Assembly: GCA_902729315.2 (NCBI GenBank)
Contig: LR746265.1
Span: 9,535,892 to 9,599,891 of the forward strand
Length of the DNA: 64,000 bases
From: Spirodela intermedia
Lineage: Eukaryota > Streptophyta > Magnoliopsida > Alismatales > Araceae
Direction of reading: 5' to 3'
Below are positions 1 through 64,000 of the stretch, piece by piece (position 1 is the first letter of the stretch; each line of letters opens with the position of its first letter). A program made the translations under genes and the position numbers. The notes below the pieces were generated by a model. That model was given only the letters and a program-made list of their open reading frames with translations, was not told the origin of the DNA and did no database searches.

Positions 1-700
1 AAAAACATCAATAAATACCGAAAAATTATCCATCTGTTTTTCGCCCTCTTTATTGAGGAAATTATTCTAACCACGTGAAGATTTGAGTGGACCTAACGCT
101 AATCTCTCTCTTTCTCTCTCTAAAATGTATGGCTCGGGTGTGGGGGCTTCAACGAGCATCTGATCCGAAAACTTGATGCTCATTTCATCTGTCGCATGAT
201 TGGTTGGCACGATCTCCCTCTCTCTCTCTCTCTCTCTTCTCTCTGTTAAATGTCTTTCTATGACGTAATGGAAAGTTCAACTAGAGGGAGGGAGCATGAA
301 TTCTCCAGAGAAACGGAGTCTTTGATGATATGCTAAACCCTTACGCGCTCGGAGCGCAGTGTCCCCTGAGTGCACTCATCCTAGCGAGAGAGAGAGAGAA
401 AGTTGGGAGAGGGACTCAGGGAGGTGCACGAGGGCGATATGTACGTGAATATCGGACTCATGAAAGCATTGATAGCGGGAAGAAGGGCGGAGATTGAGAA
501 CTTTTTCTCTTCGGCATTGATGCATGTCACGGAGCCCTTCCCCTCTTTCTTTCCCTCTCTTCCCCCCAACCGCCTCCCCCCCCCCCCCGGAACCCCGGTC
601 ACATGAGAGAGAGAGAGAGAGAGAGCTGCTCCTACCGATTGATTACGTCCGGAGGGAGGGAGGGAGCACCCCTCTTCACGGCTTTAATCTTTTCTCTCTC
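1..700. other. Intergenic, CT/GA microsatellites
   Basis: No coding region is supported here. Short CT or GA runs lie near 107-124, 214-243, 387-400 and 603-626, with a C-run near 577-588. Small open frames across it are low-complexity readings of these repeats. The right part is the upstream flank of the glycine-rich gene. Confidence 0.6.
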
Positions 701-715
701 TAGAATCCCTCCCTC

Positions 716-721
716 ATATAT
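716..721 (+). promoter_or_regulatory. Possible TATA element
   Basis: An ATATAT core stands 45 bases before the ATG at 766, just after a CT-rich tract. If used, the 5' leader would be only about 15-25 bases, so this is tentative. Confidence 0.3.
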
Positions 722-765
722 GTAAGTAAACGCCCGAGGCAGGGGAACCCAGACAGCAGCCAGCC

Positions 766-1263
766 ATGACGACGGCCCCCAGGCGGATCCTGGTGGCAGC
801 GCTCCTCCTCCTCGCCGCTGTCGTCTGCAACGGTGCCTCCGGGGAATTCGACGACGCCTTCACGACCTTCCCCCAGGGCCCCCTTCCCAAGTCCGCTGGC
901 GGCGGCGCCGGGGGTTTCGCCATTCCCGGGTGGGCCGGCGTCGGCGGATTCGGCTTCCCCGGGTGGGCGGGCGGGAACTGGATGCCGAGCTTCCCCGACG
1001 CCGGCCACGGCGGCAGGTGGGGGGGGAACATGGGCGCCGGGTGGGGCGGCGGCGCCTTCGGTGGCGCCGGCGCCGGCGGGTTCGGTGGTATGATGAGGCC
1101 GTCGGTCATCTGCTCCGAGAGGGGGCCCTGCTTCAGGAAGAGAGTGACGTGTCCGGCCAAGTGCTTCAGCTCCTACAGCCGCCACGGCAAGAACTTCGGC
1201 GGTGGCGGCGGCGGCGGCGGCTGCACCATCGACTGCAAGAAGAGGTGCACCGCCTACTGCTGA
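766..1263 (+). CDS. Secreted glycine-rich protein with C-terminal 8-Cys motif
   Basis: The 165-residue product starts with a basic N terminus and a hydrophobic Leu/Ala/Val core (about residues 6-24), a typical secretory signal peptide. A Gly/Trp/Phe-rich middle (about 45-110) follows. The C-terminal 50 residues hold eight cysteines in the pattern C-x5-C-x6-C-x3-C, a poly-Gly run, then C-x3-C-x3-C-x3-C. This layout matches a plant family usually called glycine-rich cell-wall structural-like proteins; the Cys block is its most conserved part. The likely location is the cell wall or apoplast; the molecular role is unknown. It is intronless and GC-rich like the neighbouring PPR gene. The start is the first ATG with a signal peptide directly after it. 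Open frames in the other two frames and on the opposite strand are GC-driven shadows. Confidence 0.85.
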   Translation: MTTAPRRILVAALLLLAAVVCNGASGEFDDAFTTFPQGPLPKSAGGGAGGFAIPGWAGVGGFGFPGWAGGNWMPSFPDAGHGGRWGGNMGAGWGGGAFGGAGAGGFGGMMRPSVICSERGPCFRKRVTCPAKCFSSYSRHGKNFGGGGGGGGCTIDCKKRCTAYC

Positions 1264-1470
1264 GACCGAGTCTCACCGCACCACCACCACCACCACCACC
1301 ACCACCACAACCAGACCGACCGTATTGCATGCCATCAGACAACTGAGAGGAGGAAGGAACTCTTCCTACATCATCTGACCCTCTTTCTCTCTCTCTCTCT
1401 CTAGATTATGTATCTTCCCATCACATGAAATCACTGTGTTGAGAACGTATAATGTATATGTTTTCTACGG

Positions 1471-1476
1471 AATAAA
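1471..1476 (+). terminator. Polyadenylation signal AATAAA
   Basis: A canonical AATAAA lies about 210 bases after the stop codon of the glycine-rich gene, in an AT-richer 3' flank. A CT microsatellite (about 1382-1403) sits between stop codon and signal. Confidence 0.5.
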
Positions 1477-1873
1477 ACGGCGGTCTCAGATTATGTACTT
1501 CGTCACTTACCATAATCGGAGTTATCTCCGAGGCGTTCAGACTCTCTCTAGACATAGAGAGAGAGAGAGAGAGAGAGATGGGGCTGTTTCGGGGACTGTC
1601 CGTTGAAAACCTCTCTCTCTGCCTGTGTCCCTCATCTTCCGCCTCGGCGCCATTACAGTGGAGTGAGAGATAAAGGAATTGGTCATCTAAACAGTAGATA
1701 TATGCACAGACATACATCTAAAGAGAAAAACAGATACATATACATATATAGAGAGAGAATCAAAAAGAGAAACGGACTTCCGAGTTCTAAGCCCGATCTC
1801 CAAGAAACTCGTACCCAGCTGGGAGCGAGAGAATAGAGGAGGGAGAATAGAGAGACGGGGGGAGTCACCTCTG

Positions 1874-4800
1874 CTACAGATCCTCAGCTGCGGAGTCACC
1901 GGGGCCGCTCCTAGTCTCGTCGCCGGCGGCCATGCTGAACCTCATCTCCTGCTCCACCACCTCGGCGAGATCGGGTCGGCCTGCGGCTCGGTACCCTGCC
2001 GTTACGGCCTCGAAGAGCGACCTGTTCGGCGCGATCTCCCCGTGCTTGAGCTTGCCATAGATCCTGTTCAGTCCCTCCACGAAGCCCGCTCCGCCGTAGC
2101 AGACCGCGAGGCTTATGTAAGTCACCACGTCCGGCAACAGACCTTCATCCAGCATCCGCATGAACAGGTTCAGGGCCTTCCCCGTCTCCCCCCCCGCGCC
2201 GAACGCCGCGATGGCGGCGTTGCAGGCGAAGGTCCCGCCGGGCAAAGCGGCGCCGCCGCCGGCCAAGAGGAGATCCTCGCAGGACCGCAGAGCGAGCCCG
2301 TGCAGGCCCGCCGCGGAGAGCACCAGCGTCATTAGCGCCGGCCGGACTAGGGGCTTCCCGTCGGCGAAGGCCGACTCTAGCTGGGAGACGGCCTCCGGCG
2401 GCACGCCGGCCTTCCTGAGCAGGGCGAACATGGCCCGGAAGGTAGCCGGGTCGGGGGGGATCCCGAGGTTCTGCATCTGGTGGAGTAGCTCGGCGCAGTC
2501 CCTGAGCCGGCCAGCGCCGGCGAAGGCCGCCACAGCGGTGCCGAAGGAGGCACCGTCGGAGAGCAGCCCCGCTCGCCGCATCTGCTCGGCAGCGCCGGCC
2601 GCCTCGTCCAGCATTCCCATGTTCCTGTACAGGCGTACCATCGCGGCGTAGGAGGCGGCGTCGGCGCGGCCGCCGCTGCTCAGGTCGGCGAGCACCGCCC
2701 TCGCCTCGGTGACCATCCCGAGGTCGGCGTAGACACCGATCATGTAGTTGCCCGCTACCGCGTCGGCGCCGCCTTCCAGGCCGCCGATCCTCGCGTACAC
2801 CCGCTGGGCCTCTCTCCAGTCCCCCGATCTACGGTGGGCCTTGATCAGGGACGTGAGGACGATCCGGTTTGCCGCCAGCCCCGAGGCCTCCATCTCGGCG
2901 AGGCGGCGGCGGGCCCCGCCGGCGTCGTCGGCGGCGGCGAGCGCGTCGATCAGCGAGCCGTAGACAACCTCGTTGGGGGGCACGCCACACCGCCGCATCT
3001 CCTCGAAGATCTCCTCCGCCGGCTCCGACATGCCCGCCCTCGCGCAGCTCGCCACCACGGCGGAGAAGGTCTCCCGCCGCGGGCTCATCCGGGCCTCCCT
3101 CATCATCCTGCCCAGGAGCTTCCCCGCCCTCTCCGGCTGGTCCCCGGCGGCCAGCATCTGGATCATCGAGTTGTAGGTGCACTCGTCCGGCCAGACCCCA
3201 CGGCCTGGCATTCTCTCGAACAGGGCGCAGGCACGGTCGTAGAGCTTCGCGCGGCCGTAGGCCTTGATCATCACGTTGTACTCCGCCGCCTCCCGGCGGC
3301 GCCTCCCCTCCGCGGAGGAGAAGACGGCCTCCGCCTCTGCCCACAGGCCCCTCTCGGCGAACACGTCGGCGACGGCGGCGTAGTTCTTCGAGGAGATGGT
3401 TCTGCCGGCGCAGTGCTCGGCGAGGAACGCCGCTGCCTGCGCGAGCAGCCCTTGTTCCACGTACATCCTCGTGACGACAGGCAGCAGCTGCTCGTCGAGT
3501 GGCTCGCCGCCGGCGCGGAGCTCCTCGATCACGCCCTCCGCCTCCCGCACCATCTTCCTGCCGCAGAGCTCCCCCAGGAGGATCCTCTGCGTAGCCGCGT
3601 CCCGCCGGAGGCCGCAGCCCACGAGCCTCCGGTAGTACGCGAGGACCGCCGGGAGGTCCCCGGCGGCGGCGTGCAGGGACATGAAGATGTTGAAGGTCTT
3701 GGCGTCGGGGCGGATCCCCCTCTCCTCCATCTTCTCCAGCAGAGCCTCCGCCTCGGGGAGCAGCTCGTGAGCTCCGCAGATGTTCATCATGGTGTTGAAG
3801 GTGGTGGTGTCGGGGGTCACCCCCGAGCGGAGCATTTCCGCGAACGCCTCGGAGGCGTCACCCAGCCTGCCCGCCTTCCCGTACAGGTCGATCAGGGTGT
3901 TGAAGGTGGCGGCGAGCCGGGGCCTCCGGCGAGCCGGGGGCTCCTCCTCCGCCGCCGCTGCTGCCAGCGGCGCCGCCCTCTTCCCGCCGGAGCGGAGCAT
4001 CTCGGAGAGCAAGAACTGCCGGGGGTTGAGCGAGTCGTCGGCGCCGGGGCGCCCCCCGCCGAGGAGGGGGCCCTCAAGGGCCGCCACGTCCACCTTCCCG
4101 GTGCACCAGTCGGCGAAGACCTTCTCCCCGAGATCGAACTCGCGGGAGTCCTTGAGGACCCTCACGGCGGTGTTCATGGTCACCTCGTCGGGAAACAGCC
4201 CCCGGCTTCTCATGTGGCGGAGCCAAAGAAGGGCCTCCCTCGCGAGCCCCGCCTTGCCGAAGACGTCGATGAGGATGCCATAGGTGGTGTTGGTGGCGAG
4301 GACGCCGTCCCGGGCCATGTCGATCCAGCAGCGGCGGAGCTCGTCCCACTCCTGCGCGCGGCCGAGGGCGCGGAGCACCACGTTGTAGTGGATGGGGTTG
4401 GGGAGGTAGAGCTCCCCCTGCGACCGCATCCACTGGAAGATCTGCAGAGCCCGCCGCCAGTCCCGCTGCTCCTTGAGCAGCACGGTGAGCTCCTTCGGGG
4501 TGAGCCTGCCGGCGAGGGGGTCCAGGATCTCGCGGACGCCGCCGCCGCCACCAGGCGAGTCGCCGGAGGAGTCGAGACGGCGGAGCAACGACGGGAGGGG
4601 TCCGGCGCCGCTGTCGCCCCCTTGCTTCCTGCGGCTAGGGGCCGAGACGGCGGCGGCGGCAGCGGGGGGATATGGGCGGCGCCCGGGGGGGACTCCGGTG
4701 GAGATGGAGAGGACGCGGAGAAGGGTCTCAGACCTCAGCGACGAGATCCCAGTCGGCGTGGGGCAAGGGAGCAAGGGGAATTTGGAGGAAGAAAATGACG

Positions 4801-4918
4801 AGGGAGAGGAAGAAGAACAGGGGTCGGACGAAACGGGAGGTTGCGGGAACCGGCGCCAACCCATCTCCAGCAACAGGGCGGGGGCGCCGATGCCGACGCC
4901 ACCGCATTGGAGGATCAT
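1874..4918 (-). CDS. P-class pentatricopeptide repeat protein (At1g73710-like)
   Basis: The 1014-residue intronless frame encodes an organelle-type RNA-binding PPR protein. The N terminus (about 1-110) is Ser/Pro/Arg-rich, suiting a plastid or mitochondrial transit peptide. A segment LTPKELTVLLKEQRDWRRAL (about 137-156) precedes tandem 35-residue helical repeats that run almost to the end, with repeated signatures such as TYGILIDVFGKAGL, TFNTLIDLYGKAGRL and VTYISLAVCYGGAGF. No E, DYW or SMR domain follows, so it is P-class. From memory, the N-terminal block and repeat order resemble Arabidopsis At1g73710, of similar length. An in-frame second Met 18 residues downstream could be the real start. 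Third positions are extremely GC-rich, which creates a 654-aa antisense shadow. A telo-box lies in the promoter. Confidence 0.9.
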   Translation of the reverse strand: MILQCGGVGIGAPALLLEMGWRRFPQPPVSSDPCSSSSPSSFSSSKFPLLPCPTPTGISSLRSETLLRVLSISTGVPPGRRPYPPAAAAAVSAPSRRKQGGDSGAGPLPSLLRRLDSSGDSPGGGGGVREILDPLAGRLTPKELTVLLKEQRDWRRALQIFQWMRSQGELYLPNPIHYNVVLRALGRAQEWDELRRCWIDMARDGVLATNTTYGILIDVFGKAGLAREALLWLRHMRSRGLFPDEVTMNTAVRVLKDSREFDLGEKVFADWCTGKVDVAALEGPLLGGGRPGADDSLNPRQFLLSEMLRSGGKRAAPLAAAAAEEEPPARRRPRLAATFNTLIDLYGKAGRLGDASEAFAEMLRSGVTPDTTTFNTMMNICGAHELLPEAEALLEKMEERGIRPDAKTFNIFMSLHAAAGDLPAVLAYYRRLVGCGLRRDAATQRILLGELCGRKMVREAEGVIEELRAGGEPLDEQLLPVVTRMYVEQGLLAQAAAFLAEHCAGRTISSKNYAAVADVFAERGLWAEAEAVFSSAEGRRRREAAEYNVMIKAYGRAKLYDRACALFERMPGRGVWPDECTYNSMIQMLAAGDQPERAGKLLGRMMREARMSPRRETFSAVVASCARAGMSEPAEEIFEEMRRCGVPPNEVVYGSLIDALAAADDAGGARRRLAEMEASGLAANRIVLTSLIKAHRRSGDWREAQRVYARIGGLEGGADAVAGNYMIGVYADLGMVTEARAVLADLSSGGRADAASYAAMVRLYRNMGMLDEAAGAAEQMRRAGLLSDGASFGTAVAAFAGAGRLRDCAELLHQMQNLGIPPDPATFRAMFALLRKAGVPPEAVSQLESAFADGKPLVRPALMTLVLSAAGLHGLALRSCEDLLLAGGGAALPGGTFACNAAIAAFGAGGETGKALNLFMRMLDEGLLPDVVTYISLAVCYGGAGFVEGLNRIYGKLKHGEIAPNRSLFEAVTAGYRAAGRPDLAEVVEQEMRFSMAAGDETRSGPGDSAAEDL

Positions 4919-5055
4919 TGTCGGACCGGCGGTGACGGGGACTCTGGGAGATGAGAGGGCCTTCGACGGTCTGCTCCGTCCGAATCAGGCAGGACTTTTT
5001 GGACGGAAGAGTGCTCTGAAATGAGGCAGCGCAGCCTTCCAGGGGCCAGCGAGGG

Positions 5056-5070
5056 AACCCTAAACCCTAA
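5056..5070 (-). promoter_or_regulatory. Telo-box in the PPR gene promoter
   Basis: AACCCTAAACCCTAA, two overlapping copies of the plant telo-box AAACCCTAA, lies about 140 bases upstream of the PPR start codon. In plants this motif is common in promoters of translation and organelle-biogenesis genes, where Myb-type telomere-repeat factors and TRB proteins bind. The nearest gene is the divergent-side PPR gene, so I assign it there by inference. Confidence 0.5.
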
Positions 5071-5830
5071 TATTTCCCACAAAAAATCATACCTTTGTGA
5101 CGCGAGCCCACCATATATGGACCCACTTTTACTTTCCAAAGAAGCAATCCATTTGTCTCTTCTCTCTCTCCTCTCGCAGTTAAAACTTGCGCAATATCTT
5201 CTCTCTGAACCCTCCATTGGATAGCTTCAGGCCAGAGAAAAAGTCCGGCTTGCCCCCCCCCACGTCACTGCCCCTTGAGGAGTTTTATGGCTGGAGCTGG
5301 AGACTGCGGCACCGGTGTAGTTTTGCTTGATGGCGGTGGAGAGACGGCGGCATGGTGGCGCCAGCGCCCATCACTTTCTCTCTCTCCTCTCTCTCTGTCT
5401 CTCTCCCCCCCCCCCAGAAGATGGGACACCAGAGTTTTCTTAACTTCTCTCTCTCAAGAATGGACAGTAAAACCTGTTTCCCTCGCCCTCAATTTGTCTC
5501 TCACTCTCTCATTTGCCTCGCAGCAGAGACGAACACAAACAGGAAATAACTTAGCGCCGTAGCCATCAGAAATCCTTCTCCGATCATCAGTTGAATTCTC
5601 CCCTCCAATAAACACACCACAGCAGGATCCCGGGAGCTGAGCATATACACCGAGCGTCGCCTCACAGCTCACCATCCTCCGGCAAGCCCGGGCCGTGCTC
5701 CAAATCTCATAGAGATAGACAAACAGACAGATAGAGAGAGAGAGAGAGCAGGTGTAAGATCATAGTCGGGGAGTGGGCGCTCTTCTACTCCACAGAGGGA
5801 GCATCGGCGCCGCCGGTCGTGGCCGCGGTT
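5071..5830. other. Intergenic spacer, no gene seen
   Basis: CT-rich tracts (around 5382-5416 and 5444-5456) and a GA run (about 5731-5748) occupy much of this stretch. It separates the PPR promoter from the 3' end of the minus-strand membrane-protein gene. The last ~100 bases probably hold that gene's 3' UTR. Confidence 0.5.
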
Positions 5831-7127
5831 CTAGGAGGCGCCGCCAGGCAGCGGGATATGGTGGTGATGGGAGGGCCAGGCGACGGGCTCCCGTGGGCAT
5901 GGAGGCGGGGCCGGTTGGGCTATGAAGGTCGGGACGGCCTGCCCCGGCATCAACACGGAGACTTCCTGGGCGTGGACGGGCACCTGCAAGAACAAGGAGC
6001 GCCAGATCAGGGTGAGGGAAAAAGCCGAGTGATTTCACGAAGAAAGTCAAAATCCCACCCACGAGGAACAGCATTGACTTTCACATAATCGAAGTCAATG
6101 CGTCCGGGGCAGCTCGATGGAGGAGGAAGAGCCACTGACAACCCAGAAAAGTTGATTTTTGTAATGAAGAGTGTCAAACCCGTGAAGAGCAACATCAATG
6201 ACTTGACTCAGCTCGCTAAAAAAGGTAGGATTTGTCTTGGTCAAATCGTCAAAGTCACCATTCCAATCATAATACACGACGAATAAGTAAACGCCCGGCC
6301 CGAGAGAGAAACTCAGTAGTAGGGCCCTCATTTTTATCCGATGATTGACTGTTTCTCCGATGTGGGTGGGAGCAACGTTCTGCTGAACCTAGCCTCCTAC
6401 GATGTATGGGGGAGAGGAGGGCTCGTCTTTCCCGGGCTCCGCCATTAACGAGCTCCCGAGGTCCCCACGAATAAGCACACTCTTGACTCATTGGCCCGAG
6501 GGGATCCCCTGGAAGCACGGCTCCCTCTAGTTCACCGTAGCCCTGGAGATCGTCCTCTTCTCAGTTTTTCTACTGTAGGAAGTGTCCACTGGCCGACCGT
6601 GGATTAAAGAAAGAAGAAGATGATGACTGTTGCAGAGGAAAAGCCGGAGAAGATGGGGGAAGTGGGGTGATTGATTCCCAGAGGGGGTAATCTGAGCTAA
6701 GAACCTGAAAGAAAGGGCACGGGGAGGAGAGTAATCAGCTCACCTTGGGAGGGGGGAGCTGATCGAGCTTCCCGGCGTAGGGAGCCTGCCGGAGGTGGTG
6801 GGGTGAGTCTCCGTCGTGGAGGGGCTGCTGCGGTGGAGAATGGGGGTCGCCGGCGAAGCCCCACAGGCCGCGGTGCCACGCCCGCCTGGACGGCGGCGGG
6901 GCCCTGGGCCTGGGGCGGAGGAAGCGCTCGAAGATGGCCATGACGAGGAACATGGCGATGAGGATGGCGGTGGCCACGAAGCCGAAGGAGACGGCGTTGA
7001 CGGAGCTGTCGAAGTGGCGCCACCTCTCCTCCCCCGCGGCCCCGACTCGGCCCTCTCCCTCAACGCTGACCACCGGGGGCGCCACTGCCGCCGTCGCTCT
7101 CCCCCACATCCCGCCGCTCTCCGCCAT
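5831..7127 (-). CDS. Two-exon single-pass membrane protein, unknown function
   Basis: Exon 1 runs 7127 to 6744 (128 aa) and ends at AAG before a GTGAGC donor. Exon 2 runs 5983 to 5831 (50 aa plus TAG) after a CTTGCAG acceptor. Both junctions are phase 0, giving 178 residues and an intron of about 760 bases. Exon 1 has a Gly/Ala-rich N terminus, then WRHFDSSVNAVSFGFVATAI leading into one hydrophobic membrane span and the basic stretch IFERFLRP. Exon 2 reads EVSVLMPGQAVPTFIAQPAP and ends in a Pro/His-rich tail. This pairing (membrane span plus a VLMPG..PTFIA.PAP box) fits a plant-specific family of small uncharacterised membrane proteins I recall from many angiosperms. Start chosen at MAESGG because it has a good AUG context and leaves out a low-complexity extension. 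The function is unknown. Confidence 0.75.
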
Positions 7128-7377
7128 TCCCCCTCCTTTGTTGTGGGTTCTCTTCCCTCTCGCCGCGGCCACCGCTCTGTTACGCCACGAGTAGAGGGAG
7201 GGCTGGGTGGTCCTCCATGGGGTCTGCAATGGACTCTGAGGATCTGGCCGCTCAGTCCCTGTCTCTCTCCTCTGCTCCTCGGGGTCCGGCTCTTAAAATA
7301 GTCCCCATTTGGTTCTTTACGCTTTCTCTTTCGCTGAGCTGCTCTGCTTTCTTTTCCTTTCCCCTCGGTCGCAGTCC

Positions 7378-7382
<5 letters not shown>

Positions 7383-7416
<34 letters not shown>
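7383..7416. repeat. (CT)n microsatellite
   Basis: An uninterrupted CT run of about 17 units lies 255-290 bases upstream of the two-exon membrane-protein gene, in its probable promoter or leader. CT/GA runs of this kind flank most genes in the window. Confidence 0.8.
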
Positions 7417-7418
<2 letters not shown>

Positions 7419-8521
7419 CCTTTCTTTCTCACTCACTCGCGGTCTACCTCACCACCAGTCACAGATTTGCAGCCTTCTCTCTCTCTCTGTCTCTCTCTAC
7501 ACATGCGGAGGCCACAACTCCAGAGTCAGGATGGGAGAGGAAAGCAGGATGAGAAAGCGAGACGACCATATCCACGGCTTCGGGATGGCCTCCTCTCTCT
7601 CTCTCTCTATCCTCTCTATCTCGGCTCAATACATAATTTTCTTGAGATGGCCTCCCCCGGTGCGGCACACAACGATCGATGAAAAATGTCCATTTCTAAG
7701 CTTATTATAATCATTGCACACTGGCCCTCTCCCCCTCCGTCGATCCGTATCTCTTCCCTCTTTTCTATATCTGACTCTCTCTTCCTCTCAGTACACGTCT
7801 TCCCCTTTCCCACGCTCGTCCTACCTTATCTCGCTTTGTCTCTCTCCTCGCTCCCCCACTCCCCCGCTCGTTCTTCTCAATGCATTTGTTTCTTCACCCC
7901 CCTCCTCTCTCTCTCCTCTCTACTGTAGGCCCAGCGAGAGGCGGTCTTACGTCACTTACTCAGGTCACGGGACCTGAACAGGGATTAATTCTACCAAAAA
8001 TCCTTCTTTTGTCTTGAAAAAGATTGGAATTTTGTCCCTTGCGGGGCAGGGGCTTCCCTGTCGGATCGGCCTTGAAACCGCACTTCTCAGTGGATTCATG
8101 AGGAAAGGCGGAGGCGGGGCCCGTGGGGCTCGGCCTCACCACTATCACTCCGGCAGGCGACGCCGTGGAGGGGCAGGGCTTCCTGGTATCCGGGGTCAAC
8201 GTCTCCCACACTTCAATCTTCTTCTCCTTCCTCTTCCTCCCCTTCTCCGCCTGCGCCTTTTGTCTTCTTGGCCACTCTGCCATCGGCCGGCGGCGGCGGC
8301 GCCGCCAGGCAATCGGCTTTTCTTCTTCTTTGACGAGAATAGGGTCTCGGATCCGGTGGCCAATTGAGGCTAGGTGGTGGCGCGGCAGGAGAATGGTTGA
8401 GCGCCCTCTTCCACCGGTTCTCGAGGCTTCGTCGTCTGAACATCAGAAGCCTCTAGGCTTTGGCTCAATGCAGGTAAGATCATCCATTCTTTGTTTCTCC
8501 ATTCCTACCCAGAATTACCAG

Positions 8522-8571
<50 letters not shown>

Positions 8572-8978
8572 ACTCACTCACTCACTCGCCAAGTTTAAAG
8601 AGCAGCATATCACAACATATTTGTTTCCCTTTGGTTCTGAAATGTAAATACATTCCTAGTGACGGGCGGCATACTTCAAAGCTCCATGTCCCTCGTCTGC
8701 TTCTTGCAGTAAGTAGGGTGCAAGCTGAGGGAACCCCCCAGCCTGCTTGGGCACAGATGAAGAGTGACTTCATCTACTTGGTCTCTGAGGCCCTTGGATC
8801 TGAGCGGGTTGTGCAAAGAAAACTCGAGCTGAGACGGAGGACGACGCAGCATGGAGCGATGGGGTTGAGAATGGGGCCGACGACGTGGAGGAGATGATGG
8901 CCAGACGCTGGAAGGCCCGCCGGCGCACCCCGAGAAGCGATTGAACTCATTTAGATCCAGTGGACTGAATAGGATACT
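7417..8978. other. Intergenic, CT-rich; no gene recognised
   Basis: Long CT tracts (7572-7625, 7890-7925, and a CT-to-CACT run 8523-8586) dominate. A stretch near 8394-8473 reads as a short open frame ending at a GTAAGA donor-like site, but no downstream exon could be matched to it. I assign no gene here. Confidence 0.5.
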
Positions 8979-9103
8979 TGTTAGGATCTGCGCGGCGATT
9001 CCACGGGCAAACCCTCGGAAAAACCTCCGAGCGGGGAACGGATGTATCTCTACATTCTTTCCTCGCATGGAGAACACTCTATCGAGGAGCTCAAATCCTA
9101 ACA
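8979..9103 (+). repeat. Short 5' LTR (125 bp) with 9-bp terminal inverted repeat
   Basis: The segment starts TGTTAGGAT and ends ATCCTAACA, perfect inverted termini with TG/CA ends as in LTRs. It is followed two bases later by TGGTATCATAGC, one mismatch from the initiator-tRNA-Met primer site TGGTATCAGAGC. I found no matching 3' LTR downstream. Confidence 0.7.
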
Positions 9104-9229
9104 AGTGGTATCATAGCTGTCGTGATGGCGTCCTTCCTGCACGGCTTCTTCCATGCCGACGCCGTTACGCACGACTCTGCGCAACTTCGCGCATCTTCGA
9201 CCTCCCGAGACCACATCGCCTGGTCGATC

Positions 9230-9430
9230 CGCGACCGTCGTCGCCCAGCCACTCCGCGAGCATCCTCCCCTGGGTGTCCAGCGAGCGTCCCCGCTCAGGC
9301 CACCTGCGACCGTGTCACACAGGCAACTCCGCAACCGTCGTCGCCCAGCCACTCTGCGAGCATCCTCGCCTGACTGTCCAGCGAGCGTCCCCGCTCAAGC
9401 CATCCAGCGACCGTTGTCGCCTTACTGATC
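9230..9430. repeat. ~101-bp tandem repeat, about two copies
   Basis: The phrase ACCGTCGTCGCCCAGCCACT recurs at 9233 and 9334, followed in both by GAGCATCCTC and by CAGCGAGCGTCCCCGCTCA. A third, partial start lies at 9409. The repeat lies inside the short-LTR element. Confidence 0.65.
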
Positions 9431-9600
9431 CGTGAGCGGTCCTCACGCCGGCAAAGTTCCGCGCCGTACCAGTGTGCATCGCTTGCACGCTCTCCTCACG
9501 GGGAACTCCCACTGTCTGACACAGTTAAGTGCCAAAGCAGCACAACCGCCAGTGGGGCTGGGCTTCGGTGCCGCGCTTCTCATGCGGCTCCTCCAAATGT

Positions 9601-9815
9601 GATGGCGCCGCTCCACACGACACTGCACGCCACAGCGCGCCTCCAGCCGTGTCGGCACCGTTCAGTACAGCACTGCACGCCACCGCGCGCCTCCAGCCGT
9701 GTTGGCGACGTTCGGCACAGCATTACGCGCCACCGCGCGCCTCCAGCCGTGCCGGCACAACTCCGCAGGGTACCGTACGCCATTTCCCGCCTCCAGCCGT
9801 GTTGTCACCGTTCAG
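9601..9815. repeat. 50-bp tandem repeat, four copies
   Basis: The core CTCCAGCCGTG(T/C) starts exactly at 9641, 9691, 9741 and 9791, a strict 50-base period. Units share CACTGCACGCCACCGCGCGC-type sequence before the core with a few substitutions. The array is GC-rich and ends where the AT-rich flank begins. Confidence 0.8.
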
Positions 9816-9830
9816 CACAATACTGATAGA

Positions 9831-10727
9831 CCTTGCATTTAGAGACAATAGTCTTTTCAACTGATCCTCTGAAAAAATCTTGAATTCTTTTCGGTTTATA
9901 AGGTCCATTTGCTATCAACCTCTATTCACTAAAGTCTGTGACATGAACGTCTATTTTCATGAGGGTTTTTAAGTTGGTATAATTGATTTTACTAAATATG
10001 GGGGTCTATGTGTGAATGTTTGTCTACAAAGTTGCTTCTTGAACTGTTAAATATAAGATTGTCACTTCCTATACAATATCTCACATACCCACTTACTCGT
10101 CTTACTTAAGCATCGCTATAGTTCAAGAGGGGGGATTGAATTGGTCATTTTACATTTATTCTTCATAGCTTCCCATTAGATAAAGACAATGAATGCTTAA
10201 ATATGCACAATTTAGTTTGGTTCAATCATTTTTTTTTACGAGTGAAATACACTAAGTATAATGGCTTCAACATGCCTCCACTGAATAGACAAGCCTTAAC
10301 AAGCTTATATGTTGGATATTATGACTCCACTGACCAATTGGTGAATGAAAATAAGAACAAACCTATAGCTTTAAACGAAAATAAGAACTGTTTGATATTC
10401 TTACTGATTTAACCCATATCATTTTTCATTTGTATTCCTCACTCTTAGTTGAGGAAGTGTCTTATATAGGTTGGAGTCAAAGAAGGCTTGAGCATAATGA
10501 TTTTGTTTTTTTTTTAATGCTCAAGAATGTGCTTTCTTAGCTTGACCTCATGGAAGGAAGAAGGTCAACATGGATGCTTTATGTCTCTCAATTTCTCTTT
10601 CTATTTGACTAATACTCTAATGTGGGCTGAAGCGTTATTGGGCCATTCAATGGTCGTTGCAATGCTAGATAAGTCTATTTTGGAATCACATCTACACTTG
10701 AAATTCAAACTCTAAAAATATTCATTA
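9831..10727. other. AT-rich intergenic, nothing recognised
   Basis: No coding, RNA or repeat homology could be supported. The right edge is the CATTA target site of the Copia insertion. Confidence 0.5.
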
Positions 10728-10854
10728 TGTGAAGAGAAGGGCACCGTAAACCTTTGAAATCTTGAGTGGGAAAGGGACACCATACAAGGGTTATAGTGGC
10801 CCTAATGGGCCCTAACAGGCCAGGTCCATAGTGGGCTGATGACACAATCTAACA
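10728..10854 (-). repeat. 3' LTR of the Copia element
   Basis: This is 127 bp, bounded by TGTGAAGAG and CAATCTAACA on the plus strand. It matches 14063-14180 along its length with substitutions and a small indel. The CATTA target duplication lies directly outside (10723-10727). Confidence 0.85.
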
Positions 10855-10859
10855 CCTCT

Positions 10860-11740
10860 CAAGCTAGAGCATATAAATCAAACATGTCTAGCTTGGTTCT
10901 CAATGAGTCATAGAAAATATTGCTAAAACTCTTGGTGAAGATGTCGACTAGTTGATTGGTCAATGACACATGTGGAGTGGTGATAATGTTCTTGAGAACC
11001 TTGTCTTGAATAGTGTCACAATCAGTTTTAATGTATTTGGTGCATTCATAGAAGGTGAGATTTGTTGCAATGAAGATTACAGCTCGATTGTCGTAGTACA
11101 TAGGCATCAGAAGTAGTATCAAGACCTCCAATTCATATAAAAGAGATCATAGTCATACCATCTCATCTATAGTATTAGTCATCACATGGTATTCTATCTC
11201 AACACTAAAGTGGGAGACAACTCACTACTTCCTAGAGCACTAAGTAACTAAGTTGTTGTCAATGTATATGTAATAGTTGGTAGTTGACTTGTGATCATTT
11301 GATGTCCCAAACAGATCTTGTCACCCGCAAATTTGGCATAAGAGTAAGCCTCAATCTTGAGATGTCCATAGCGCTAGTAGAAAAGCCCCTTTCTAGGCAC
11401 TCATTTGATGTATGCAAGAATATTGAGTGCTCCTTTCATATGTACCTCTTGAGGTCTCTACATGAATATGCTAAGAATGACAACTATATAAAATATGTCT
11501 AAACAAGTGACAATGAGATAGAGTAGTTTGCTGAGTAGAAAATGATATCGATTGATGTCCTCTAATTTGGGAGAATCATCTTCCAAAAACTTAGGCTAAG
11601 CCTCCATTAATAATGAAGTAGGTTTACACCCCAATAACCTTGTCTCTTGAAGAACGTCCAACCCATATTTTCTTTGGGAAAGGGTAAGTTTTTCTTGACA
11701 TTAGGCAAACTCAATCCCCAGAAAATACCACATAGTGGAA
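10860..11740 (-). pseudogene. Copia reverse transcriptase (C-terminal part) and RNase H, broken
   Basis: Minus-strand translation shows, in order, Copia-type RT end motifs around 11740-11480 (a QEVHMKGALNILAYIK-like stretch near 11420), then RNase H signatures (Y.D.N/AEYHVMTNTI) and the terminal segment MPMYYDNRAVIFIATN...QLVDIFTKSF...LRTKLDMFDLYALA (11108-10859). The last piece is the usual end of Copia pol. Stops and frameshifts interrupt it several times. Confidence 0.75.
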
Positions 11741-12419
11741 AGATCACCTTCATCGGTGATCCGTAGGAAAGTCGTGATTTAATCAGATAAAAATATGAAT
11801 TTTAGTTCTAGTAGGATTCGAACCCATGCCGATTGTCTACTTGTATGAAAGAAATTGAAATAAGTACTCTAATACTCTTATAAAGTGATGTCATTATGAT
11901 ATATCTATGTTATAACTAAGGGATATTTTAGGTAATAAAATAATCAAAACTATTCTAGGGAAGGTGTGACTACAAGTTTAATCACACATCAGTTGTACGG
12001 CAAAGTTTTGGACGAATATATAATAATATCAAATTTCGAAGCAATGAGTTACTTTCTCGCATGTATGACCACTCTTTGCCCCATAGTCGGTTGGCTATTG
12101 GTGACGTGGAAGTTTTGGACATGACCCCATCAGTCCATAGCTGCTCAAGCCCTTACTCGTGGCTCTGCCTTGATTGTGCTTCTGACTTGATTGTGGGCCC
12201 GATTAGCTGACTGGTCTCCCCCTTTTTATTTTATTTTCTTTTTCTTTATTTATTTTAAAAATAAGATTATAAAAATCATATAGATTCACATAAAATCAAA
12301 TAATTAGCCAAAAAACACATTAATCAACTGAAAACTACTTTTCACAATTTAACATAAATATAAGTTTATTTCTCATGAGTTAAAGTTAAAACTATATTAT
12401 TTATTAATTATTAACTCAT

Positions 12420-13660
12420 GATAATGAAAACTTATCAGGGACACAGTGTAGTGCACAAATGATAACACTAATCGAAGAAGATTTTTAAGAAAATTAAGAA
12501 CATAAAGCACGTCCCAAAGTGGGAGATTGGCCGTGGGAGAGATCGTGACATACCCTAAAGTGGGCGCATCATACACAGAAGTGGAAGCAAAATTAGCAAA
12601 GGAGCTATGAGAGAAAGCACGAGATGTCTTCTATCTTCATACTCTTCAGGAGTCATGGTCATCTAGACCATGGGAGTAAATGATGCAAGTAGAGGAGTTA
12701 TAGAAGGCAAACTGCCAACGATTGCAACTTGACCCCATGTCAGCTTACCAAATTCCTTCAACATTTCTCATCTAGGTGATTTTGACTACCACAATATGGG
12801 CACGAAGGGAAGGAATTCTTCTACTTAGTTGATCCCTTCCCCTTCCCGATAGTCTTGGAGCCACGACCTCCACCAATACTTGTAGTAACAAATGTAGAGG
12901 GGTCAAGAGCTATAGGAGCGGTAGGAGCAAGAGGCGTGCTAGTGTGTACACGAAGAGATTTTGAGAAGATATGTGTCATCGAAGGAAGCTGAGTGCCAAA
13001 AAGTACCTAGCCATGGATCTAATTGGTGAGCTCCAGATGTAGACTGTTGACAAAAGCCCATGCATAGAGTTTGTCACGATAATAAGTGAGAGTAGACAGA
13101 TCCGTGGTCGGTGGTTGATAGACAGATAGCTCGGTGACGATATCTTGTAATTTGTCAAAATACTCCTAGAGCGATCAACTATCTTATTTATAAGCAAAGA
13201 GTGATTCATAAAGACGAATAGTGTGACTAATGTTCATTTTGTTTGCATACATCATCTCGAGAGTTTACCATAATAAATGAGCTGGCTTCAAATAATTGAG
13301 AGGCCGAATAATGAAAGACTCAACACTTTGACAAAATAAGGTGGTGATGGCAAAGTCAAGATGCTCCCAATGAAGGTAGTTTGGAGACGTGACATCAGGC
13401 AACTACAATTAGAGGTGATGTAGAAGTTGATAGGCGTGAAAGAAGTCTTCAAATGTAGATGCCCACAAGTCATAATTGATGCCGTAAAAAATGTAGGCCA
13501 GGTGAGTCAATGTAGTCATAATGGAATGTCGGGGAGGGAACGAGACAAAAGGTGAGGTAGAGAATATCATCACTAAAGGTAAGGGTGAGTCATGGGAGGA
13601 TGACCCCAGTGTATTTGCCATCGAAGGAAGAGATTGAACTCACTGAGATGACAAGAGGCT
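12420..13660 (-). pseudogene. Copia gag with CCHC-type zinc knuckle, broken
   Basis: Fragments resembling the Copia gag polyprotein (UBN2-like) begin near 13620 with NYDLWASTFEDFFHAYQLLH, continue through a WEHLDFAITTLFCQSVESFI-like part (about 13370-13300), and reach IVTELSVYQPPTTDLSTLTY near 13140-13080. A zinc-knuckle start CPYCGSQNH lies at 12802-12776. A DVLYVLNFLKNLL stretch near 12500 fits the pre-integrase region that follows protease in Copia pol. Frameshifts and stops separate the pieces. Confidence 0.7.
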
Positions 13661-14050
13661 TGAGCAAATGGTGCGCAAGGAGACAGAAGCTGTGCACATA
13701 GGCTGATGCATATGAGGCCTTGGAGATCACGGGCCAGCACAGGAGAGGAATGGACACCTTGAGATCAGCGCCTAGAGGGGCAACGAGCCAGCATAGAGGG
13801 TGAGAGATGTTGGTATGGACGTGCTGGCGTTGAGGGCGAGAAAGGATCAGCATGCGGCTCAAATCAGGGTGGGCAGCAACGTGGAGAAACTAATGGGTAA
13901 GGCCACCGGTGAGGGGCTGGACGCCCTGATGAGGCCATCACAAATAGAGGCAGCACCGAAGACGCCACCAGAGGATTGGCAATGAGGAATGGTGGCACAA
14001 GTAGTGGAGTGGAAAACCCTTAGGGAATGGCGATACATCTAGCCCCTATG

Positions 14051-14062
14051 GCTCTGATACCA
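14051..14062 (-). other. Primer-binding site, initiator tRNA-Met type
   Basis: On the minus strand TGGTATCAGAGC directly follows the 5' LTR end. This is complementary to the 3' end of plant initiator tRNA-Met and fixes the orientation of the Copia element. Confidence 0.9.
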
Positions 14063-14180
14063 TGTGGAGAGAAGGGCACCGTAAACCATTAGAATCCTGA
14101 GAGGGAAAGGGGCGCCATACAAAGGTTTATAGTTGCCCTAATGGGCGAGGTCCATAGTGGGCCAATGCCACAATCTAACA
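14063..14180 (-). repeat. 5' LTR of the Copia element
   Basis: This is 118 bp, matching 10728-10854. It starts TGTGGAGAG and ends CAATCTAACA on the plus strand, directly followed by the CATTA target duplication (14181-14185). Confidence 0.87.
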
Positions 14181-14185
14181 CATTA

Positions 14186-17100
14186 ATCTTGTAAACATCA
14201 TAGTAAATCAAAATATCTGAAATGTGATGTGCTGCATTGTGTTTCCCATACAATTAGTTTCTAGTGAGTACACACATGCTTACAAATGCAACATAAACTT
14301 ACATCCAAAAATATTTTAATCATCTGAAGTATGAATATGGACTGTTTAGCCTTTTAGCCAATTTCTTCTGATTTAATTATCTGACTTAATCTATAACAGT
14401 TTATACTTGATGAGGAATATAAATTTATCATCCAACATTACCATGTTACCCTTTGTCATCATAAAAACATTCAAGACTGCTATAGTGGGTGGGGTTCTCG
14501 GTGACTTACTATGGTCACGCGCTGAGCGGATGGCAAGCCAAGATGATCACTGCTTGTATGCCTAGTAAGGCGACGCCGACTTCCATGCAGTTTTCTACCA
14601 TGGGCTGTCCCTTCTCCGATACGCCTCCCTGATCCATGTATTAAAGGTTCCTCTCTACTTCAACGACCCTTGTCACGAAGTCTTGTGTTCAGTATGACCG
14701 ATCTTAGACGTGCGATGGAGGAGGAAGCCAACGAGGGTCAGACGAGGAAAACCCAGAATGCCCCAAAGAATTCCAGTCTTTATAGACGAGGAAGACTCAA
14801 CGAGAATCCACCTGTTCATCCCTTCAAACTCGTCTCTATAGGTTGACTGTCGGATCTCAGGATTTGAGGGTTGTCAACGAACAGCAATCTGCGGCCCCAT
14901 CCCGGGGATGAGCAATCATGAACAATGAGGCGTATGGTTTGTACATCAGAAAAGGACGAAGACAACAAGGAAGAGGACGAGTCGATGCTTGTAGGAGGCC
15001 TTTGGCAACCAAAAGGCGTGCCTGTGTGCCTTCATGTCTCCCATGCTCAGGGTGTTCCATCCTGGCCAACTATGGGAGCTCCATGTCTTTTCAACTTGTT
15101 AAGGTATGTTTAATTCTTCAAAGTGTCTGATATCCAAAAAGGAAGACGATGATGAAAAGGAGGAAGAGGAGAGAGCCTATACAACATCGATGAAGTTGGA
15201 CGATGAATCAAGCATACCGTGATATCACCGAGCATCAAATGCCTGCCTTGGAAAGTCCAAGAGGATAACAATACCATCTTCCGTATTTGCAGATTGCTTA
15301 GCTCCTTTGTCAAACAATCTCTTCTTCACACGGAAATGCAAGCAGTGTTGCTGAAGTATTAGCCATATATATTCATGTTGAGCATACCATTGCTTCACGT
15401 CCATCTTCATGGTTCATCAGGCATGGCACTAAAGTATGAGCCATAGTTCTCCTCCACGTCCATCTTCATGGTTCATCAGGCATGAATCAGTAAATGTGTC
15501 TTTTTTTTCCAATTCTAAAATGGACCCATTGCTTGTGTTTAAGGAACAATAGCGGTGATAGATTATATTTATGGTTACTATTGAAGAAGATCATTCACCC
15601 TCTTCTTACTAGAAGTTGATATTATATTTTTCAAGCATCTTCAAGACATTATTCGAAAAAATATACATGCACCCACCTTGTCTCTTTTTATATTTTCTAA
15701 GCTAAAATTGGAGGACAACATAAAGTGCGACCACAAATTATTTATTTCATTAGTTTTTAAAAATAGAAATAATATTGGTTCTTATAAAACCAAACAATAT
15801 ACTATAAAGATGAGCCTACTTTACTCATAGACAAATGGTTTGGAGTTGGATGGCTCAAGAATTACAATACGATATTAAAGACGGTGACTGCACATGAAGT
15901 CTACCCATTTCTATTGTTGTCATTGACTTGACAGAACAGGTGAGTTGTTCCCAAATGGACTCACATTCATTTCTCCCTCCCTCCCTCTCTCGCCCTCTCT
16001 CCCCTCTGTTAGAAGAGTAGAAGAGGAGGGATGTGGGGGATAAAGTGATAAGTGGTGAGGCGTGAGGACGTGGAAAAAATAGGAGACGAGGTGCATGAGC
16101 TCACATCTTTCAGGTCTCTCTCTCTCTCTCTTATTTGAGAGACCAGAGAAGAAAGGGAGATCGTGAGAGACTCGAGTGATTCATTCATTTATTTCTTTAG
16201 TAAGTCTCATTTAGAATCTAGAGATTTATTTTGAGCCCACCATCTTATAGAGGAATACTTATTCAACATTGTGTCGAGGAAAAAGATGCAATTGTCTTGT
16301 AAGATTCTCTTTTACTTTCTTCTCCCACTCGAGGAAATCGTTTTAGATCTCTTAGCCGATGTAGGAGAATTTATCCAACCATGTAAATGCTGGTGCATCA
16401 TTTCTTCATACATTTTCATGTATATTCACTCTTGTCGTCTCCAAACTTTTCTCTTGATAATTTGGGATTATCCGTAGTACATTTTGCAAATCGTCTTCCA
16501 CTGTGCGTATATCACCCTTCTGTTAACACAACATTCTATGTCACACATGGTGGAGTGTCAGAAATAACCTATTGTCGATTACTGTGATAGTAAATTTGTG
16601 ATTATGTCGTAATGCCTATTCCAATCAGAACATATAAAGTTGACTTGATTGAGGAGACACTGTAGCCGTACATCCTCAAGAACCGGAAGGGTTGACGTCC
16701 TCATACAGTTGGTGTGAGATGTTGACGTTTTGGAATTCTATATTCAGCGGCCATCCTTTCATCACCCAATCTCTGTGAATTCATGAATGGAGAGGAGCAA
16801 AGACTACAGCATCTGTAAAAATCTGAGCTCGAAAGGAGTAAACCCAATCGAAGATGGACGTCAAGAGACGAACACGGCTTTAAGAGATCTTTGATCGTTT
16901 GCCAAATTCTTACTGGTGGGAATCCCGCATGATGTTTGGGAAGGCACTGGCACTCGTAATAGCGCTAGATGGAGGGGGAGTTGGAGGAGATGGACATGAT
17001 AAGAGGTCCATTTCGTTGCGAATCATGGTCAACCCAGATTGAATAGCATAAATGTGAAATATAACATAATGGGGATGAGTTGGGTGATGGAGCTCTATGA

Positions 17101-17807
17101 GGAATATTCTTAGGACGGGGGCCGTCAGAAGTTGCTCTTTTTTGTGGACCCAAAGATAGGTCTTTTACAAAATCTCGAGATTGCCGGAGTCATGGCGACC
17201 GTATTCCCACGAAATATTGAACCAGCTTCGATAAGGTATGAGGTGTGGGTGGGTCTACATCTCTCGTATACATGTTGTCGTGACGGAATTTTGTTTTCAT
17301 GCTCGGTGAGAGATGCGCCTGGCGTCCCAGCAGGCCTTCGGGGGCGAAGACCTGGTGGCGGAGACAATTCTCGGGGCAGTGTCTGCCAGGTTCCACAGTT
17401 TTCCTGGGGTTGGGTTCGCTCCCGTCAGCGTGTCCGGACCTCAACCATTGGATTTTGTGGCCTGCAGCCCTCCCCGCCGCCGGCACGCTGGAGTCATTGG
17501 CCTTCGAGTCCCGCGAGAGGAGATATCTCGTGGTTCGCCGTCGACGCCGTGGGCAGATTCTCTTCTCCGCTCGTCCTCTTGTGAGTCTGGTCAAAGATTC
17601 TCCGTGGTTTGCCGGTCAGTGGCCCCCTGTCTGCGGGACCCGTGGAAACGCGATGGGCCGATGAGATTCCCCAAAATCCCCCGACGGAGATCTGAAAATT
17701 TCCCAACCTCAGGCTCTCCAATCCGGAGAAGGAGAAGGCTCAGAAGCGCTGCGACTTCGTGCTGTGTTCTTTTGATCTGGTGAGGGATCCGCAGGGGGGG
17801 CGGGAAG
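14186..17807. other. Intergenic, no gene recognised
   Basis: AT-rich sequence includes a local 57-bp tandem duplication (CACGTCCATCTTCATGGTTC at about 15396 and 15453) and CT runs at 15967-16012 and 16113-16131. A GC-rich stretch from about 17290 is probably the promoter and leader of the Mpv17-family gene. A 150-codon open frame at 17132-17584 has no recognisable domain and I do not call it. Confidence 0.45.
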
Positions 17808-20270
17808 ATGGCTGCGACCGGTGCGGTCCTCGGAGGGGTCGCATCCCAGATGTTCCTCTCTCCGCCTACGCCATCCTACTCCGCCGTCGCGGACTCCCCC
17901 CGCTGTTTCCTCTGCTCCAGGGGTCCCTCTCTCCCTTCCCTTCCGGTGATCCGGCGGCGCGCACCGCGGGGCGTGGTTGAGGGACCTCAATTTTCCAGAC
18001 GAACTTCGAGGCCGGGAGGGAGGGGCAGAAAGTGGGCCGTGACTCTGGACGACGATAAGGACATCATCCCGGTGAGCAGCGGTGACGCCACCGACCAGCA
18101 GGAAGGGATTGCCTCGCCCGCGGCCGAGGAGCGGGACGTCGTCGTCCAAGGGGACGGCCAGATGGGGAGGTTGGTGTTCGAGAGCGGTGCTTTTGGGGAT
18201 GTGGGTGTTGGCTTCTCCTCTTCCGCTTCCCCTTTATCATCCTCCTCGTCCTCGTCCTCCACCTCATCCTCTCCGCCCCAGACGGGAGATGATAAACCCG
18301 AGGTTGAGGACTTCAACCGGGCGGTGGACCGGGCCATCAACGCATCCATTGTGCTCGCCGCTGGCACCGCCGCCATCACAAAGTTACTCACCATCGACCA
18401 CGACTACTGGCAGGTGAGTGATTTCATCCAACCGCCCACCGCCCCCATCACAAGGTTGCTTGGATTTCTTCCTGAATCTCGTTGTAGTCGAAACCAATGG
18501 AGGAATCAGGGCAGGAGAGCGGACAGCTCTCCACCGTGGCCTAGGGGTTTTTCCTTGCCAGTCTTCTTGATAGCCGGGAAGCTTCATTTTTGTGACCTTC
18601 GAGCTCTGGTTTTGCTTTGATGACTGGTAACTGAACTGTTGTTTCCTCTGCTTCTTGCCTCATAATCATGCAGTGAAGCCCTTTCCATCGCCCGCTGGAA
18701 ATTATTTGTTCTTATCCAGCACTGCTTCTGGCAACATCTTCATTTCTGACAGGGTTCTATTCCGTAGAGCTGCTGTCACTTCCACATGTGATCGCATTCA
18801 TTCATGATTTCCCTGATTTCTGCCCCGCCCATCTTCGTTGGTCCTGTTCGATGTTCCCGTGTGCTTCACGTGCTTGGTCCTTGGTTTCGGTCCTGCCCTT
18901 CTTTAATCGCTACCGATCCTTGAATGGCGATAGAAGCAGGCTCCTCTTCGTTTCGTTGGTGATTGGCGATCCAGTCGCCAGTTTCTATCTCAGAATGGTT
19001 CCTAAACTATATTCTGAAGTACTTGAGAGTATGGGTCATCGATTTATAGCGATAAACTCATTTTTTAATAGCAATCTGATAAAGCCATGCTACCCCTATT
19101 ACATGCTAATTGATCAGATTATCGCCAGACGATGCTTGAACACCACATTCCCTTTCATGTAGAGAGATCGAAATGATATTCGAGTGCTTGGTCTTTTATG
19201 CTGTGACTGTGACGGTTTGGGTTGTCCTCACCAGCTAAGAGGAAACAGATGACAGTCGCCAACATCTCTCCATTTCAAGGCCTGCTTAATTTCTCAATGA
19301 TATTTTGCCGCACATATGTCATTTCACCCGTCGGTCAGGGACAAGGAGGTTCCTGGTTTTCCTCATCCTCGCCACCAGGTGTAGAGTTAACATTTGGGGA
19401 TTCTCCTTTAATGCCTCACATTATCGGTGCAAGGATGAATTTGAACTAGGCCAACAATGATCATGGGCATTGCTGCATGTAGTGGCTGGGCACAGCTGTT
19501 CATGGCGGGATGTCGGGAGATGGGGTGCATTCGGTGTGATTCGCAGCTCTCATCTAGATCCTCACCCTTGTTTCTGCGCTGTTCTAGGGATGGACCCTGT
19601 TCGAGATCCTGAGATACGCACCCGAGCACAACTGGATTGCCTACGAGGAGGCCCTGAAAACGAACCCCGTTCTCGCCAAGATGATGATCAGCGGCATAGT
19701 TTACTCCTTGGGAGATTGGATCGCCCAGGTGAAGAAGCCCCCTGCCATTCTCTGCGTCGTTAAATTATTTTATTGAAGACAGAATATCTGCCTGCTGGAA
19801 AAAACCGGAATCCCCACCCTCTCTCTGGCTGCATGTTTCCAGTGCTACGAAGGGAAGCCGCTCTTCGAGTTCGACCGGGCCCGCATGCTCCGATCTGGCC
19901 TCGTTGGGTTCACCCTCCACGGGTCCCTCTCTCATTATTATTACTACTTCTGCGAGGTACTCACAGACAGCAAGTGTCTCCCTTTATTTATTTTTTCATC
20001 ACGGATCGAATCACGCATGATTATTGCATTTGCCGAGAATATTTTCCTCTCCCTCCCTGTCTTCATTTGTTGTCCCTTCTACCCCACCAAAAAAAAACCC
20101 AAGGAAAAGAAGAAAAAGAAAGAAAAGTCCCCTATCCCCAGGGGATGCACAGTAAATCCAACGAGGTTGCGCATGACTTTCAATCATATTCCACAGAGAC
20201 ATAATAGCGGCGTCTGATTTCCTTTCTAAATATTTTCAACAGCATCCTAAATTACTATTACTGCTACTGC

Positions 20271-20306
<36 letters not shown>

Positions 20307-21735
20307 TACATAGATTGTTGAGTTTAGAGAAGATACTCCTCAGGTAATAATTACCCTGTTTGGCATATACGAGGCTCTAATCCGCACACTTTCCTTCCAG
20401 GCGCTTTTTCCTTTCCAAGATTGGTGGGTGGTGCCAGCCAAGGTGGCCTTCGACCAGACAGCTTGGTCGGCGGTGTGGAACAGCATTTACTTCGTGGTTT
20501 TGGGCTTCCTTCGCTTTGAGTCACCTGCGAGTATTCTTAGTGAGCTGAAGGCAACCTTCTGGCCGATGCTGAAAGTAAGAAATCTCCTCCCCCCCCCCCT
20601 TGCCCTGGTATTGGTGTTATCTCGGATCTCCTTTCCTTTTTTTGTTTATAATCCACGAAAAAAGAAAAAGAAAAAAATCTCTCGCTTGTCTTGGTTATAA
20701 TTTCTGGTTATGTTGCATATATATATATATGGGAATAGCTGATGCTCTAGAACATGCATCATACTGATAGTAGCTGTCTTGACTGCACTTTGCGTCCCAT
20801 CTCATTTGTCTACAAGGTCAAACTGTCGAGTCCCTGCATTCTATTTGAAATCCCGGGTTCTCCCATTCCACACCGATGGTGTATCATGCCACATGCGTCG
20901 TGTTTGCTTGAGAAATCCACTCTTTCCTTTTACTAATTCTGGATCATGGGCATGGCGGTGAGAAGTCAACCACCCGAGGTTGACTTCTTTACCTTTCGTT
21001 AATGCATAACGGCGGCCTTGTGGGCTTCTTTTAAGAATATTGAATTTCGCAGAATTTTTTTCCTCTCAAAGACATTTAGTGGGTCCCCTGATCTGACGGG
21101 AGTCCCCTTCCGGACTCATGCATGCAGGAGAGTCGCAAGTCAACACGAACGGGTGAACTCAGTGGTCCACGTCCGAGTTTCCTCTGTTAAAAAAATAGAA
21201 CACATTTATAGTAAAGATGTTTGACTGCTATCCAGGCTCATTAGGACACAGTAGGATGCCAACTTAATGAATCCGTGCTGATGATTCTTGTCTTCACCAA
21301 GTCTTCGGTCGCCGGGGGCTTTGGTCAAAAGAAATAATTTCAATTAAATACGTAAGTTTAGCATGAAATGTATGTTCCTGAATATTTTTGTATTTTAAAT
21401 TAAAAATCGTTCGTGTTCTTGCAGGCGGGGTGGAAGCTCTGGCCCTTCGCTCATCTCATCACCTACGGAGTCATACCGGTGGAGCAGCGGCTCCTCTGGG
21501 TTGACTGCGTGGAGCTCATCTGGGTCACCATCCTGTCGACGTGAGGGCCGCCCCTCTCTCATGGCCTCCCTCTTCAGCCGATAGCTGCAAACTTTGCTAT
21601 TAATAATTTACGGAGAATTTCTGCCGGAACTTTGCCCGATCAAACTCTTTCATCTTTTTCAGGTACTCCAATGAGATGTCGGAGGCGAGGAACTCAGAGG
21701 CCGCATCGGAGGAGGCCGACAGAAGGTCCCTATGA
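17808..21735 (+). CDS. Chloroplast-type Mpv17/PMP22 family membrane protein, six exons
   Basis: Exons are 17808-18413, 19588-19728, 19843-19956, 20401-20574, 21425-21540 and 21663-21735, all with GT/AG junctions. The first four junctions are phase 0 and the last splits a Thr codon. The product is 407 residues. Exon 1 encodes a Ser/Arg-rich plastid transit peptide, a Ser-rich linker and FNRAVDRAINASIVLAAGTA. Later exons give the Mpv17 core: SGIVYSLGDWIAQ, FDRARMLRSGLVGFTLHGSL, WWVVPAKVAFDQTAW, and AGWKLWPFAHLITYGVIPVE with QRLLWVD. The family forms four-helix membrane proteins in peroxisome, mitochondrion or plastid, thought to act as channels or in metabolite homeostasis. From memory the whole protein resembles Arabidopsis At5g19750. 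No frame damage is seen, so the gene looks functional. Confidence 0.92.
20271..20306. repeat. (TTA)n microsatellite in intron 3
   Basis: About twelve ATT/TTA units lie in the 444-bp intron between exons 3 and 4 of the Mpv17-family gene. Confidence 0.85.
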
Positions 21736-22260
21736 GCCCTGCTGGTCAACCCACCCATGAAGATCGGCTGAGAGGGTCCACTCCACGTCCTGTGCTCTCG
21801 GATCAATCGTGACGACGCCCGTTGACTGTGGTGCGGAGCGATCTGTGAATAATTAGAAAAAATAAAAATCTGTGCTGGGATGCGATATACTGCTATAAAA
21901 TCAGGGTGTAAATATTTGATTCTTTCACCTTTTCTCTTATTTTTCCTCCTCTGACTTTTGGCCTTCGGCCATAACTAGGCCTGCCCGTAGCCTTCTTCTG
22001 GGTGTTTGTCCGAGAGGACATGGTTGACCATAACGGAAGATTTGGGGGATTCTTCAACCTCTGACGTTGAGTTTTGTGCGTTCGGACGCGCGAATATATT
22101 AGCGAAAAATAGGGCAGGAGATAAATAAATGAACGAAAATGAGGGCCATCAGACTTCCAATTCCAACGGCAGGTTCCAGCGGAGGACGTGGCGACTGCTC
22201 GAGGAAACCCAGATAGATCCACAGAACTGACCATTCAGCCGCCGCCATCTGGCATGTGAC

Positions 22261-22290
22261 GATAAGGTGATAAGGGGGCGGTGACGTGGC
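22261..22290 (+). promoter_or_regulatory. Paired I-boxes and an ACGT (G-box-like) element upstream of PSB27
   Basis: GATAAG occurs twice eight bases apart (22261-22266 and 22269-22274), followed by TGACGTGGC (22282-22290). I-box plus G-box pairs about 130-160 bases before the ATG are a known light-responsive module of nuclear photosynthesis genes. The assignment rests on motif and context only. Confidence 0.5.
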
Positions 22291-22342
22291 GCCCGAGCTG
22301 CGCCCTTCCCCCGCCCTCATCCCGGCTCGCTCGCCCTGCCCT

Positions 22343-22344
<2 letters not shown>

Positions 22345-22377
<33 letters not shown>

Positions 22378-22378
22378 G
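22345..22378. repeat. (CT)n tract in the PSB27 leader
   Basis: A CT run of about 15 units, slightly interrupted, ends some 45 bases before the PSB27 start codon. Confidence 0.7.
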
Positions 22379-22422
22379 TTCAGCGCCGAGACTGCCGCCG
22401 AGAGGAGAGAGAGAAAGAAGAG

Positions 22423-22953
22423 ATGGCGACGGCGATGGCATCCTCATCTCTGCTCACGCCCGCAACTAAGCCGACGACGCTCCTTGCTCCACCCTGCGCG
22501 CCGACGCTGCCCCTCGCCCCTGCTGCCGCTGCGCCCGGCGGCGGCGCCAGGAGGAGGGAGCTGGTGCTGTCTCTCGCCGGGGGGCTCCCTCTGCTGCTCC
22601 TCCCCGTGGCAGCGCCGCCGGCGTCCACGGCGGCGACGGACGATGAGTATGTGCGGGAGACGACGGAGGTGATCGGCAAGGTGCGCACCACGCTGACCAT
22701 GGAGCGAGGCGACCCGAATGTGGCGTCGGCAGTGGCGGAGCTGCGGGAGGCGTCGAACACCTGGGTGGCCAAGTACCGGCGGGAGAAGGCCCTCCTGGGG
22801 CGGTCCTCCTTCAGGGACATGTACTCGGCCCTCAACGCCGTGTCCGGCCACTACGTTAACTTCGGCCCTACTGCGCCCATCCCGGCCAAGCGCAAGGCCC
22901 GGATCCTCGAGGAGCTCGACACTGCCGAGAAGGCCCTCCAGCGCGGCCGCTAG
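22423..22953 (+). CDS. PSB27: Photosystem II repair protein PSB27, chloroplast lumen
   Basis: The 176-residue intronless frame has a Ser/Thr/Ala-rich transit peptide, then a twin-Arg-like stretch (ARRRE) and the hydrophobic core LVLSLAGGLPLLLLPVAA ending in an Ala-x-Ala-like site, so it is bipartite and targets the thylakoid lumen. The mature part carries the Psb27 four-helix domain: DDEYVRETTEVIGKVRTTLT, DPNVASAVAELREASNTWVA, FRDMYSALNAVSGHYVNFGP and PIPAKRKARILEELDTAEKA. Psb27 binds CP43 in photosystem II assembly and repair intermediates lacking the Mn cluster. Length and motifs match PSB27-1 of other plants. The short downstream spacer carries the 3' UTR. Overlapping frames on both strands are shadows. 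Confidence 0.95.
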   Translation: MATAMASSSLLTPATKPTTLLAPPCAPTLPLAPAAAAPGGGARRRELVLSLAGGLPLLLLPVAAPPASTAATDDEYVRETTEVIGKVRTTLTMERGDPNVASAVAELREASNTWVAKYRREKALLGRSSFRDMYSALNAVSGHYVNFGPTAPIPAKRKARILEELDTAEKALQRGR

Positions 22954-23117
22954 AGAAAAAGGTACAACCTACGTCCTTTGTCTGCTGCCACTTCATCCTC
23001 CTCCCACCCCGCCTCCCACCCCGCCTCCCTCTCATCTCCTTCTATTGCTTGGTGGTGTAGGTATTGTACATCTTGTACAGCACCAACGAGTGCTCTAATG
23101 CGGGGATTTCCTTAGTC

Positions 23118-23192
23118 TTCTTCTTCTTCTTCTTCCTCTTCCTCTTCCTCTTCCTCTTCCTCTTCCTCTTCCTCTTCTTCTTCTTCTTCCTT
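23118..23192. repeat. (TTCCTC)n / (TTC)n repeat
   Basis: TTC triplets flank about eight TTCCTC hexamers in the 3' flank of PSB27. Confidence 0.85.
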
Positions 23193-23299
23193 CCACAGTT
23201 GCAGGGAGAATGGGGATGCGGATCAGAACGACGAGGAAAAAGGGAAAAAATGAGAAAGAAATTGTACTTATATTGTTCTTATGCGACTTTTTGTTATTA

Positions 23300-23930
23300 A
23301 ATGGAGAATGCGGAATTCTCGGACTTCTAGAGCGAGGCTTCTCTTCTCTCCGTCGTCTTACTCACAGTGTGCATTTCATAGGGTATTAGTCGTGAAAAAA
23401 TCAAGAGGTAGGTAAATCATACGATAATTTGGGTTGCCCAAAGGGCCAATTCTTTTATAGAGTATGGGCTCGACGGACACGAAAGCCTAGGCAACTGGCT
23501 CAGGGAGATACCCAGGTGGCCCGGCTGATGCAAGGCACTCCCGGAACCCAGTGATTTGGGGTCTACCGTTCTAGGATCGTGAGAAGAAGTGGGCAGATTT
23601 AATTAGGCAGGAAGAATGGGGGTGTCGGAGAGGAAAAGGGCAGGCAGACATGGGAGAGCCGGAGGGGTCGGGTGGGCTCGGAGGGTGGAGGTTCAGACTA
23701 ATCGGGCGTCTAACTGAGTTTATTCTTATTTCCGGGCTTATTTTGCGGTCGAACTCTGTTAGAAAATTGTTCCATCCAACTAATTATATGCTTAGTCACC
23801 AAACTAAGAATCGACATCTGCAATGTCTGAATAAACTCTACTACAATCTAGGCACAAAGCAGTTGCAAGCTCAATGGGCTGGTCTATAGGCGGATTTGGG
23901 GAGCTTAAAATCAAGGTGTCACCATAGCCT
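23300..23930. other. Intergenic, nothing recognised
   Basis: No coding or element homology is supported between the PSB27 3' flank and the start of gypsy integrase homology. Confidence 0.4.
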
Positions 23931-26750
23931 CCTCTTCCACTGAGCTGCCCATTTGTGTTGGCACGAACACAAATGGGTTCACTCGGAATGGGCAGTGGGT
24001 CCAGCATGCTGGTTGCCTTGGTGCACTATGTCTTGTCCTGTTGGCACACTAAGTAAGATTGAACATAGGATTTGACATTTTGGTTCATGTTGGGCCACTA
24101 AAAGTTGTTGAATAGTAGTGCCATCGTGTGCTCTTGCCTAGGATGACTGGAGTGAGGTGTATCATGCACCTCTTTTAGCAATCGCTGTCATAATCTGTCT
24201 GCCCATAGCACATATAGTCATCACCTGAGTGCAAAGAGGACCCGGTCCTCATCTAGAAACAACAAGTCTCTCCTACAGCCGCTCGCTACATTACTCACCT
24301 CACCTCTTTGTCGCTCTACAATGTGACATGAATCTCCTCCAAGATGGTGTTCGTTGCTATAGAGAGAGCTGCTATGACATCCTCTGGCTCCTTGTGGCTT
24401 AGGTCGTTGACAACCATTAACATGCCTTAGTTTGTACCACAACTTAAAGTTGTACTCCACTAAGAAATCCTATCATCTGGCCTACTTAGGTGTGAGCTTG
24501 CACTATGTTTGGAAATAGCTTGTCGTCTCATTATCTATATATACCACGAACAGTCCACCAAGAAGATAATGATGTCAGACCTATAGATAGTGGACCACTA
24601 TTGTCATCTCCCTTTCATACATGGAGTACCGCTGCTCTATGTTGTTGAGCTTCTGACTTTTGAAGCTAATCATATGTCCATCCTACATCAGCACTCCATT
24701 GATCGTCAAGTCTAACATATCAATGTGTACCTCAAGCAACATGTTGAAATCAAACGACCATAGCGTCAGCTCGGTCATCATCACTTGCTTGAGGTTGTCA
24801 AAGGTGTGTTGGCATTTTGCTGACTAATGTCAATGCACACGATTCTTCAATAAATCCATCAGCGGTGCTGCTTGCTAAGAATATCTCCAGATGAACATCT
24901 AGTAATAGTTCACATAGCCATTCTTCTTGATGATGTGGCATAAGAAGACAATTTCCTTTAGTACAAATTCACACTTCTCTTACTTCAAGTAAAGCTTGTG
25001 CTCTCAAAATGTGGACATACTATTCATAGGTGCTCCGTGTGCTTGTCCAAGTTGAGGTTATACAATCATCTAAGTACACAACAACATATTTATCGATGTA
25101 CTATTTAAAGATGGCATTAATCAAGGTGTAGAATGTTGCCAACGCATTGATGAAGCCAAAAAGACATCACCATGAACTCATACAATCTGTATTGAGTTGT
25201 ACAAGTTGTCTTTTGCTCCTCTCTTTGCTTGATGCAGAGTTGATGGTAGCCACTCCTTAGGTGCATATGTGAGAAGTATCTAGCACCTCTCAATTGATCA
25301 AATAGCTCTGCATTAAGGACTAGGTACTTATTCGCCACGGTCACCTTGTTTAGTGCTTGATAATATATGCATGGATGTATAAATTCATCCTTCTTCTTTT
25401 AGAAAAGGACAAGGGCGCCGAAGGGAGCTTTGGAAGGGTAGATGTGTATGACCTTTATCAGCCTCCCAATTATTTGACCTTTTGTAGGGAATACATATTG
25501 GTAGTTGCACCCCTAATAGAAGCTTGATCTCATGATCCACCTCCTATTGTTGTGAGAGCTGAGCTGGAGGGAGGTTTGGCATCATGTCTTGGAACTCTTC
25601 CAACATATGGGGCACACACTATGACAACTCCTTCAATTTGTTGACAGTAAAGGTCATGTACAATGTCATTGGCCATGGGGGCAAGACGAATCGAGTCATA
25701 CTTGTCCTAAATTCTACAATATTGAGAGCACATCCAGCCGTTGTCATGCCGTCTTCATCGCCTATGCAAAATAAAGTGTTGGTCGGTCCCCTTGCTAGTA
25801 AGATTTCGTGTCACTAAGGGAAGATTATTACTAGGGCCTTGGTCAGAAAATTCATCTCTAAGATGATGTTGATGTCATCTATGGGGAGGACCAAGAAGTC
25901 CACTAGACCTTCCCACATTACTAATAATCGTTGGGCTACTTGTGGCTCTAATCAAGAAAGGTGCCACCAAGTTGACAGCTTTGATGTGACTATTTTCTCA
26001 TGACAATGTCAGGCCCCACCAAGTAGTCTCTTTTGCAAAGAGAAAGTTGTGGGTCATCCCACTATCGACAATGAATGTCATAAGTTGGTCATTAATGGTG
26101 GCTTCTACGTACATCAACCCACATTCTCCCAAATTACTTAGTCTTTGTTGTTGCTGCAAGATATTGAGCAGTTAAAGGAGGTTGAAAGTGGGATGCCATA
26201 TGTTGTGGTGTAGTTTACACCATACCTTTAAGGGCAGCTTTTTTCTTCTTGAGATGGACAATCCCTAGCTCAATGTGGTCATGAGCAGAAGTAACAATCT
26301 TGCTTCAGCGACTTGTTCTATGATACATCTACTTTGGGTCCTCCTTGACCCCTTTGTGGCTACTGCCCTTGGTTATTATCACAGCGGCCTTGCTCACCAC
26401 TGCAATCATGGCAACGATTTGTACAATTGTTGCCTCCACTATTACAGCCCACCTTATGGCTCTTCCCTGAGCTGTCTCCAACAATGCCACTATCTGAATT
26501 GTTGGTGGCCTTGTAATCCACCGACACATCTGCCATCGCCATAGTCGAGTAGACATCTCTTGCTCCCTAGTGGTGTAGGTTCACTTGTGCCTAATTCTGT
26601 AATCCAGATATAAAGTTAAAGAGCTTGTCTTCATCTGACATGTTTTTGACGTCCAATAGTAGTAAAACGAACTACTTCTGGTATTCCTATACAAGTATGG
26701 TGTGGCGGAGTCATCAAAGTACTTCTTGTCATGTGATGTTCACTTATTAT
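23930..26750 (-). mobile_element. Decayed Ty3/gypsy retrotransposon, internal region
   Basis: Reading down the minus strand: a gag-like, low-complexity region (26560-26130); a retropepsin motif IVDSGMTHNF (about 26076-26047); RT with LRSGYHQL (about 25265-25242) and a YEFMVMSFWL stretch; RNase H or connection remnants with ARW-DFLVEYNFKLWYK near 24480-24430; and the integrase zinc domain HDTPHSSHPRQEHT...CQQDK (about 24163-24030). The order gag-PR-RT-RH-IN is diagnostic of Ty3/gypsy. The first Cys of the integrase zinc pair appears changed to Tyr and stops are frequent. No LTRs could be matched at either side. Confidence 0.8.
24880..25560 (-). pseudogene. Gypsy reverse transcriptase, broken
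   Basis: The clearest part is the 75-codon open piece at 25344-25117, with LFDQLRGARYFSHMHLRSGY, the RT fingers/palm start of Ty3/gypsy elements, and a degraded FMVMSFWL motif where functional copies have FxVMPFGL. The catalytic YVDD box is not recognisable in frame. Stops lie both upstream and downstream. Confidence 0.75.
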
Positions 26751-27125
26751 ATTTAAATGCCCATTATCTAATAATATTTATAACTAAGACTTAATAAGAT
26801 ATTAGTATAGATGTAAGTCTTAGGTCAAATATAGAGAGATTGATTAATCCATCATGAAAAAATAATTTAATTTATATACAACGTGATTTTTAATATTTTA
26901 TCACTATTTAATGAAAATAATAAAATAGAAGGGTGAAGTGAGAAGAATAAAAGAAGGGAATGAAGAAAAAGAAGAGAGAGAGAGAGAGAATCTCATGTGA
27001 GATAAGGAGAGAGGAAGGTCTCACAAGAGAGAGAGAGAGAAAGAGAGAGAGGGAGAGATCTGACGAGAGATAGAGAGAGAAGAAAAGGTCTCACTAGAGA
27101 GAGGGAGAGAGAAATAAGATGATAA
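26745..27125 (+). repeat. Dispersed repeat, copy 1
   Basis: TATCTAATAATAT(T/C)TATAACTA, an AACTTAATA stretch and a later ATTTAATTTATATA block recur in the same order at 47695-48030. Both copies continue into GAAG/GAGA-rich sequence. The family is unknown; it could be an LTR or leader of a retroelement. Confidence 0.6.
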
Positions 27126-28038
27126 TAAAGATAAAGAGAAACACGGTCAACCTATTTTCACAATGATCGTGATTCTTAGATGAATGTGTGCTTGAGAATT
27201 CACACACATGATATTAGGTTAGCGATGAATGTCTCCACCTTATTTTAATAGTTCAACGATCATTAAATAACCTTTAATCTTGTTGATTTTAGGTTCAAAA
27301 ATAAAAAAATACATATTATTCATAGAATGTGAGAAATATGAATACGTCAAGATTCGACTTTGAAAATCAATAGAAAACAAGTTAGGAATGATCTTAACTT
27401 GATCTTAGATGAGTTTCGGATAATTCAAAAAAAGAATGAAGATCATTCATTATGATCATTAAATCCAAATATACATAAAACAAAAATAACTCATCATAAA
27501 CTATAAATAAATGTTGAAAGCACGTAAATAAATAGCAAAAGTAAGAAATAAATCCTTGACCAAATTTAGTTTGCCTCTTGGGCAACTAAAGACACTAGTG
27601 TGGCGGCTTAATTTCATCAAGACATGTCACACCAGTATTATAAATACTGGACCCCGTCCGTCCTGTAAAACAGACACTTGCTTTTTATTCAATAATTTTT
27701 TTTCTTCCTCTCCAAAGGTGTTGCGAATTCTCCAGCACACCAAATTGAGGACTACCATTCTACACATAGAAAACAGGCTTATTTCCAAAACCTAAAAGTA
27801 CATCATTCAATGACCATCAATTCTAGTTAGATACAAAAATATAATTATAAATCTAACACTTACCAGTCAAAATGAAGAATTACATCTTTATTTTAAGACA
27901 ACTGATCTACAATCATCTCCATAAGTGGAACCCTTCACAAGTGGCATTAATCCTTATCAACGAGTTTTCTTCTATAAATGACAAACTAAGCATAGCTGCA
28001 TAGTAATCCATGAACCTGATTGCGTCAGCCCGAGAACT
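27126..28038. other. AT-rich intergenic, nothing recognised
   Basis: No coding, RNA or repeat homology is supported. Confidence 0.4.
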
Positions 28039-28330
28039 TTAACCTTGTATGTCTGCTACTTTCCGGTGCATGTCGCGACGGATAACCTGAAAATGAAAAA
28101 AGAAACGACATCATACTTTCTCATGTTTGTAATTCTAAACGAAATATCAATTTAGATTTTAGAAAACCCACTAATATCAAAAGTTTATCGACATCAATGA
28201 CAGCATTTTTTCCCATATCCAATGTTGCATACAGCAAGGTAAGATCAGATTCATCAACTACCTCAGGGAAACAGGTCTCCACATTTTCCAGATTAGGAAA
28301 ACAGCCACTCTTGTGACGAAAAAATCCTCC
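28039..28330 (-). CDS. 3'-terminal exons of an unrecognised gene
   Basis: Two exons fit together at phase 0. The last exon (28086-28039) follows a TTTTCAG acceptor and reads VIRRDMHRKVADIQG then TAA. The previous one (about 28329-28172) ends at a GTGGGT donor and reads through HKSGCFPNLENVETCFPEVV and DLTLLYATLDMGKNAVIDVD. A possible further upstream exon near 29509-29420 (FEEWYCSNTLYMSLREFCYL) follows a TTTTGCAG site. The composition and splice logic look genic, not like the surrounding retroelements, but I do not recognise the family. The 5' part would lie in 28.4-31.6 kb, where retroelement fragments intervene, so the gene may be broken. Confidence 0.4.
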
Positions 28331-28399
28331 TGATGTGATGATCATACAGTCTTAAATAAAATATCTGATACTTATTTTCCGAGATCCCTGTAAACATAA

Positions 28400-30110
28400 C
28401 TGTTTGTTTAAGTATTCAGCATACTTCTCATTAACCACAAAATAGTAATAAGAAAACCTTTAAAACTTCAATATAGCCAGGTCTTGGAAACATTTCATGC
28501 TATAGAGGGTGTCATGAGGTCAGGACAATTTCCCCTCATGTGACTGCTGCATCAGCCACATGGCAGGTCCCTGCCTTTAACAAGACCACCCTTGTCTACT
28601 TTGGTGACTCCCTCTTCTCCTCAGGATTGCATCCCGTCACCCGGTGTAGCCGTCCCCCCTACCGAAGTGAATGGACAGCAATTCACCTCTAAGATTCTGT
28701 CTCCCAACACAGATGTGTGTTCCCTTCATATAACAACCCTCACCCTAGCTTCAGCCACCCCAGAGGGAATCCCGCGGACACCATACCCTAGCAGACCCTG
28801 ATCTCAATCGTCACATTTGTTTTCCTTTCTAGAAGAAACTATTGTGACAAGACAGATGATTAAACCAGGTGGGACTGGGCCTGAGATTCATAGAGCTCAG
28901 ACCCAAGTCCCGTTTTTGGACCTAGGCGGGGTTGACGCAACAAAAACCCGACCATGCCCTGGCTGACCATTACAAAGTCTCTTAACTAGTTAACCATGAT
29001 TTTATGATAGATGATTTCTCAATAAACTAACCAAAAAAAAGGTTACATGGCCCCAAACATTGCATGAAGTTTAAAGACTCCAGAATCTTCTAGAGGCCAA
29101 AGATATATGCAGGCTCCATATAAAAACCAAAATTCCTACCTTGTCTTCACAAGCCCTGGCCCAGTTGACAACCCTAACACTAAAATAGAATAGGTCTTAA
29201 CGAAAAATCAGATAACGAAAATCTCTCACGATGTCAGAAACAACAGATGAACTTTTAGAATAAGTGCAAGTGAAGTACCAGAATAAGGCTCAGCAACGAT
29301 TCTCTAAGAAAAACCCATTTAATGGTTACTGCGAAGGATGAGAAGCATGAATGCTTTAGTCTTCCGGAAAAAATCAAAATAAAAAATTTACATTCATCTA
29401 ATGACACCTAATGATGTAGAAGAATAACCTTTATACACTGTTTTCTCGAGGTAGCAAAACTCCCTCAAGGACATGTACAAGGTATTGGAACAATACCATT
29501 CTTCAAAAGCTGCAAAAGAATTTTTGTCAACGTTTCACTGTATGAACTATTTGTCATAAGAAACTTTGCTCCAAAACTGTCCCTTAAGAACAAAACTGAC
29601 ATGATTACATAAAACTCTATATACTGCCACAAAGACGATTCTCTAGAACTGGGAAAATATGATCACCCTTTCGAAACTGCACCACTCATTGTGCATTAAA
29701 AATGACATTTTCTCGTCTCATGTAAAAGATAGGCAATAATGCCTTAAGAAGTAAATAAATGTGATCGCTAATGGTAAAGCTCAATGAGAAGAAACAAGTC
29801 ACTCAAATATATTATGCTCCATCTTTTAGTTCAAATAATACTGCAGTAATTCACTAGCTATGAGAAGTATCTCGATCAAAATAATTAAAAAAGATAGTAA
29901 AATGGAATAAAAGGAAAAGGTAGCCTGCCTTATTTGGAAATCCAGTGCACTAGCTGCTTGAGCAAGCTTATGTGTTAAAACGGAAAATCCCCGGAAATTT
30001 TGATACTTGTTAAATCAAATTTCATAGACAAAAAAGTTGAGAAGCGACTTTTATAAGGAATGAAGTACAACATTGCAGCAAGGGTAAACATCATTCAACA
30101 AAACTTAGGT
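28400..30110. other. AT-rich, intron-like; possible exon at 29420-29509 (-)
   Basis: Apart from the candidate minus-strand exon described with the unrecognised gene, nothing could be identified. A GC-richer patch at 28500-28810 has a 69-codon open frame without known motifs. Confidence 0.35.
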
Positions 30111-30114
30111 ACAA

Positions 30115-30565
30115 CTGCCAACACATGATTGACCTCCCTAATAATGATGTCATCATAATAATCAAGCCCCACCATCATTAACCAGCGACTATGTCCATCC
30201 GTTGTGCATGCCATGCCATGCCCGTTCCCAGGCGCAGCCCACTCCTTTGAGCACCGCACTTGATGTGTGTGTTGAGGGGAGCCTCTTTGCCCTGCCTCCA
30301 CTTGTCTCTCACTTGGAGTGAGGACAAAATCTTAGGGCTCTGGTTTGCCTCCTGCACTCTGGAGACAAAATAAGGACTTGGTCCACCTGCAAGAAGAAAC
30401 CCATAAGGGTATGTGCCACCAAGTTGATGGCCTTCACTTGGCTGTCTCCTTGTGACAACATTACGCCCATATGTGCTACCTCCCTCTCAGCAAAAGTTGT
30501 GGGTCACCCCACTATCCACCATCGCAAGTGTGGTCTGATTGTTGATGATGATCTCCAGAGTCTCT
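30115..30565 (-). mobile_element. Second gypsy fragment: protease region
   Basis: Minus-strand reading gives MVDSGVTHNF (about 30524-30495), a retropepsin active site followed by a stop. The surrounding sequence parallels 25970-26095 of the first gypsy copy (shared GTTGTGGGTCA(T/C)CCCACTATC and ACCAAGTTGA phrases). Only this part of the element is present. Confidence 0.6.
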
Positions 30566-31965
30566 ACAGAGTCTTGGAGACCAGCTATCTTGAACCAACC
30601 ACCCACCTAATTGTAATCGAGCTTGAGGTTCAAGACAAATTGAGTATTTGCAGTCTAACTTCTTTTGAGTTCTTCGCATCTTGTCATCCTCAACCCAAGG
30701 TATCTATCAGCCTATCCCTACGAGTACTACTAACTGTATTAATGACAATGTCAAAATTCATAAAGGATCAACTACCATCACACCTTCTTACAAACATTTC
30801 CAACCATTTTAGTGATGTGGATGAAAATGAGAACGTCAAAAAAATCAAATAATAAATCACTATCAAAAATAGAAGAACGATAAACTCGAAATTGGCTCAA
30901 AATCATCTACGGTTAGGAAAGTAAGACTAGGATAGGTAGTTTAGGCAAACCACCAGATGTAGGGTACCCATAATTAACAATGTAGATCTAACTTATCACA
31001 AGAAAAAGATCATGTAGTGTAAGAAATGGTGGCTATCTTATACGATCACTCACAGCAACAATGACAAAAAGAATATATTAAAAGAGTTGGAATACCAAAC
31101 GTAAGAAACGAGAGGAGTAATTAAATTAGCAGAGTGGAGTAATTGACCATTCACCTGCGAATATTGACCACTAATTGCACAGAGGCCATTGGACGTTAGG
31201 CAAATGGGGGCTGGTTGTTGGTCGGCTACAACTCAGAATCAGCAGAGTTGCCCAGAAGCGACCCATTGGGTATTGATGGCAGAAACCCCAGTAATGGGCC
31301 CGTGGGTAGGCAGCCCAACAGTGGCTCACTGGCTTTTATGCCCTAACTGTCATGGAGTGCCAGACCGGATGGCTGACTCAGTGATCCAAGACGTAGGTGG
31401 CAAGGACAGGTGAGACGAAGGTGGAAGAGAGAGAGGGCGATAGAGGAGGTTGCCGGAAGGCCGGGCGCCGGTGGCGGCAAAAGACAAGGAGGAATGCAGT
31501 GCCGGGAGGAGATGGCATCAATAGAGGAAGCATTGTCATATACAATGGCATCCAACTAAAATCCTCAATTTTATACGAGACTAAATTAGTATATGCATAC
31601 ATGCAAATTTTCTAGTGTTGATGCTCCTAAAATGATCATCATTCAAAGGGGTGAAATTAAATTATACCTCGACAACCCTCGCCACTGAAAAGTTATAAAA
31701 TGTAAGCACGAAAAACAAGTCCTCAATTTTAAAAGGATGGATTTGAAATTGATTGAAAAATTATTGCTTTCTTCGAGATGGGCATCTAAAAAAACCTTGG
31801 CAATCAAAATAGAGTATAATGTTACTAAAAGCCATGATATACACATAATTTAGAAGGTTCTTTTAGCACATGATTATGATAAAGAGTTATGAATTCTGAG
31901 TATAAAAAATAGCAGATAAAATTGGGAAAATCCTAATTTTATTATTCAACTCTTATGAAGCCTAA
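30566..31965. other. AT-rich intergenic, nothing recognised
   Basis: No gene or element is supported. Short open frames at 31189-31615 carry no recognisable motif. Confidence 0.4.
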
Positions 31966-31970
31966 ACACA

Positions 31971-31984
31971 TGTGTGTGTGTGCA

Positions 31985-32034
<50 letters not shown>
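31971..32034. repeat. Compound (TG)n(GA)n microsatellite
   Basis: TG dinucleotides with one interruption pass directly into about 13 GA units. Confidence 0.85.
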
Positions 32035-32038
<4 letters not shown>

Positions 32039-32129
32039 AGTCGTCCTCTGTATTCTCTTTCTTCTGACCCTACCCGGTTGGAGCACGAGGCCCCGCGCCG
32101 CCCAATGGCACCCCTCGCGGCGGCGCTGT

Positions 32130-32757
32130 CTCCCCCTCCACCTTCAACCTCAGCCGCGAGTACGCCCTCACCATCTGCACCACCTATGTCTTGGACATCA
32201 GGTCCAAGATCCAGACTGTCTTATCCTCCGGCGCCGGCGACGACTCGGCCGCTGACTCAGGAGGAGCAGCGGCAGTGCAACCGGTCGGGTTATCGAGGTC
32301 AGCCCATCTGCTGGAGGAGGTTCTCCAGTCCAACCGGGAAGCGGTGCAGGAGGCCCTCTGCCGCGTCCGCTCCGGTGCCTCTCCACCATCATCTTTGACT
32401 ACTTCGATGGCAGCGCGAGCAGCTCCGGACACTGCCAACATCTCTACCGCCACGTAGAATGCGCTCATGCCATCTACAACCCCTCTCCTAAATCTCCTCG
32501 AAGACCTCCCCAGCGCCGCGACCACCACGTTGATTGCCTCACCGTCCTCCTCCCAGAACCGACCGCGACGCCGCCGCAGCCATCAATTTCTCTCCCATCG
32601 CAGCGTGCATGTACCCTGTAAGCCTTCCGAGAGTTCTACGCCAAAGAGAACCCATTCAGCGGCGCCGCCGGCTTCCCAGAGATCTGCTGTCGCCTCGACA
32701 AGAACGGCGAGGATCTAACAGCGTGCTTCCGACAGGCGGTGGGGAGAACAAATCAAA
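32130..32757 (+). pseudogene. UPF0496 (DUF677)-like gene fragment
   Basis: In successive frames the sequence reads STFNLSREYALTICTTYVLD, then LLEEVLQSNREAVQEALCRV and, after frame changes, ENPF...ICCRLDKNGEDLTACF. These match in order the N-terminal REY box, the EVLxPxRExVxEAL helix and the ENPF segment that I recall for plant UPF0496 proteins. A full member is about 370-420 residues; here most of the length is lost and several frameshifts and stops occur. It starts shortly after a TG/GA microsatellite and ends at a satellite array. Confidence 0.5.
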
Positions 32758-33850
32758 AACTGTAAAAAATACCTCAACAAAATCTTTAGTTGGGGCCAGC
32801 ACAAATTAAAAACTATAGAACAACCACAATAAAATCTCTATTTCAGATTATAGCAATTATTGCCCCAGAATAAATAGAAAACTGTTAAAAAACCACAACA
32901 ATATCTTTTACTTGAGATCAACAAAAATTTTGGATGCACTCAAAAAAATTGAAAACTAAAAATTACTTTCAACAAAATATTTATTTGGGATATGACCAAC
33001 AATTTGATAGGCCCAAAAGGAAATTAAAAACTACAAAAAGGGCTCAACAACAATATGTCTTAGAGATTTGACTTAAGTCTTTGTCGAGATCAGAAATGAA
33101 TAAAAAAGTAAAAAAAACCTCAATAAAATATTTAATTGAAGTTGACCAACAATATTATTGCACAGATAAATTAAGTAAAAACTGCAAAAAAAACCTTGAT
33201 AAAATATTTATTCTAAATTAAACCAAGAATTTTCTTGAGCCCATGCACAAATCAAAAACTATAAAAAACCTCCACAAAATCTTTATTTGAGATTCGACCA
33301 AAATTTCACTTGGGTCCTATAACAAATCAAAATTTGTTATGACATCAAGCCTAAACAAAATCTTTATTTGACATCCCGACCAAAATTTGACTCTTGGTCC
33401 CAAACAAATCAGAAACTGTAAGAAAACCTAACAAAGGTTTTATTTGACATGGACCAAAATTTCAATTGGCCCCAAAACAAATCAAATTTTCAAAAAAAAC
33501 TCACTCAAATCTTTATTTCAGATTGCATCAAAATTTTCATGGGCCCAATAATAAATACAAAATTATAAAAAAGCTCCAAAAAACTATTTTTTTGAGATTT
33601 CTACAAAATAATTCTCCTCCCAAATAGAAAGCAAAAATTATAAAAATGCTTCAAAAAATATTAATTTAAAGATCCAGCTAAAATTTTAGTTGGGCACAGA
33701 ATAAATGAAAAATTAAAAGATAAGTTTTAAGAAAATATTTATTTAGAATTTTAGCAAATTTTTCGTTGGGCCCTGAAAGAAAGCCAGAGTTATAACGAAA
33801 GATGCAAAAAAATATTAATTTTGGATACGAATCGAAAATTTCGTAAGTCC
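32745..33850. repeat. Degenerate ~76-bp satellite, about 15 copies
   Basis: The phrase (C)AA(C/T)AAAAT(C/A)TTTATTTG recurs near 32773, 32825, 32893, 32970, 33046, 33119, 33195, 33272, 33349, 33431, 33505, 33579, 33650, 33730 and 33808. It is followed by GA-GACCAAAATTT, a GGGCCC/A-rich core and AAATCAAAAACTATAAAAA. Most spacings are 71-82 bases. The array is strongly AT-rich and holds no open frame. Confidence 0.8.
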
Positions 33851-34391
33851 CCCGACGAAATCAAGAACTACCTAGCAGAATTTTATGTTCACTTATTCGG
33901 CTAGCTCTGGGAGAGCCCAACTTGTCTTCCCTCCTGCCTACCAATTTCTTCACGTCTCTTCTCTCTCCTAAACGCTCTATTCTCTCTCTAGCCATCACAT
34001 ATACGATAGAAATGGACGGCCTTGATTTCCCCAGGGCCGTTGGCACAGAAGACGTTGCTGTCATCTTGGTTGTACATTGCCCAGAAAACCCTCCCAAAGC
34101 TTCGTTGCTCCTCGGCTAGGTCGGTGGCTGGTGCAAAGACTTACCTCGAGGAAGAAGGCGGCGGTGGTGGCGCGGCGGCGGTGATGTCGGAAAGGAGTAA
34201 GCGGAGGAGGAAGAAGAGGAGGTAGAAGACGGCATTCGTGGATCAATTGCTTCCACTGCTCACTCGTCCTTGCCGGATCTCCCTCGAGCACTTTGAATGG
34301 GCCGTCACCGCCTTCATGATCTCTCGTTCTTCTCCTCCACGGAGAGGAGAAGGCGGATCGATGAGGAATCGCAGGCGAGGGCGGATCGATG

Positions 34392-34770
34392 ATGGCCGGG
34401 CACTGGGTGGCAGTGGTGGCGGTGGTCGCGCTGCTGGTGGTGGCAGCGGCGTGTCCGGCAGCGGGGAAGAAGGAGAAGGAGATGATGTGTGACAAGGGCT
34501 GGGAGTGCAGAGGGCTGGGAATCTACTGCTGCTGCACCACCATCATGGATCTCTTCCTGCTTTACTAGTTCAAGAATCTCTTCTTCAAGCACAACGCTCC
34601 CGTGGCCCACGCCGTTGGCTTCTGGGACTACCAGGCCTTCATCACCGCCGCCGCCCTCTTCGAGCCCCTTGGCTTCGGCTCCACCGGCGGCAAACAGATG
34701 CAGATGAAGGAGATCGCCGCCTTCCTCGTCCATGTTGGGAGCAAGACCTCCTATGAGCAATCCCAATCCT
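34392..34770 (+). pseudogene. Chitinase-like (CTL1/POM1-type) gene, 5' exon with nonsense codon
   Basis: The frame begins with a signal peptide (MAGHWVAVVAVVALLVVAAA), then KKEKEMMCDKGWECRG and CCCTT. An in-frame TAG at 34566-34568 sits where related proteins have a Gln before FKNLF. Past it the same frame continues as FKNLFFKHNAPVAHAVGFWD, YQAFITAAALFEPLGFGSTG and MKEIAAFLVHVGSKTS, then homology stops at a likely exon boundary. The family (GH19-like, catalytically altered) works in cellulose assembly in the cell wall. The C-terminal part is found on the opposite strand about 600 bases away. The pieces are described only; the locus cannot make a full protein. Confidence 0.8.
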
Positions 34771-35310
34771 GAAACTCTAAGGAAGCAGATCCAGTCAGAA
34801 ACCTGTGGAACCCTAATCCCGTCCTCTTCCAACAATACCATTTCCGCAGAAATCCTCAGATCCCACATCCTCTTCTCCGCCTTCTTCCAGAATCGACGGA
34901 TCCGCCTGAATCTCTACGGCCAGGGTATTTATTTTTTCAGTTTTGAATGAATGAAGCAAGCTAAAATGCAGGTAATTTTTCAATTTATCATAGCCCAGTG
35001 AGTTAGATCATAATCATCTAAAATGCAGATAATTATTCAAGTATTTGTTACAAGGATTACATCAGAACAACATCATACGATATTAAACCGATGAGATCAA
35101 TCGAGAAAATGGCAAATTTTTTAGTAAACATCAATAAATTGAAGGAAAGTTTTCGAACAGGGACCACCCAGAAGCTCATCACCTTTGACATAATCGACAT
35201 CCACACAGGTCTATCTGGGGACAGAAACATCAGACAGTATTGGAATGACTGACCAACAAGAACCCATGGCTCCGCTAGAAGAAGCTATGGGTAGGGTTTA
35301 TACGACCAGA

Positions 35311-35525
35311 TTATTCACAGAACCGACACAGAAAGCTTTTGAAGCAAGCAGCCAGAGGAGGAGGAGGAGGAGGAGGTGTCCTTACCTGAGGGGTTGAAGG
35401 CGAGCTGCTCTGCGCAGTCCAGACTGTCGCCGGAGAACTGGCGGCCAACGCCCACCAGATCGAGGTAGTACTGGTAATGGGAGTCGATGTAATCCTGGCC
35501 GCAGACCAGGTCGCCATAAGTTGGT
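35311..35525 (-). pseudogene. Chitinase-like gene, 3' end, inverted relative to the 5' exon
   Basis: Minus-strand reading gives TYGDLVCGQDYIDSHYQYYL, DLVGVGRQFSGDSLDCAEQL and AFNPS, the C-terminal block of the same chitinase-like family. The middle exons, including the GLCYNKE-type region, are absent. A GGA-type microsatellite (35356-35375, minus-strand Ser run) follows AFNPS. Confidence 0.8.
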
Positions 35526-35528
35526 CGA

Positions 35529-36372
35529 GTGAGAAATACTACATGGATAAGGTCAAGAACAAAGTGGACACCATGTGTTTCTTCGAGTTATTGTTCCCAT
35601 AAAATTACACATTCTAAATTGTATCCCGTGATCAATTTTCTACGACTACAGCTTCTCCCTCTTTTGCGGAAGCACAGGATGATGGTCCATTTCCTCAAAA
35701 CAGACAACCCTCTGGCAATGCCCCAGGCCTTCCCTTGGGGCCTCAAAAGCTCCGTTGCAAGGTCAACTATGAGGCGCTCAAGTTCGACCTGAATTTTCAG
35801 GCCGTTGGACAGAAACTTGCCTCTCTTCTGAAGAGGGAACTCTTTACCCTTCGCATTTATGATATGAGATGGACATGCTTGCTTTCTCCGGTTGACTGCT
35901 CTCGGGGACGCTCAAGTGAAGAAGCCGAAGAACTCCATCCGTAGAATGAGGTTCTCATCTAGAAAGCCTCTCGATAATCCTTCCCGGGTTCTCAGATATG
36001 CGTACCCATGGTGGAAGGAGAAAGAGATAGACACCCAGAAGAAAAGGCTCCAAAGTCTGAGTTCTCTCACGCCAGAAGAGGGTGGCCGTCCTTTGGAATG
36101 CTTATCGTAATATTGTAAGTTCTTCCTCCCTCTCTTCCTCACAACCTCTTTCGTTTCGTTCGGATCACATGAGATGGGTTTCATATGCCGTGTGTCTCTT
36201 GTTTCCTTCTCAGACCCTGAGGTGAGGAAGGAGACGATCCTCACTCCTAATGAGGTGAGTGAGGCCTTTCCAGAATCGGTCGGCCCAGATGGCGGCTCTC
36301 GATTAACAGGTCTCCATTGCGAGCGATACCTTCATCCCCTCCTACGAAGGCAACATGGCGAAGGTCGTTGAA
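35529..36372 (+). other. Unrecognised coding-like patches
   Basis: Short open stretches such as LPLGPQKLRCKVNYEALKFD (about 35726-35785) and two exon-like pieces, PEVRKETILTPNE before a GTGAGT (36219-36255) and VSIASDTFIPSYEGNMAKVV after an AG (36310-36370), have genic composition and splice-like borders. I cannot assign a family or a continuous frame. Given the neighbouring fragments, captured or decayed gene pieces are the simplest explanation. Confidence 0.3.
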
Positions 36373-36564
36373 GGGCACCGTAGCTTTGACTTTTCTGCAT
36401 CGATCTTCTGACTTTTTGCCCATCGGCTTACGCTCACAGATTCACTCGGTAAGGGTAACAGGAAAGCACTAGGTTTAATCCGATTGAGAATTTTGTTCAT
36501 GCCACCTTTCAGGTACATGGGATTCCACCACTCGTATCCTTGGACAGAAATAGACTTGTACAGC

Positions 36565-36783
36565 TCATTGACTTGCACAGAAAGTAAGGTGTGGCAAAGT
36601 AAGGCCGGTTAGAAAGTAGTGATTGCAGCGCTTGTCCTCGCATGGACCTGGAGAACACGGCTCATCGTCGACGTCCGATTTCGGCGTGCTCGCACTCGCC
36701 AGAACCCCGCGCTCCGCGGCCTCATCCTGGCGCCCCATGTTCTTCTTCTTGTGGTAGAGGCAGCAGCGCACCCAATTGTCGAG
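36565..36783 (-). pseudogene. NAC transcription factor third-exon fragment
   Basis: After a TTCTTGCAG acceptor the minus strand reads LDNWVRCCLYHKKKN, the subdomain-E end of the NAC DNA-binding domain (usually LDDWVLCRIYxKK), at the usual position of the second NAC intron. It continues about 55 residues to a stop. No upstream NAC exons (LPPGFRF, DLxKxEPWDLP) are visible to the right. Two changes inside the core and the missing exons suggest a dead fragment. Confidence 0.5.
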
Positions 36784-37129
36784 CTGCAAGAACCAACAGT
36801 CTCCTTCAGAAATATGTTCCTTCAGAACAAAAGGTAATCTGGAGGTCGTTGCATTAATCTGAGAGTGAGAGAGCGTGAGAGAATGAAAGAAACCAATCTG
36901 GACGTCGCAACGCTAAGCCACGGGCTCCCTCTCTCTCTCTGTGGGAGTGTGAATGTTTCCAGCAGACCAGTAGTACACCCTCGTGGCTCTCTCTCTTTGA
37001 GGGAGGGTCAATATTGAATGGCTTAATTCAGTCTCATTGTGTAACGTCACAAATAACAGTGTCCGGGAAATACTTTAACAAGCCTGATTTGGGAATTTTT
37101 CCTTCTTCCGGGTAGTTATTTTCTATTTG

Positions 37130-37500
37130 CAGGATTAATCGGGCTGTCTATTGTCGGGAGTTATAACGGCGAGGATGATGTAAACATGAACACCAAGCCA
37201 AGTCCGCATGGTGTCTCTCTGTCCTATGATTATTGGCTTCCCTTTATAAGTTGCTATGTGTTCGATGTATTGACTGTGAAGAATAGAACAGACTTTTGAT
37301 CAATTATAGTTATTCCCACACTTCTTTATTCAAGAGTTTTGGTGTGGATCTAGTTTTGCGAAGGCATGAAGTCGTATTAGAGCCACTCGACTCCATAGGA
37401 TCAAATAGATGGCCAAGAAGACTGGAGACGCGAGCGTGGGGGAGAGATGGTAGTGCTACCAAAAAGCGACACCCATCAGTCTCCAATCCTCTGCATTGAC
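37130..37500 (+). mobile_element. Possible Copia 5' end (LTR tail, primer site, gag start)
   Basis: CGTATTAGAGCC (about 37371-37382) resembles the TGGTATTAGAGCC variant of the tRNA-Met primer site. Just after it an ATG starts MAKKTGDASVGERW, a gag-like N terminus that soon stops. The AT-rich sequence before it could be LTR. No second LTR was found. Confidence 0.3.
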
Positions 37501-39229
37501 CGACTCAAAAAATATCGGAAGTCCTCGCTATACTGGAAGTGAATAATCTCATGCCGTTCATCCAACGCACCGAATGAAATGCTCCGTTTTAGTCCCTCAA
37601 TTTTCTTTACTTCATCTCGGATAGTAAGGAGGTAGGGGTGACTTCTATTAAATTTTCTGATGATTGCCTCCATAAAGGGAGCAGCCAATTGGGACATCTC
37701 CTCTTTGGAGAATTCAAAGTTGGAATTCGCTCCTGAATATATGGTCTCTTCTGCAGAGATCTGTCCACGAATTGGGGGCTAATATCCTTTTCTCGTTTCA
37801 CAGCTGCATAGGTGCGCTTAGATCGCCTAAGTCTGGTCTTGCTACGGTCAGCCCCAAGTGTGTTCTACCCATCTGAAATTTTTCCACCCCAATGGGAAGA
37901 GATCTGTCTACATGGGCCTTGTCCTTACCCTTCCCATTTCTAGAAACTATGCATGCCTCTTGGCCACCCATGCGGACCCCCAAACATTTCTAGAAACAAT
38001 GCTAACCTCTCCTGGTTATTGTAAAGAAGGGGCAGGAGATACCATCAAGAAACTTTAAAGAAAGGGCAGGAGAGACCAGTGCCTGCAGGGTAGCAGTGCC
38101 TCCTGGTTATTTTACCTTCGTTCCTTTCACATTGTTGTTCACTATTGCCATAAAAATTCTGTCAGTACTTGCTTGTCCTTCGTCTGGTATCTCTATCATA
38201 TCAACGTCTCTGTTTTCTTCCCCTTCAGCTTCATTTGTTGTAGTTGTGTTTCCTGAGGTGTGCTCCCGTGCCTTCCCCTCCCCTCCCTACTTTTTTCAGT
38301 CCGTCAGGCAGTTCTTACTGGCCCTTGTAGATTTGCTTCTTTGCTTCCTCATTTACTTGTAGTTCTTTCTTTCTTGTGCAAGTTCTTTTGTGCAATCTCC
38401 ATCGACTGCCTAGTTATTTCCTCTGCACGCATACTTACTCCCTCCTTGTGCTGCTTAGTGGGTGCAAGGGGAGTTATATTGCGAATCATGCCATGGCCTT
38501 CCTCCCTAGTCTTTGTGCTTTCTGCTACCATGATCGATTTTTCACTCTCTTTCGCAAAAGAGGACGCCTCATCTATTGTAACTCCTGCCATCAACCTTGT
38601 CTGATTTGGGGCAGTGCCCATAGGTTCCACCTCTTTTCCTCTTAACCCCACCCCCGTGAGCTATATGCCTCCCTCTATGGCCCCATCCCTCGTAATGCCC
38701 ACACATTCTTGTCCCTAGGTAGGATTTGCTTCCTCTCCTTCTCATCTCCCCTACTTGTTAGAACAGTTTCTATGGTTCTTCCATCAGAATACCCCACACA
38801 AATAATTGGACCCAACCTGCTAGCACCCTTCATACTACCTTCCTGCATCTCCAGCCTCTATCAAACGCTTATCCTCCCTATTTTACCATTTAACTGGTAG
38901 CTGACTGTCACTTACCTCAACCTTGGTCGATTATCAAAGGGTTCTAGGAAATGCTGCTTCTAATGTCAAAGGGTTGCAGCTATCAATCTCTATTTGCCTG
39001 CCGCCACTTCTAATTTCTCGACACCTCCACTGACCCACAGTCCCTTGATGCTGCTTTCAGTTTAGGACCACCTGCTCCATGTCATGGTAGTTTCCCACTC
39101 TGTTCTCCAATTCCACACATTTGCACTTTAAAAAACGAAACCCTCCTCTTCTGCAAAGCTTGCACACCATTATCTTAGGGGTTCTTGCAACTGTCGAAAT
39201 CATCCTCTTAATGGGTTAAGGCTTTAGCG
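37501..39229. other. T-rich relic, unresolved
   Basis: On the minus strand near 39170-39110 a zinc-knuckle-like CKLCRRGGFRFLKC pattern followed by ELENRVGNYHDM suggests a decayed retroelement ORF1 or gag. An open 100-codon Lys/Glu-rich frame (38651-38349, -) may belong to it. I cannot place it in an element. Confidence 0.3.
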
Positions 39230-39400
39230 TTTTTGTTTTTTTTTTCCCCTCTTAACAGGTGCTTCTAGGGACTAGCCGCTTCCAATTGGGAGGCCACCCA
39301 TCTTCGTACTACTGTGGCCCATGCGCTACCCCTTTACCTACGGAATTTTCTAGGAGGTCACCTGTCCTAGTACTGCTCCAGAGTATTTTTTGCCATAAGA
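39230..39400 (-). mobile_element. 5S rRNA-derived fragment with poly(A) tail
   Basis: On the minus strand two successive pieces match the 3' half of plant 5S rRNA: GCAGTACTAGGACAGGTGAC followed by CTCC (39389-39362), then CAGTAGTACGAAGATGGGTG followed by GCCTCCC (39336-39290). After about 40 bases a poly(A) tract follows (39247-39232, minus), then a degenerate CTAAAGCCTTAACCC. The layout (5S sequence, short body, A-tail) is SINE3-like. A Cassandra LTR remnant is an alternative. Confidence 0.5.
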
Positions 39401-41640
39401 GGTGTAGGAGAAGGACACCAAGGTTTAACCCCTTCCTTGGTCTAGGTGCACGTAGGTAGATTGATGACAGGTAGAAGTTATTCTCGGGAAACGGTCATAG
39501 TCTAAAGGATGTAGTTTAGTTTAAGTTTTTTATTTCATTTTTAATGTTTGATGGATTGATGATCTGTAGCGAGTACACTGTTTCCAATCCTATGGATTAA
39601 TTAGGGTTGACACAGGTGATCTGTAAGATAACATGCGTTCTACCCTTTCCTTTAGATTGCGCAAGGTTGCCAATATAGGTATAATTTTTTTTGGGCCTGA
39701 ACTCCAGCTTTTCTTGCCCAATGTACAGTTTGACCTCCGAACCAATGGCTGGTCTATGGTAGTTTGACCGGTCGTTGTGCTGTCGTTCCGTCGAAGGCTC
39801 TTGTCCTACTGTGCATTCCTATTTGAGTGACTTGCAGGCGTTCTTCTGGCCTGTGTGGTAAGCGGAAATACCATATAGTAGACCGTACCCAGTGCTTTTC
39901 CCTCTGGCTGTTATCAGATGATACCATCTTCAGATAATCAGATCTTCTTGTACTTTTGTCTGTCCACGCTGTTTTCCTTTTTATAATTGGGCTTGTTCTA
40001 ATCCGACCATGTTTTTGGAGACCTTTGCAGTTGATAAGACGATTAATGCCTCGCTTTCTCAATAAGGCCATTCCATCTCGAAATCTTTTGTACGCAATAG
40101 TTAAGTTAGAAAGAAGAGCTGCTGTGTTCTGTTCTTTTTTATTACTTTCTCCCCCCCTTTTTCTTACGGGGTTGGAGGGGGAAGAAAGTTACCGACTTTT
40201 GGCACTTTTCCTCTTTTTTCTTTTCCTAGCCTTGTACACTTTGAATTTTTTATTTCCATGATATTTTCCTATAATTTGGGTCTTATCGCTCTCTTTAGTC
40301 TACAATACCGTGACGTAATCTTCAGTTTGTTTTTCTTCAGTTTGGGTCTTATCATCAGTTTGAACAAACGAGGTACAGCTCTCTGATCTCAATTTGCTCT
40401 TTCGTTGTACCTACGGTTGCTAATTTTTGAATGTTCCTACTTTTCTCTTCTGTTATGTTTTGTGAGATGAATGTTACTGTTTTTTGTAAGTTTATGTAAA
40501 GCAATAATGTAGTATGTACTGAAAGGACGAAATAGGTTATGTGAGACTATGGCAAATCTTTCCCCATACTTTAGTCGTCGATCTAACTGTGCTGATTTTA
40601 AGCTGTTCCTGTTTTTGGTGGTATCATTCCTTTCTCTAGTCCTATTATTCTTCAGGTACTGCATCTTGCCTCTCTTTATTGTTCATTTGATATAGGCCAT
40701 CGCCAGCATTCGAAGTTGTATGCACCTCTCCCTTCCCAAGGAAGGTCCTAAACGCACCAGTATATTTTCTCTTCTTGTTGTATACTCACATTCGCAAGGA
40801 AGTCCGCCAATTGATTCTCGGTGCGATAAATATTCATTATAGTATTCATTGTTTACATTGCTTCTTTTCAACCATCTTTGCGTGTGGCATCTCAACGAGA
40901 GTTAGTGAGTAATCCATATTGGTTTCAGAATGCTTGGGATCCATTTAATAAATTTCCATGAATTTAATACTCCTAATGTTTAGTTCCCATGAAGCATGGT
41001 TTATACACGTGCATGTTTCTTTTCTCCAGAGTACCGGGGAAGGGTGAAGGGGGTCGACGTTGACGCCCAATCCCTTGGGATACATCCCATGAGTCCTGTT
41101 CTCCCTTCATGATGCTTGGGAGTCGGCTCGAGAGCCCTGCCGGTCAGTTGTTATCATTGTGCTTAATCCCAGTGGTCCTACACTTTTTGTCCAGTCCACA
41201 AGGTGTTTCCTTCTTCTTTCTCTTTCTTGTTTTTTTTTTTCCTAATAGATGCGTGTCTGGGTGACATGGGAAGGCTTTTCCTCACGGTTTTTTCCCACAT
41301 GTTGCTTTCACTCCATTTCCCCAGACTTTCCTGCACCTCCTCCTTTCTTTTTCCTTCTATTTTTTTTCTTTGGTGGATGGGGGGGATGGCTGCTGGACTT
41401 GCACAGCAGTACTTTTGACTGGTCTCCTCTGTTACCTGTACAACGGGGTTCCTCACACATAATTCAGTATCTAACAAGGAGGGACCTTGACCCCTTCACA
41501 GGGTTCTCACGATCCCCATTAACATGTTGTTTTATATCCACGCAATGGAGCTTTGTAATTTGTTTTCTGGATTCGTGTTCTTTTTCAGACCTGCTCCAGA
41601 CCTACTCATTGCCTCCTGATTTGTTTTGCGAACATGGGGA
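39401..41640. other. T-rich sequence, nothing recognised
   Basis: Probably decayed 3' part of the LINE to the right on the minus strand, but no motif could be supported. Confidence 0.3.
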
Positions 41641-41646
41641 CCATGC

Positions 41647-43480
41647 CTATTTTTCATGGAAGTAAGGAAGGCGCCTCTTACTTCCCATGGGACTTCGTTT
41701 AGTTGCTGAAAGATTTTCCTGCCTGTCGTCTGGCCCCTTGCTTTGCCAAATAATATGTGGGCTTATCCTACACACCATATCTCCCGACCCACAGTTTTTA
41801 TTTCTCATTCTTCCGTAAACTCCTTCCTGGCTGAGGTTGTGTAAAACTCCCCACCTGGCAAGAGTTTCAATATCCATCTATCCTGTCCCTCCTGTGCTGG
41901 TATTGGATTTAGAACTATTCAGGCTGCTACGTCCAAGGGGACACCTCCTACCTAATACACGAATGACAACTCAAAATGGTCATCTGCTTTTTCAATGTCT
42001 AGTTTGAAGATCACATTTGATCCTGCGATCTGTGCATTTTTGGATTCGGTCATTTCCTGCATCAGGGCCATGTTTTCCTATATTAGACCGCTCTACGAAG
42101 TCCCCCTGCCAGTGGACTATTTCAGTGTTCTGCCCATGAACCTGGAAATAACCTTATAGCAGAAATTAGAGAGGCTAATTGGCTGAAACTCTGCAAAATA
42201 CTGGGGTGAGAAGATTATGGAAATAACGAACAAGGAAGACTAGAAATTAACGTTCATACCGACAAGCAATAAAAAACTTAATGCTCATACCGAACAGGGT
42301 TTCATTTATCTCCTCATCTTCGTGGGGCTACTCAATGCAATGTTCTGTTCCTATGACACAGATCTCAGTATGTAATGTAACGATTCCGTTTCCCTGAAAT
42401 CTTCTGTCATGCGCAGTGGTTCAGAATAGTTTCTTCTCACCTCCACAAATAAATTCTCATGCTGCGCAACCTCCTCGCTTAACTCCTGGAGGTTGGACGT
42501 TTGGGTCCTAATCCTCGTTGTCATGTGGAAGAACTTTTTTTCCACACACGTTCCTTCAACCATCTTTTACCACCTTTTCAGTGCGAGAAAGTTTCGTTTT
42601 GGAGCAGTATCTCTTCCAATTCTAATTTCTTTTCTAAAAGCTTCGCCTCAATGCTGTCATCCCATTTTTTTTGGAAGCTACTCTCTACCTGCTAAATGTC
42701 TTTCTCTACCTCCTCTATCTCCACTCTAATGTTCCCAAAGACATGTTTATTCCACCATCTCAGGGCTTGCTTAATATTTCTAATCCGTTAGGAAAGGTTT
42801 ACTTGTGGGTAGGTAGAAATTGTTCCTGCCCACCTTTCTTTAATGAAGTCAAAGAAACTCTTTTTTCATTTTTTACCGACATATTTTGATTAGTAGGGGG
42901 TACTCGTCAGAGTTCAGTTTAAGAAGTGAAATGGCAATGCACCAATCCTTCTACTTTAACTAAAACTTAATTAGTAGGGGGGACTGGTCAGAGTTAAGTC
43001 TCTGTAGATATTGGACATTAATGGGGCATTGGTCCATACACATGGAATTAACTTTACATTTGTCTAGTCTTTGGCATGTCTGTTCATTACCCTTGCCGGC
43101 ATTACGCTTGGACATAAGGTTCCCGAAATTATTTCGTTCCAGCAACCCTTGATCATTGATGATTTCAGTGAATTCATCCATTGAGGGTCTAATACCTCTA
43201 TTCCCCTGAAATTTCTTGGAGCAGTCTCTAATGACGTTGAAATCCCCTGCAATTATCCACGGGAGGTTTTGTGTCATTCCTATAGATCTAAGTTTCGGCC
43301 ATACCAGTTGTCTACGGTCTGCATCATAGGAAGCTTAGATTACTGTGAGGAGCCATCTTTGGCCATGCGCCGAGATGTCGAACGAGGCACACTGGTCTGT
43401 TTGAGACAGGTAAGTGACTATAATATGCTCAGTCCAGAATAACCAGATTTTGTTATGCAGGCTACACCACATTATTCCGA
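41647..43480 (-). mobile_element. Decayed L1-type LINE, endonuclease to reverse transcriptase
   Basis: The minus strand gives an apurinic-endonuclease stretch (NLPWIIAGDFNVIRDCSKKF, 43272-43213; later RLDKC and NSDQSPLLIK, 43070-42965). A linker follows (LRWWNKHVFGN region near 42770), then RT start motifs SLSNFCYKVISRFMGR and VIFKLDIEKADD (about 42190-42010). The FADD catalytic box and the C-terminal domains are not found. Stops and frameshifts are frequent. It is a different, more decayed family from the LINEs at 48-64 kb. Confidence 0.7.
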
Positions 43481-43705
43481 ACTTTTTCTTTTTTTTGCAT
43501 TGTTTCTAGAACTCTACCATCTCTAACTTCGGTAGAACTATTTCCTACCCCCCTACAGTTCGCAGTACTAAGTAGACTGCTCCCCTGCTAGTACTCAGTA
43601 GACTCAGTCTCTCTGACCTCCTCTGCTCCCGTATCTTCTCTCTACTTTCTGAGCTCATTATTTTGTGAGATCCACTTTTAATATCCTCCTCCTCGGAGCC
43701 TCCAT

Positions 43706-44165
43706 CCCTTGGTGTCTTTGCCCACCTACCCTTCTCATCTCTCCTCCTTACTCACACTTTTGTCCCCTCTCCTCCTCTCTGCCCTGCATATCCCCTCTCC
43801 TCCTCTCTCCCCTCTTCTTAATTTTCTTCCTCGTGTATTCCTCCACCTGTACCTTCCAAAGGCGGCTAGATCTCCTCAGTACCCCTCCTCTTTTTATCCC
43901 CTAGGTTTTGTTCCGGCGCATTTCGAATCCGTCCCTGTCATCCTCAGATGTCGCTTCCTGCTGAAACATATCATTCATGTGTTTATTCCCCTCACTCATC
44001 GGAGGATGCAAAAGATCTACTGGAAAGCCTGGGTGATCTTCTGGGGAAGCCCCTGCTGATAAGGATGGGCTTCATCGTCCCCATTGAGGTGTGTCCCTCC
44101 CTCTCCAGTTTTAGACACTCCTCCACCGAGGTTTTCTCCATTCTGTGGGACTCCTCTAGTCCGAC
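43706..44165. repeat. Direct repeat, copy 1 (~460 bp)
   Basis: The sequence from TGGTGTCTTTGCCCA to about GGACTCCTCTAGTCCGACCA recurs nearly identically at 45857-46300, with a small internal indel. Both copies are in the same orientation, about 2.15 kb apart. No convincing protein is encoded. Confidence 0.85.
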
Positions 44166-45856
44166 CACCCCAGTGTTCCAAATAATCTCAAACCCCCTCT
44201 ACTCTTGCGGCTACCCTCTTGCCTCCTGTTGCCAACTGGTCAGACCCCACGTGTGGTAGTGTACAAGGTGGGAGTTCTGACTGGGTTGCATAACTCAAAC
44301 TCCCTCCCGATTCTAGCCATGCCTGCATGTTCACCCTTATTAGTCACAGGTCAGAGTCTCTCGGATGTGAGAGCCTGCAGGATTCTCCTGGTTCTGTCAT
44401 ATAGCCCTGGTCCCCCCCCCTCCCCCTCCGCGGGTTCCTGGATAAGTCCCAGGGATGTCTCCCTCACAAGCAGAGGGTCTAGCGAGTGTTTATCTAATTG
44501 TTTCTCTTGCCCTACCACCCACTCCCTCCTCTTGTTGTTATCACCATCTCCTCGGTCACTAATGGGATTAGATCGTTGAATAACGTAAATTTAAAATTTA
44601 TAAAACTACAAAATACCAATTTCGGATATGTACAACTATTTCTAAACAATTATAATAACTACTCTCTAAAAAAACTTCCTAAAATAGGGATAATTTTCCA
44701 GGTTGATAAAGGGATAAAATATAATATTAGTTTTAATGTATTTTATACTAAGAAATTAGGTTACGGATGTAAAGATGACAGCTGCACCAGACAAATACAA
44801 ATATGTAAGTGATTACAGATCTGTAAAAGCAAGAAGAATCGTAATTAAATCAAGTATAGCTTTGTAAATTTAAATTAAAATTTTTTCACTAAATGATGTT
44901 AAAATGTGTCTTGTAGTATCTACAGCCTTGAAGGCTTTCCTTGGACATGGAGAGCATTGGATATCTCTAGATCTCCTTGTGATGTCTCCGGTGGTTGTCA
45001 CACGGCAGAGCAAAAAAATGATGGCTTTGCAGCTCTTCGGTTCTCACTCGATTGAGTAGAGGTCGATAAAGGTTACGCAAGTGTCAGGAAGCTTCATCCT
45101 CAGGTCCGCAAAACAAGAAGAGGTTCTTTATCGCATCTGGTACACTAAGGAGGTGGCAACTCATTTACGGGTTTATCGTCTTCTTCTCCGACGAAAGCTT
45201 TTTTGTCGATTAATTAGAGGAACTGTAATAATAATGCTTCGCGTATTGCGTTCACAAGAGTTGTGTTGATGATTGAACGATTCTGGCAGCTTAATCTTTC
45301 AGTTGACATTGTCATGGTAAATCTCTGTTGTAACAAAGCGGTAGAATGGTTTTTTAAATCTTCGAAGCCTTTCGGGGGAAAATATTTCAGAGGTTTAGTC
45401 GCGCATCGCTTGAACGAAGAAGGTTTGGACGAATTTATAGTAGTATCACCTTTTTAAGGAATGAGTCTGTCTCTCCTAGTTGTACAAAAACTCCATGCCC
45501 CACTACCAACTGGCCACCGGTGACGTGTACGGACAGTGTCTTCTTTCTTGGACCTGTTTCCATCCCAACCTCCTTCGGGACTTCTCTTGTGCTGTTTTCC
45601 TCGAGCATTCCTCCCTCCGGGCTTCCCAGATTTTCTACCTCGCTTACACTATATACAGTTCTCTACTCTCCTCCTTTCCGATTTCCCCTGTAGATCCTTC
45701 CACTCCTGATCCATCCTTTACTCTGTGATCTCCTCTTTCTCCACCTAGCATTTCTTTCTGCACAACCCCTCTCTCCTTTTAGCTGTACCAATAGTTCCAG
45801 GAACTGTGCCTAATCGTCTCTCATCTGTTGCTATACAGGGGAACAGACTTTCCCTT
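44166..45856. other. Between direct repeats, nothing recognised
   Basis: No gene, RNA or element motif is supported. AT-rich for 44580-44960, then mixed composition. Confidence 0.4.
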
Positions 45857-46310
45857 GGTGTCTTTGCCCATCTACCCTTCTCATATCTCCTCCTTACTCA
45901 CACTTTTGTCCCCTCTCCTCCTCTCTGCCCTGCCATATCCTTTCTTCTTTATTTTCTTCCTCGTGTATTCCTCCACCTGTACCTTCCAAAGGCGGCTAGA
46001 TCTCCTCAGTACCCCTCCTCTTTTTATCCCCTAGGTTTTGTTCCGGTGCATTTCGAATCCGTCCCTGTCATCCTCAGATGTCGCTTCCTGCTGAAACATA
46101 TCATTCATGTCTTTATTCCCCTCACTCATCGGAGGATGCAAAAGATCTACTGGAAAGTCTGGGTGATCTTCTGGGAAAGCCCCTGCTGATAAGGATGGGC
46201 TTCATCGTCCCCATTGAGGTGTGTCCCTCCCTCTCCAGTTTTAGACACTCCTCCACCCAGGTTTCCTCCATTCTGTGGGACTCGTCTAGTCCGACCACCC
46301 TAGTGTCCCT
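45857..46310. repeat. Direct repeat, copy 2
   Basis: Matches 43706-44165 in the same orientation with few substitutions and a deletion of about 25 bases within the CT-rich part (around 45940). Confidence 0.85.
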
Positions 46311-47690
46311 CCCTATTCTTAATTAGGACTACCTGTGGTATACGTCATAATATGTCCACGTCAATGGACACGCAGGTATATTCTCGGCATGTGAATTGAG
46401 TAACGTTCTTTTCAGCACAGATAAATGTGCAATTTGTAGAGGCAATTGGCCCTGTATGACCCTCTACTGGGGTTTGCCCCTGCCTGCCTCTCCACAGCAA
46501 TAATATCTGAATTTACTTCGCCAAATAACAAACTGGAAGATAAACCATCTAGAGTCTTTGAAGAATGGGTAGGAGGTTCCAGTGCCTCAAGGGTAGCTGT
46601 GCCTCGTCTTTATTTTATGTGCTGCTAAGATGATCAATGCGCCCAATATTCCATGCATTTTATATGAGTTTACCTATCTACATCCTTAATTGATCATCAT
46701 ATCAACTAAATTATGATAATATTCATAAACTCTATATGAATATTTTTTTGTTGTTTATAGATGTTTTTTGATTGACTATGCTTGACTTCTATGAAACTGA
46801 GTAATTTTTCTACTAATGAATACTCTCAGGTTCCATGTGTGCTGAATTTTACAAGAATGAAATGGAATTACTACCAGTGGAATAGAGCTCTCCATGGAGC
46901 CAGTTCTTCATTGGACCAGTAGGGACCAGCTCTTGTTATGGGATTCAAAAGATCAGTTTGAGGGATGTGGGCCATGTTTTGCCCCCATCCACTAACCCTT
47001 CCAATTTTCGTCTTAAAGAAGAGCACGGAGTTCAGGTCATGGGAGCTCTAAACAATTGAGAAAAACAAAAGGAAGAAATGGCATGGAAAAAAGTCGATAA
47101 AAGATAGGAGGGCATTCTAGTGATTATTATTCTTTTATTAATAATCTCTTCCTCTCTCTTTCCCGCCCTTATAGATGTATGGTTTTTTGAAGTGTTCACT
47201 TTATTTCTTTCCCTTTTTGCTGTGAAAAACGCCTGATCCTGGCGAAATATAAGGATCTAGGAAGAGGAATAAGTCTTAAGGGCTCAAAGGACGAACATCA
47301 GAACCCATTTTCTGCAGTTTCTTCTTGCTCTGTCTTCTTTTCCGCCCCCTCCAGGTGCAACATGTTTCGCTATGTTTTCGCTCACAACTTCCTTCTCTCT
47401 CCACCTTCTCCCGCAGCCTCCATCTCTTTCCGCTGTCTTCCGTTTGTTCGATCTGCGTGCCGCTGGTCTCTCTCCAGCTTCTCCCACAGCCCATAATTCC
47501 GTTTGTTCCATCGCAAGAAGCATCCGCTTGCTGCTGGTCGCTGTGTGTTCATAGCAGCTTGTCTCTCTCATCTGCCGACCACCACTGCCGTCTATCACCC
47601 AAGCCGCATGTTTGCTGAGTGCAGCCGCGTACCCATTCCCCGCCTCCACATATTTATTGACCATTGCCGCTGCTGGTGTGCACTTGTTGA
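46311..47690. other. Intergenic, nothing recognised
   Basis: No feature could be supported. A 126-codon minus-strand open frame at 47664-47284 lacks known motifs and is probably chance. Confidence 0.4.
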
Positions 47691-47694
47691 TGTG

Positions 47695-48032
47695 TTTAAA
47701 TACATACTATCTAATAATATCTATAACTAAAACTTAATAAAATACTAGCATAGAAGTAGGTCTCAAGTCGAACACAGGGAGATTGAGTAACTTCTCTTCA
47801 CAACTAATTTAATTTATATAGAAATTTATTTTAATATTTTCTTAATACTTAACAGAAAAAATAAAGAAAAAGAAAGGGAAGCGGAGAAAAGGAATGAGGG
47901 AAAGAGAGAGAAGACAGAGCTCTCCCGAATGAAAGAAAGGATGAGATCTCCTGTGAAAGGGATAGAAAGAGAGATCTACGTGAAAGGGATAGAAAGAGAG
48001 ATCTACGTGAAAGGGATCGAAAGGGATATAAA
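47695..48032 (+). repeat. Dispersed repeat, copy 2
   Basis: Parallel to 26745-27125 (shared TATCTAATAATAT, AACTTAATAA and TTTAATTTATATA blocks, then a GA-rich tail). Its end carries a 24-base direct repeat (GTGAAAGGGATAGAAAGAGA at about 47951, 47977 and a variant). It ends at the telomere-like motif and poly(T) of LINE copy 2. Confidence 0.6.
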
Positions 48033-48049
48033 TTTAGGGTTTAGGGTTT
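48033..48049 (+). repeat. Telomere-type repeat at the LINE copy 2 tail
   Basis: TTTAGGGTTTAGGGTTT, two and a half plant telomere units, followed by GGC and a 14-base T run (48053-48066), the poly(A) tail of the minus-strand LINE. Confidence 0.8.
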
Positions 48050-48115
48050 GGCTTTTTTTTTTTTTTGTTAAAGGTTTGATTATATTGATGTTGAGAAAAT
48101 GTTTATCCCAGAGCC

Positions 48116-51100
48116 TCATACGTGAGATCTAGGCGAGACAAGACATAGCTCTCTTAGGAAAGTGGTAAATGAATGACGATGTTGTAGACGCGATTGATGT
48201 TGATCATCTCGGTTGAGACTGTTGTGATATCCTCCCACCAATAATGCGAGGATAGCTTTGTGTTGGTGGTGCTGCGTACAGCAGGTGGTGTTCGGGCTTG
48301 GGGTTGGCCCAGTTGATCCACCACTGTTGAGGGGCGACAGGTGTGTTTGACGTATACGAAGTGCTGCCATGCCGATCTGCTCTAGGCGATATTGACCTGG
48401 AGCTTCGGCCGATATCTCTTGCCTAGAGGAGAATACAGAGCACAGGTGAGTGCATACTGTATGTGTAGCGAGCGCGTCTGCCGTCTTGTTCCCTTCACGT
48501 AACTGGTCTGTAATGGCGCTGATCCTTGCTCTATAACGCATGATGTCGGTCCAAGTACTTTGAAGCCAGCACGTAGAGGAACCTGCACGTAGCATCTGAA
48601 CAAGTACTCATGAGTCACATTTTGCTACGATATCATGGAGATTGAGTTCCTCACAGAGGATCATTCGGGGAGACTGCCTTTTCTGCAGTGTAAGTTTGAA
48701 TGTAATAATAATAAGAGAAGGCAAAGATAGTACTCCCCGTATGATTCTGTAGGATGCCTCCTCCTCCTGCAGGTGTAGGGTTCCCTCGGGCTCCTCTATC
48801 AACGTTCAACTTTAGGTTTCCAGTAGCAGCAGTTTTCATCGGACGACCCGAGTGGGGATCTCTATGCGCGTAGGCGTGCCTTGGACTCCTAGGTCCTAAG
48901 GGCCTCACAGATTCAGGCTGCGTATTTCACTGAAGGCGACACCAAAGGATGGGTACTTCACAGCCATTGTGTGAGTGTTTCATGATCTCTGGTGCGCGCA
49001 TCTGTTGACCTTGAAAACAAGAGAGATTTCACTCCTTCCATATGCCCCTAGAGCTTTGCGGCAAATGAAAGGTTCTATTGAAAATCTCTAGGGGTGTAAG
49101 AGTCAGAGAAGGATCAAATGTTAGGGTCTAATTCACTAAGAGTGGGTTCCAATATTTCGTAACAACAACACTATGAAAAAATAAGTGGCCCATAGTTTCC
49201 CTACTCGGAGTGGTGAGACAATAATGACACTTAGAACAGATGTTATGTCCTGTGATGGACATACGATCATCCATAGGAACTTTGCGGTGCGTCAATTTCC
49301 ACATAAAGATAGAGACTTGAGGTACAATAGTAGGGTGCCAAATGAGGTATCCCCAAAACTTTTTTCCAAAATGATTTCTAAAGTAAATCCAAGAAGAACT
49401 ACAAGAAAAATGCCCATCTAGGGTAAGAGTTCAGACGGGGTGATCATAACTAGGACTCAACTGTATCAACGAGGTCTCTGGTAGTAAATAAAATGAGAGT
49501 CCGTGCCTCTCGAGGAATACATTAGTATCTCCTTCGAGATACTGAGCCACCGTGAGACGAGGCTAGGATGGCATAAAGGAGGTAAAGGAGGCCAACGGAG
49601 TATCCGCAAGCCAAGTATCATACCAAGCACTGATATGCTTCGTCCCACTCGCTATCAGATTAAAGGCCTCATCTGCAACCATTGTCTTCTCCAATCTGTC
49701 CATCGCTTCCCTCCTTTTTTGTCAGTCAGTTGGTTAGCACAATCGCCGTATTTGGCTAGCACAAAGGTCCTTAGGCGTGATCTTTTTGTCCTCATCCACT
49801 ATATGAGTTTCTTCTGAAGCATGTCGAGGATATCCTTAGGGCATGCAATCCCTATGCCACCGTCGTCCATCAGTCGACAAGCTTTGTCCCAAGAAACTCG
49901 ACGTTAATGATGAGGCCTGTCGAGTTGACCATCCCATAAGAAGGAGGTGCAAATCCACCTCAGAGATCATAAGACGGTGTCCGGTACCGCATGTACCGTA
50001 AGTAGGTGCAAGGGCATAATGATGAGGACATGGCGTATCAACTGGATGCGACCACCTGAGGATAGAAGCTGAAGGGACTCAAAGTAATGAACCTGAGTGC
50101 ATCCGAGGAAGATGGGGCATCCAAGGTAATCAAAAGGTAGATGACCATGCGAGAACCCGGTTCGGTTCTGTATGCATCGTATGGTGCTAATGGTGGCAGA
50201 AGATGCCACCATGAAGCTACTCTTCGAGGCATTTACAAGGTTATCTGCGGCCTGCTCGTAGCTCGAGATGATAGTCATGAGTCCCCTAATGAACACTTCG
50301 CACCCATTAAGGAAAAGTATCGCATCATCATTAAGCAAAGAATATGATATGATTGGGCAACCCGTCTTTGAATTATTTGGTTAGATAATCTCATAAAGAC
50401 ATCTTAAACATATATGAAGAGAGTGGGTGATATGGGATCACCCTGTCGTAACCCTCACCTGGCCATGAAGAAAGGTGTGGAAGTACCATTCACCAATAGG
50501 GAGAAATGGTTCTCCCTAATGCATGCATCGACTACTCCAGTGAACTCGTCGGTTAATCCGAAGCGTCGAAGCACTTCGGTAAGGAAATTCCACTTGATCC
50601 TATCAAAAGCTTTTTCCATGTCTAGTTTGATGATGACGTTAAAACCACGGATGTCCTGGTCAAAGGATTTGTGCTAATTCGTGAACTATCATGATGTTAT
50701 CATGAATGTGCCGTATCTTAAAAAATCTACACTGCTCTAGAGATATGAGCCTATCAAGAAAAAAACTCAGTCGTACTGTAATGATCTTTGATACAACTTA
50801 ACAGCACACATTATAAAGACTGATGGGCCGAAAATCTCTAAAAAAAGTTGGATTGACGACTTTTGGTTTGAGTGCAATAAACGTGGCTTTTAAACTTTAT
50901 GGGAAGACTATGTGACGGAAGAATTCTTCGATGGCATCAACTAAATCTGTTCCAACGATGTCCCAACATCTTGAATAGAAATCTGCTGGAAAACCATCCG
51001 CTGAAAACACTCACTCGAACTTGTCTCGCCCAAGTGTCATCAGTCAATCGAGCCTGCAGTTGTCTCTCGACCGCAGCTAGCTCATTCTTCAACTCTTCTA

Positions 51101-51955
51101 CCTGGGTGTGGATATTCTCGTATACATGAGAGTTCCACCATTAAAGGTGCAGTCTGGGATTTCTCAATTTGTAACTGAGCTTATCCATAGGAGAGTCTGA
51201 GATATCTCTATGACAATGACTCTGCACGAAGCTTTGGAGGCCTTCGTGCTGAGTCCACATATTTTGAAACCTAAAAGGGGGTCTAGGGGTACTAGCTCTC
51301 GAGTCAGGAAGAATAAGGATGAGCATGTGATCTGACCTATAGCGAGTTAGTAGTGTGACTGATATGGGACGTTGCACTATTGCAATGTTATTAGCAAAGC
51401 AGCGATTGATGTGCTTATATATCCTTGCACCACGTTGAGACCTTCTTAAAAGTAGGAGGCTTGATGAGGGCCGCGTGAAAAATAAAATCATTGAATGTCT
51501 GCATGTGACGGGCCCGAGGGACCTATCCCCCTTGATGTTCAGTGATTCTACAACAAAGGAGAATAAATTAGTATAGGATAATTCCACGTATATCGTAATA
51601 GGTCTTCCCAAAAAGTCTCACGATCTTGGTGGCTATGTGAAGCATAAATGACCGAGAATATTTGCTCTTGGCCATAGCCTAGTACCTTTATCGTAACATG
51701 TTTTGGCCTTTCAAGTAGTAATTGAGGAGAATATGATCTCTTTTAGAACAACCAGATCTAGCTCGTAGGGTTAGAATGAAACTGATCCATGCCTAGGCGT
51801 CTAAGCAATGGGTGAATGTGATCTGATGGTATCATAGGTTCAATAAGCCGGACAAGGCTTCGTTGGTGCTTATTGATGAGTTCAATAATGTGGGACTGTG
51901 TTTCGAGCCTAACCTTCGACAGTTCCAAATAAGGCTAGGTATCATGAGTGGTGGT
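48116..51955 (-). pseudogene. LINE copy 2 ORF2 relic (EN-RT-RNase H)
   Basis: Recognisable pieces: endonuclease end with RYRSDHMLILILPDSRASTP (51330-51270); RT pieces including LNDDAILFLNGCE where copy 1 has LFADDAILFLNGG (50330-50300); HLPFDYLGCPIFLG (50150-50110); RNase H with LKLNVDRGARGNPTPAGGGG (48820-48760) and REGNKTADALATH (48500-48460). The FADD box is altered to NDD. Several frames are needed to follow it. Confidence 0.85.
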
Positions 51956-51959
51956 GGCT

Positions 51960-53943
51960 ATTGCCACGAGCCCTAGATCTTGTGACATATGGAGAGCGTC
52001 TTCATAAAGGCTTATCTACCATCTCTGTCTGGTATCCTCTCTGAAGGTCAATTCCCTAAATAGGGAGATCCAACGAGGACTCAGATCAAGAGTGTTCAGC
52101 ACTCGATGTAGAGCACCTGCTAGTGTCCTTCACTGAGGATAAAAGAGAGATTACTCGACGATTCGTTAAGCATTCTTCCCTGTTAGGGCTCTCATGCTGC
52201 CTCGAGCTCTCTAAGGGTGTGATCGATGGTTGATCTGGAGGTTGGGGTTGCAGGGAGGGAGAAAGAGAAAGAGAAGGTCTGATGATAGACAGAGTGTAGA
52301 GGGTCTAACAGATGAAGGGGAGCTAGTTGGTGACTGAGAGGTAGTAAGAGGTGAAGGTCCGATAGATGGAAAGGAGCTGGTTGAGGGTGAAGTAGTAGTA
52401 GGGCCCCCCCTGTTTGGGGGAGTGTCGTCAAACTTATGGGCTGATATTGTTCCCTATGATCGGAACAATGTCAGCCTCCTCGGTCAAGGTACCTATAGTT
52501 TCAAAAACATTCGATGTCTCAACTATCTTCCCCTTACCTGCTGATATGAGGGGTGTTTGGCCTACTACCATCTTCTTTCTCTTTCGGGTGGATGTGGATG
52601 CTCGAGAGATAAGATGTGACACCGATGTAAGTGGGGTTGTCCTACCAGGACCGGCTGAAGGGACACCAGTCTGGACCAAGAATGGTCGAGAGGGAGGACA
52701 CGAGCTCTGTATGGGAGGGCGGCTAGGTAGTCTTCCCTTCCTCAGTGATATAATCATGATACAACATAGGTGGTAGATAACTCACGGCAGACTCTGAAGA
52801 TGATGGGGTGGTTTTATGTCGACAAGTGTGGATGTTGTGTTCAAAAACTGTTCGGTGGGTACAAAAAATAGGTAGTCTTTCGTATATAACTATTTGAAAG
52901 ATTTTCTCATCCTCATTCTGCACAATGATCATGCGCTGAAACGGGGCCAAGAGGTCTATCTCTACACATACTCGTGCATAACCTGGGTGGTTAAATATTT
53001 TAATTCTCGGATCTAGGCGTATAAATGTACCGACTGTATTCGTCAAAGACTCAAGTGCCTTAGGCGTGAACAAATGTGCTGGTAGACTAGGAAAACGTAT
53101 CCAAACTCGAATGGAGTGCGGTTGTCTCCGTCGGAAAATACTATATGTCTGTGGGGTCTATCTATATGTATGCATAATGGTATCTTGGATCTCTCATATA
53201 GTCTTACTCCAGGCTTTCCGATAGTCAGCCTCAAGCTCAAAACGGATAAAGACGCTGCGATAATCACGGGCGCCGATGACTACTTTACCCTGAAAATGTC
53301 CAAGGGCCAAATAGATCTTATAAATATCATTTAGGTGGGGACGTTTTGTAGAGAAGCATCCTATCAATGAAAATTGGAAGGCCTCCGCCAATTGGGAGAC
53401 CTCCTTCGAGGAAAATGAGACTATTATCATTCCCCCTTTATCAGTGTAACCCCATGACGGTATTCTGTCATCATAAGTCGGGTGTAGCTTGCATCTCGGT
53501 GTATTCGTCAATGTAAGAGTGGGCTATTGTCCTACTAGTCCCTGGGCGCAAGACTTGGCTCTGGCCTGGGTGGACTATTATCATTTGATGCCTGAGCAGC
53601 TCTGGTTTTAGTGGTTTTGGCCTGTTCGTCTAGCTTGGGTGGGCTGTGCTTGAGTATGCTGGGCCAGCCCGGTCTGCGCTTGAGCGGCCTGGACCTGAGC
53701 GGTCTGGGGCTGAGCAGTCTGAGCCGGTGGGTCCTGGGTCGGTGCTGCCTGGGCGAGTGAGGCTTGGGCCGGCGTGTTCTGGGCTGGTGAGGCTTGGGCT
53801 GGCGTGGTCTGGGCCGGTTTAGTCTGGGCTGGTGCCTGGGTCCTAGTAGCCTTGGCCTTCAGACCCTTGGGCTGCACGGTCTTGGCCGGCAGGACTGTGC
53901 TCCATGCAACCTCGGCCGGCTGGGCCTGAGACGGAGTTGCCAT
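51960..53943 (-). pseudogene. LINE copy 2 ORF1 relic with Pro/Gln/Ala repeat N terminus
   Basis: The likely ATG at 53943 opens a low-complexity region of PAQ/TQA repeats (about 53860-53640; for example TPAQASPAQNTPAQASLAQ). Downstream in other frames are the DUF4283-like domain (FSTKRPHLNDIYKIYLALGH, 53360-53290; RDYRSVFIRFELEADYRKAW, 53265-53205), YARVCVEIDLLAPFQRM and a zinc knuckle whose third ligand is changed (CTHRTVFEHNIHTC, about 52850). In copy 1 this N-terminal part lies outside the window. Confidence 0.75.
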
Positions 53944-54261
53944 GGCCAGTATGGCTTCGGCTAGTGTGGCTTGCTCCGGCTCAGCCCTGGTTTCCGAAAC
54001 CTGGGCCAGCGTGCTGTGAGCCAGGTAAATCAGTAGATATTACCCCGAGAATATAACGTTCTGGAAAATACCTCTCAAGGGAGAAATCACAAGACCGAGA
54101 GCATCAATCAATCATTTTCCACGCTTGATGGCTCGAATGAAACAAGTTTCAGCACGAGCCGAGGTCAGATGAGAGAGATCTCGCTCTTTGAATGTGATGT
54201 TGATGAGAGAGAAGCTTCTGCGAGGAGAAAGAAAAAAGTTGAACAAATGATGTGTTGAAGG

Positions 54262-54690
54262 TTTTTTTTTTTTTTTTTTTTTTTTTGCAGAACTGTCCTA
54301 GGCCGAACGTCTCGGGATGTCACCTATTCTAGTACTTTACGCAGCCAAGCACTTTTTGGTGCCTCTCAGCACATTCTGTAGAGATAGATGCCACTAGTGC
54401 CTCTCGGCATGGTGGTGTAGGGTTGCCTCTTGGCAGGTTTTTTTTCAGAGCTGGGTGCCTCTTGGCTCGTTGTTGGTGAGATGGCTGCCACATGTGCCTC
54501 TCGGCATGGTGGCAGTGGTGCCTCTCGACACAGTCTTCGAAGGAGATTGCCTGTCGGTATGTTGTGAGGTGGATGCCACATGTGCATGCTTAATGCAGTG
54601 GTGCCTTTCAGCACATGCAGAGCAGGCCCCTCGATGCGCACGCTTAACTCCGCAGTTCGTATGGGGTCCGGTGCCAACTCTCCCACTTAG
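54262..54690 (-). mobile_element. 5S-derived retroelement unit A with poly(A) tail
   Basis: On the minus strand: a 5S rRNA 5'-domain piece (CGGACCCCAT...GAACTGCGGAGTTAAGCGTG, about 54672-54637), then a body of ~86-98 bp repeats with small hairpins, then a 5S 3'-domain piece (CTTGGCTGCGTAAAGTACTA with GGTGACATCCCGAGA, 54351-54308), a short tail and a poly(A) of 25 bases (54286-54262). It is the most diverged of the three units. Its A-tail meets the 5' end of LINE copy 2. Confidence 0.65.
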
Positions 54691-54694
54691 GTGG

Positions 54695-54807
54695 GTTGGG
54701 TTTAGGGTTTAGGGGTTTAGGGTCTAGGGTTTAGGGTTTAGGGTTTACGGTTTAGGGTTATAGGTTTAGGGTTTAGGGTTTAGGGTTTTAGGGTTTAGGG
54801 TTTAGGG
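54695..54807 (+). repeat. Interstitial telomeric repeat array (TTTAGGG)n
   Basis: About 15 TTTAGGG units with a few variants (TCTAGGG, TTTACGG, an inserted ATAG). It directly follows unit A and runs straight into the T run that is the poly(A) tail of truncated LINE copy 3. Confidence 0.92.
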
Positions 54808-55994
54808 TTTTTTTTTTTTTTTTTTTTTGAAATGAAGAAATTTGATTGAGTGCTATAAGTTTGACCTCTTTCTGAGGTTACATAAGTGGGATCTCATTCG
54901 CACAAGGGGCAAGGATGACATAGGGGATTAAAGACCTCTTTTGAAGAAGGGATGTGATAATACTGGAGATAGACTCCAGTGTGCTCATCATATTTGAAGA
55001 AGGCGGTTGATTTGCATTGGGCTGGAAGAGCTTTTGAGTTCATGAAGTTGGAAGATTCGCTCAACAGTAGTAGGACATGTAGACCTCCATGTTGTGCGCC
55101 ATGAGGTGTTCCTGTAAGACAAGAGTTTGCTGCAGTAAGTGATTCTAAGAAATAAATAAAATGATATAAAGCGGTGAGAAAAGAGTGGTTAGGGTAATGA
55201 GGAGGATAGAACTATGCTGGATCATGACAATAAGCCCAAATATGAACTTGCCTTCCTAGTGTTGCATGCGCCTAATCCCTCTAGCCAAGATCTTGTTAGT
55301 ACCATCAGTTGCCGTACTTCCTCTAACTAGGTACAGGACCTTTCACCCCACGAGAAATGACTTGGTCTCTTTTTCTAACTCTTTTCTTTTCTCTTATTCT
55401 CTCTCTCTTTTTTTGTTTTGTTTTTGAGGGCCTCTTCTTTTACCCTCCACTAATGCCCATTATTTGGTGTCTAGTGATTAGGAGAAGGGAAGTAGGTTGC
55501 CTCCCCTTTTTTTTTTTTTCTTATTTTTTTTAAGGGCCCTTTCCCTCACCCTCCACTAATTGTCTATGATGGGCAAGTGATTCCGGGAAAAGAAGTAGGC
55601 TGACTCTTTTTTTTTGTTTTGTTTTGGTTTTTTTTTTTTAAAGAGAGAGAAAGAGAGGGAGAGAGAAATAGAGAATCGAGAGATAGAGAGAGAGGAGAGA
55701 GGGTCAATCCTATGGATATAGATCCTTACTTTCTCATGGGTTCAAGCTGGCTGATGGTACTAATGAGATATTGAGAGAGGTGCTACGTTGTCGATTCACA
55801 GCTAGTTTGGCGGGTCTGATGTGCTATAGACCTATAGTTCAAAAGTGGGCAGATGCCAACATGTGCTGATAGTTCTGTGTCCTCATTGCTTGAGGGTGAT
55901 AGATAATAGATGTGAGGTAATTATGAAGAGAGTAATGATTGGAAGTAGTGTACTCGGGTGGATTACGATGTGCCTTGTTGTCCGTCTTGTGCTG
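54808..55994 (-). mobile_element. LINE copy 3: 5'-truncated, 3' UTR only
   Basis: From the T run (54808-54828, poly(A) on minus) to 55994 the sequence is nearly identical to 57040-58204, the 3' UTR of LINE copy 1, including the internal T-rich tracts. Homology ends abruptly after GTTGTCCG(T/G)(C/T)TTGTGCTG, 18 bases short of the ORF2 stop codon. The next bases are telomere-like ATAGGGTTTAAGG. Abrupt 5' truncation plus A-tail is the hallmark of target-primed LINE insertion. Confidence 0.88.
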
Positions 55995-56007
55995 ATAGGG
56001 TTTAAGG
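55995..56007 (+). repeat. Degenerate telomere-type motif between LINE 3 and unit B
   Basis: ATAGGGTTTAAGG joins the 5' truncation point of LINE copy 3 to the poly(T) of unit B. Confidence 0.6.
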
Positions 56008-56434
56008 TTTTTTTTTTGTTTTTTTTGGGATAACTGTCTTGGGCCGAACTTCTCGGGAGGTCACCCATCCCGGTACTTCACACGCCCAAGCACTTTGGTG
56101 CCTCTCAGGCACATTCTTGGGAGATAGATGCCACTTGCGCCTCTCGACATCGTGGCAGGGGTGCCTCTCGGCACATTCTTCAGAGTTGGGGGCATCTTGA
56201 CATGTTGAGATGGATGGCACATCTGTCTCTCGGCATGGTGGCAGGGGTGCCTCTCGGCACGTTCATGGCATGGTGACGGAGGGGTTCGTAACACATGCTG
56301 GGCAGCACGATCATGCAGCGGTGCCTTTCAGCACATGCACACATACCCAGGGAGGTCACCCATCCAGGGACTGACCCCACCCGAGCACGCTTAACTCTAG
56401 AGTTCTTATGGGATCCGGTGGCAACTCTCCCACT
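56008..56434 (-). mobile_element. 5S-derived retroelement unit B, with near-complete 5S head
   Basis: On the minus strand a head at about 56430-56345 reads as almost contiguous 5S rRNA: CCGGATCCCATAAGAACTC, GAGTTAAGCGTGCTCGGGT, then GGATGGGTGACCTCCCTGGG. This covers the internal promoter (box A, intermediate element, box C). Then follow two ~87-bp hairpin repeats, a second 5S 3'-domain (GTGCTTGGGCGTGTGAAGTA, CCGGGATGGGTGACCTCCCG, 56094-56055), GGGCCCAAGACAG-like tail, TTATCCC and an interrupted poly(A) (56026-56008). No open reading frame of interest is present; frames here only read the tandem repeats. Confidence 0.75.
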
Positions 56435-56462
56435 TAGGGGGTTTAGGGCTTAGGGCTTAGGG
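56435..56462 (+). repeat. Telomere-type repeats, CTTAGGG variant
   Basis: One TTTAGGG and three CTTAGGG-type units between unit B and the T-rich tail of unit C. Confidence 0.8.
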
Positions 56463-56467
56463 CTTTT

Positions 56468-56498
<31 letters not shown>

Positions 56499-56966
56499 TT
56501 GGGATAACTGTCTTGGGCCGAACTTCTCGGGAGGTCACCCATCGCGGTACTTCACATCCCCAAGCACTTTGGTGCCTCTCAGGCACATTCTTCGGAGATA
56601 GATGCCACATATGCCTCTCGGCATGGTGGCAGGGGTGCCTCTCGGCACATTGTTCGGAGCTGGGGCGTCTTGGCATGATGAGATGGATGCCACATATGCC
56701 TCTCGGCATGGTGGCAGGGGTGCCTCTCGGCACGTTCTTCGGAGCTGGGGGCTTCTTAGAATGGTGAGATGGTTGCCACATATGCCTCTCGGCATGGTGG
56801 CAGGGGTGTCTCTAGACACGTTTTTCGAAACTTGAAGCATCTTGGTATGGTGTTGGAGGGGTTCGTAACACGTGCTTGGTGGCACGATAATGCAGCGGCG
56901 CCTTTCAGCACATGCAGAGCACGCTTAACTCCGGAGTTCTTATGGGATCCGGTGGCAACTCTCCCA
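56463..56966 (-). mobile_element. 5S-derived retroelement unit C
   Basis: Minus-strand order: 5S 5'-domain (CACCGGATCCCATAAGAACT, CCGGAGTTAAGCGTGC, 56955-56918), about three hairpin repeats with an 85-86 base period (GCCACATATGCCTCTCGGCA on plus at about 56604, 56689 and 56775), 5S 3'-domain (GTGCTTGGGGATGTGAAGTA, CCGCGATGGGTGACCTCCCG), TTATCCC, and a poly(A) with a few G interruptions (56500-56464). It is close to unit B but lacks the contiguous 5S head. Possible pol III transcription from box A and box C is inferred. Confidence 0.75.
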
Positions 56967-57039
56967 CTTAGGGGGGTTAGGGCTTAGGGCTTAGGCCTTA
57001 GGGCTTAGGGTTTAGGGTTTAGGGCTTAGGGTTTAGGGC
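56967..57039 (+). repeat. Interstitial telomeric array, mixed TTTAGGG and CTTAGGG
   Basis: About ten units, with CTTAGGG and TTTAGGG interleaved, immediately followed by the T run that is the poly(A) tail of LINE copy 1. Confidence 0.9.
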
Positions 57040-58221
57040 TTTTTTTTTTTTGAAGAAGAAGAAATTTGATTGAGTGATAAAAGTTTGACCTCATTCCGAG
57101 GTTACATAAGTGGGATCTCATTCGCACAAGGGGCGAGGATGACATGAAGAATGAAAGACCTCTTTTGAAGAGGGGATGTGATGATACTGGAGATAGGCTC
57201 CAAGGCGTTCATCATATTTGAGGAAGGTGATTGATTTGCATTGGGTTGAACTTTGAGTTCATGAAAGTTGGAAGATCTGCTCAACAGGAGTAGGACGAGA
57301 GCTCCATGTTGTGCGCCATGCAATGTTCCTGCAAGACAAGAGTTTGCTGCAGTAAGTGATTCTAAGAGATAAATAAATTGATATAAAGTGGTGAGAAAAG
57401 AGTGATTAGGGCAGTGAGGAGGATAGAACTATGCTGAAGCATGACAATAAGCCCAAATATGAACTTGCCTTGCTAGTGTTGCACGCGCCTAATCCCTCTG
57501 GCCAAGATCTTGTTAGTATCATCAGTTGCCGTACTTCCTCTAAGTAGGTAAGGGACCTTTCACCCCACGAGGAATGACTTGGTCTCTGGTTCTAACTCTT
57601 TTCTTTTCTCTTATTCTCTCTCTCTTCTTTCTCTCTCCTTGAGGGCCTCTTCTTTTACCCTCCACTAATGCCCATTATTTGGTGTACATTAGGCTAGTGA
57701 TTAAGGGAAGGGAAAAAGGTTGCCCTTTTTTTTTTTTTTTTTTTTTTTGGTTTTAGGGCCCTTTCCCTCACCCTCCACTAATTGTCTATGATGGGCTAGT
57801 GATTCCGGGAAAAGAAGTAGGCTGTCTTTTTTTTTTTTTTTTTTTTTTTTTCTAGAGAGAGAAAGGGAGGGAGAAAGAAATAGAGAATCGAGAGAGAGAG
57901 AGAGGAGAGAGGGTCAATCCTATGGATATAGATCTTTACCTTCTCATGGGTTCAAGCTGGCTGATGGTACTAATAAGATCTTGAGAGAGGTGCTAGGTTG
58001 CCGATTCACAACTAGTTTGGCAGGTCTGATGTGCTATAGACCTATAGTTCAAAAGTGGGCCGATGCCAACATATGCTGATAGTTCTATGTCCTCACTACT
58101 TGAGCATGATAGATAGTAGATGTGATGTGATTATGAGGAGAGTAATGATTGGAAGTAATGTACCCGAGTGGATTACGATGTGCCTTGTTGTCCGTGTTGT
58201 GCTGTATCTCCATTGTGGTCT

Positions 58222-61200
58222 TCAGCGGCCAATAGTAACCACCCCTGATCTCCTCCAAGCAATACGCCACTGTCGTGGAGAGGCCGGTAGTGGAGTGCGG
58301 TGTATGCGTAAAGAGGGTATGCCGAGTCGCTCAAGTCTATGAGCACCTCGGGCTTCCAGGGGCATGTCCTGCCAAAAAGAGAAGACTGTCCTCCGACGCG
58401 ATCTGACTCCATGCGCAGCAAGGGCGTCAGCTGTCTGATTCCCTTCTCGGAATTGATGCGTAATAGTTGTGATGCGTCCTCGACATCGCATGATGTCTGC
58501 CCAGATATTCTTGAGCCTCCAATGAGGACAAGAGTCTGCACGTAACATGTCCACTAACACTTTGGAATCAGATTCTAAGACAATGTTAGTAATATTTTGC
58601 TCCTCACAAAGAAACAAACCATCCCGTATTGCCATAGCCTCTGCCACAGTATTAGTTTGTATATTATAAAAGTTCGAAAAGGCAAAGAGAATGCATCCTG
58701 TACTATCGCGTAAGATACCGCCTCCTCCAGATGATCCTGGGTTGCCTTGAGATGCTCCGTCGACGTTGAGTTTCCACTGTCCAGCCCTCGGTGGTGTCCA
58801 TCTAACAGATCGGACAGTAGTCCAGGTCTGTGTAGGTATGATATGGAGTCCCCAAAGCCCAAAAGCCTCACAAACAGAACGCGAGCGTTTCGTTTTATTT
58901 GGCACTAAGGAATGAGTACTCCGAAGCCATTGTGTTACGTGCCTCATAATCTCTGTGGCACGCATCACTTGGCCTGCATATCGAGATGAGTTACGTCCCT
59001 TCCATATTTCCCATAACATATATGCTATGGAGATACGGATGAAAGGACAAACCTTGACACTCGTCGGTGAGTCAAAGACTCTCCTAAAGACCTCTAGTGG
59101 TGGTCTCGTAGGTCTGTACGAGAGCATTGGAAGCCAATTCGCTAGAAGTTGACGCCAACACTCGACAGCGATATCACTATGGAAAAATAAATGTTCCATA
59201 CTTTCGTCTGTCGTGATGGAGCAACAATGACATTTCCTTTCCACCTCCTGATCGGTGACAATCACTCGATCGTCGGTGGGTAGTCCTCGGTGCATGAACT
59301 TCCACAGGAAGAACGAAACACGAGGTGTGATGGCCGGATGCCATATGAGATTTCCCCAAAATGTCTTTGGGGAGCGGTTTCTAAAGTGCTCCCAAGAGGA
59401 GCTACAAGAGAAACTGCCATCTATGGTAAGTGTCCAGATGGGTTGGTCCTCAGTAAAACTCATCTCAGTCATGGTGATGGCTGGTAACAAGTCCGACGGT
59501 AGTCCATGCCTCTCAATAAGTAGACGAGTGTCTCCTTGGAGAAGCTGGGCTACCGTCAAGCGAGGCCAAGAAGATGTGAAAGTGGTAAAACAGGCCAATG
59601 GTGTGTCCTCTAGCCAAGTGTCGTACCAGGCACTGATCTCGCCTCGCCCCACTCGCCAACGAATAAGAGGCACCATCTCCAACCAATGTCGCTGCCAGTC
59701 TGCCCATCGTTTGACTCCTTTGATGTCAGCCGGCTGTCGAGCCCACTCACCATATTTGGCTGACACAAAAGTACCTAGCACCGATGGTGTGGTCCTCATC
59801 CTCCAAATGAGTTTCTTTTGAAGCATGTTAAGTACATCTTGAGGGCGCCTAATACCTAGGCCACCCTCATCCGTAGGTCGACATGCTTTCTCCCAAGAAA
59901 CTCGGCGTTGACGACGAGGTCCCTCAAGTTGTCCATCCCAAAGGAAGGACGTACATATCCGTCTAATAGTCTGTAAGACGGTGTCTGGTACCTCATGGAC
60001 TGCCAAAAGGTGTAATGGTATGCTCATGAGGACATGGCGTATCAACTGGATCCGTCCTCCAGGGGATAGAAGTTGTAACTTCCATCCTGCTAGTTTCTTC
60101 CTTAACTTGCCCACTAGGGCGTCAAAATAGTGTATGCGCCTACGGCCGAGGAAGATAGGACATCCTAGATAGTCAAAAGGTAAGTGTCCACGAGAGAACC
60201 CTGTTAGGCCCTGGATGCGTCGTATGGTCCCTATGGGAGTAGAAGGGGCTACTATGAAGCTACTCTTCGAGGCATTTACGAGTTGACCTGCAGCTCGCTC
60301 ATACCTCGAGATAATACTCATGAGCCCTCTAATGGATGTCTCACCTCCATTGAGGAAGAGTATCGCATCATCAGCAAAGAGGGAGTGTGAGATGATCGGG
60401 CAGCCCCTCTTCGAGTAGTATGGTCGGATAAGTCCTTGATTGATCGCTCGGGTGAGGGATCGACTGAGGACTTCTTCAACTAAGATGAAGAGGGTGGGTG
60501 ATAGTGGATCGCCCTGTCGTAGACCTCTCGTGGCCGTGAAGAATGGTGTGGAGCTACCGTTCACTAATAAAGAGAAATGATTCTCCCTAACACATGCATC
60601 GACTAAGTCAATGAAGTCGTCGGTGAACCCAAAGCATCTAAGAACCTTAATGAGGAAACTCCACTCTATCCTATCAAAGGCCTTCTCCATGTCTAATTTG
60701 ATGATGATGTTAGAGCCTCGACAATCATGGCCAAGGGACTGTGCTAGTTCATGTACTAGCATGATGTTATCGTGAATGTACCGTCCCTTGACAAATCCGC
60801 ATTGTTCTGGAGATATAAGTCTATCAAGGAAACTACTCAATCTACGTGTAACGATCTTAGATACAACTTTATAACACACGTTACACAAACTGATAGGTCG
60901 AAAGTCTCTAAATGAGGTTGGGGTAGTCACCTTCGGTATAAGTGCAAGGAAGGTGGCCTTCCAACTTCGTGTAAAGAGTTTACGACGAAAGATTTCCTTG
61001 ATGGCCTGGATGAGATCAGTGCCAACGATATCCCAACATGAAATGTAAAAATCAGCTGGGAAACCATCTGGCCCGGGTGCACGATGTCTGCTCATAGAGA
61101 AAACTACTTCCTTGATCTCTTCTCCCGTGGGTATGGCTGTTATGAGAGAGTTCTCACGGTGAGTGACCAATGACGGGATCGAAGTGAGCATATCATCAGA

Positions 61201-62418
61201 AATCTCAATCGGCTGAGAGGTTAAGAGAGTACGAAAGTACTCAACCCCTGCCTCCTGCATGCGGGAAAGGTCATGATCATATGTCTCTAAAAGAGAGGTA
61301 TAATCTGAACGTGAGCGATGAGCGACCGAGGCATGAAAGAAACGAGTGTTTCTATCACCCTCTTGTAACCACTGGATGCGTGATTTCTGGAGATAGAATA
61401 ACTCCTGTCGTCGCACAACCTCATCAAGCTGGTCACTCACTCTACTCCTCCTTTCCCAAGCAGCATCTGAATATCTAGCTTGCAGTAGTCTTTCAACTTC
61501 TGCTAACTCTTTTTGCAATGCATCAACTTGGGTATGGACATTCCCATAGATATGTCGGTTCCACCATTTAAGGTGGAGTTTGAGATTCCTTAACCTATAG
61601 CTAAGGTTCTCCATAGGAGAATCTGAGATCTGTCCGTACCAGTGATTCCGTACGAAACTCTGAAAGTTTTCATGTTGGAGCCACATGGTTTGAAATCTGA
61701 AGGGGGGTCTGTGGGTGCTCATACTCTGTTTAGGGAGTATGAGGATCGGGGTGTGATCTGACCTATAACGGGGTAATATCGTGACTAATATGGGATGTCG
61801 CATCATGGCGATGCTGTTGATGAAACAACGATCGATACGCTCATAAATCAAAGCGTCCCCTCGATTGTTGCTCCACGTCCATGCCTCGCCTGATGTAGGT
61901 GGCTCAATAAGAGCTAATCGAAAAATACAGTCATTGAACATCTCCATGTTACGGGCCCTAGGGATTCGCCCACCTTGACGTTCACTAGTATTACGGACAC
62001 AGTTGAAGTCACCTGCTAGGTACCAAGGAGACTCAACTAGTGTAGGGTAGTCCCTCACGTATTGAACTAGGTCCGCCCAAAGAGTTTCTCTTTCTTCGGA
62101 TCTATGTGATGCATAGATGACCGAGAAGGTGAACTCTTGGGTGAGATCTCGAGCCGTCATAGTGATATGCTGGGGTCCCTCGACTAGCAACTCCATAGAG
62201 TATGGTCTAGTCCAAAAGATCCAAATATGATTCGTGGGGTTGGAGTGAAAATGATCCATACCTAACCTCCTAAGTAAGGGTTGGATACGATCTGATGATA
62301 TCATAGGCTCAATGAGGCCTACTATACCTAGTCGATACTGTCTGATAAGGCTAGCTATATAGAATTGGGTTTCGAGGTTGCCTATACCTCGACAATTCCA
62401 TATGATGCTAGGTATCAT
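58222..62418 (-). CDS. LINE ORF2: endonuclease, reverse transcriptase, RNase H
   Basis: The 1398-residue polyprotein has an N-terminal apurinic-type endonuclease (about 1-230: WNCRGIGN at 7-14, Glu in LIEP at 37, AGDFN at 135-139, RSDHTPI at 219-225). The reverse transcriptase follows (about 485-770: KLDMEKAFDRIEW at 574-586, GLRQGDPLSP at 632-641, catalytic FADD at 681-684), then a zinc domain (about 1030-1095: KCHCC at 1062-1066 and EHLFFH at 1075-1080). The C-terminal RNase H is at about 1215-1340 (catalytic Asp1220 in LNVDG, Glu1260, Asp1284 in ESDS, Asp1331 in TADALA). This layout is typical of plant L1-clade LINEs with a plant-type RNase H. It nicks target DNA, primes reverse transcription from the RNA 3' end and removes RNA. 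The start ATG follows the ORF1 stop by one codon in the same frame. Confidence 0.95.
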   Translation of the reverse strand: MIPSIIWNCRGIGNLETQFYIASLIRQYRLGIVGLIEPMISSDRIQPLLRRLGMDHFHSNPTNHIWIFWTRPYSMELLVEGPQHITMTARDLTQEFTFSVIYASHRSEERETLWADLVQYVRDYPTLVESPWYLAGDFNCVRNTSERQGGRIPRARNMEMFNDCIFRLALIEPPTSGEAWTWSNNRGDALIYERIDRCFINSIAMMRHPILVTILPRYRSDHTPILILPKQSMSTHRPPFRFQTMWLQHENFQSFVRNHWYGQISDSPMENLSYRLRNLKLHLKWWNRHIYGNVHTQVDALQKELAEVERLLQARYSDAAWERRSRVSDQLDEVVRRQELFYLQKSRIQWLQEGDRNTRFFHASVAHRSRSDYTSLLETYDHDLSRMQEAGVEYFRTLLTSQPIEISDDMLTSIPSLVTHRENSLITAIPTGEEIKEVVFSMSRHRAPGPDGFPADFYISCWDIVGTDLIQAIKEIFRRKLFTRSWKATFLALIPKVTTPTSFRDFRPISLCNVCYKVVSKIVTRRLSSFLDRLISPEQCGFVKGRYIHDNIMLVHELAQSLGHDCRGSNIIIKLDMEKAFDRIEWSFLIKVLRCFGFTDDFIDLVDACVRENHFSLLVNGSSTPFFTATRGLRQGDPLSPTLFILVEEVLSRSLTRAINQGLIRPYYSKRGCPIISHSLFADDAILFLNGGETSIRGLMSIISRYERAAGQLVNASKSSFIVAPSTPIGTIRRIQGLTGFSRGHLPFDYLGCPIFLGRRRIHYFDALVGKLRKKLAGWKLQLLSPGGRIQLIRHVLMSIPLHLLAVHEVPDTVLQTIRRICTSFLWDGQLEGPRRQRRVSWEKACRPTDEGGLGIRRPQDVLNMLQKKLIWRMRTTPSVLGTFVSAKYGEWARQPADIKGVKRWADWQRHWLEMVPLIRWRVGRGEISAWYDTWLEDTPLACFTTFTSSWPRLTVAQLLQGDTRLLIERHGLPSDLLPAITMTEMSFTEDQPIWTLTIDGSFSCSSSWEHFRNRSPKTFWGNLIWHPAITPRVSFFLWKFMHRGLPTDDRVIVTDQEVERKCHCCSITTDESMEHLFFHSDIAVECWRQLLANWLPMLSYRPTRPPLEVFRRVFDSPTSVKVCPFIRISIAYMLWEIWKGRNSSRYAGQVMRATEIMRHVTQWLRSTHSLVPNKTKRSRSVCEAFGLWGLHIIPTQTWTTVRSVRWTPPRAGQWKLNVDGASQGNPGSSGGGGILRDSTGCILFAFSNFYNIQTNTVAEAMAIRDGLFLCEEQNITNIVLESDSKVLVDMLRADSCPHWRLKNIWADIMRCRGRITTITHQFREGNQTADALAAHGVRSRRRTVFSFWQDMPLEARGAHRLERLGIPSLRIHRTPLPASPRQWRIAWRRSGVVTIGR

Positions 62419-62421
62419 GAT

Positions 62422-64000
62422 CTAGTGAGTGGCCCCACGAGTCCTAGATCTCGTGGAGTAAGGTGAGCGTCTAGTGAGTCGTGTGGTCCTAACCTCCGTC
62501 TGATATCCCTCCTCTGGGTAGGTAGTCTCAATGTCAGTCTCAGAGCTACCATCCTCATGGGTACTAGTCGTGTGGCCCGTAGTATCATGAGCACTAGATG
62601 AGGAGGATGGGTGTGGTGCTTGACGATTCGTTAAGCACTGTCCTCTATCGGGGCTCTCCCTAGAATCAGCGGGTGGTGGATCAAGTATAGGAAACTGATC
62701 TGACGGTTGTAATAGGGGAGAGGGGGGGAGGGTATAAGAATCAGAATGGGGGGCTATGTAAGATGTACTAATAGGAAGTATGCTGGGGGTAGACCCTCCT
62801 AATAGATCATCAACGGGGATTTGAGGTGGATGGATAGGGCCCAAGCCTATACCCTCAGAGGAAGGGGTAGACCTCGGTCGGTGGGGACTAAGAGGTGAAG
62901 GACTCCTTCTACGTGGGGACGAGTGAATGGGCGGGGAGGAGCTGGGTGGTGGAGAGACACTAATGGGTGGAGTGGGGTGGGTGAGTATGGGGGGTCGGAT
63001 AACCCGGGGGGATCTAGTATGGGGGGTTGGACTAGGTGAGTCCCTCGTAGTGGAGGATGCTAGCCCTTTGGAAGGCCTAGTTCCCCTTTGTGCAGGTCCC
63101 TCAAAGTCTCTCTCATCTAAAGCCCCTAAGACCTCGAAGGTGTTTGAGGTTAGGGGTTGCTTTCCCTTGCTCAAAGGGGAAGGTGTAGCCTCTCGTGTTC
63201 CTTTCTTCCCCCCTGTGTAGGTGGAAGAAGGGCGTCCAGCTGCCGGCTTTCGCCGTGTATGCTGTGTCTCAATCAGTGAGCTAGGCTTCTCCTGTGCCTT
63301 CCGAGGTAAGGAAGGTGGAGCCGCCATAGGGGCAATCGACCTCTGAGGATGACGAGCACTCTGAGCATCCTTTCTCATTTCGACGAGGTAATCGTCATAT
63401 GAGATCGGTACTAGAAAGGCTCGTGTGGTCGTCTGTGGTGTACATGCCTTCTGACGGCATGTGCTGACAGTGTGGCCCAAGATCGCACAGTGTGTGCAGA
63501 AATACGGTAGTCTCTCATAAATGATGGGCTGATAAAGTTCATCATCTCCACTACGTATAACGAGAGTCCTCTGGAGGGGAGCCATTAGGTCCACCTCTAT
63601 ACAAACTCGTGCATATCCGGGTCGGTTGAACATTTTTACGCCTGGATCAAGGCATATGAATGTTCCCACCGCATTTGCCAAAGACTCAAGTGCCTTTGGC
63701 GTAAATAAATGGGCAGGTAGGCCAGGGAAGCCCACCCATAATGGAACCACATGAGACTGATGTGCTTGGTGCCCTATGTCATTTTGTGGTGTCCATCTGT
63801 GGGTATGGAGGGTAGACTCCCCCATTCTCCAAGTGGGTCGGCTCCATGCTCGGCGATAATCCGCTTCTAGCTCAAAGCGGATGTATATGCTACGATAGTC
63901 TCGAGCTCCGATGGAGACTCGGCCCTGAAAATTTCCAGGTGCCATGTAAATCTTCTCTATGTCACCTATGGTTGGTCGTTTCGTAGTGAAACGACCAACT
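62422..64000 (-). CDS. LINE ORF1 (partial): DUF4283 RNA-binding protein with zinc knuckle
   Basis: The frame is open to the window edge; alignment with LINE copy 2 shows that VGRFTTKRPTIGDIEKIY, upstream of the first in-window Met (63945), is part of the protein, so the true start lies beyond 64000. Visible domains are an RRM-like DUF4283 module (RDYRSIYIRFELEADYRRAW; LWVGFPGLPAHLFTPKALES; GYARVCIEVDLMAPLQR) and a CCHC knuckle, CTHCAILGHTVSTC. A long Ser/Pro/Thr-rich, probably disordered tail follows, ending in ...RGATH and TAG. ORF1 proteins of this type bind LINE RNA to form the particle. At least 525 residues are in the window. Confidence 0.92.
   Translation of the reverse strand, partial: VGRFTTKRPTIGDIEKIYMAPGNFQGRVSIGARDYRSIYIRFELEADYRRAWSRPTWRMGESTLHTHRWTPQNDIGHQAHQSHVVPLWVGFPGLPAHLFTPKALESLANAVGTFICLDPGVKMFNRPGYARVCIEVDLMAPLQRTLVIRSGDDELYQPIIYERLPYFCTHCAILGHTVSTCRQKACTPQTTTRAFLVPISYDDYLVEMRKDAQSARHPQRSIAPMAAPPSLPRKAQEKPSSLIETQHTRRKPAAGRPSSTYTGGKKGTREATPSPLSKGKQPLTSNTFEVLGALDERDFEGPAQRGTRPSKGLASSTTRDSPSPTPHTRSPRVIRPPILTHPTPPISVSPPPSSSPPIHSSPRRRSPSPLSPHRPRSTPSSEGIGLGPIHPPQIPVDDLLGGSTPSILPISTSYIAPHSDSYTLPPSPLLQPSDQFPILDPPPADSRESPDRGQCLTNRQAPHPSSSSSAHDTTGHTTSTHEDGSSETDIETTYPEEGYQTEVRTTRLTRRSPYSTRSRTRGATH

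What the first reader, a model, noticed from the sequence alone, without database searches (positions are those of the whole stretch)
48033..64000. Head-to-tail array of poly(A) retroelements whose tails run into CCCTAAA telomeric repeats
Seen directly: six poly(A)-tailed elements, all on the minus strand, follow each other from 64000 down to 48033 (LINE 1, unit C, unit B, LINE 3, unit A, LINE 2). In five of six the poly(A) is followed by CCCTAAA-type repeats (57039-56967, 56462-56435, 56007-55995, 54807-54695, 48049-48033). Only unit A's tail meets another element directly. Known: SART/TRAS in silkworm and Zepp in Chlorella insert in or build telomeric arrays, and HeT-A/TART do so in flies. 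Inference: these plant LINEs and their short partners either target telomere-type repeats or carry them as part of the tail, which would be a plant counterpart.
Basis: partly seen in the sequence, partly recalled or inferred. Interest (0 to 1): 0.88.

Follow-up and report, generated by a model that had tools for sequence, protein, structure and literature searches.

The report
Telomere-invading LINE and SINE in duckweed
At the very end of a duckweed chromosome, and at most other chromosome ends of the same genome, copy-and-paste DNA elements (a LINE and a small 5S-RNA-derived SINE) sit inside the telomere repeats, nearly all pointing the same way, an arrangement known from some insects, fungi and an alga but that a 2025 review says had not been found in plants.

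Summary
The window's last base is the last base of its contig, so the array is terminal as assembled. Assembly size matches Spirodela intermedia clone 8410 (inferred). Genome-wide, A8(CCCTAAA)2 occurs 62 times, its reversed control 0 times. Of the 59 on chromosomes, 55 lie within 60 kb of an end (0.94 expected), on 27 of 36 ends, 54 of 55 with the 5' side outward. Poly(A) running into the opposite telomere strand: 0. The LINE is a plant L1 type with an open ORF2; the short units are SINEs with a 5S rRNA head. Copies outside telomere repeats carry ordinary target-site duplications, several at T^AA, as TTT^AGGG offers. Best reading: LINE and SINE insert into telomeric DNA by target-primed reverse transcription, in TRAS1-like orientation; exchange between ends then shuffles copies. 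Addition at the terminus with telomerase healing is not excluded, and the family is enriched at telomeres, not confined to them (24 of 39 best 3'UTR matches are interior). A 2025 review knew no such element in plants. New variant of a known kind.

The parts
57052..64000 (-). LINE 1 (5' part cut by the contig end): ORF1 part, ORF2, 3'UTR; L1-type LINE
   Evidence: 64000 is the contig end
62422..64000 (-). ORF1 (partial) of LINE 1, DUF4283; a zinc-knuckle match lies under Pfam's cut-off
   Evidence: a copy at C5 left end has 916 open codons
58222..62418 (-). ORF2 of LINE 1, 1398 aa, open: endonuclease, reverse transcriptase, zf-RVT, RNase H-like (RVT_3)
   Evidence: Pfam
61700..62418 (-). APE-type endonuclease domain of ORF2
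   Evidence: Pfam Exo_endo_phos; model pLDDT 92.9; near L1 and TRAS1 endonucleases
57040..57051 (-). poly(A) of LINE 1
56973..57039 (-). telomere-type tract (CCCTAAA / CCCTAAG) after LINE 1, before unit C
56501..56976 (-). unit C: 5S-headed SINE
   Evidence: (weak 5S match)
56464..56500 (-). A-rich tail of unit C
56439..56465 (-). telomere-type tract after unit C
56018..56443 (-). unit B: 5S-headed SINE
   Evidence: (weak 5S match)
55996..56017 (-). poly(A) of unit B and short degenerate telomere-type sequence
54829..55995 (-). LINE 3: 5'-truncated copy (3'UTR only), 89% identical to LINE 1
54808..54828 (-). poly(A) of LINE 3
54698..54807 (-). telomere-type tract, about 16 units, after LINE 3
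54287..54697 (-). unit A: SINE of the same family
   Evidence: 71-77% to units B and C
54262..54286 (-). poly(A) of unit A, joined directly to LINE 2
48067..54261 (-). LINE 2: second subfamily, with its 5' region, reading frame decayed
48053..48066 (-). poly(A) of LINE 2
48033..48046 (-). two CCCTAAA units, inner border of the array

Best explanation
A plant L1-type LINE (at least two subfamilies) and a poly(A)-tailed SINE with a 5S rRNA head insert into (CCCTAAA)n at chromosome ends by target-primed reverse transcription. Proposed steps: the LINE endonuclease nicks the G-rich strand at TTT^AGGG; the freed ...GGGTTT-3' end pairs with the RNA's poly(A); the copy ends up with poly(A) toward the centromere and its 5' end toward the chromosome end, between telomere repeats. 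Telomere tract stays or is re-made outside it, so later insertions build a head-to-tail terminal array. The SINE is presumably moved by the LINE's enzymes. Exchange between ends spreads copies further. Shown: positions, orientation, junction phase, repeats on both sides, open ORF2, endonuclease fold, shared blocks between ends. Inferred: the nick, the SINE's use of LINE proteins, present activity.
For: 55 of 59 poly(A)-CCCTAAA junctions on chromosomes within 60 kb of an end, 54 of 55 5'-outward, 27 of 36 ends; opposite-strand junction 0; reversed control 0. ORF2: 25 of 32 terminal, 25 of 25 5'-outward. Family-independent zf-RVT survey: 60 of 108 terminal, 54 of 60 5'-outward, 30 of 36 ends. 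SINE: of the first 100 listed matches 84 are within 60 kb; within 90 kb 88, 86 of them 5'-outward. Junction phase A|CCC in 52 of 59 distinct junctions (44 exact, 8 with substituted bases), P = 2.5e-7 against 4/7. A truncated LINE with telomere repeats on both sides (C5). SINE arrays directly inside telomere at C3 and C16 right ends. Copies outside telomere repeats with target-site duplications at T^AA-like sites. Catalytic positions kept and L1/TRAS1-like endonuclease model.
Against: The family is not confined to telomeres: 24 of 39 best 3'UTR matches and 7 of 32 ORF2 matches are interior. 4 of 59 junctions are interior and one terminal junction points the other way (C9:29351). P values treat clustered and duplicated copies as independent. 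C14R, C4R and C5L share one identical tail, and C1R/C6R a duplicated block, so part of the spread is exchange. 5' LINE ends are less uniform in direction (23 of 29 within 60 kb 5'-outward). Phase and orientation do not separate an internal nick from priming at the terminal overhang. Interior copies show T^AA in only some cases (3 of 6 duplications).
Confidence: 0.68

Rival explanations
1. Terminal addition: the RNA's poly(A) pairs with the natural 3' overhang (...TTTAGGGTTT) at a chromosome end and is copied without a nick, HeT-A-like; telomerase then caps the new end. Arrays grow outward.
For: Predicts the same orientation and the same A|CCC phase; long perfect tracts outside elements; open LINE copies are terminal.
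Against: The endonuclease is conserved and copies elsewhere have duplications, so the usual nick-based route exists. No test here distinguishes the two at telomeres.
Confidence: 0.2
2. Few ancestral insertions spread mainly by ectopic recombination between chromosome ends (gene conversion, break-induced replication in telomere repeats).
For: C14R, C4R and C5L share an identical stretch of about 640 columns including the T12A22 tail, while C4R is 89-99% identical upstream. C1R and C6R share SINE matches at one constant offset. C9L looks like a tandem SINE array.
Against: Tail lengths, truncation points, subfamilies and tract lengths differ among most ends examined; two LINE subfamilies and a SINE share the pattern; exchange does not explain the fixed phase.
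Confidence: 0.08
3. No telomere preference: ordinary L1 insertion everywhere, with survival only at gene-poor chromosome ends.
For: Interior copies with ordinary duplications exist; weaker-scoring, probably older LINE fragments are less terminal (16 of the 40 lowest-scoring against 30 of the 40 highest).
Against: Survival does not predict that insertions sit in CCCTAAA itself, with one strand and one phase (63 matches against 0).
Confidence: 0.03
4. The CCCTAAA repeats are part of the elements' own 3' tail.
For: In the window the repeats follow five of six tails.
Against: Several copies elsewhere have poly(A) followed directly by a target-site duplication. Repeats also precede elements; tract length runs from 2 units to about 860 bp.
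Confidence: 0.01

Closest known systems
TRAS1 (Bombyx mori, R1-clade telomere LINE)
   Different: L1-type ORF2 with RNase H-like domain, not R1; also found at ordinary sites; plant host; a SINE shares the niche. R1 clade of TRAS1 recalled and in PMC10088271 passages.
SART1 (Bombyx mori)
   Same: Telomere-repeat-inserted LINE with poly(A) tail.
   Different: SART joins poly(A) to AGG, the opposite orientation (PMC7265360 passages); that junction was found 0 times here.
Zepp (Chlorella) and Zepp-like L1 LINEs of green algae
   Same: L1-type LINEs in Viridiplantae clustered at chromosome ends in Chlorella, listed as telomere-associated (PMC10088271, PMC3446292 passages).
   Different: In Coccomyxa the clusters are mostly one per chromosome and internal; the original Zepp paper was not held, so junctions were not compared.
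HeT-A / TART / TAHRE (Drosophila)
   Same: Head-to-tail terminal arrays with poly(A) toward the centromere (recalled).
   Different: There they replace telomerase repeats (PMC10088271 passages); here long TTTAGGG tracts exist.
SINE3-type 5S-derived SINEs
   Same: Non-autonomous, 5S rRNA-derived head (PMC10886601 passages; here).
   Different: Plant host and telomeric placement; no published plant 5S-SINE seen (capped listings).
Cassandra (plant LTR TRIM with 5S in its LTRs)
   Same: Plant retroelement with 5S promoter region (PMC10853983 passages).
   Different: Units here end in poly(A) and show no LTR pair; the 5S part is a 5' head.

Membership tests
Plant L1-type LINE | ORF2 with APE endonuclease and RVT_1 reverse transcriptase; ORF1 upstream; poly(A) tail | tested here: met
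   best homologues are plant LINE proteins, about 45% identical
Plant L1-type LINE | Placement in the L1 clade by a tree | not tested
   No tree built; inferred from domains and homologues
TRAS (R1 clade) | Insertion in telomere repeats with poly(A) joined to the C-rich strand | tested here: met
TRAS (R1 clade) | Endonuclease nicks the G-rich telomere strand at T^A | not testable with these tools
   Only consistent junction phase
TRAS (R1 clade) | R1-clade reverse transcriptase | tested here: inconclusive
   Homologues listed are plant LINE proteins; no tree with R1
TRAS (R1 clade) | Strict telomere specificity | tested here: not met
   24 of 39 3'UTR and 7 of 32 ORF2 matches are interior
SART | Poly(A) joined to the G-rich strand (AGG) | tested here: not met
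   0 matches
HeT-A/TART | Replace telomerase-type repeats at ends | tested here: not met
   (TTTAGGG)n at C3 and C16 contig ends
HeT-A/TART | Terminal head-to-tail arrays of one orientation | tested here: met
Zepp | Sequence relationship to Zepp | not tested
   No Zepp sequence at hand; paper not held
5S-derived SINE (SINE3 kind) | 5S rRNA-like head with poly(A) or short tail, no ORF | tested here: met
   Rfam 5S over cut-off in 3 matches on L067 and L082; window units only weak, E 0.08 and 0.25; tails
5S-derived SINE (SINE3 kind) | Pol III transcription from the 5S-like promoter | not testable with these tools
   No expression data
5S-derived SINE (SINE3 kind) | Target-site duplication at an ordinary site | tested here: inconclusive
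   One interior copy (L067) with GTTTCCTTCAATA on both sides, read by eye, the second copy 11 bases behind the SINE end and no poly(A)
Cassandra | 5S sequence inside a pair of LTRs | tested here: not met
   Units have one 5' 5S head and a poly(A) end; no LTR pair seen

The most novel reading that the evidence does not exclude
In this clonally growing flowering plant, chromosome ends are hybrid structures built jointly by telomerase-type repeats and a two-part retrotransposon system (L1-type LINE plus 5S-SINE). The LINE's T^A-cutting endonuclease, for which the plant telomere repeat offers a site every 7 bases, has made the telomere its main home, and insertion together with exchange between ends helps to maintain or rebuild chromosome ends.
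Probability: 0.2. Interest if true: 0.95.

Novelty: new variant of a known kind. Interest (0 to 1): 0.85.

Why it matters
[quoted passage not shown] Here is a dense case in a small, sequenced, mainly asexual plant, with open LINE copies at several ends, so telomeric insertion, its need for the endonuclease and its effect on end maintenance become directly testable. It would add an L1-type element of a flowering plant to the list of telomere-dwelling LINEs that arose separately, and it offers a simple reason: TTTAGGG contains an L1-type T^A site in every unit. A SINE in the same niche suggests that a parasite of the LINE follows it to the telomere.

Tried and rejected
Rejected: (1) repeats carried in the tail: several copies elsewhere have poly(A) followed by a target-site duplication. 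(2) Purely local duplication in this window: 27 of 36 ends. (3) Cassandra for the units: no LTR pair, poly(A) tails. (4) A phase-locked 5' junction: I first read the SINE 5' junction (45 rows) as fixed, but an interior SINE (L067, C11:548 kb) carries AACCCCCC at its own 5' end, so those bases belong to the SINE; LINE 5' starts vary too much. No claim is made on 5' phase.

Led nowhere: sequence search of the endonuclease against solved structures gave only weak, unrelated matches. The homologue search lists 120 of 2587 proteins, the best about 44-47% identical, none from a duckweed by name, so presence in other duckweeds is unknown. G4 motifs in LINE 1: 2 on the G-overhang strand, 0 on the other, too few to use. 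The endonuclease fold is shared with APE1 and exonuclease III at nearly the same Z, so it says nothing on telomere specificity.

Literature: searches listed no paper on a telomere-inserted LINE or SINE in a flowering plant. The listings are capped (for instance 20 of 313, 12 of 5261), only open-access papers are held, and of the papers opened I saw passages, not whole texts.

Limits: genome searches score only the best candidates, so most counts are lower bounds; the zf-RVT search scored all of its 147 candidates. Left contig ends looked at begin with N (first 2500 bases of C5; first 60 bases of C1, C7, C8, C10, C12, C15, C18), so what caps the left arrays was not seen. PMC7645714 says all 18 pseudomolecules of clone 8410 end in telomeric sequence at both sides, yet here C2R ends inside a LINE, C10R inside a SINE and C12R in neither. 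The tail script uses a narrow pattern that misses the C2 block and merges identical copies (L006, L007, L008). Of its 24 LINE rows (13 called telomeric) one is a duplicate (L031/L074) and one spurious (second L015 row), leaving 12 of 22. Of 35 SINE rows 33 were called telomeric, one wrongly by eye (an L066 row), so 32 of 35; these loci were best hits, not a random sample. In one search, 4 of 9 copies outside telomere repeats gave an exact duplication; bounds for L029 were set wrongly, and its duplication and the imperfect one of L016 are read. One of the 9 (L002) is near C16's left end, nested in another LINE. My notes said 7 repeats at C15R, at least 9 copies on C2 and 89-97%; rechecked, these are about 6, 8 and 89-99%.
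Full report
WHERE THE WINDOW LIES. A whole-genome search places the window at G000:C2:9535892-9599891; contig C2 is 9,599,891 bases long. The genome has 136,496,439 bases in 32 contigs, 18 of them chromosome-sized, the largest 13,401,826. This matches the Spirodela intermedia clone 8410 assembly: 136.6 Mb, 18 pseudomolecules, largest Si09 at 13.4 Mb (PMC7645714, passages read). The species name is inferred from that match. That paper gives LINEs as 0.42% of the 8410 assembly; the passages that I saw mention no telomeric LINE.

THE OBSERVATION. The six poly(A) elements, their common strand, their order and the five telomere-type tracts are as stated. LINE 1 has an open 1398-aa ORF2 with endonuclease, reverse transcriptase, zf-RVT and RNase H-like domains, and an ORF1 with DUF4283. 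A copy at the left end of C5 has an ORF1 of 916 open codons. LINE 3 is a truncated relative of LINE 1 (89%); LINE 2 belongs to a second subfamily, its frame decayed, 64-73% identical in blocks over 100 bases. Units A, B and C are one SINE family. Their heads match 5S rRNA only weakly in the window (E 0.08 and 0.25); better-kept copies on L067 and L082 exceed Rfam's cut-off in 3 matches (42.9, 40.2 and 38.2 bits; cut-off 38).

GENOME-WIDE PATTERN. A8(CCCTAAA)2 occurs 62 times, the reversed control 0 times. Of the 59 on the 18 chromosomes, 55 are within 60 kb of an end (0.94 expected), 54 of 55 with the 5' side outward, on 27 of 36 ends; the other three lie on the small contig C30. The opposite-strand junction was found 0 times. 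ORF2 (33 matches, 433 candidates): 25 of 32 on chromosomes are terminal, 25 of 25 with 5' outward, on 18 ends. A survey that does not start from this family, with Pfam zf-RVT, gives 110 matches, 108 on chromosomes; 60 are within 60 kb of an end, 54 of 60 with 5' outward, on 30 of 36 ends; among the 40 highest-scoring 30 are terminal, among the 40 lowest-scoring 16. SINE (208 matches, 40 of 121 candidates scored): of the first 100 listed, 84 lie within 60 kb of an end and 88 within 90 kb, 86 of these 88 with 5' outward, on 23 ends. The 5' region of LINE 2 (38 matches, 36 on chromosomes): 29 within 60 kb, 23 of 29 with 5' outward. Against this stands the 3'UTR probe: of the 39 best matches on chromosomes only 15 are terminal (14 of 15 with 5' outward) and 24 interior, 8 of the 24 being one insertion amplified on C2, with one shared flank. 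Full-length ORF2 copies without a stop number 5 of 33: C2R, C14R, C18L, C8L and one on C30; none of the 7 interior matches is free of stops. All P values treat copies as independent, which clustering and duplication violate; the number of ends hit is the safer measure.

ANATOMY OF ENDS. C14R: LINE, A22, then about 860 bp of CCCTAAA. C1L: LINE, A32, about 217 bp of telomere repeat, SINE, A9, about 112 bp of telomere repeat, SINE, A27. C5L: LINE, A22, telomere repeats, truncated LINE, A49, telomere repeats, SINE. C16R: SINEs, then about 1.5 kb of telomere tract in the stretch read. The last 101 bases of C3 and C16 are (TTTAGGG)n; C15 ends in a SINE head plus about 6 repeats; C12 ends in neither. 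Where it could be seen, the array sits in or directly inside the telomere. Left ends begin with N and could not be read to the tip.

RNA COPYING. Several copies have, near the ORF2 stop, a stretch with GT..AG borders that LINE 1 and its close relatives lack, as expected if a spliced RNA was the template (inference).

EXCHANGE BETWEEN ENDS. C14R, C4R and C5L share an identical LINE 3' end of about 640 aligned columns, including the T12A22 tail and the start of the telomere tract, while C4R is only 89-99% identical to C14R in the full windows upstream. C1R and C6R share SINE matches at one constant offset, so four of the 59 junctions are two pairs of copies. Insertion is not the only force, and I give no number of independent insertions.

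COMPETING MODELS. A nick inside the tract and priming at the terminal overhang followed by telomerase predict the same orientation and 3' phase. I favour the first because the endonuclease is conserved and copies elsewhere have duplications; the second keeps 0.2. Tail-borne repeats are contradicted by copies elsewhere. Survival bias alone predicts neither strand nor phase.

NOVELTY. PMC12477314 (2025 review, passages) states that no similar telomeric retrotransposons had been found in plants; it names Penelope-like elements in Selaginella and subtelomeric Retand in Silene. PMC10088271 (passages) lists Zepp1 of Chlorella as the Viridiplantae example. My searches (capped listings of an open-access library) showed no counterpart in a flowering plant. 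I file it as a new variant of the telomere-dwelling LINE kind: new lineage and host group, relaxed instead of strict telomere use, and a 5S-SINE in the same niche.

Noticed in passing
L006 (C14R), L007 (C5L), L008 (C4R): Three chromosome ends share an identical LINE 3' end of about 640 columns with tail T12A22 and adjoining telomere repeats, although C4R differs upstream: a trace of exchange between chromosome ends.
   Followed up: partly
G000:C1 about 11.38-11.46 Mb and C6 about 10.09-10.16 Mb: Right ends of C1 and C6 share SINE matches at a constant offset of 1,296,666 bases: a large shared subtelomeric block or an assembly duplication.
   Followed up: no
G000:C2 8.48-8.81 Mb (L016-L021, L023, L025): Eight copies of the LINE 3'UTR carry the same flank (CTAGYTAGAAAGA...), in both orientations: one insertion amplified by segmental duplication.
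   Followed up: partly
LINE 3'UTR, e.g. L003, L004, L005, L008, L012; absent in LINE 1 at window 58200: A GT..AG stretch behind the ORF2 stop is present in several copies and cleanly missing in LINE 1, C14R, C5L and C1L copies: looks like a spliced 3'UTR intron.
   Followed up: partly
G000:C9 5.4-15 kb (L077, L078, L083): Near-tandem SINE array with short CCTAAACCC spacers, possibly on its way to a satellite.
   Followed up: no
G000:C1 11.10-11.12 Mb: LINE/SINE/CCCTAAA block 350 kb inside the right end of C1: perhaps a former chromosome end moved inward.
   Followed up: no
contigs C10, C14, C17: Contig lengths 7185000, 5780000 and 3802500 are multiples of 2500, and C5 begins with exactly 2500 N: probably scaffolding or masking in fixed bins.
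   Followed up: no
window 47934-48023: 27-bp minisatellite (about 3 copies) directly inside the inner border of the array.
   Followed up: no
window 1874-4918: A 1014-codon open frame on the minus strand encodes a pentatricopeptide repeat protein.
   Followed up: no
window 33188-33715: Diverged minisatellite of about 75-bp units, 7 copies.
   Followed up: no
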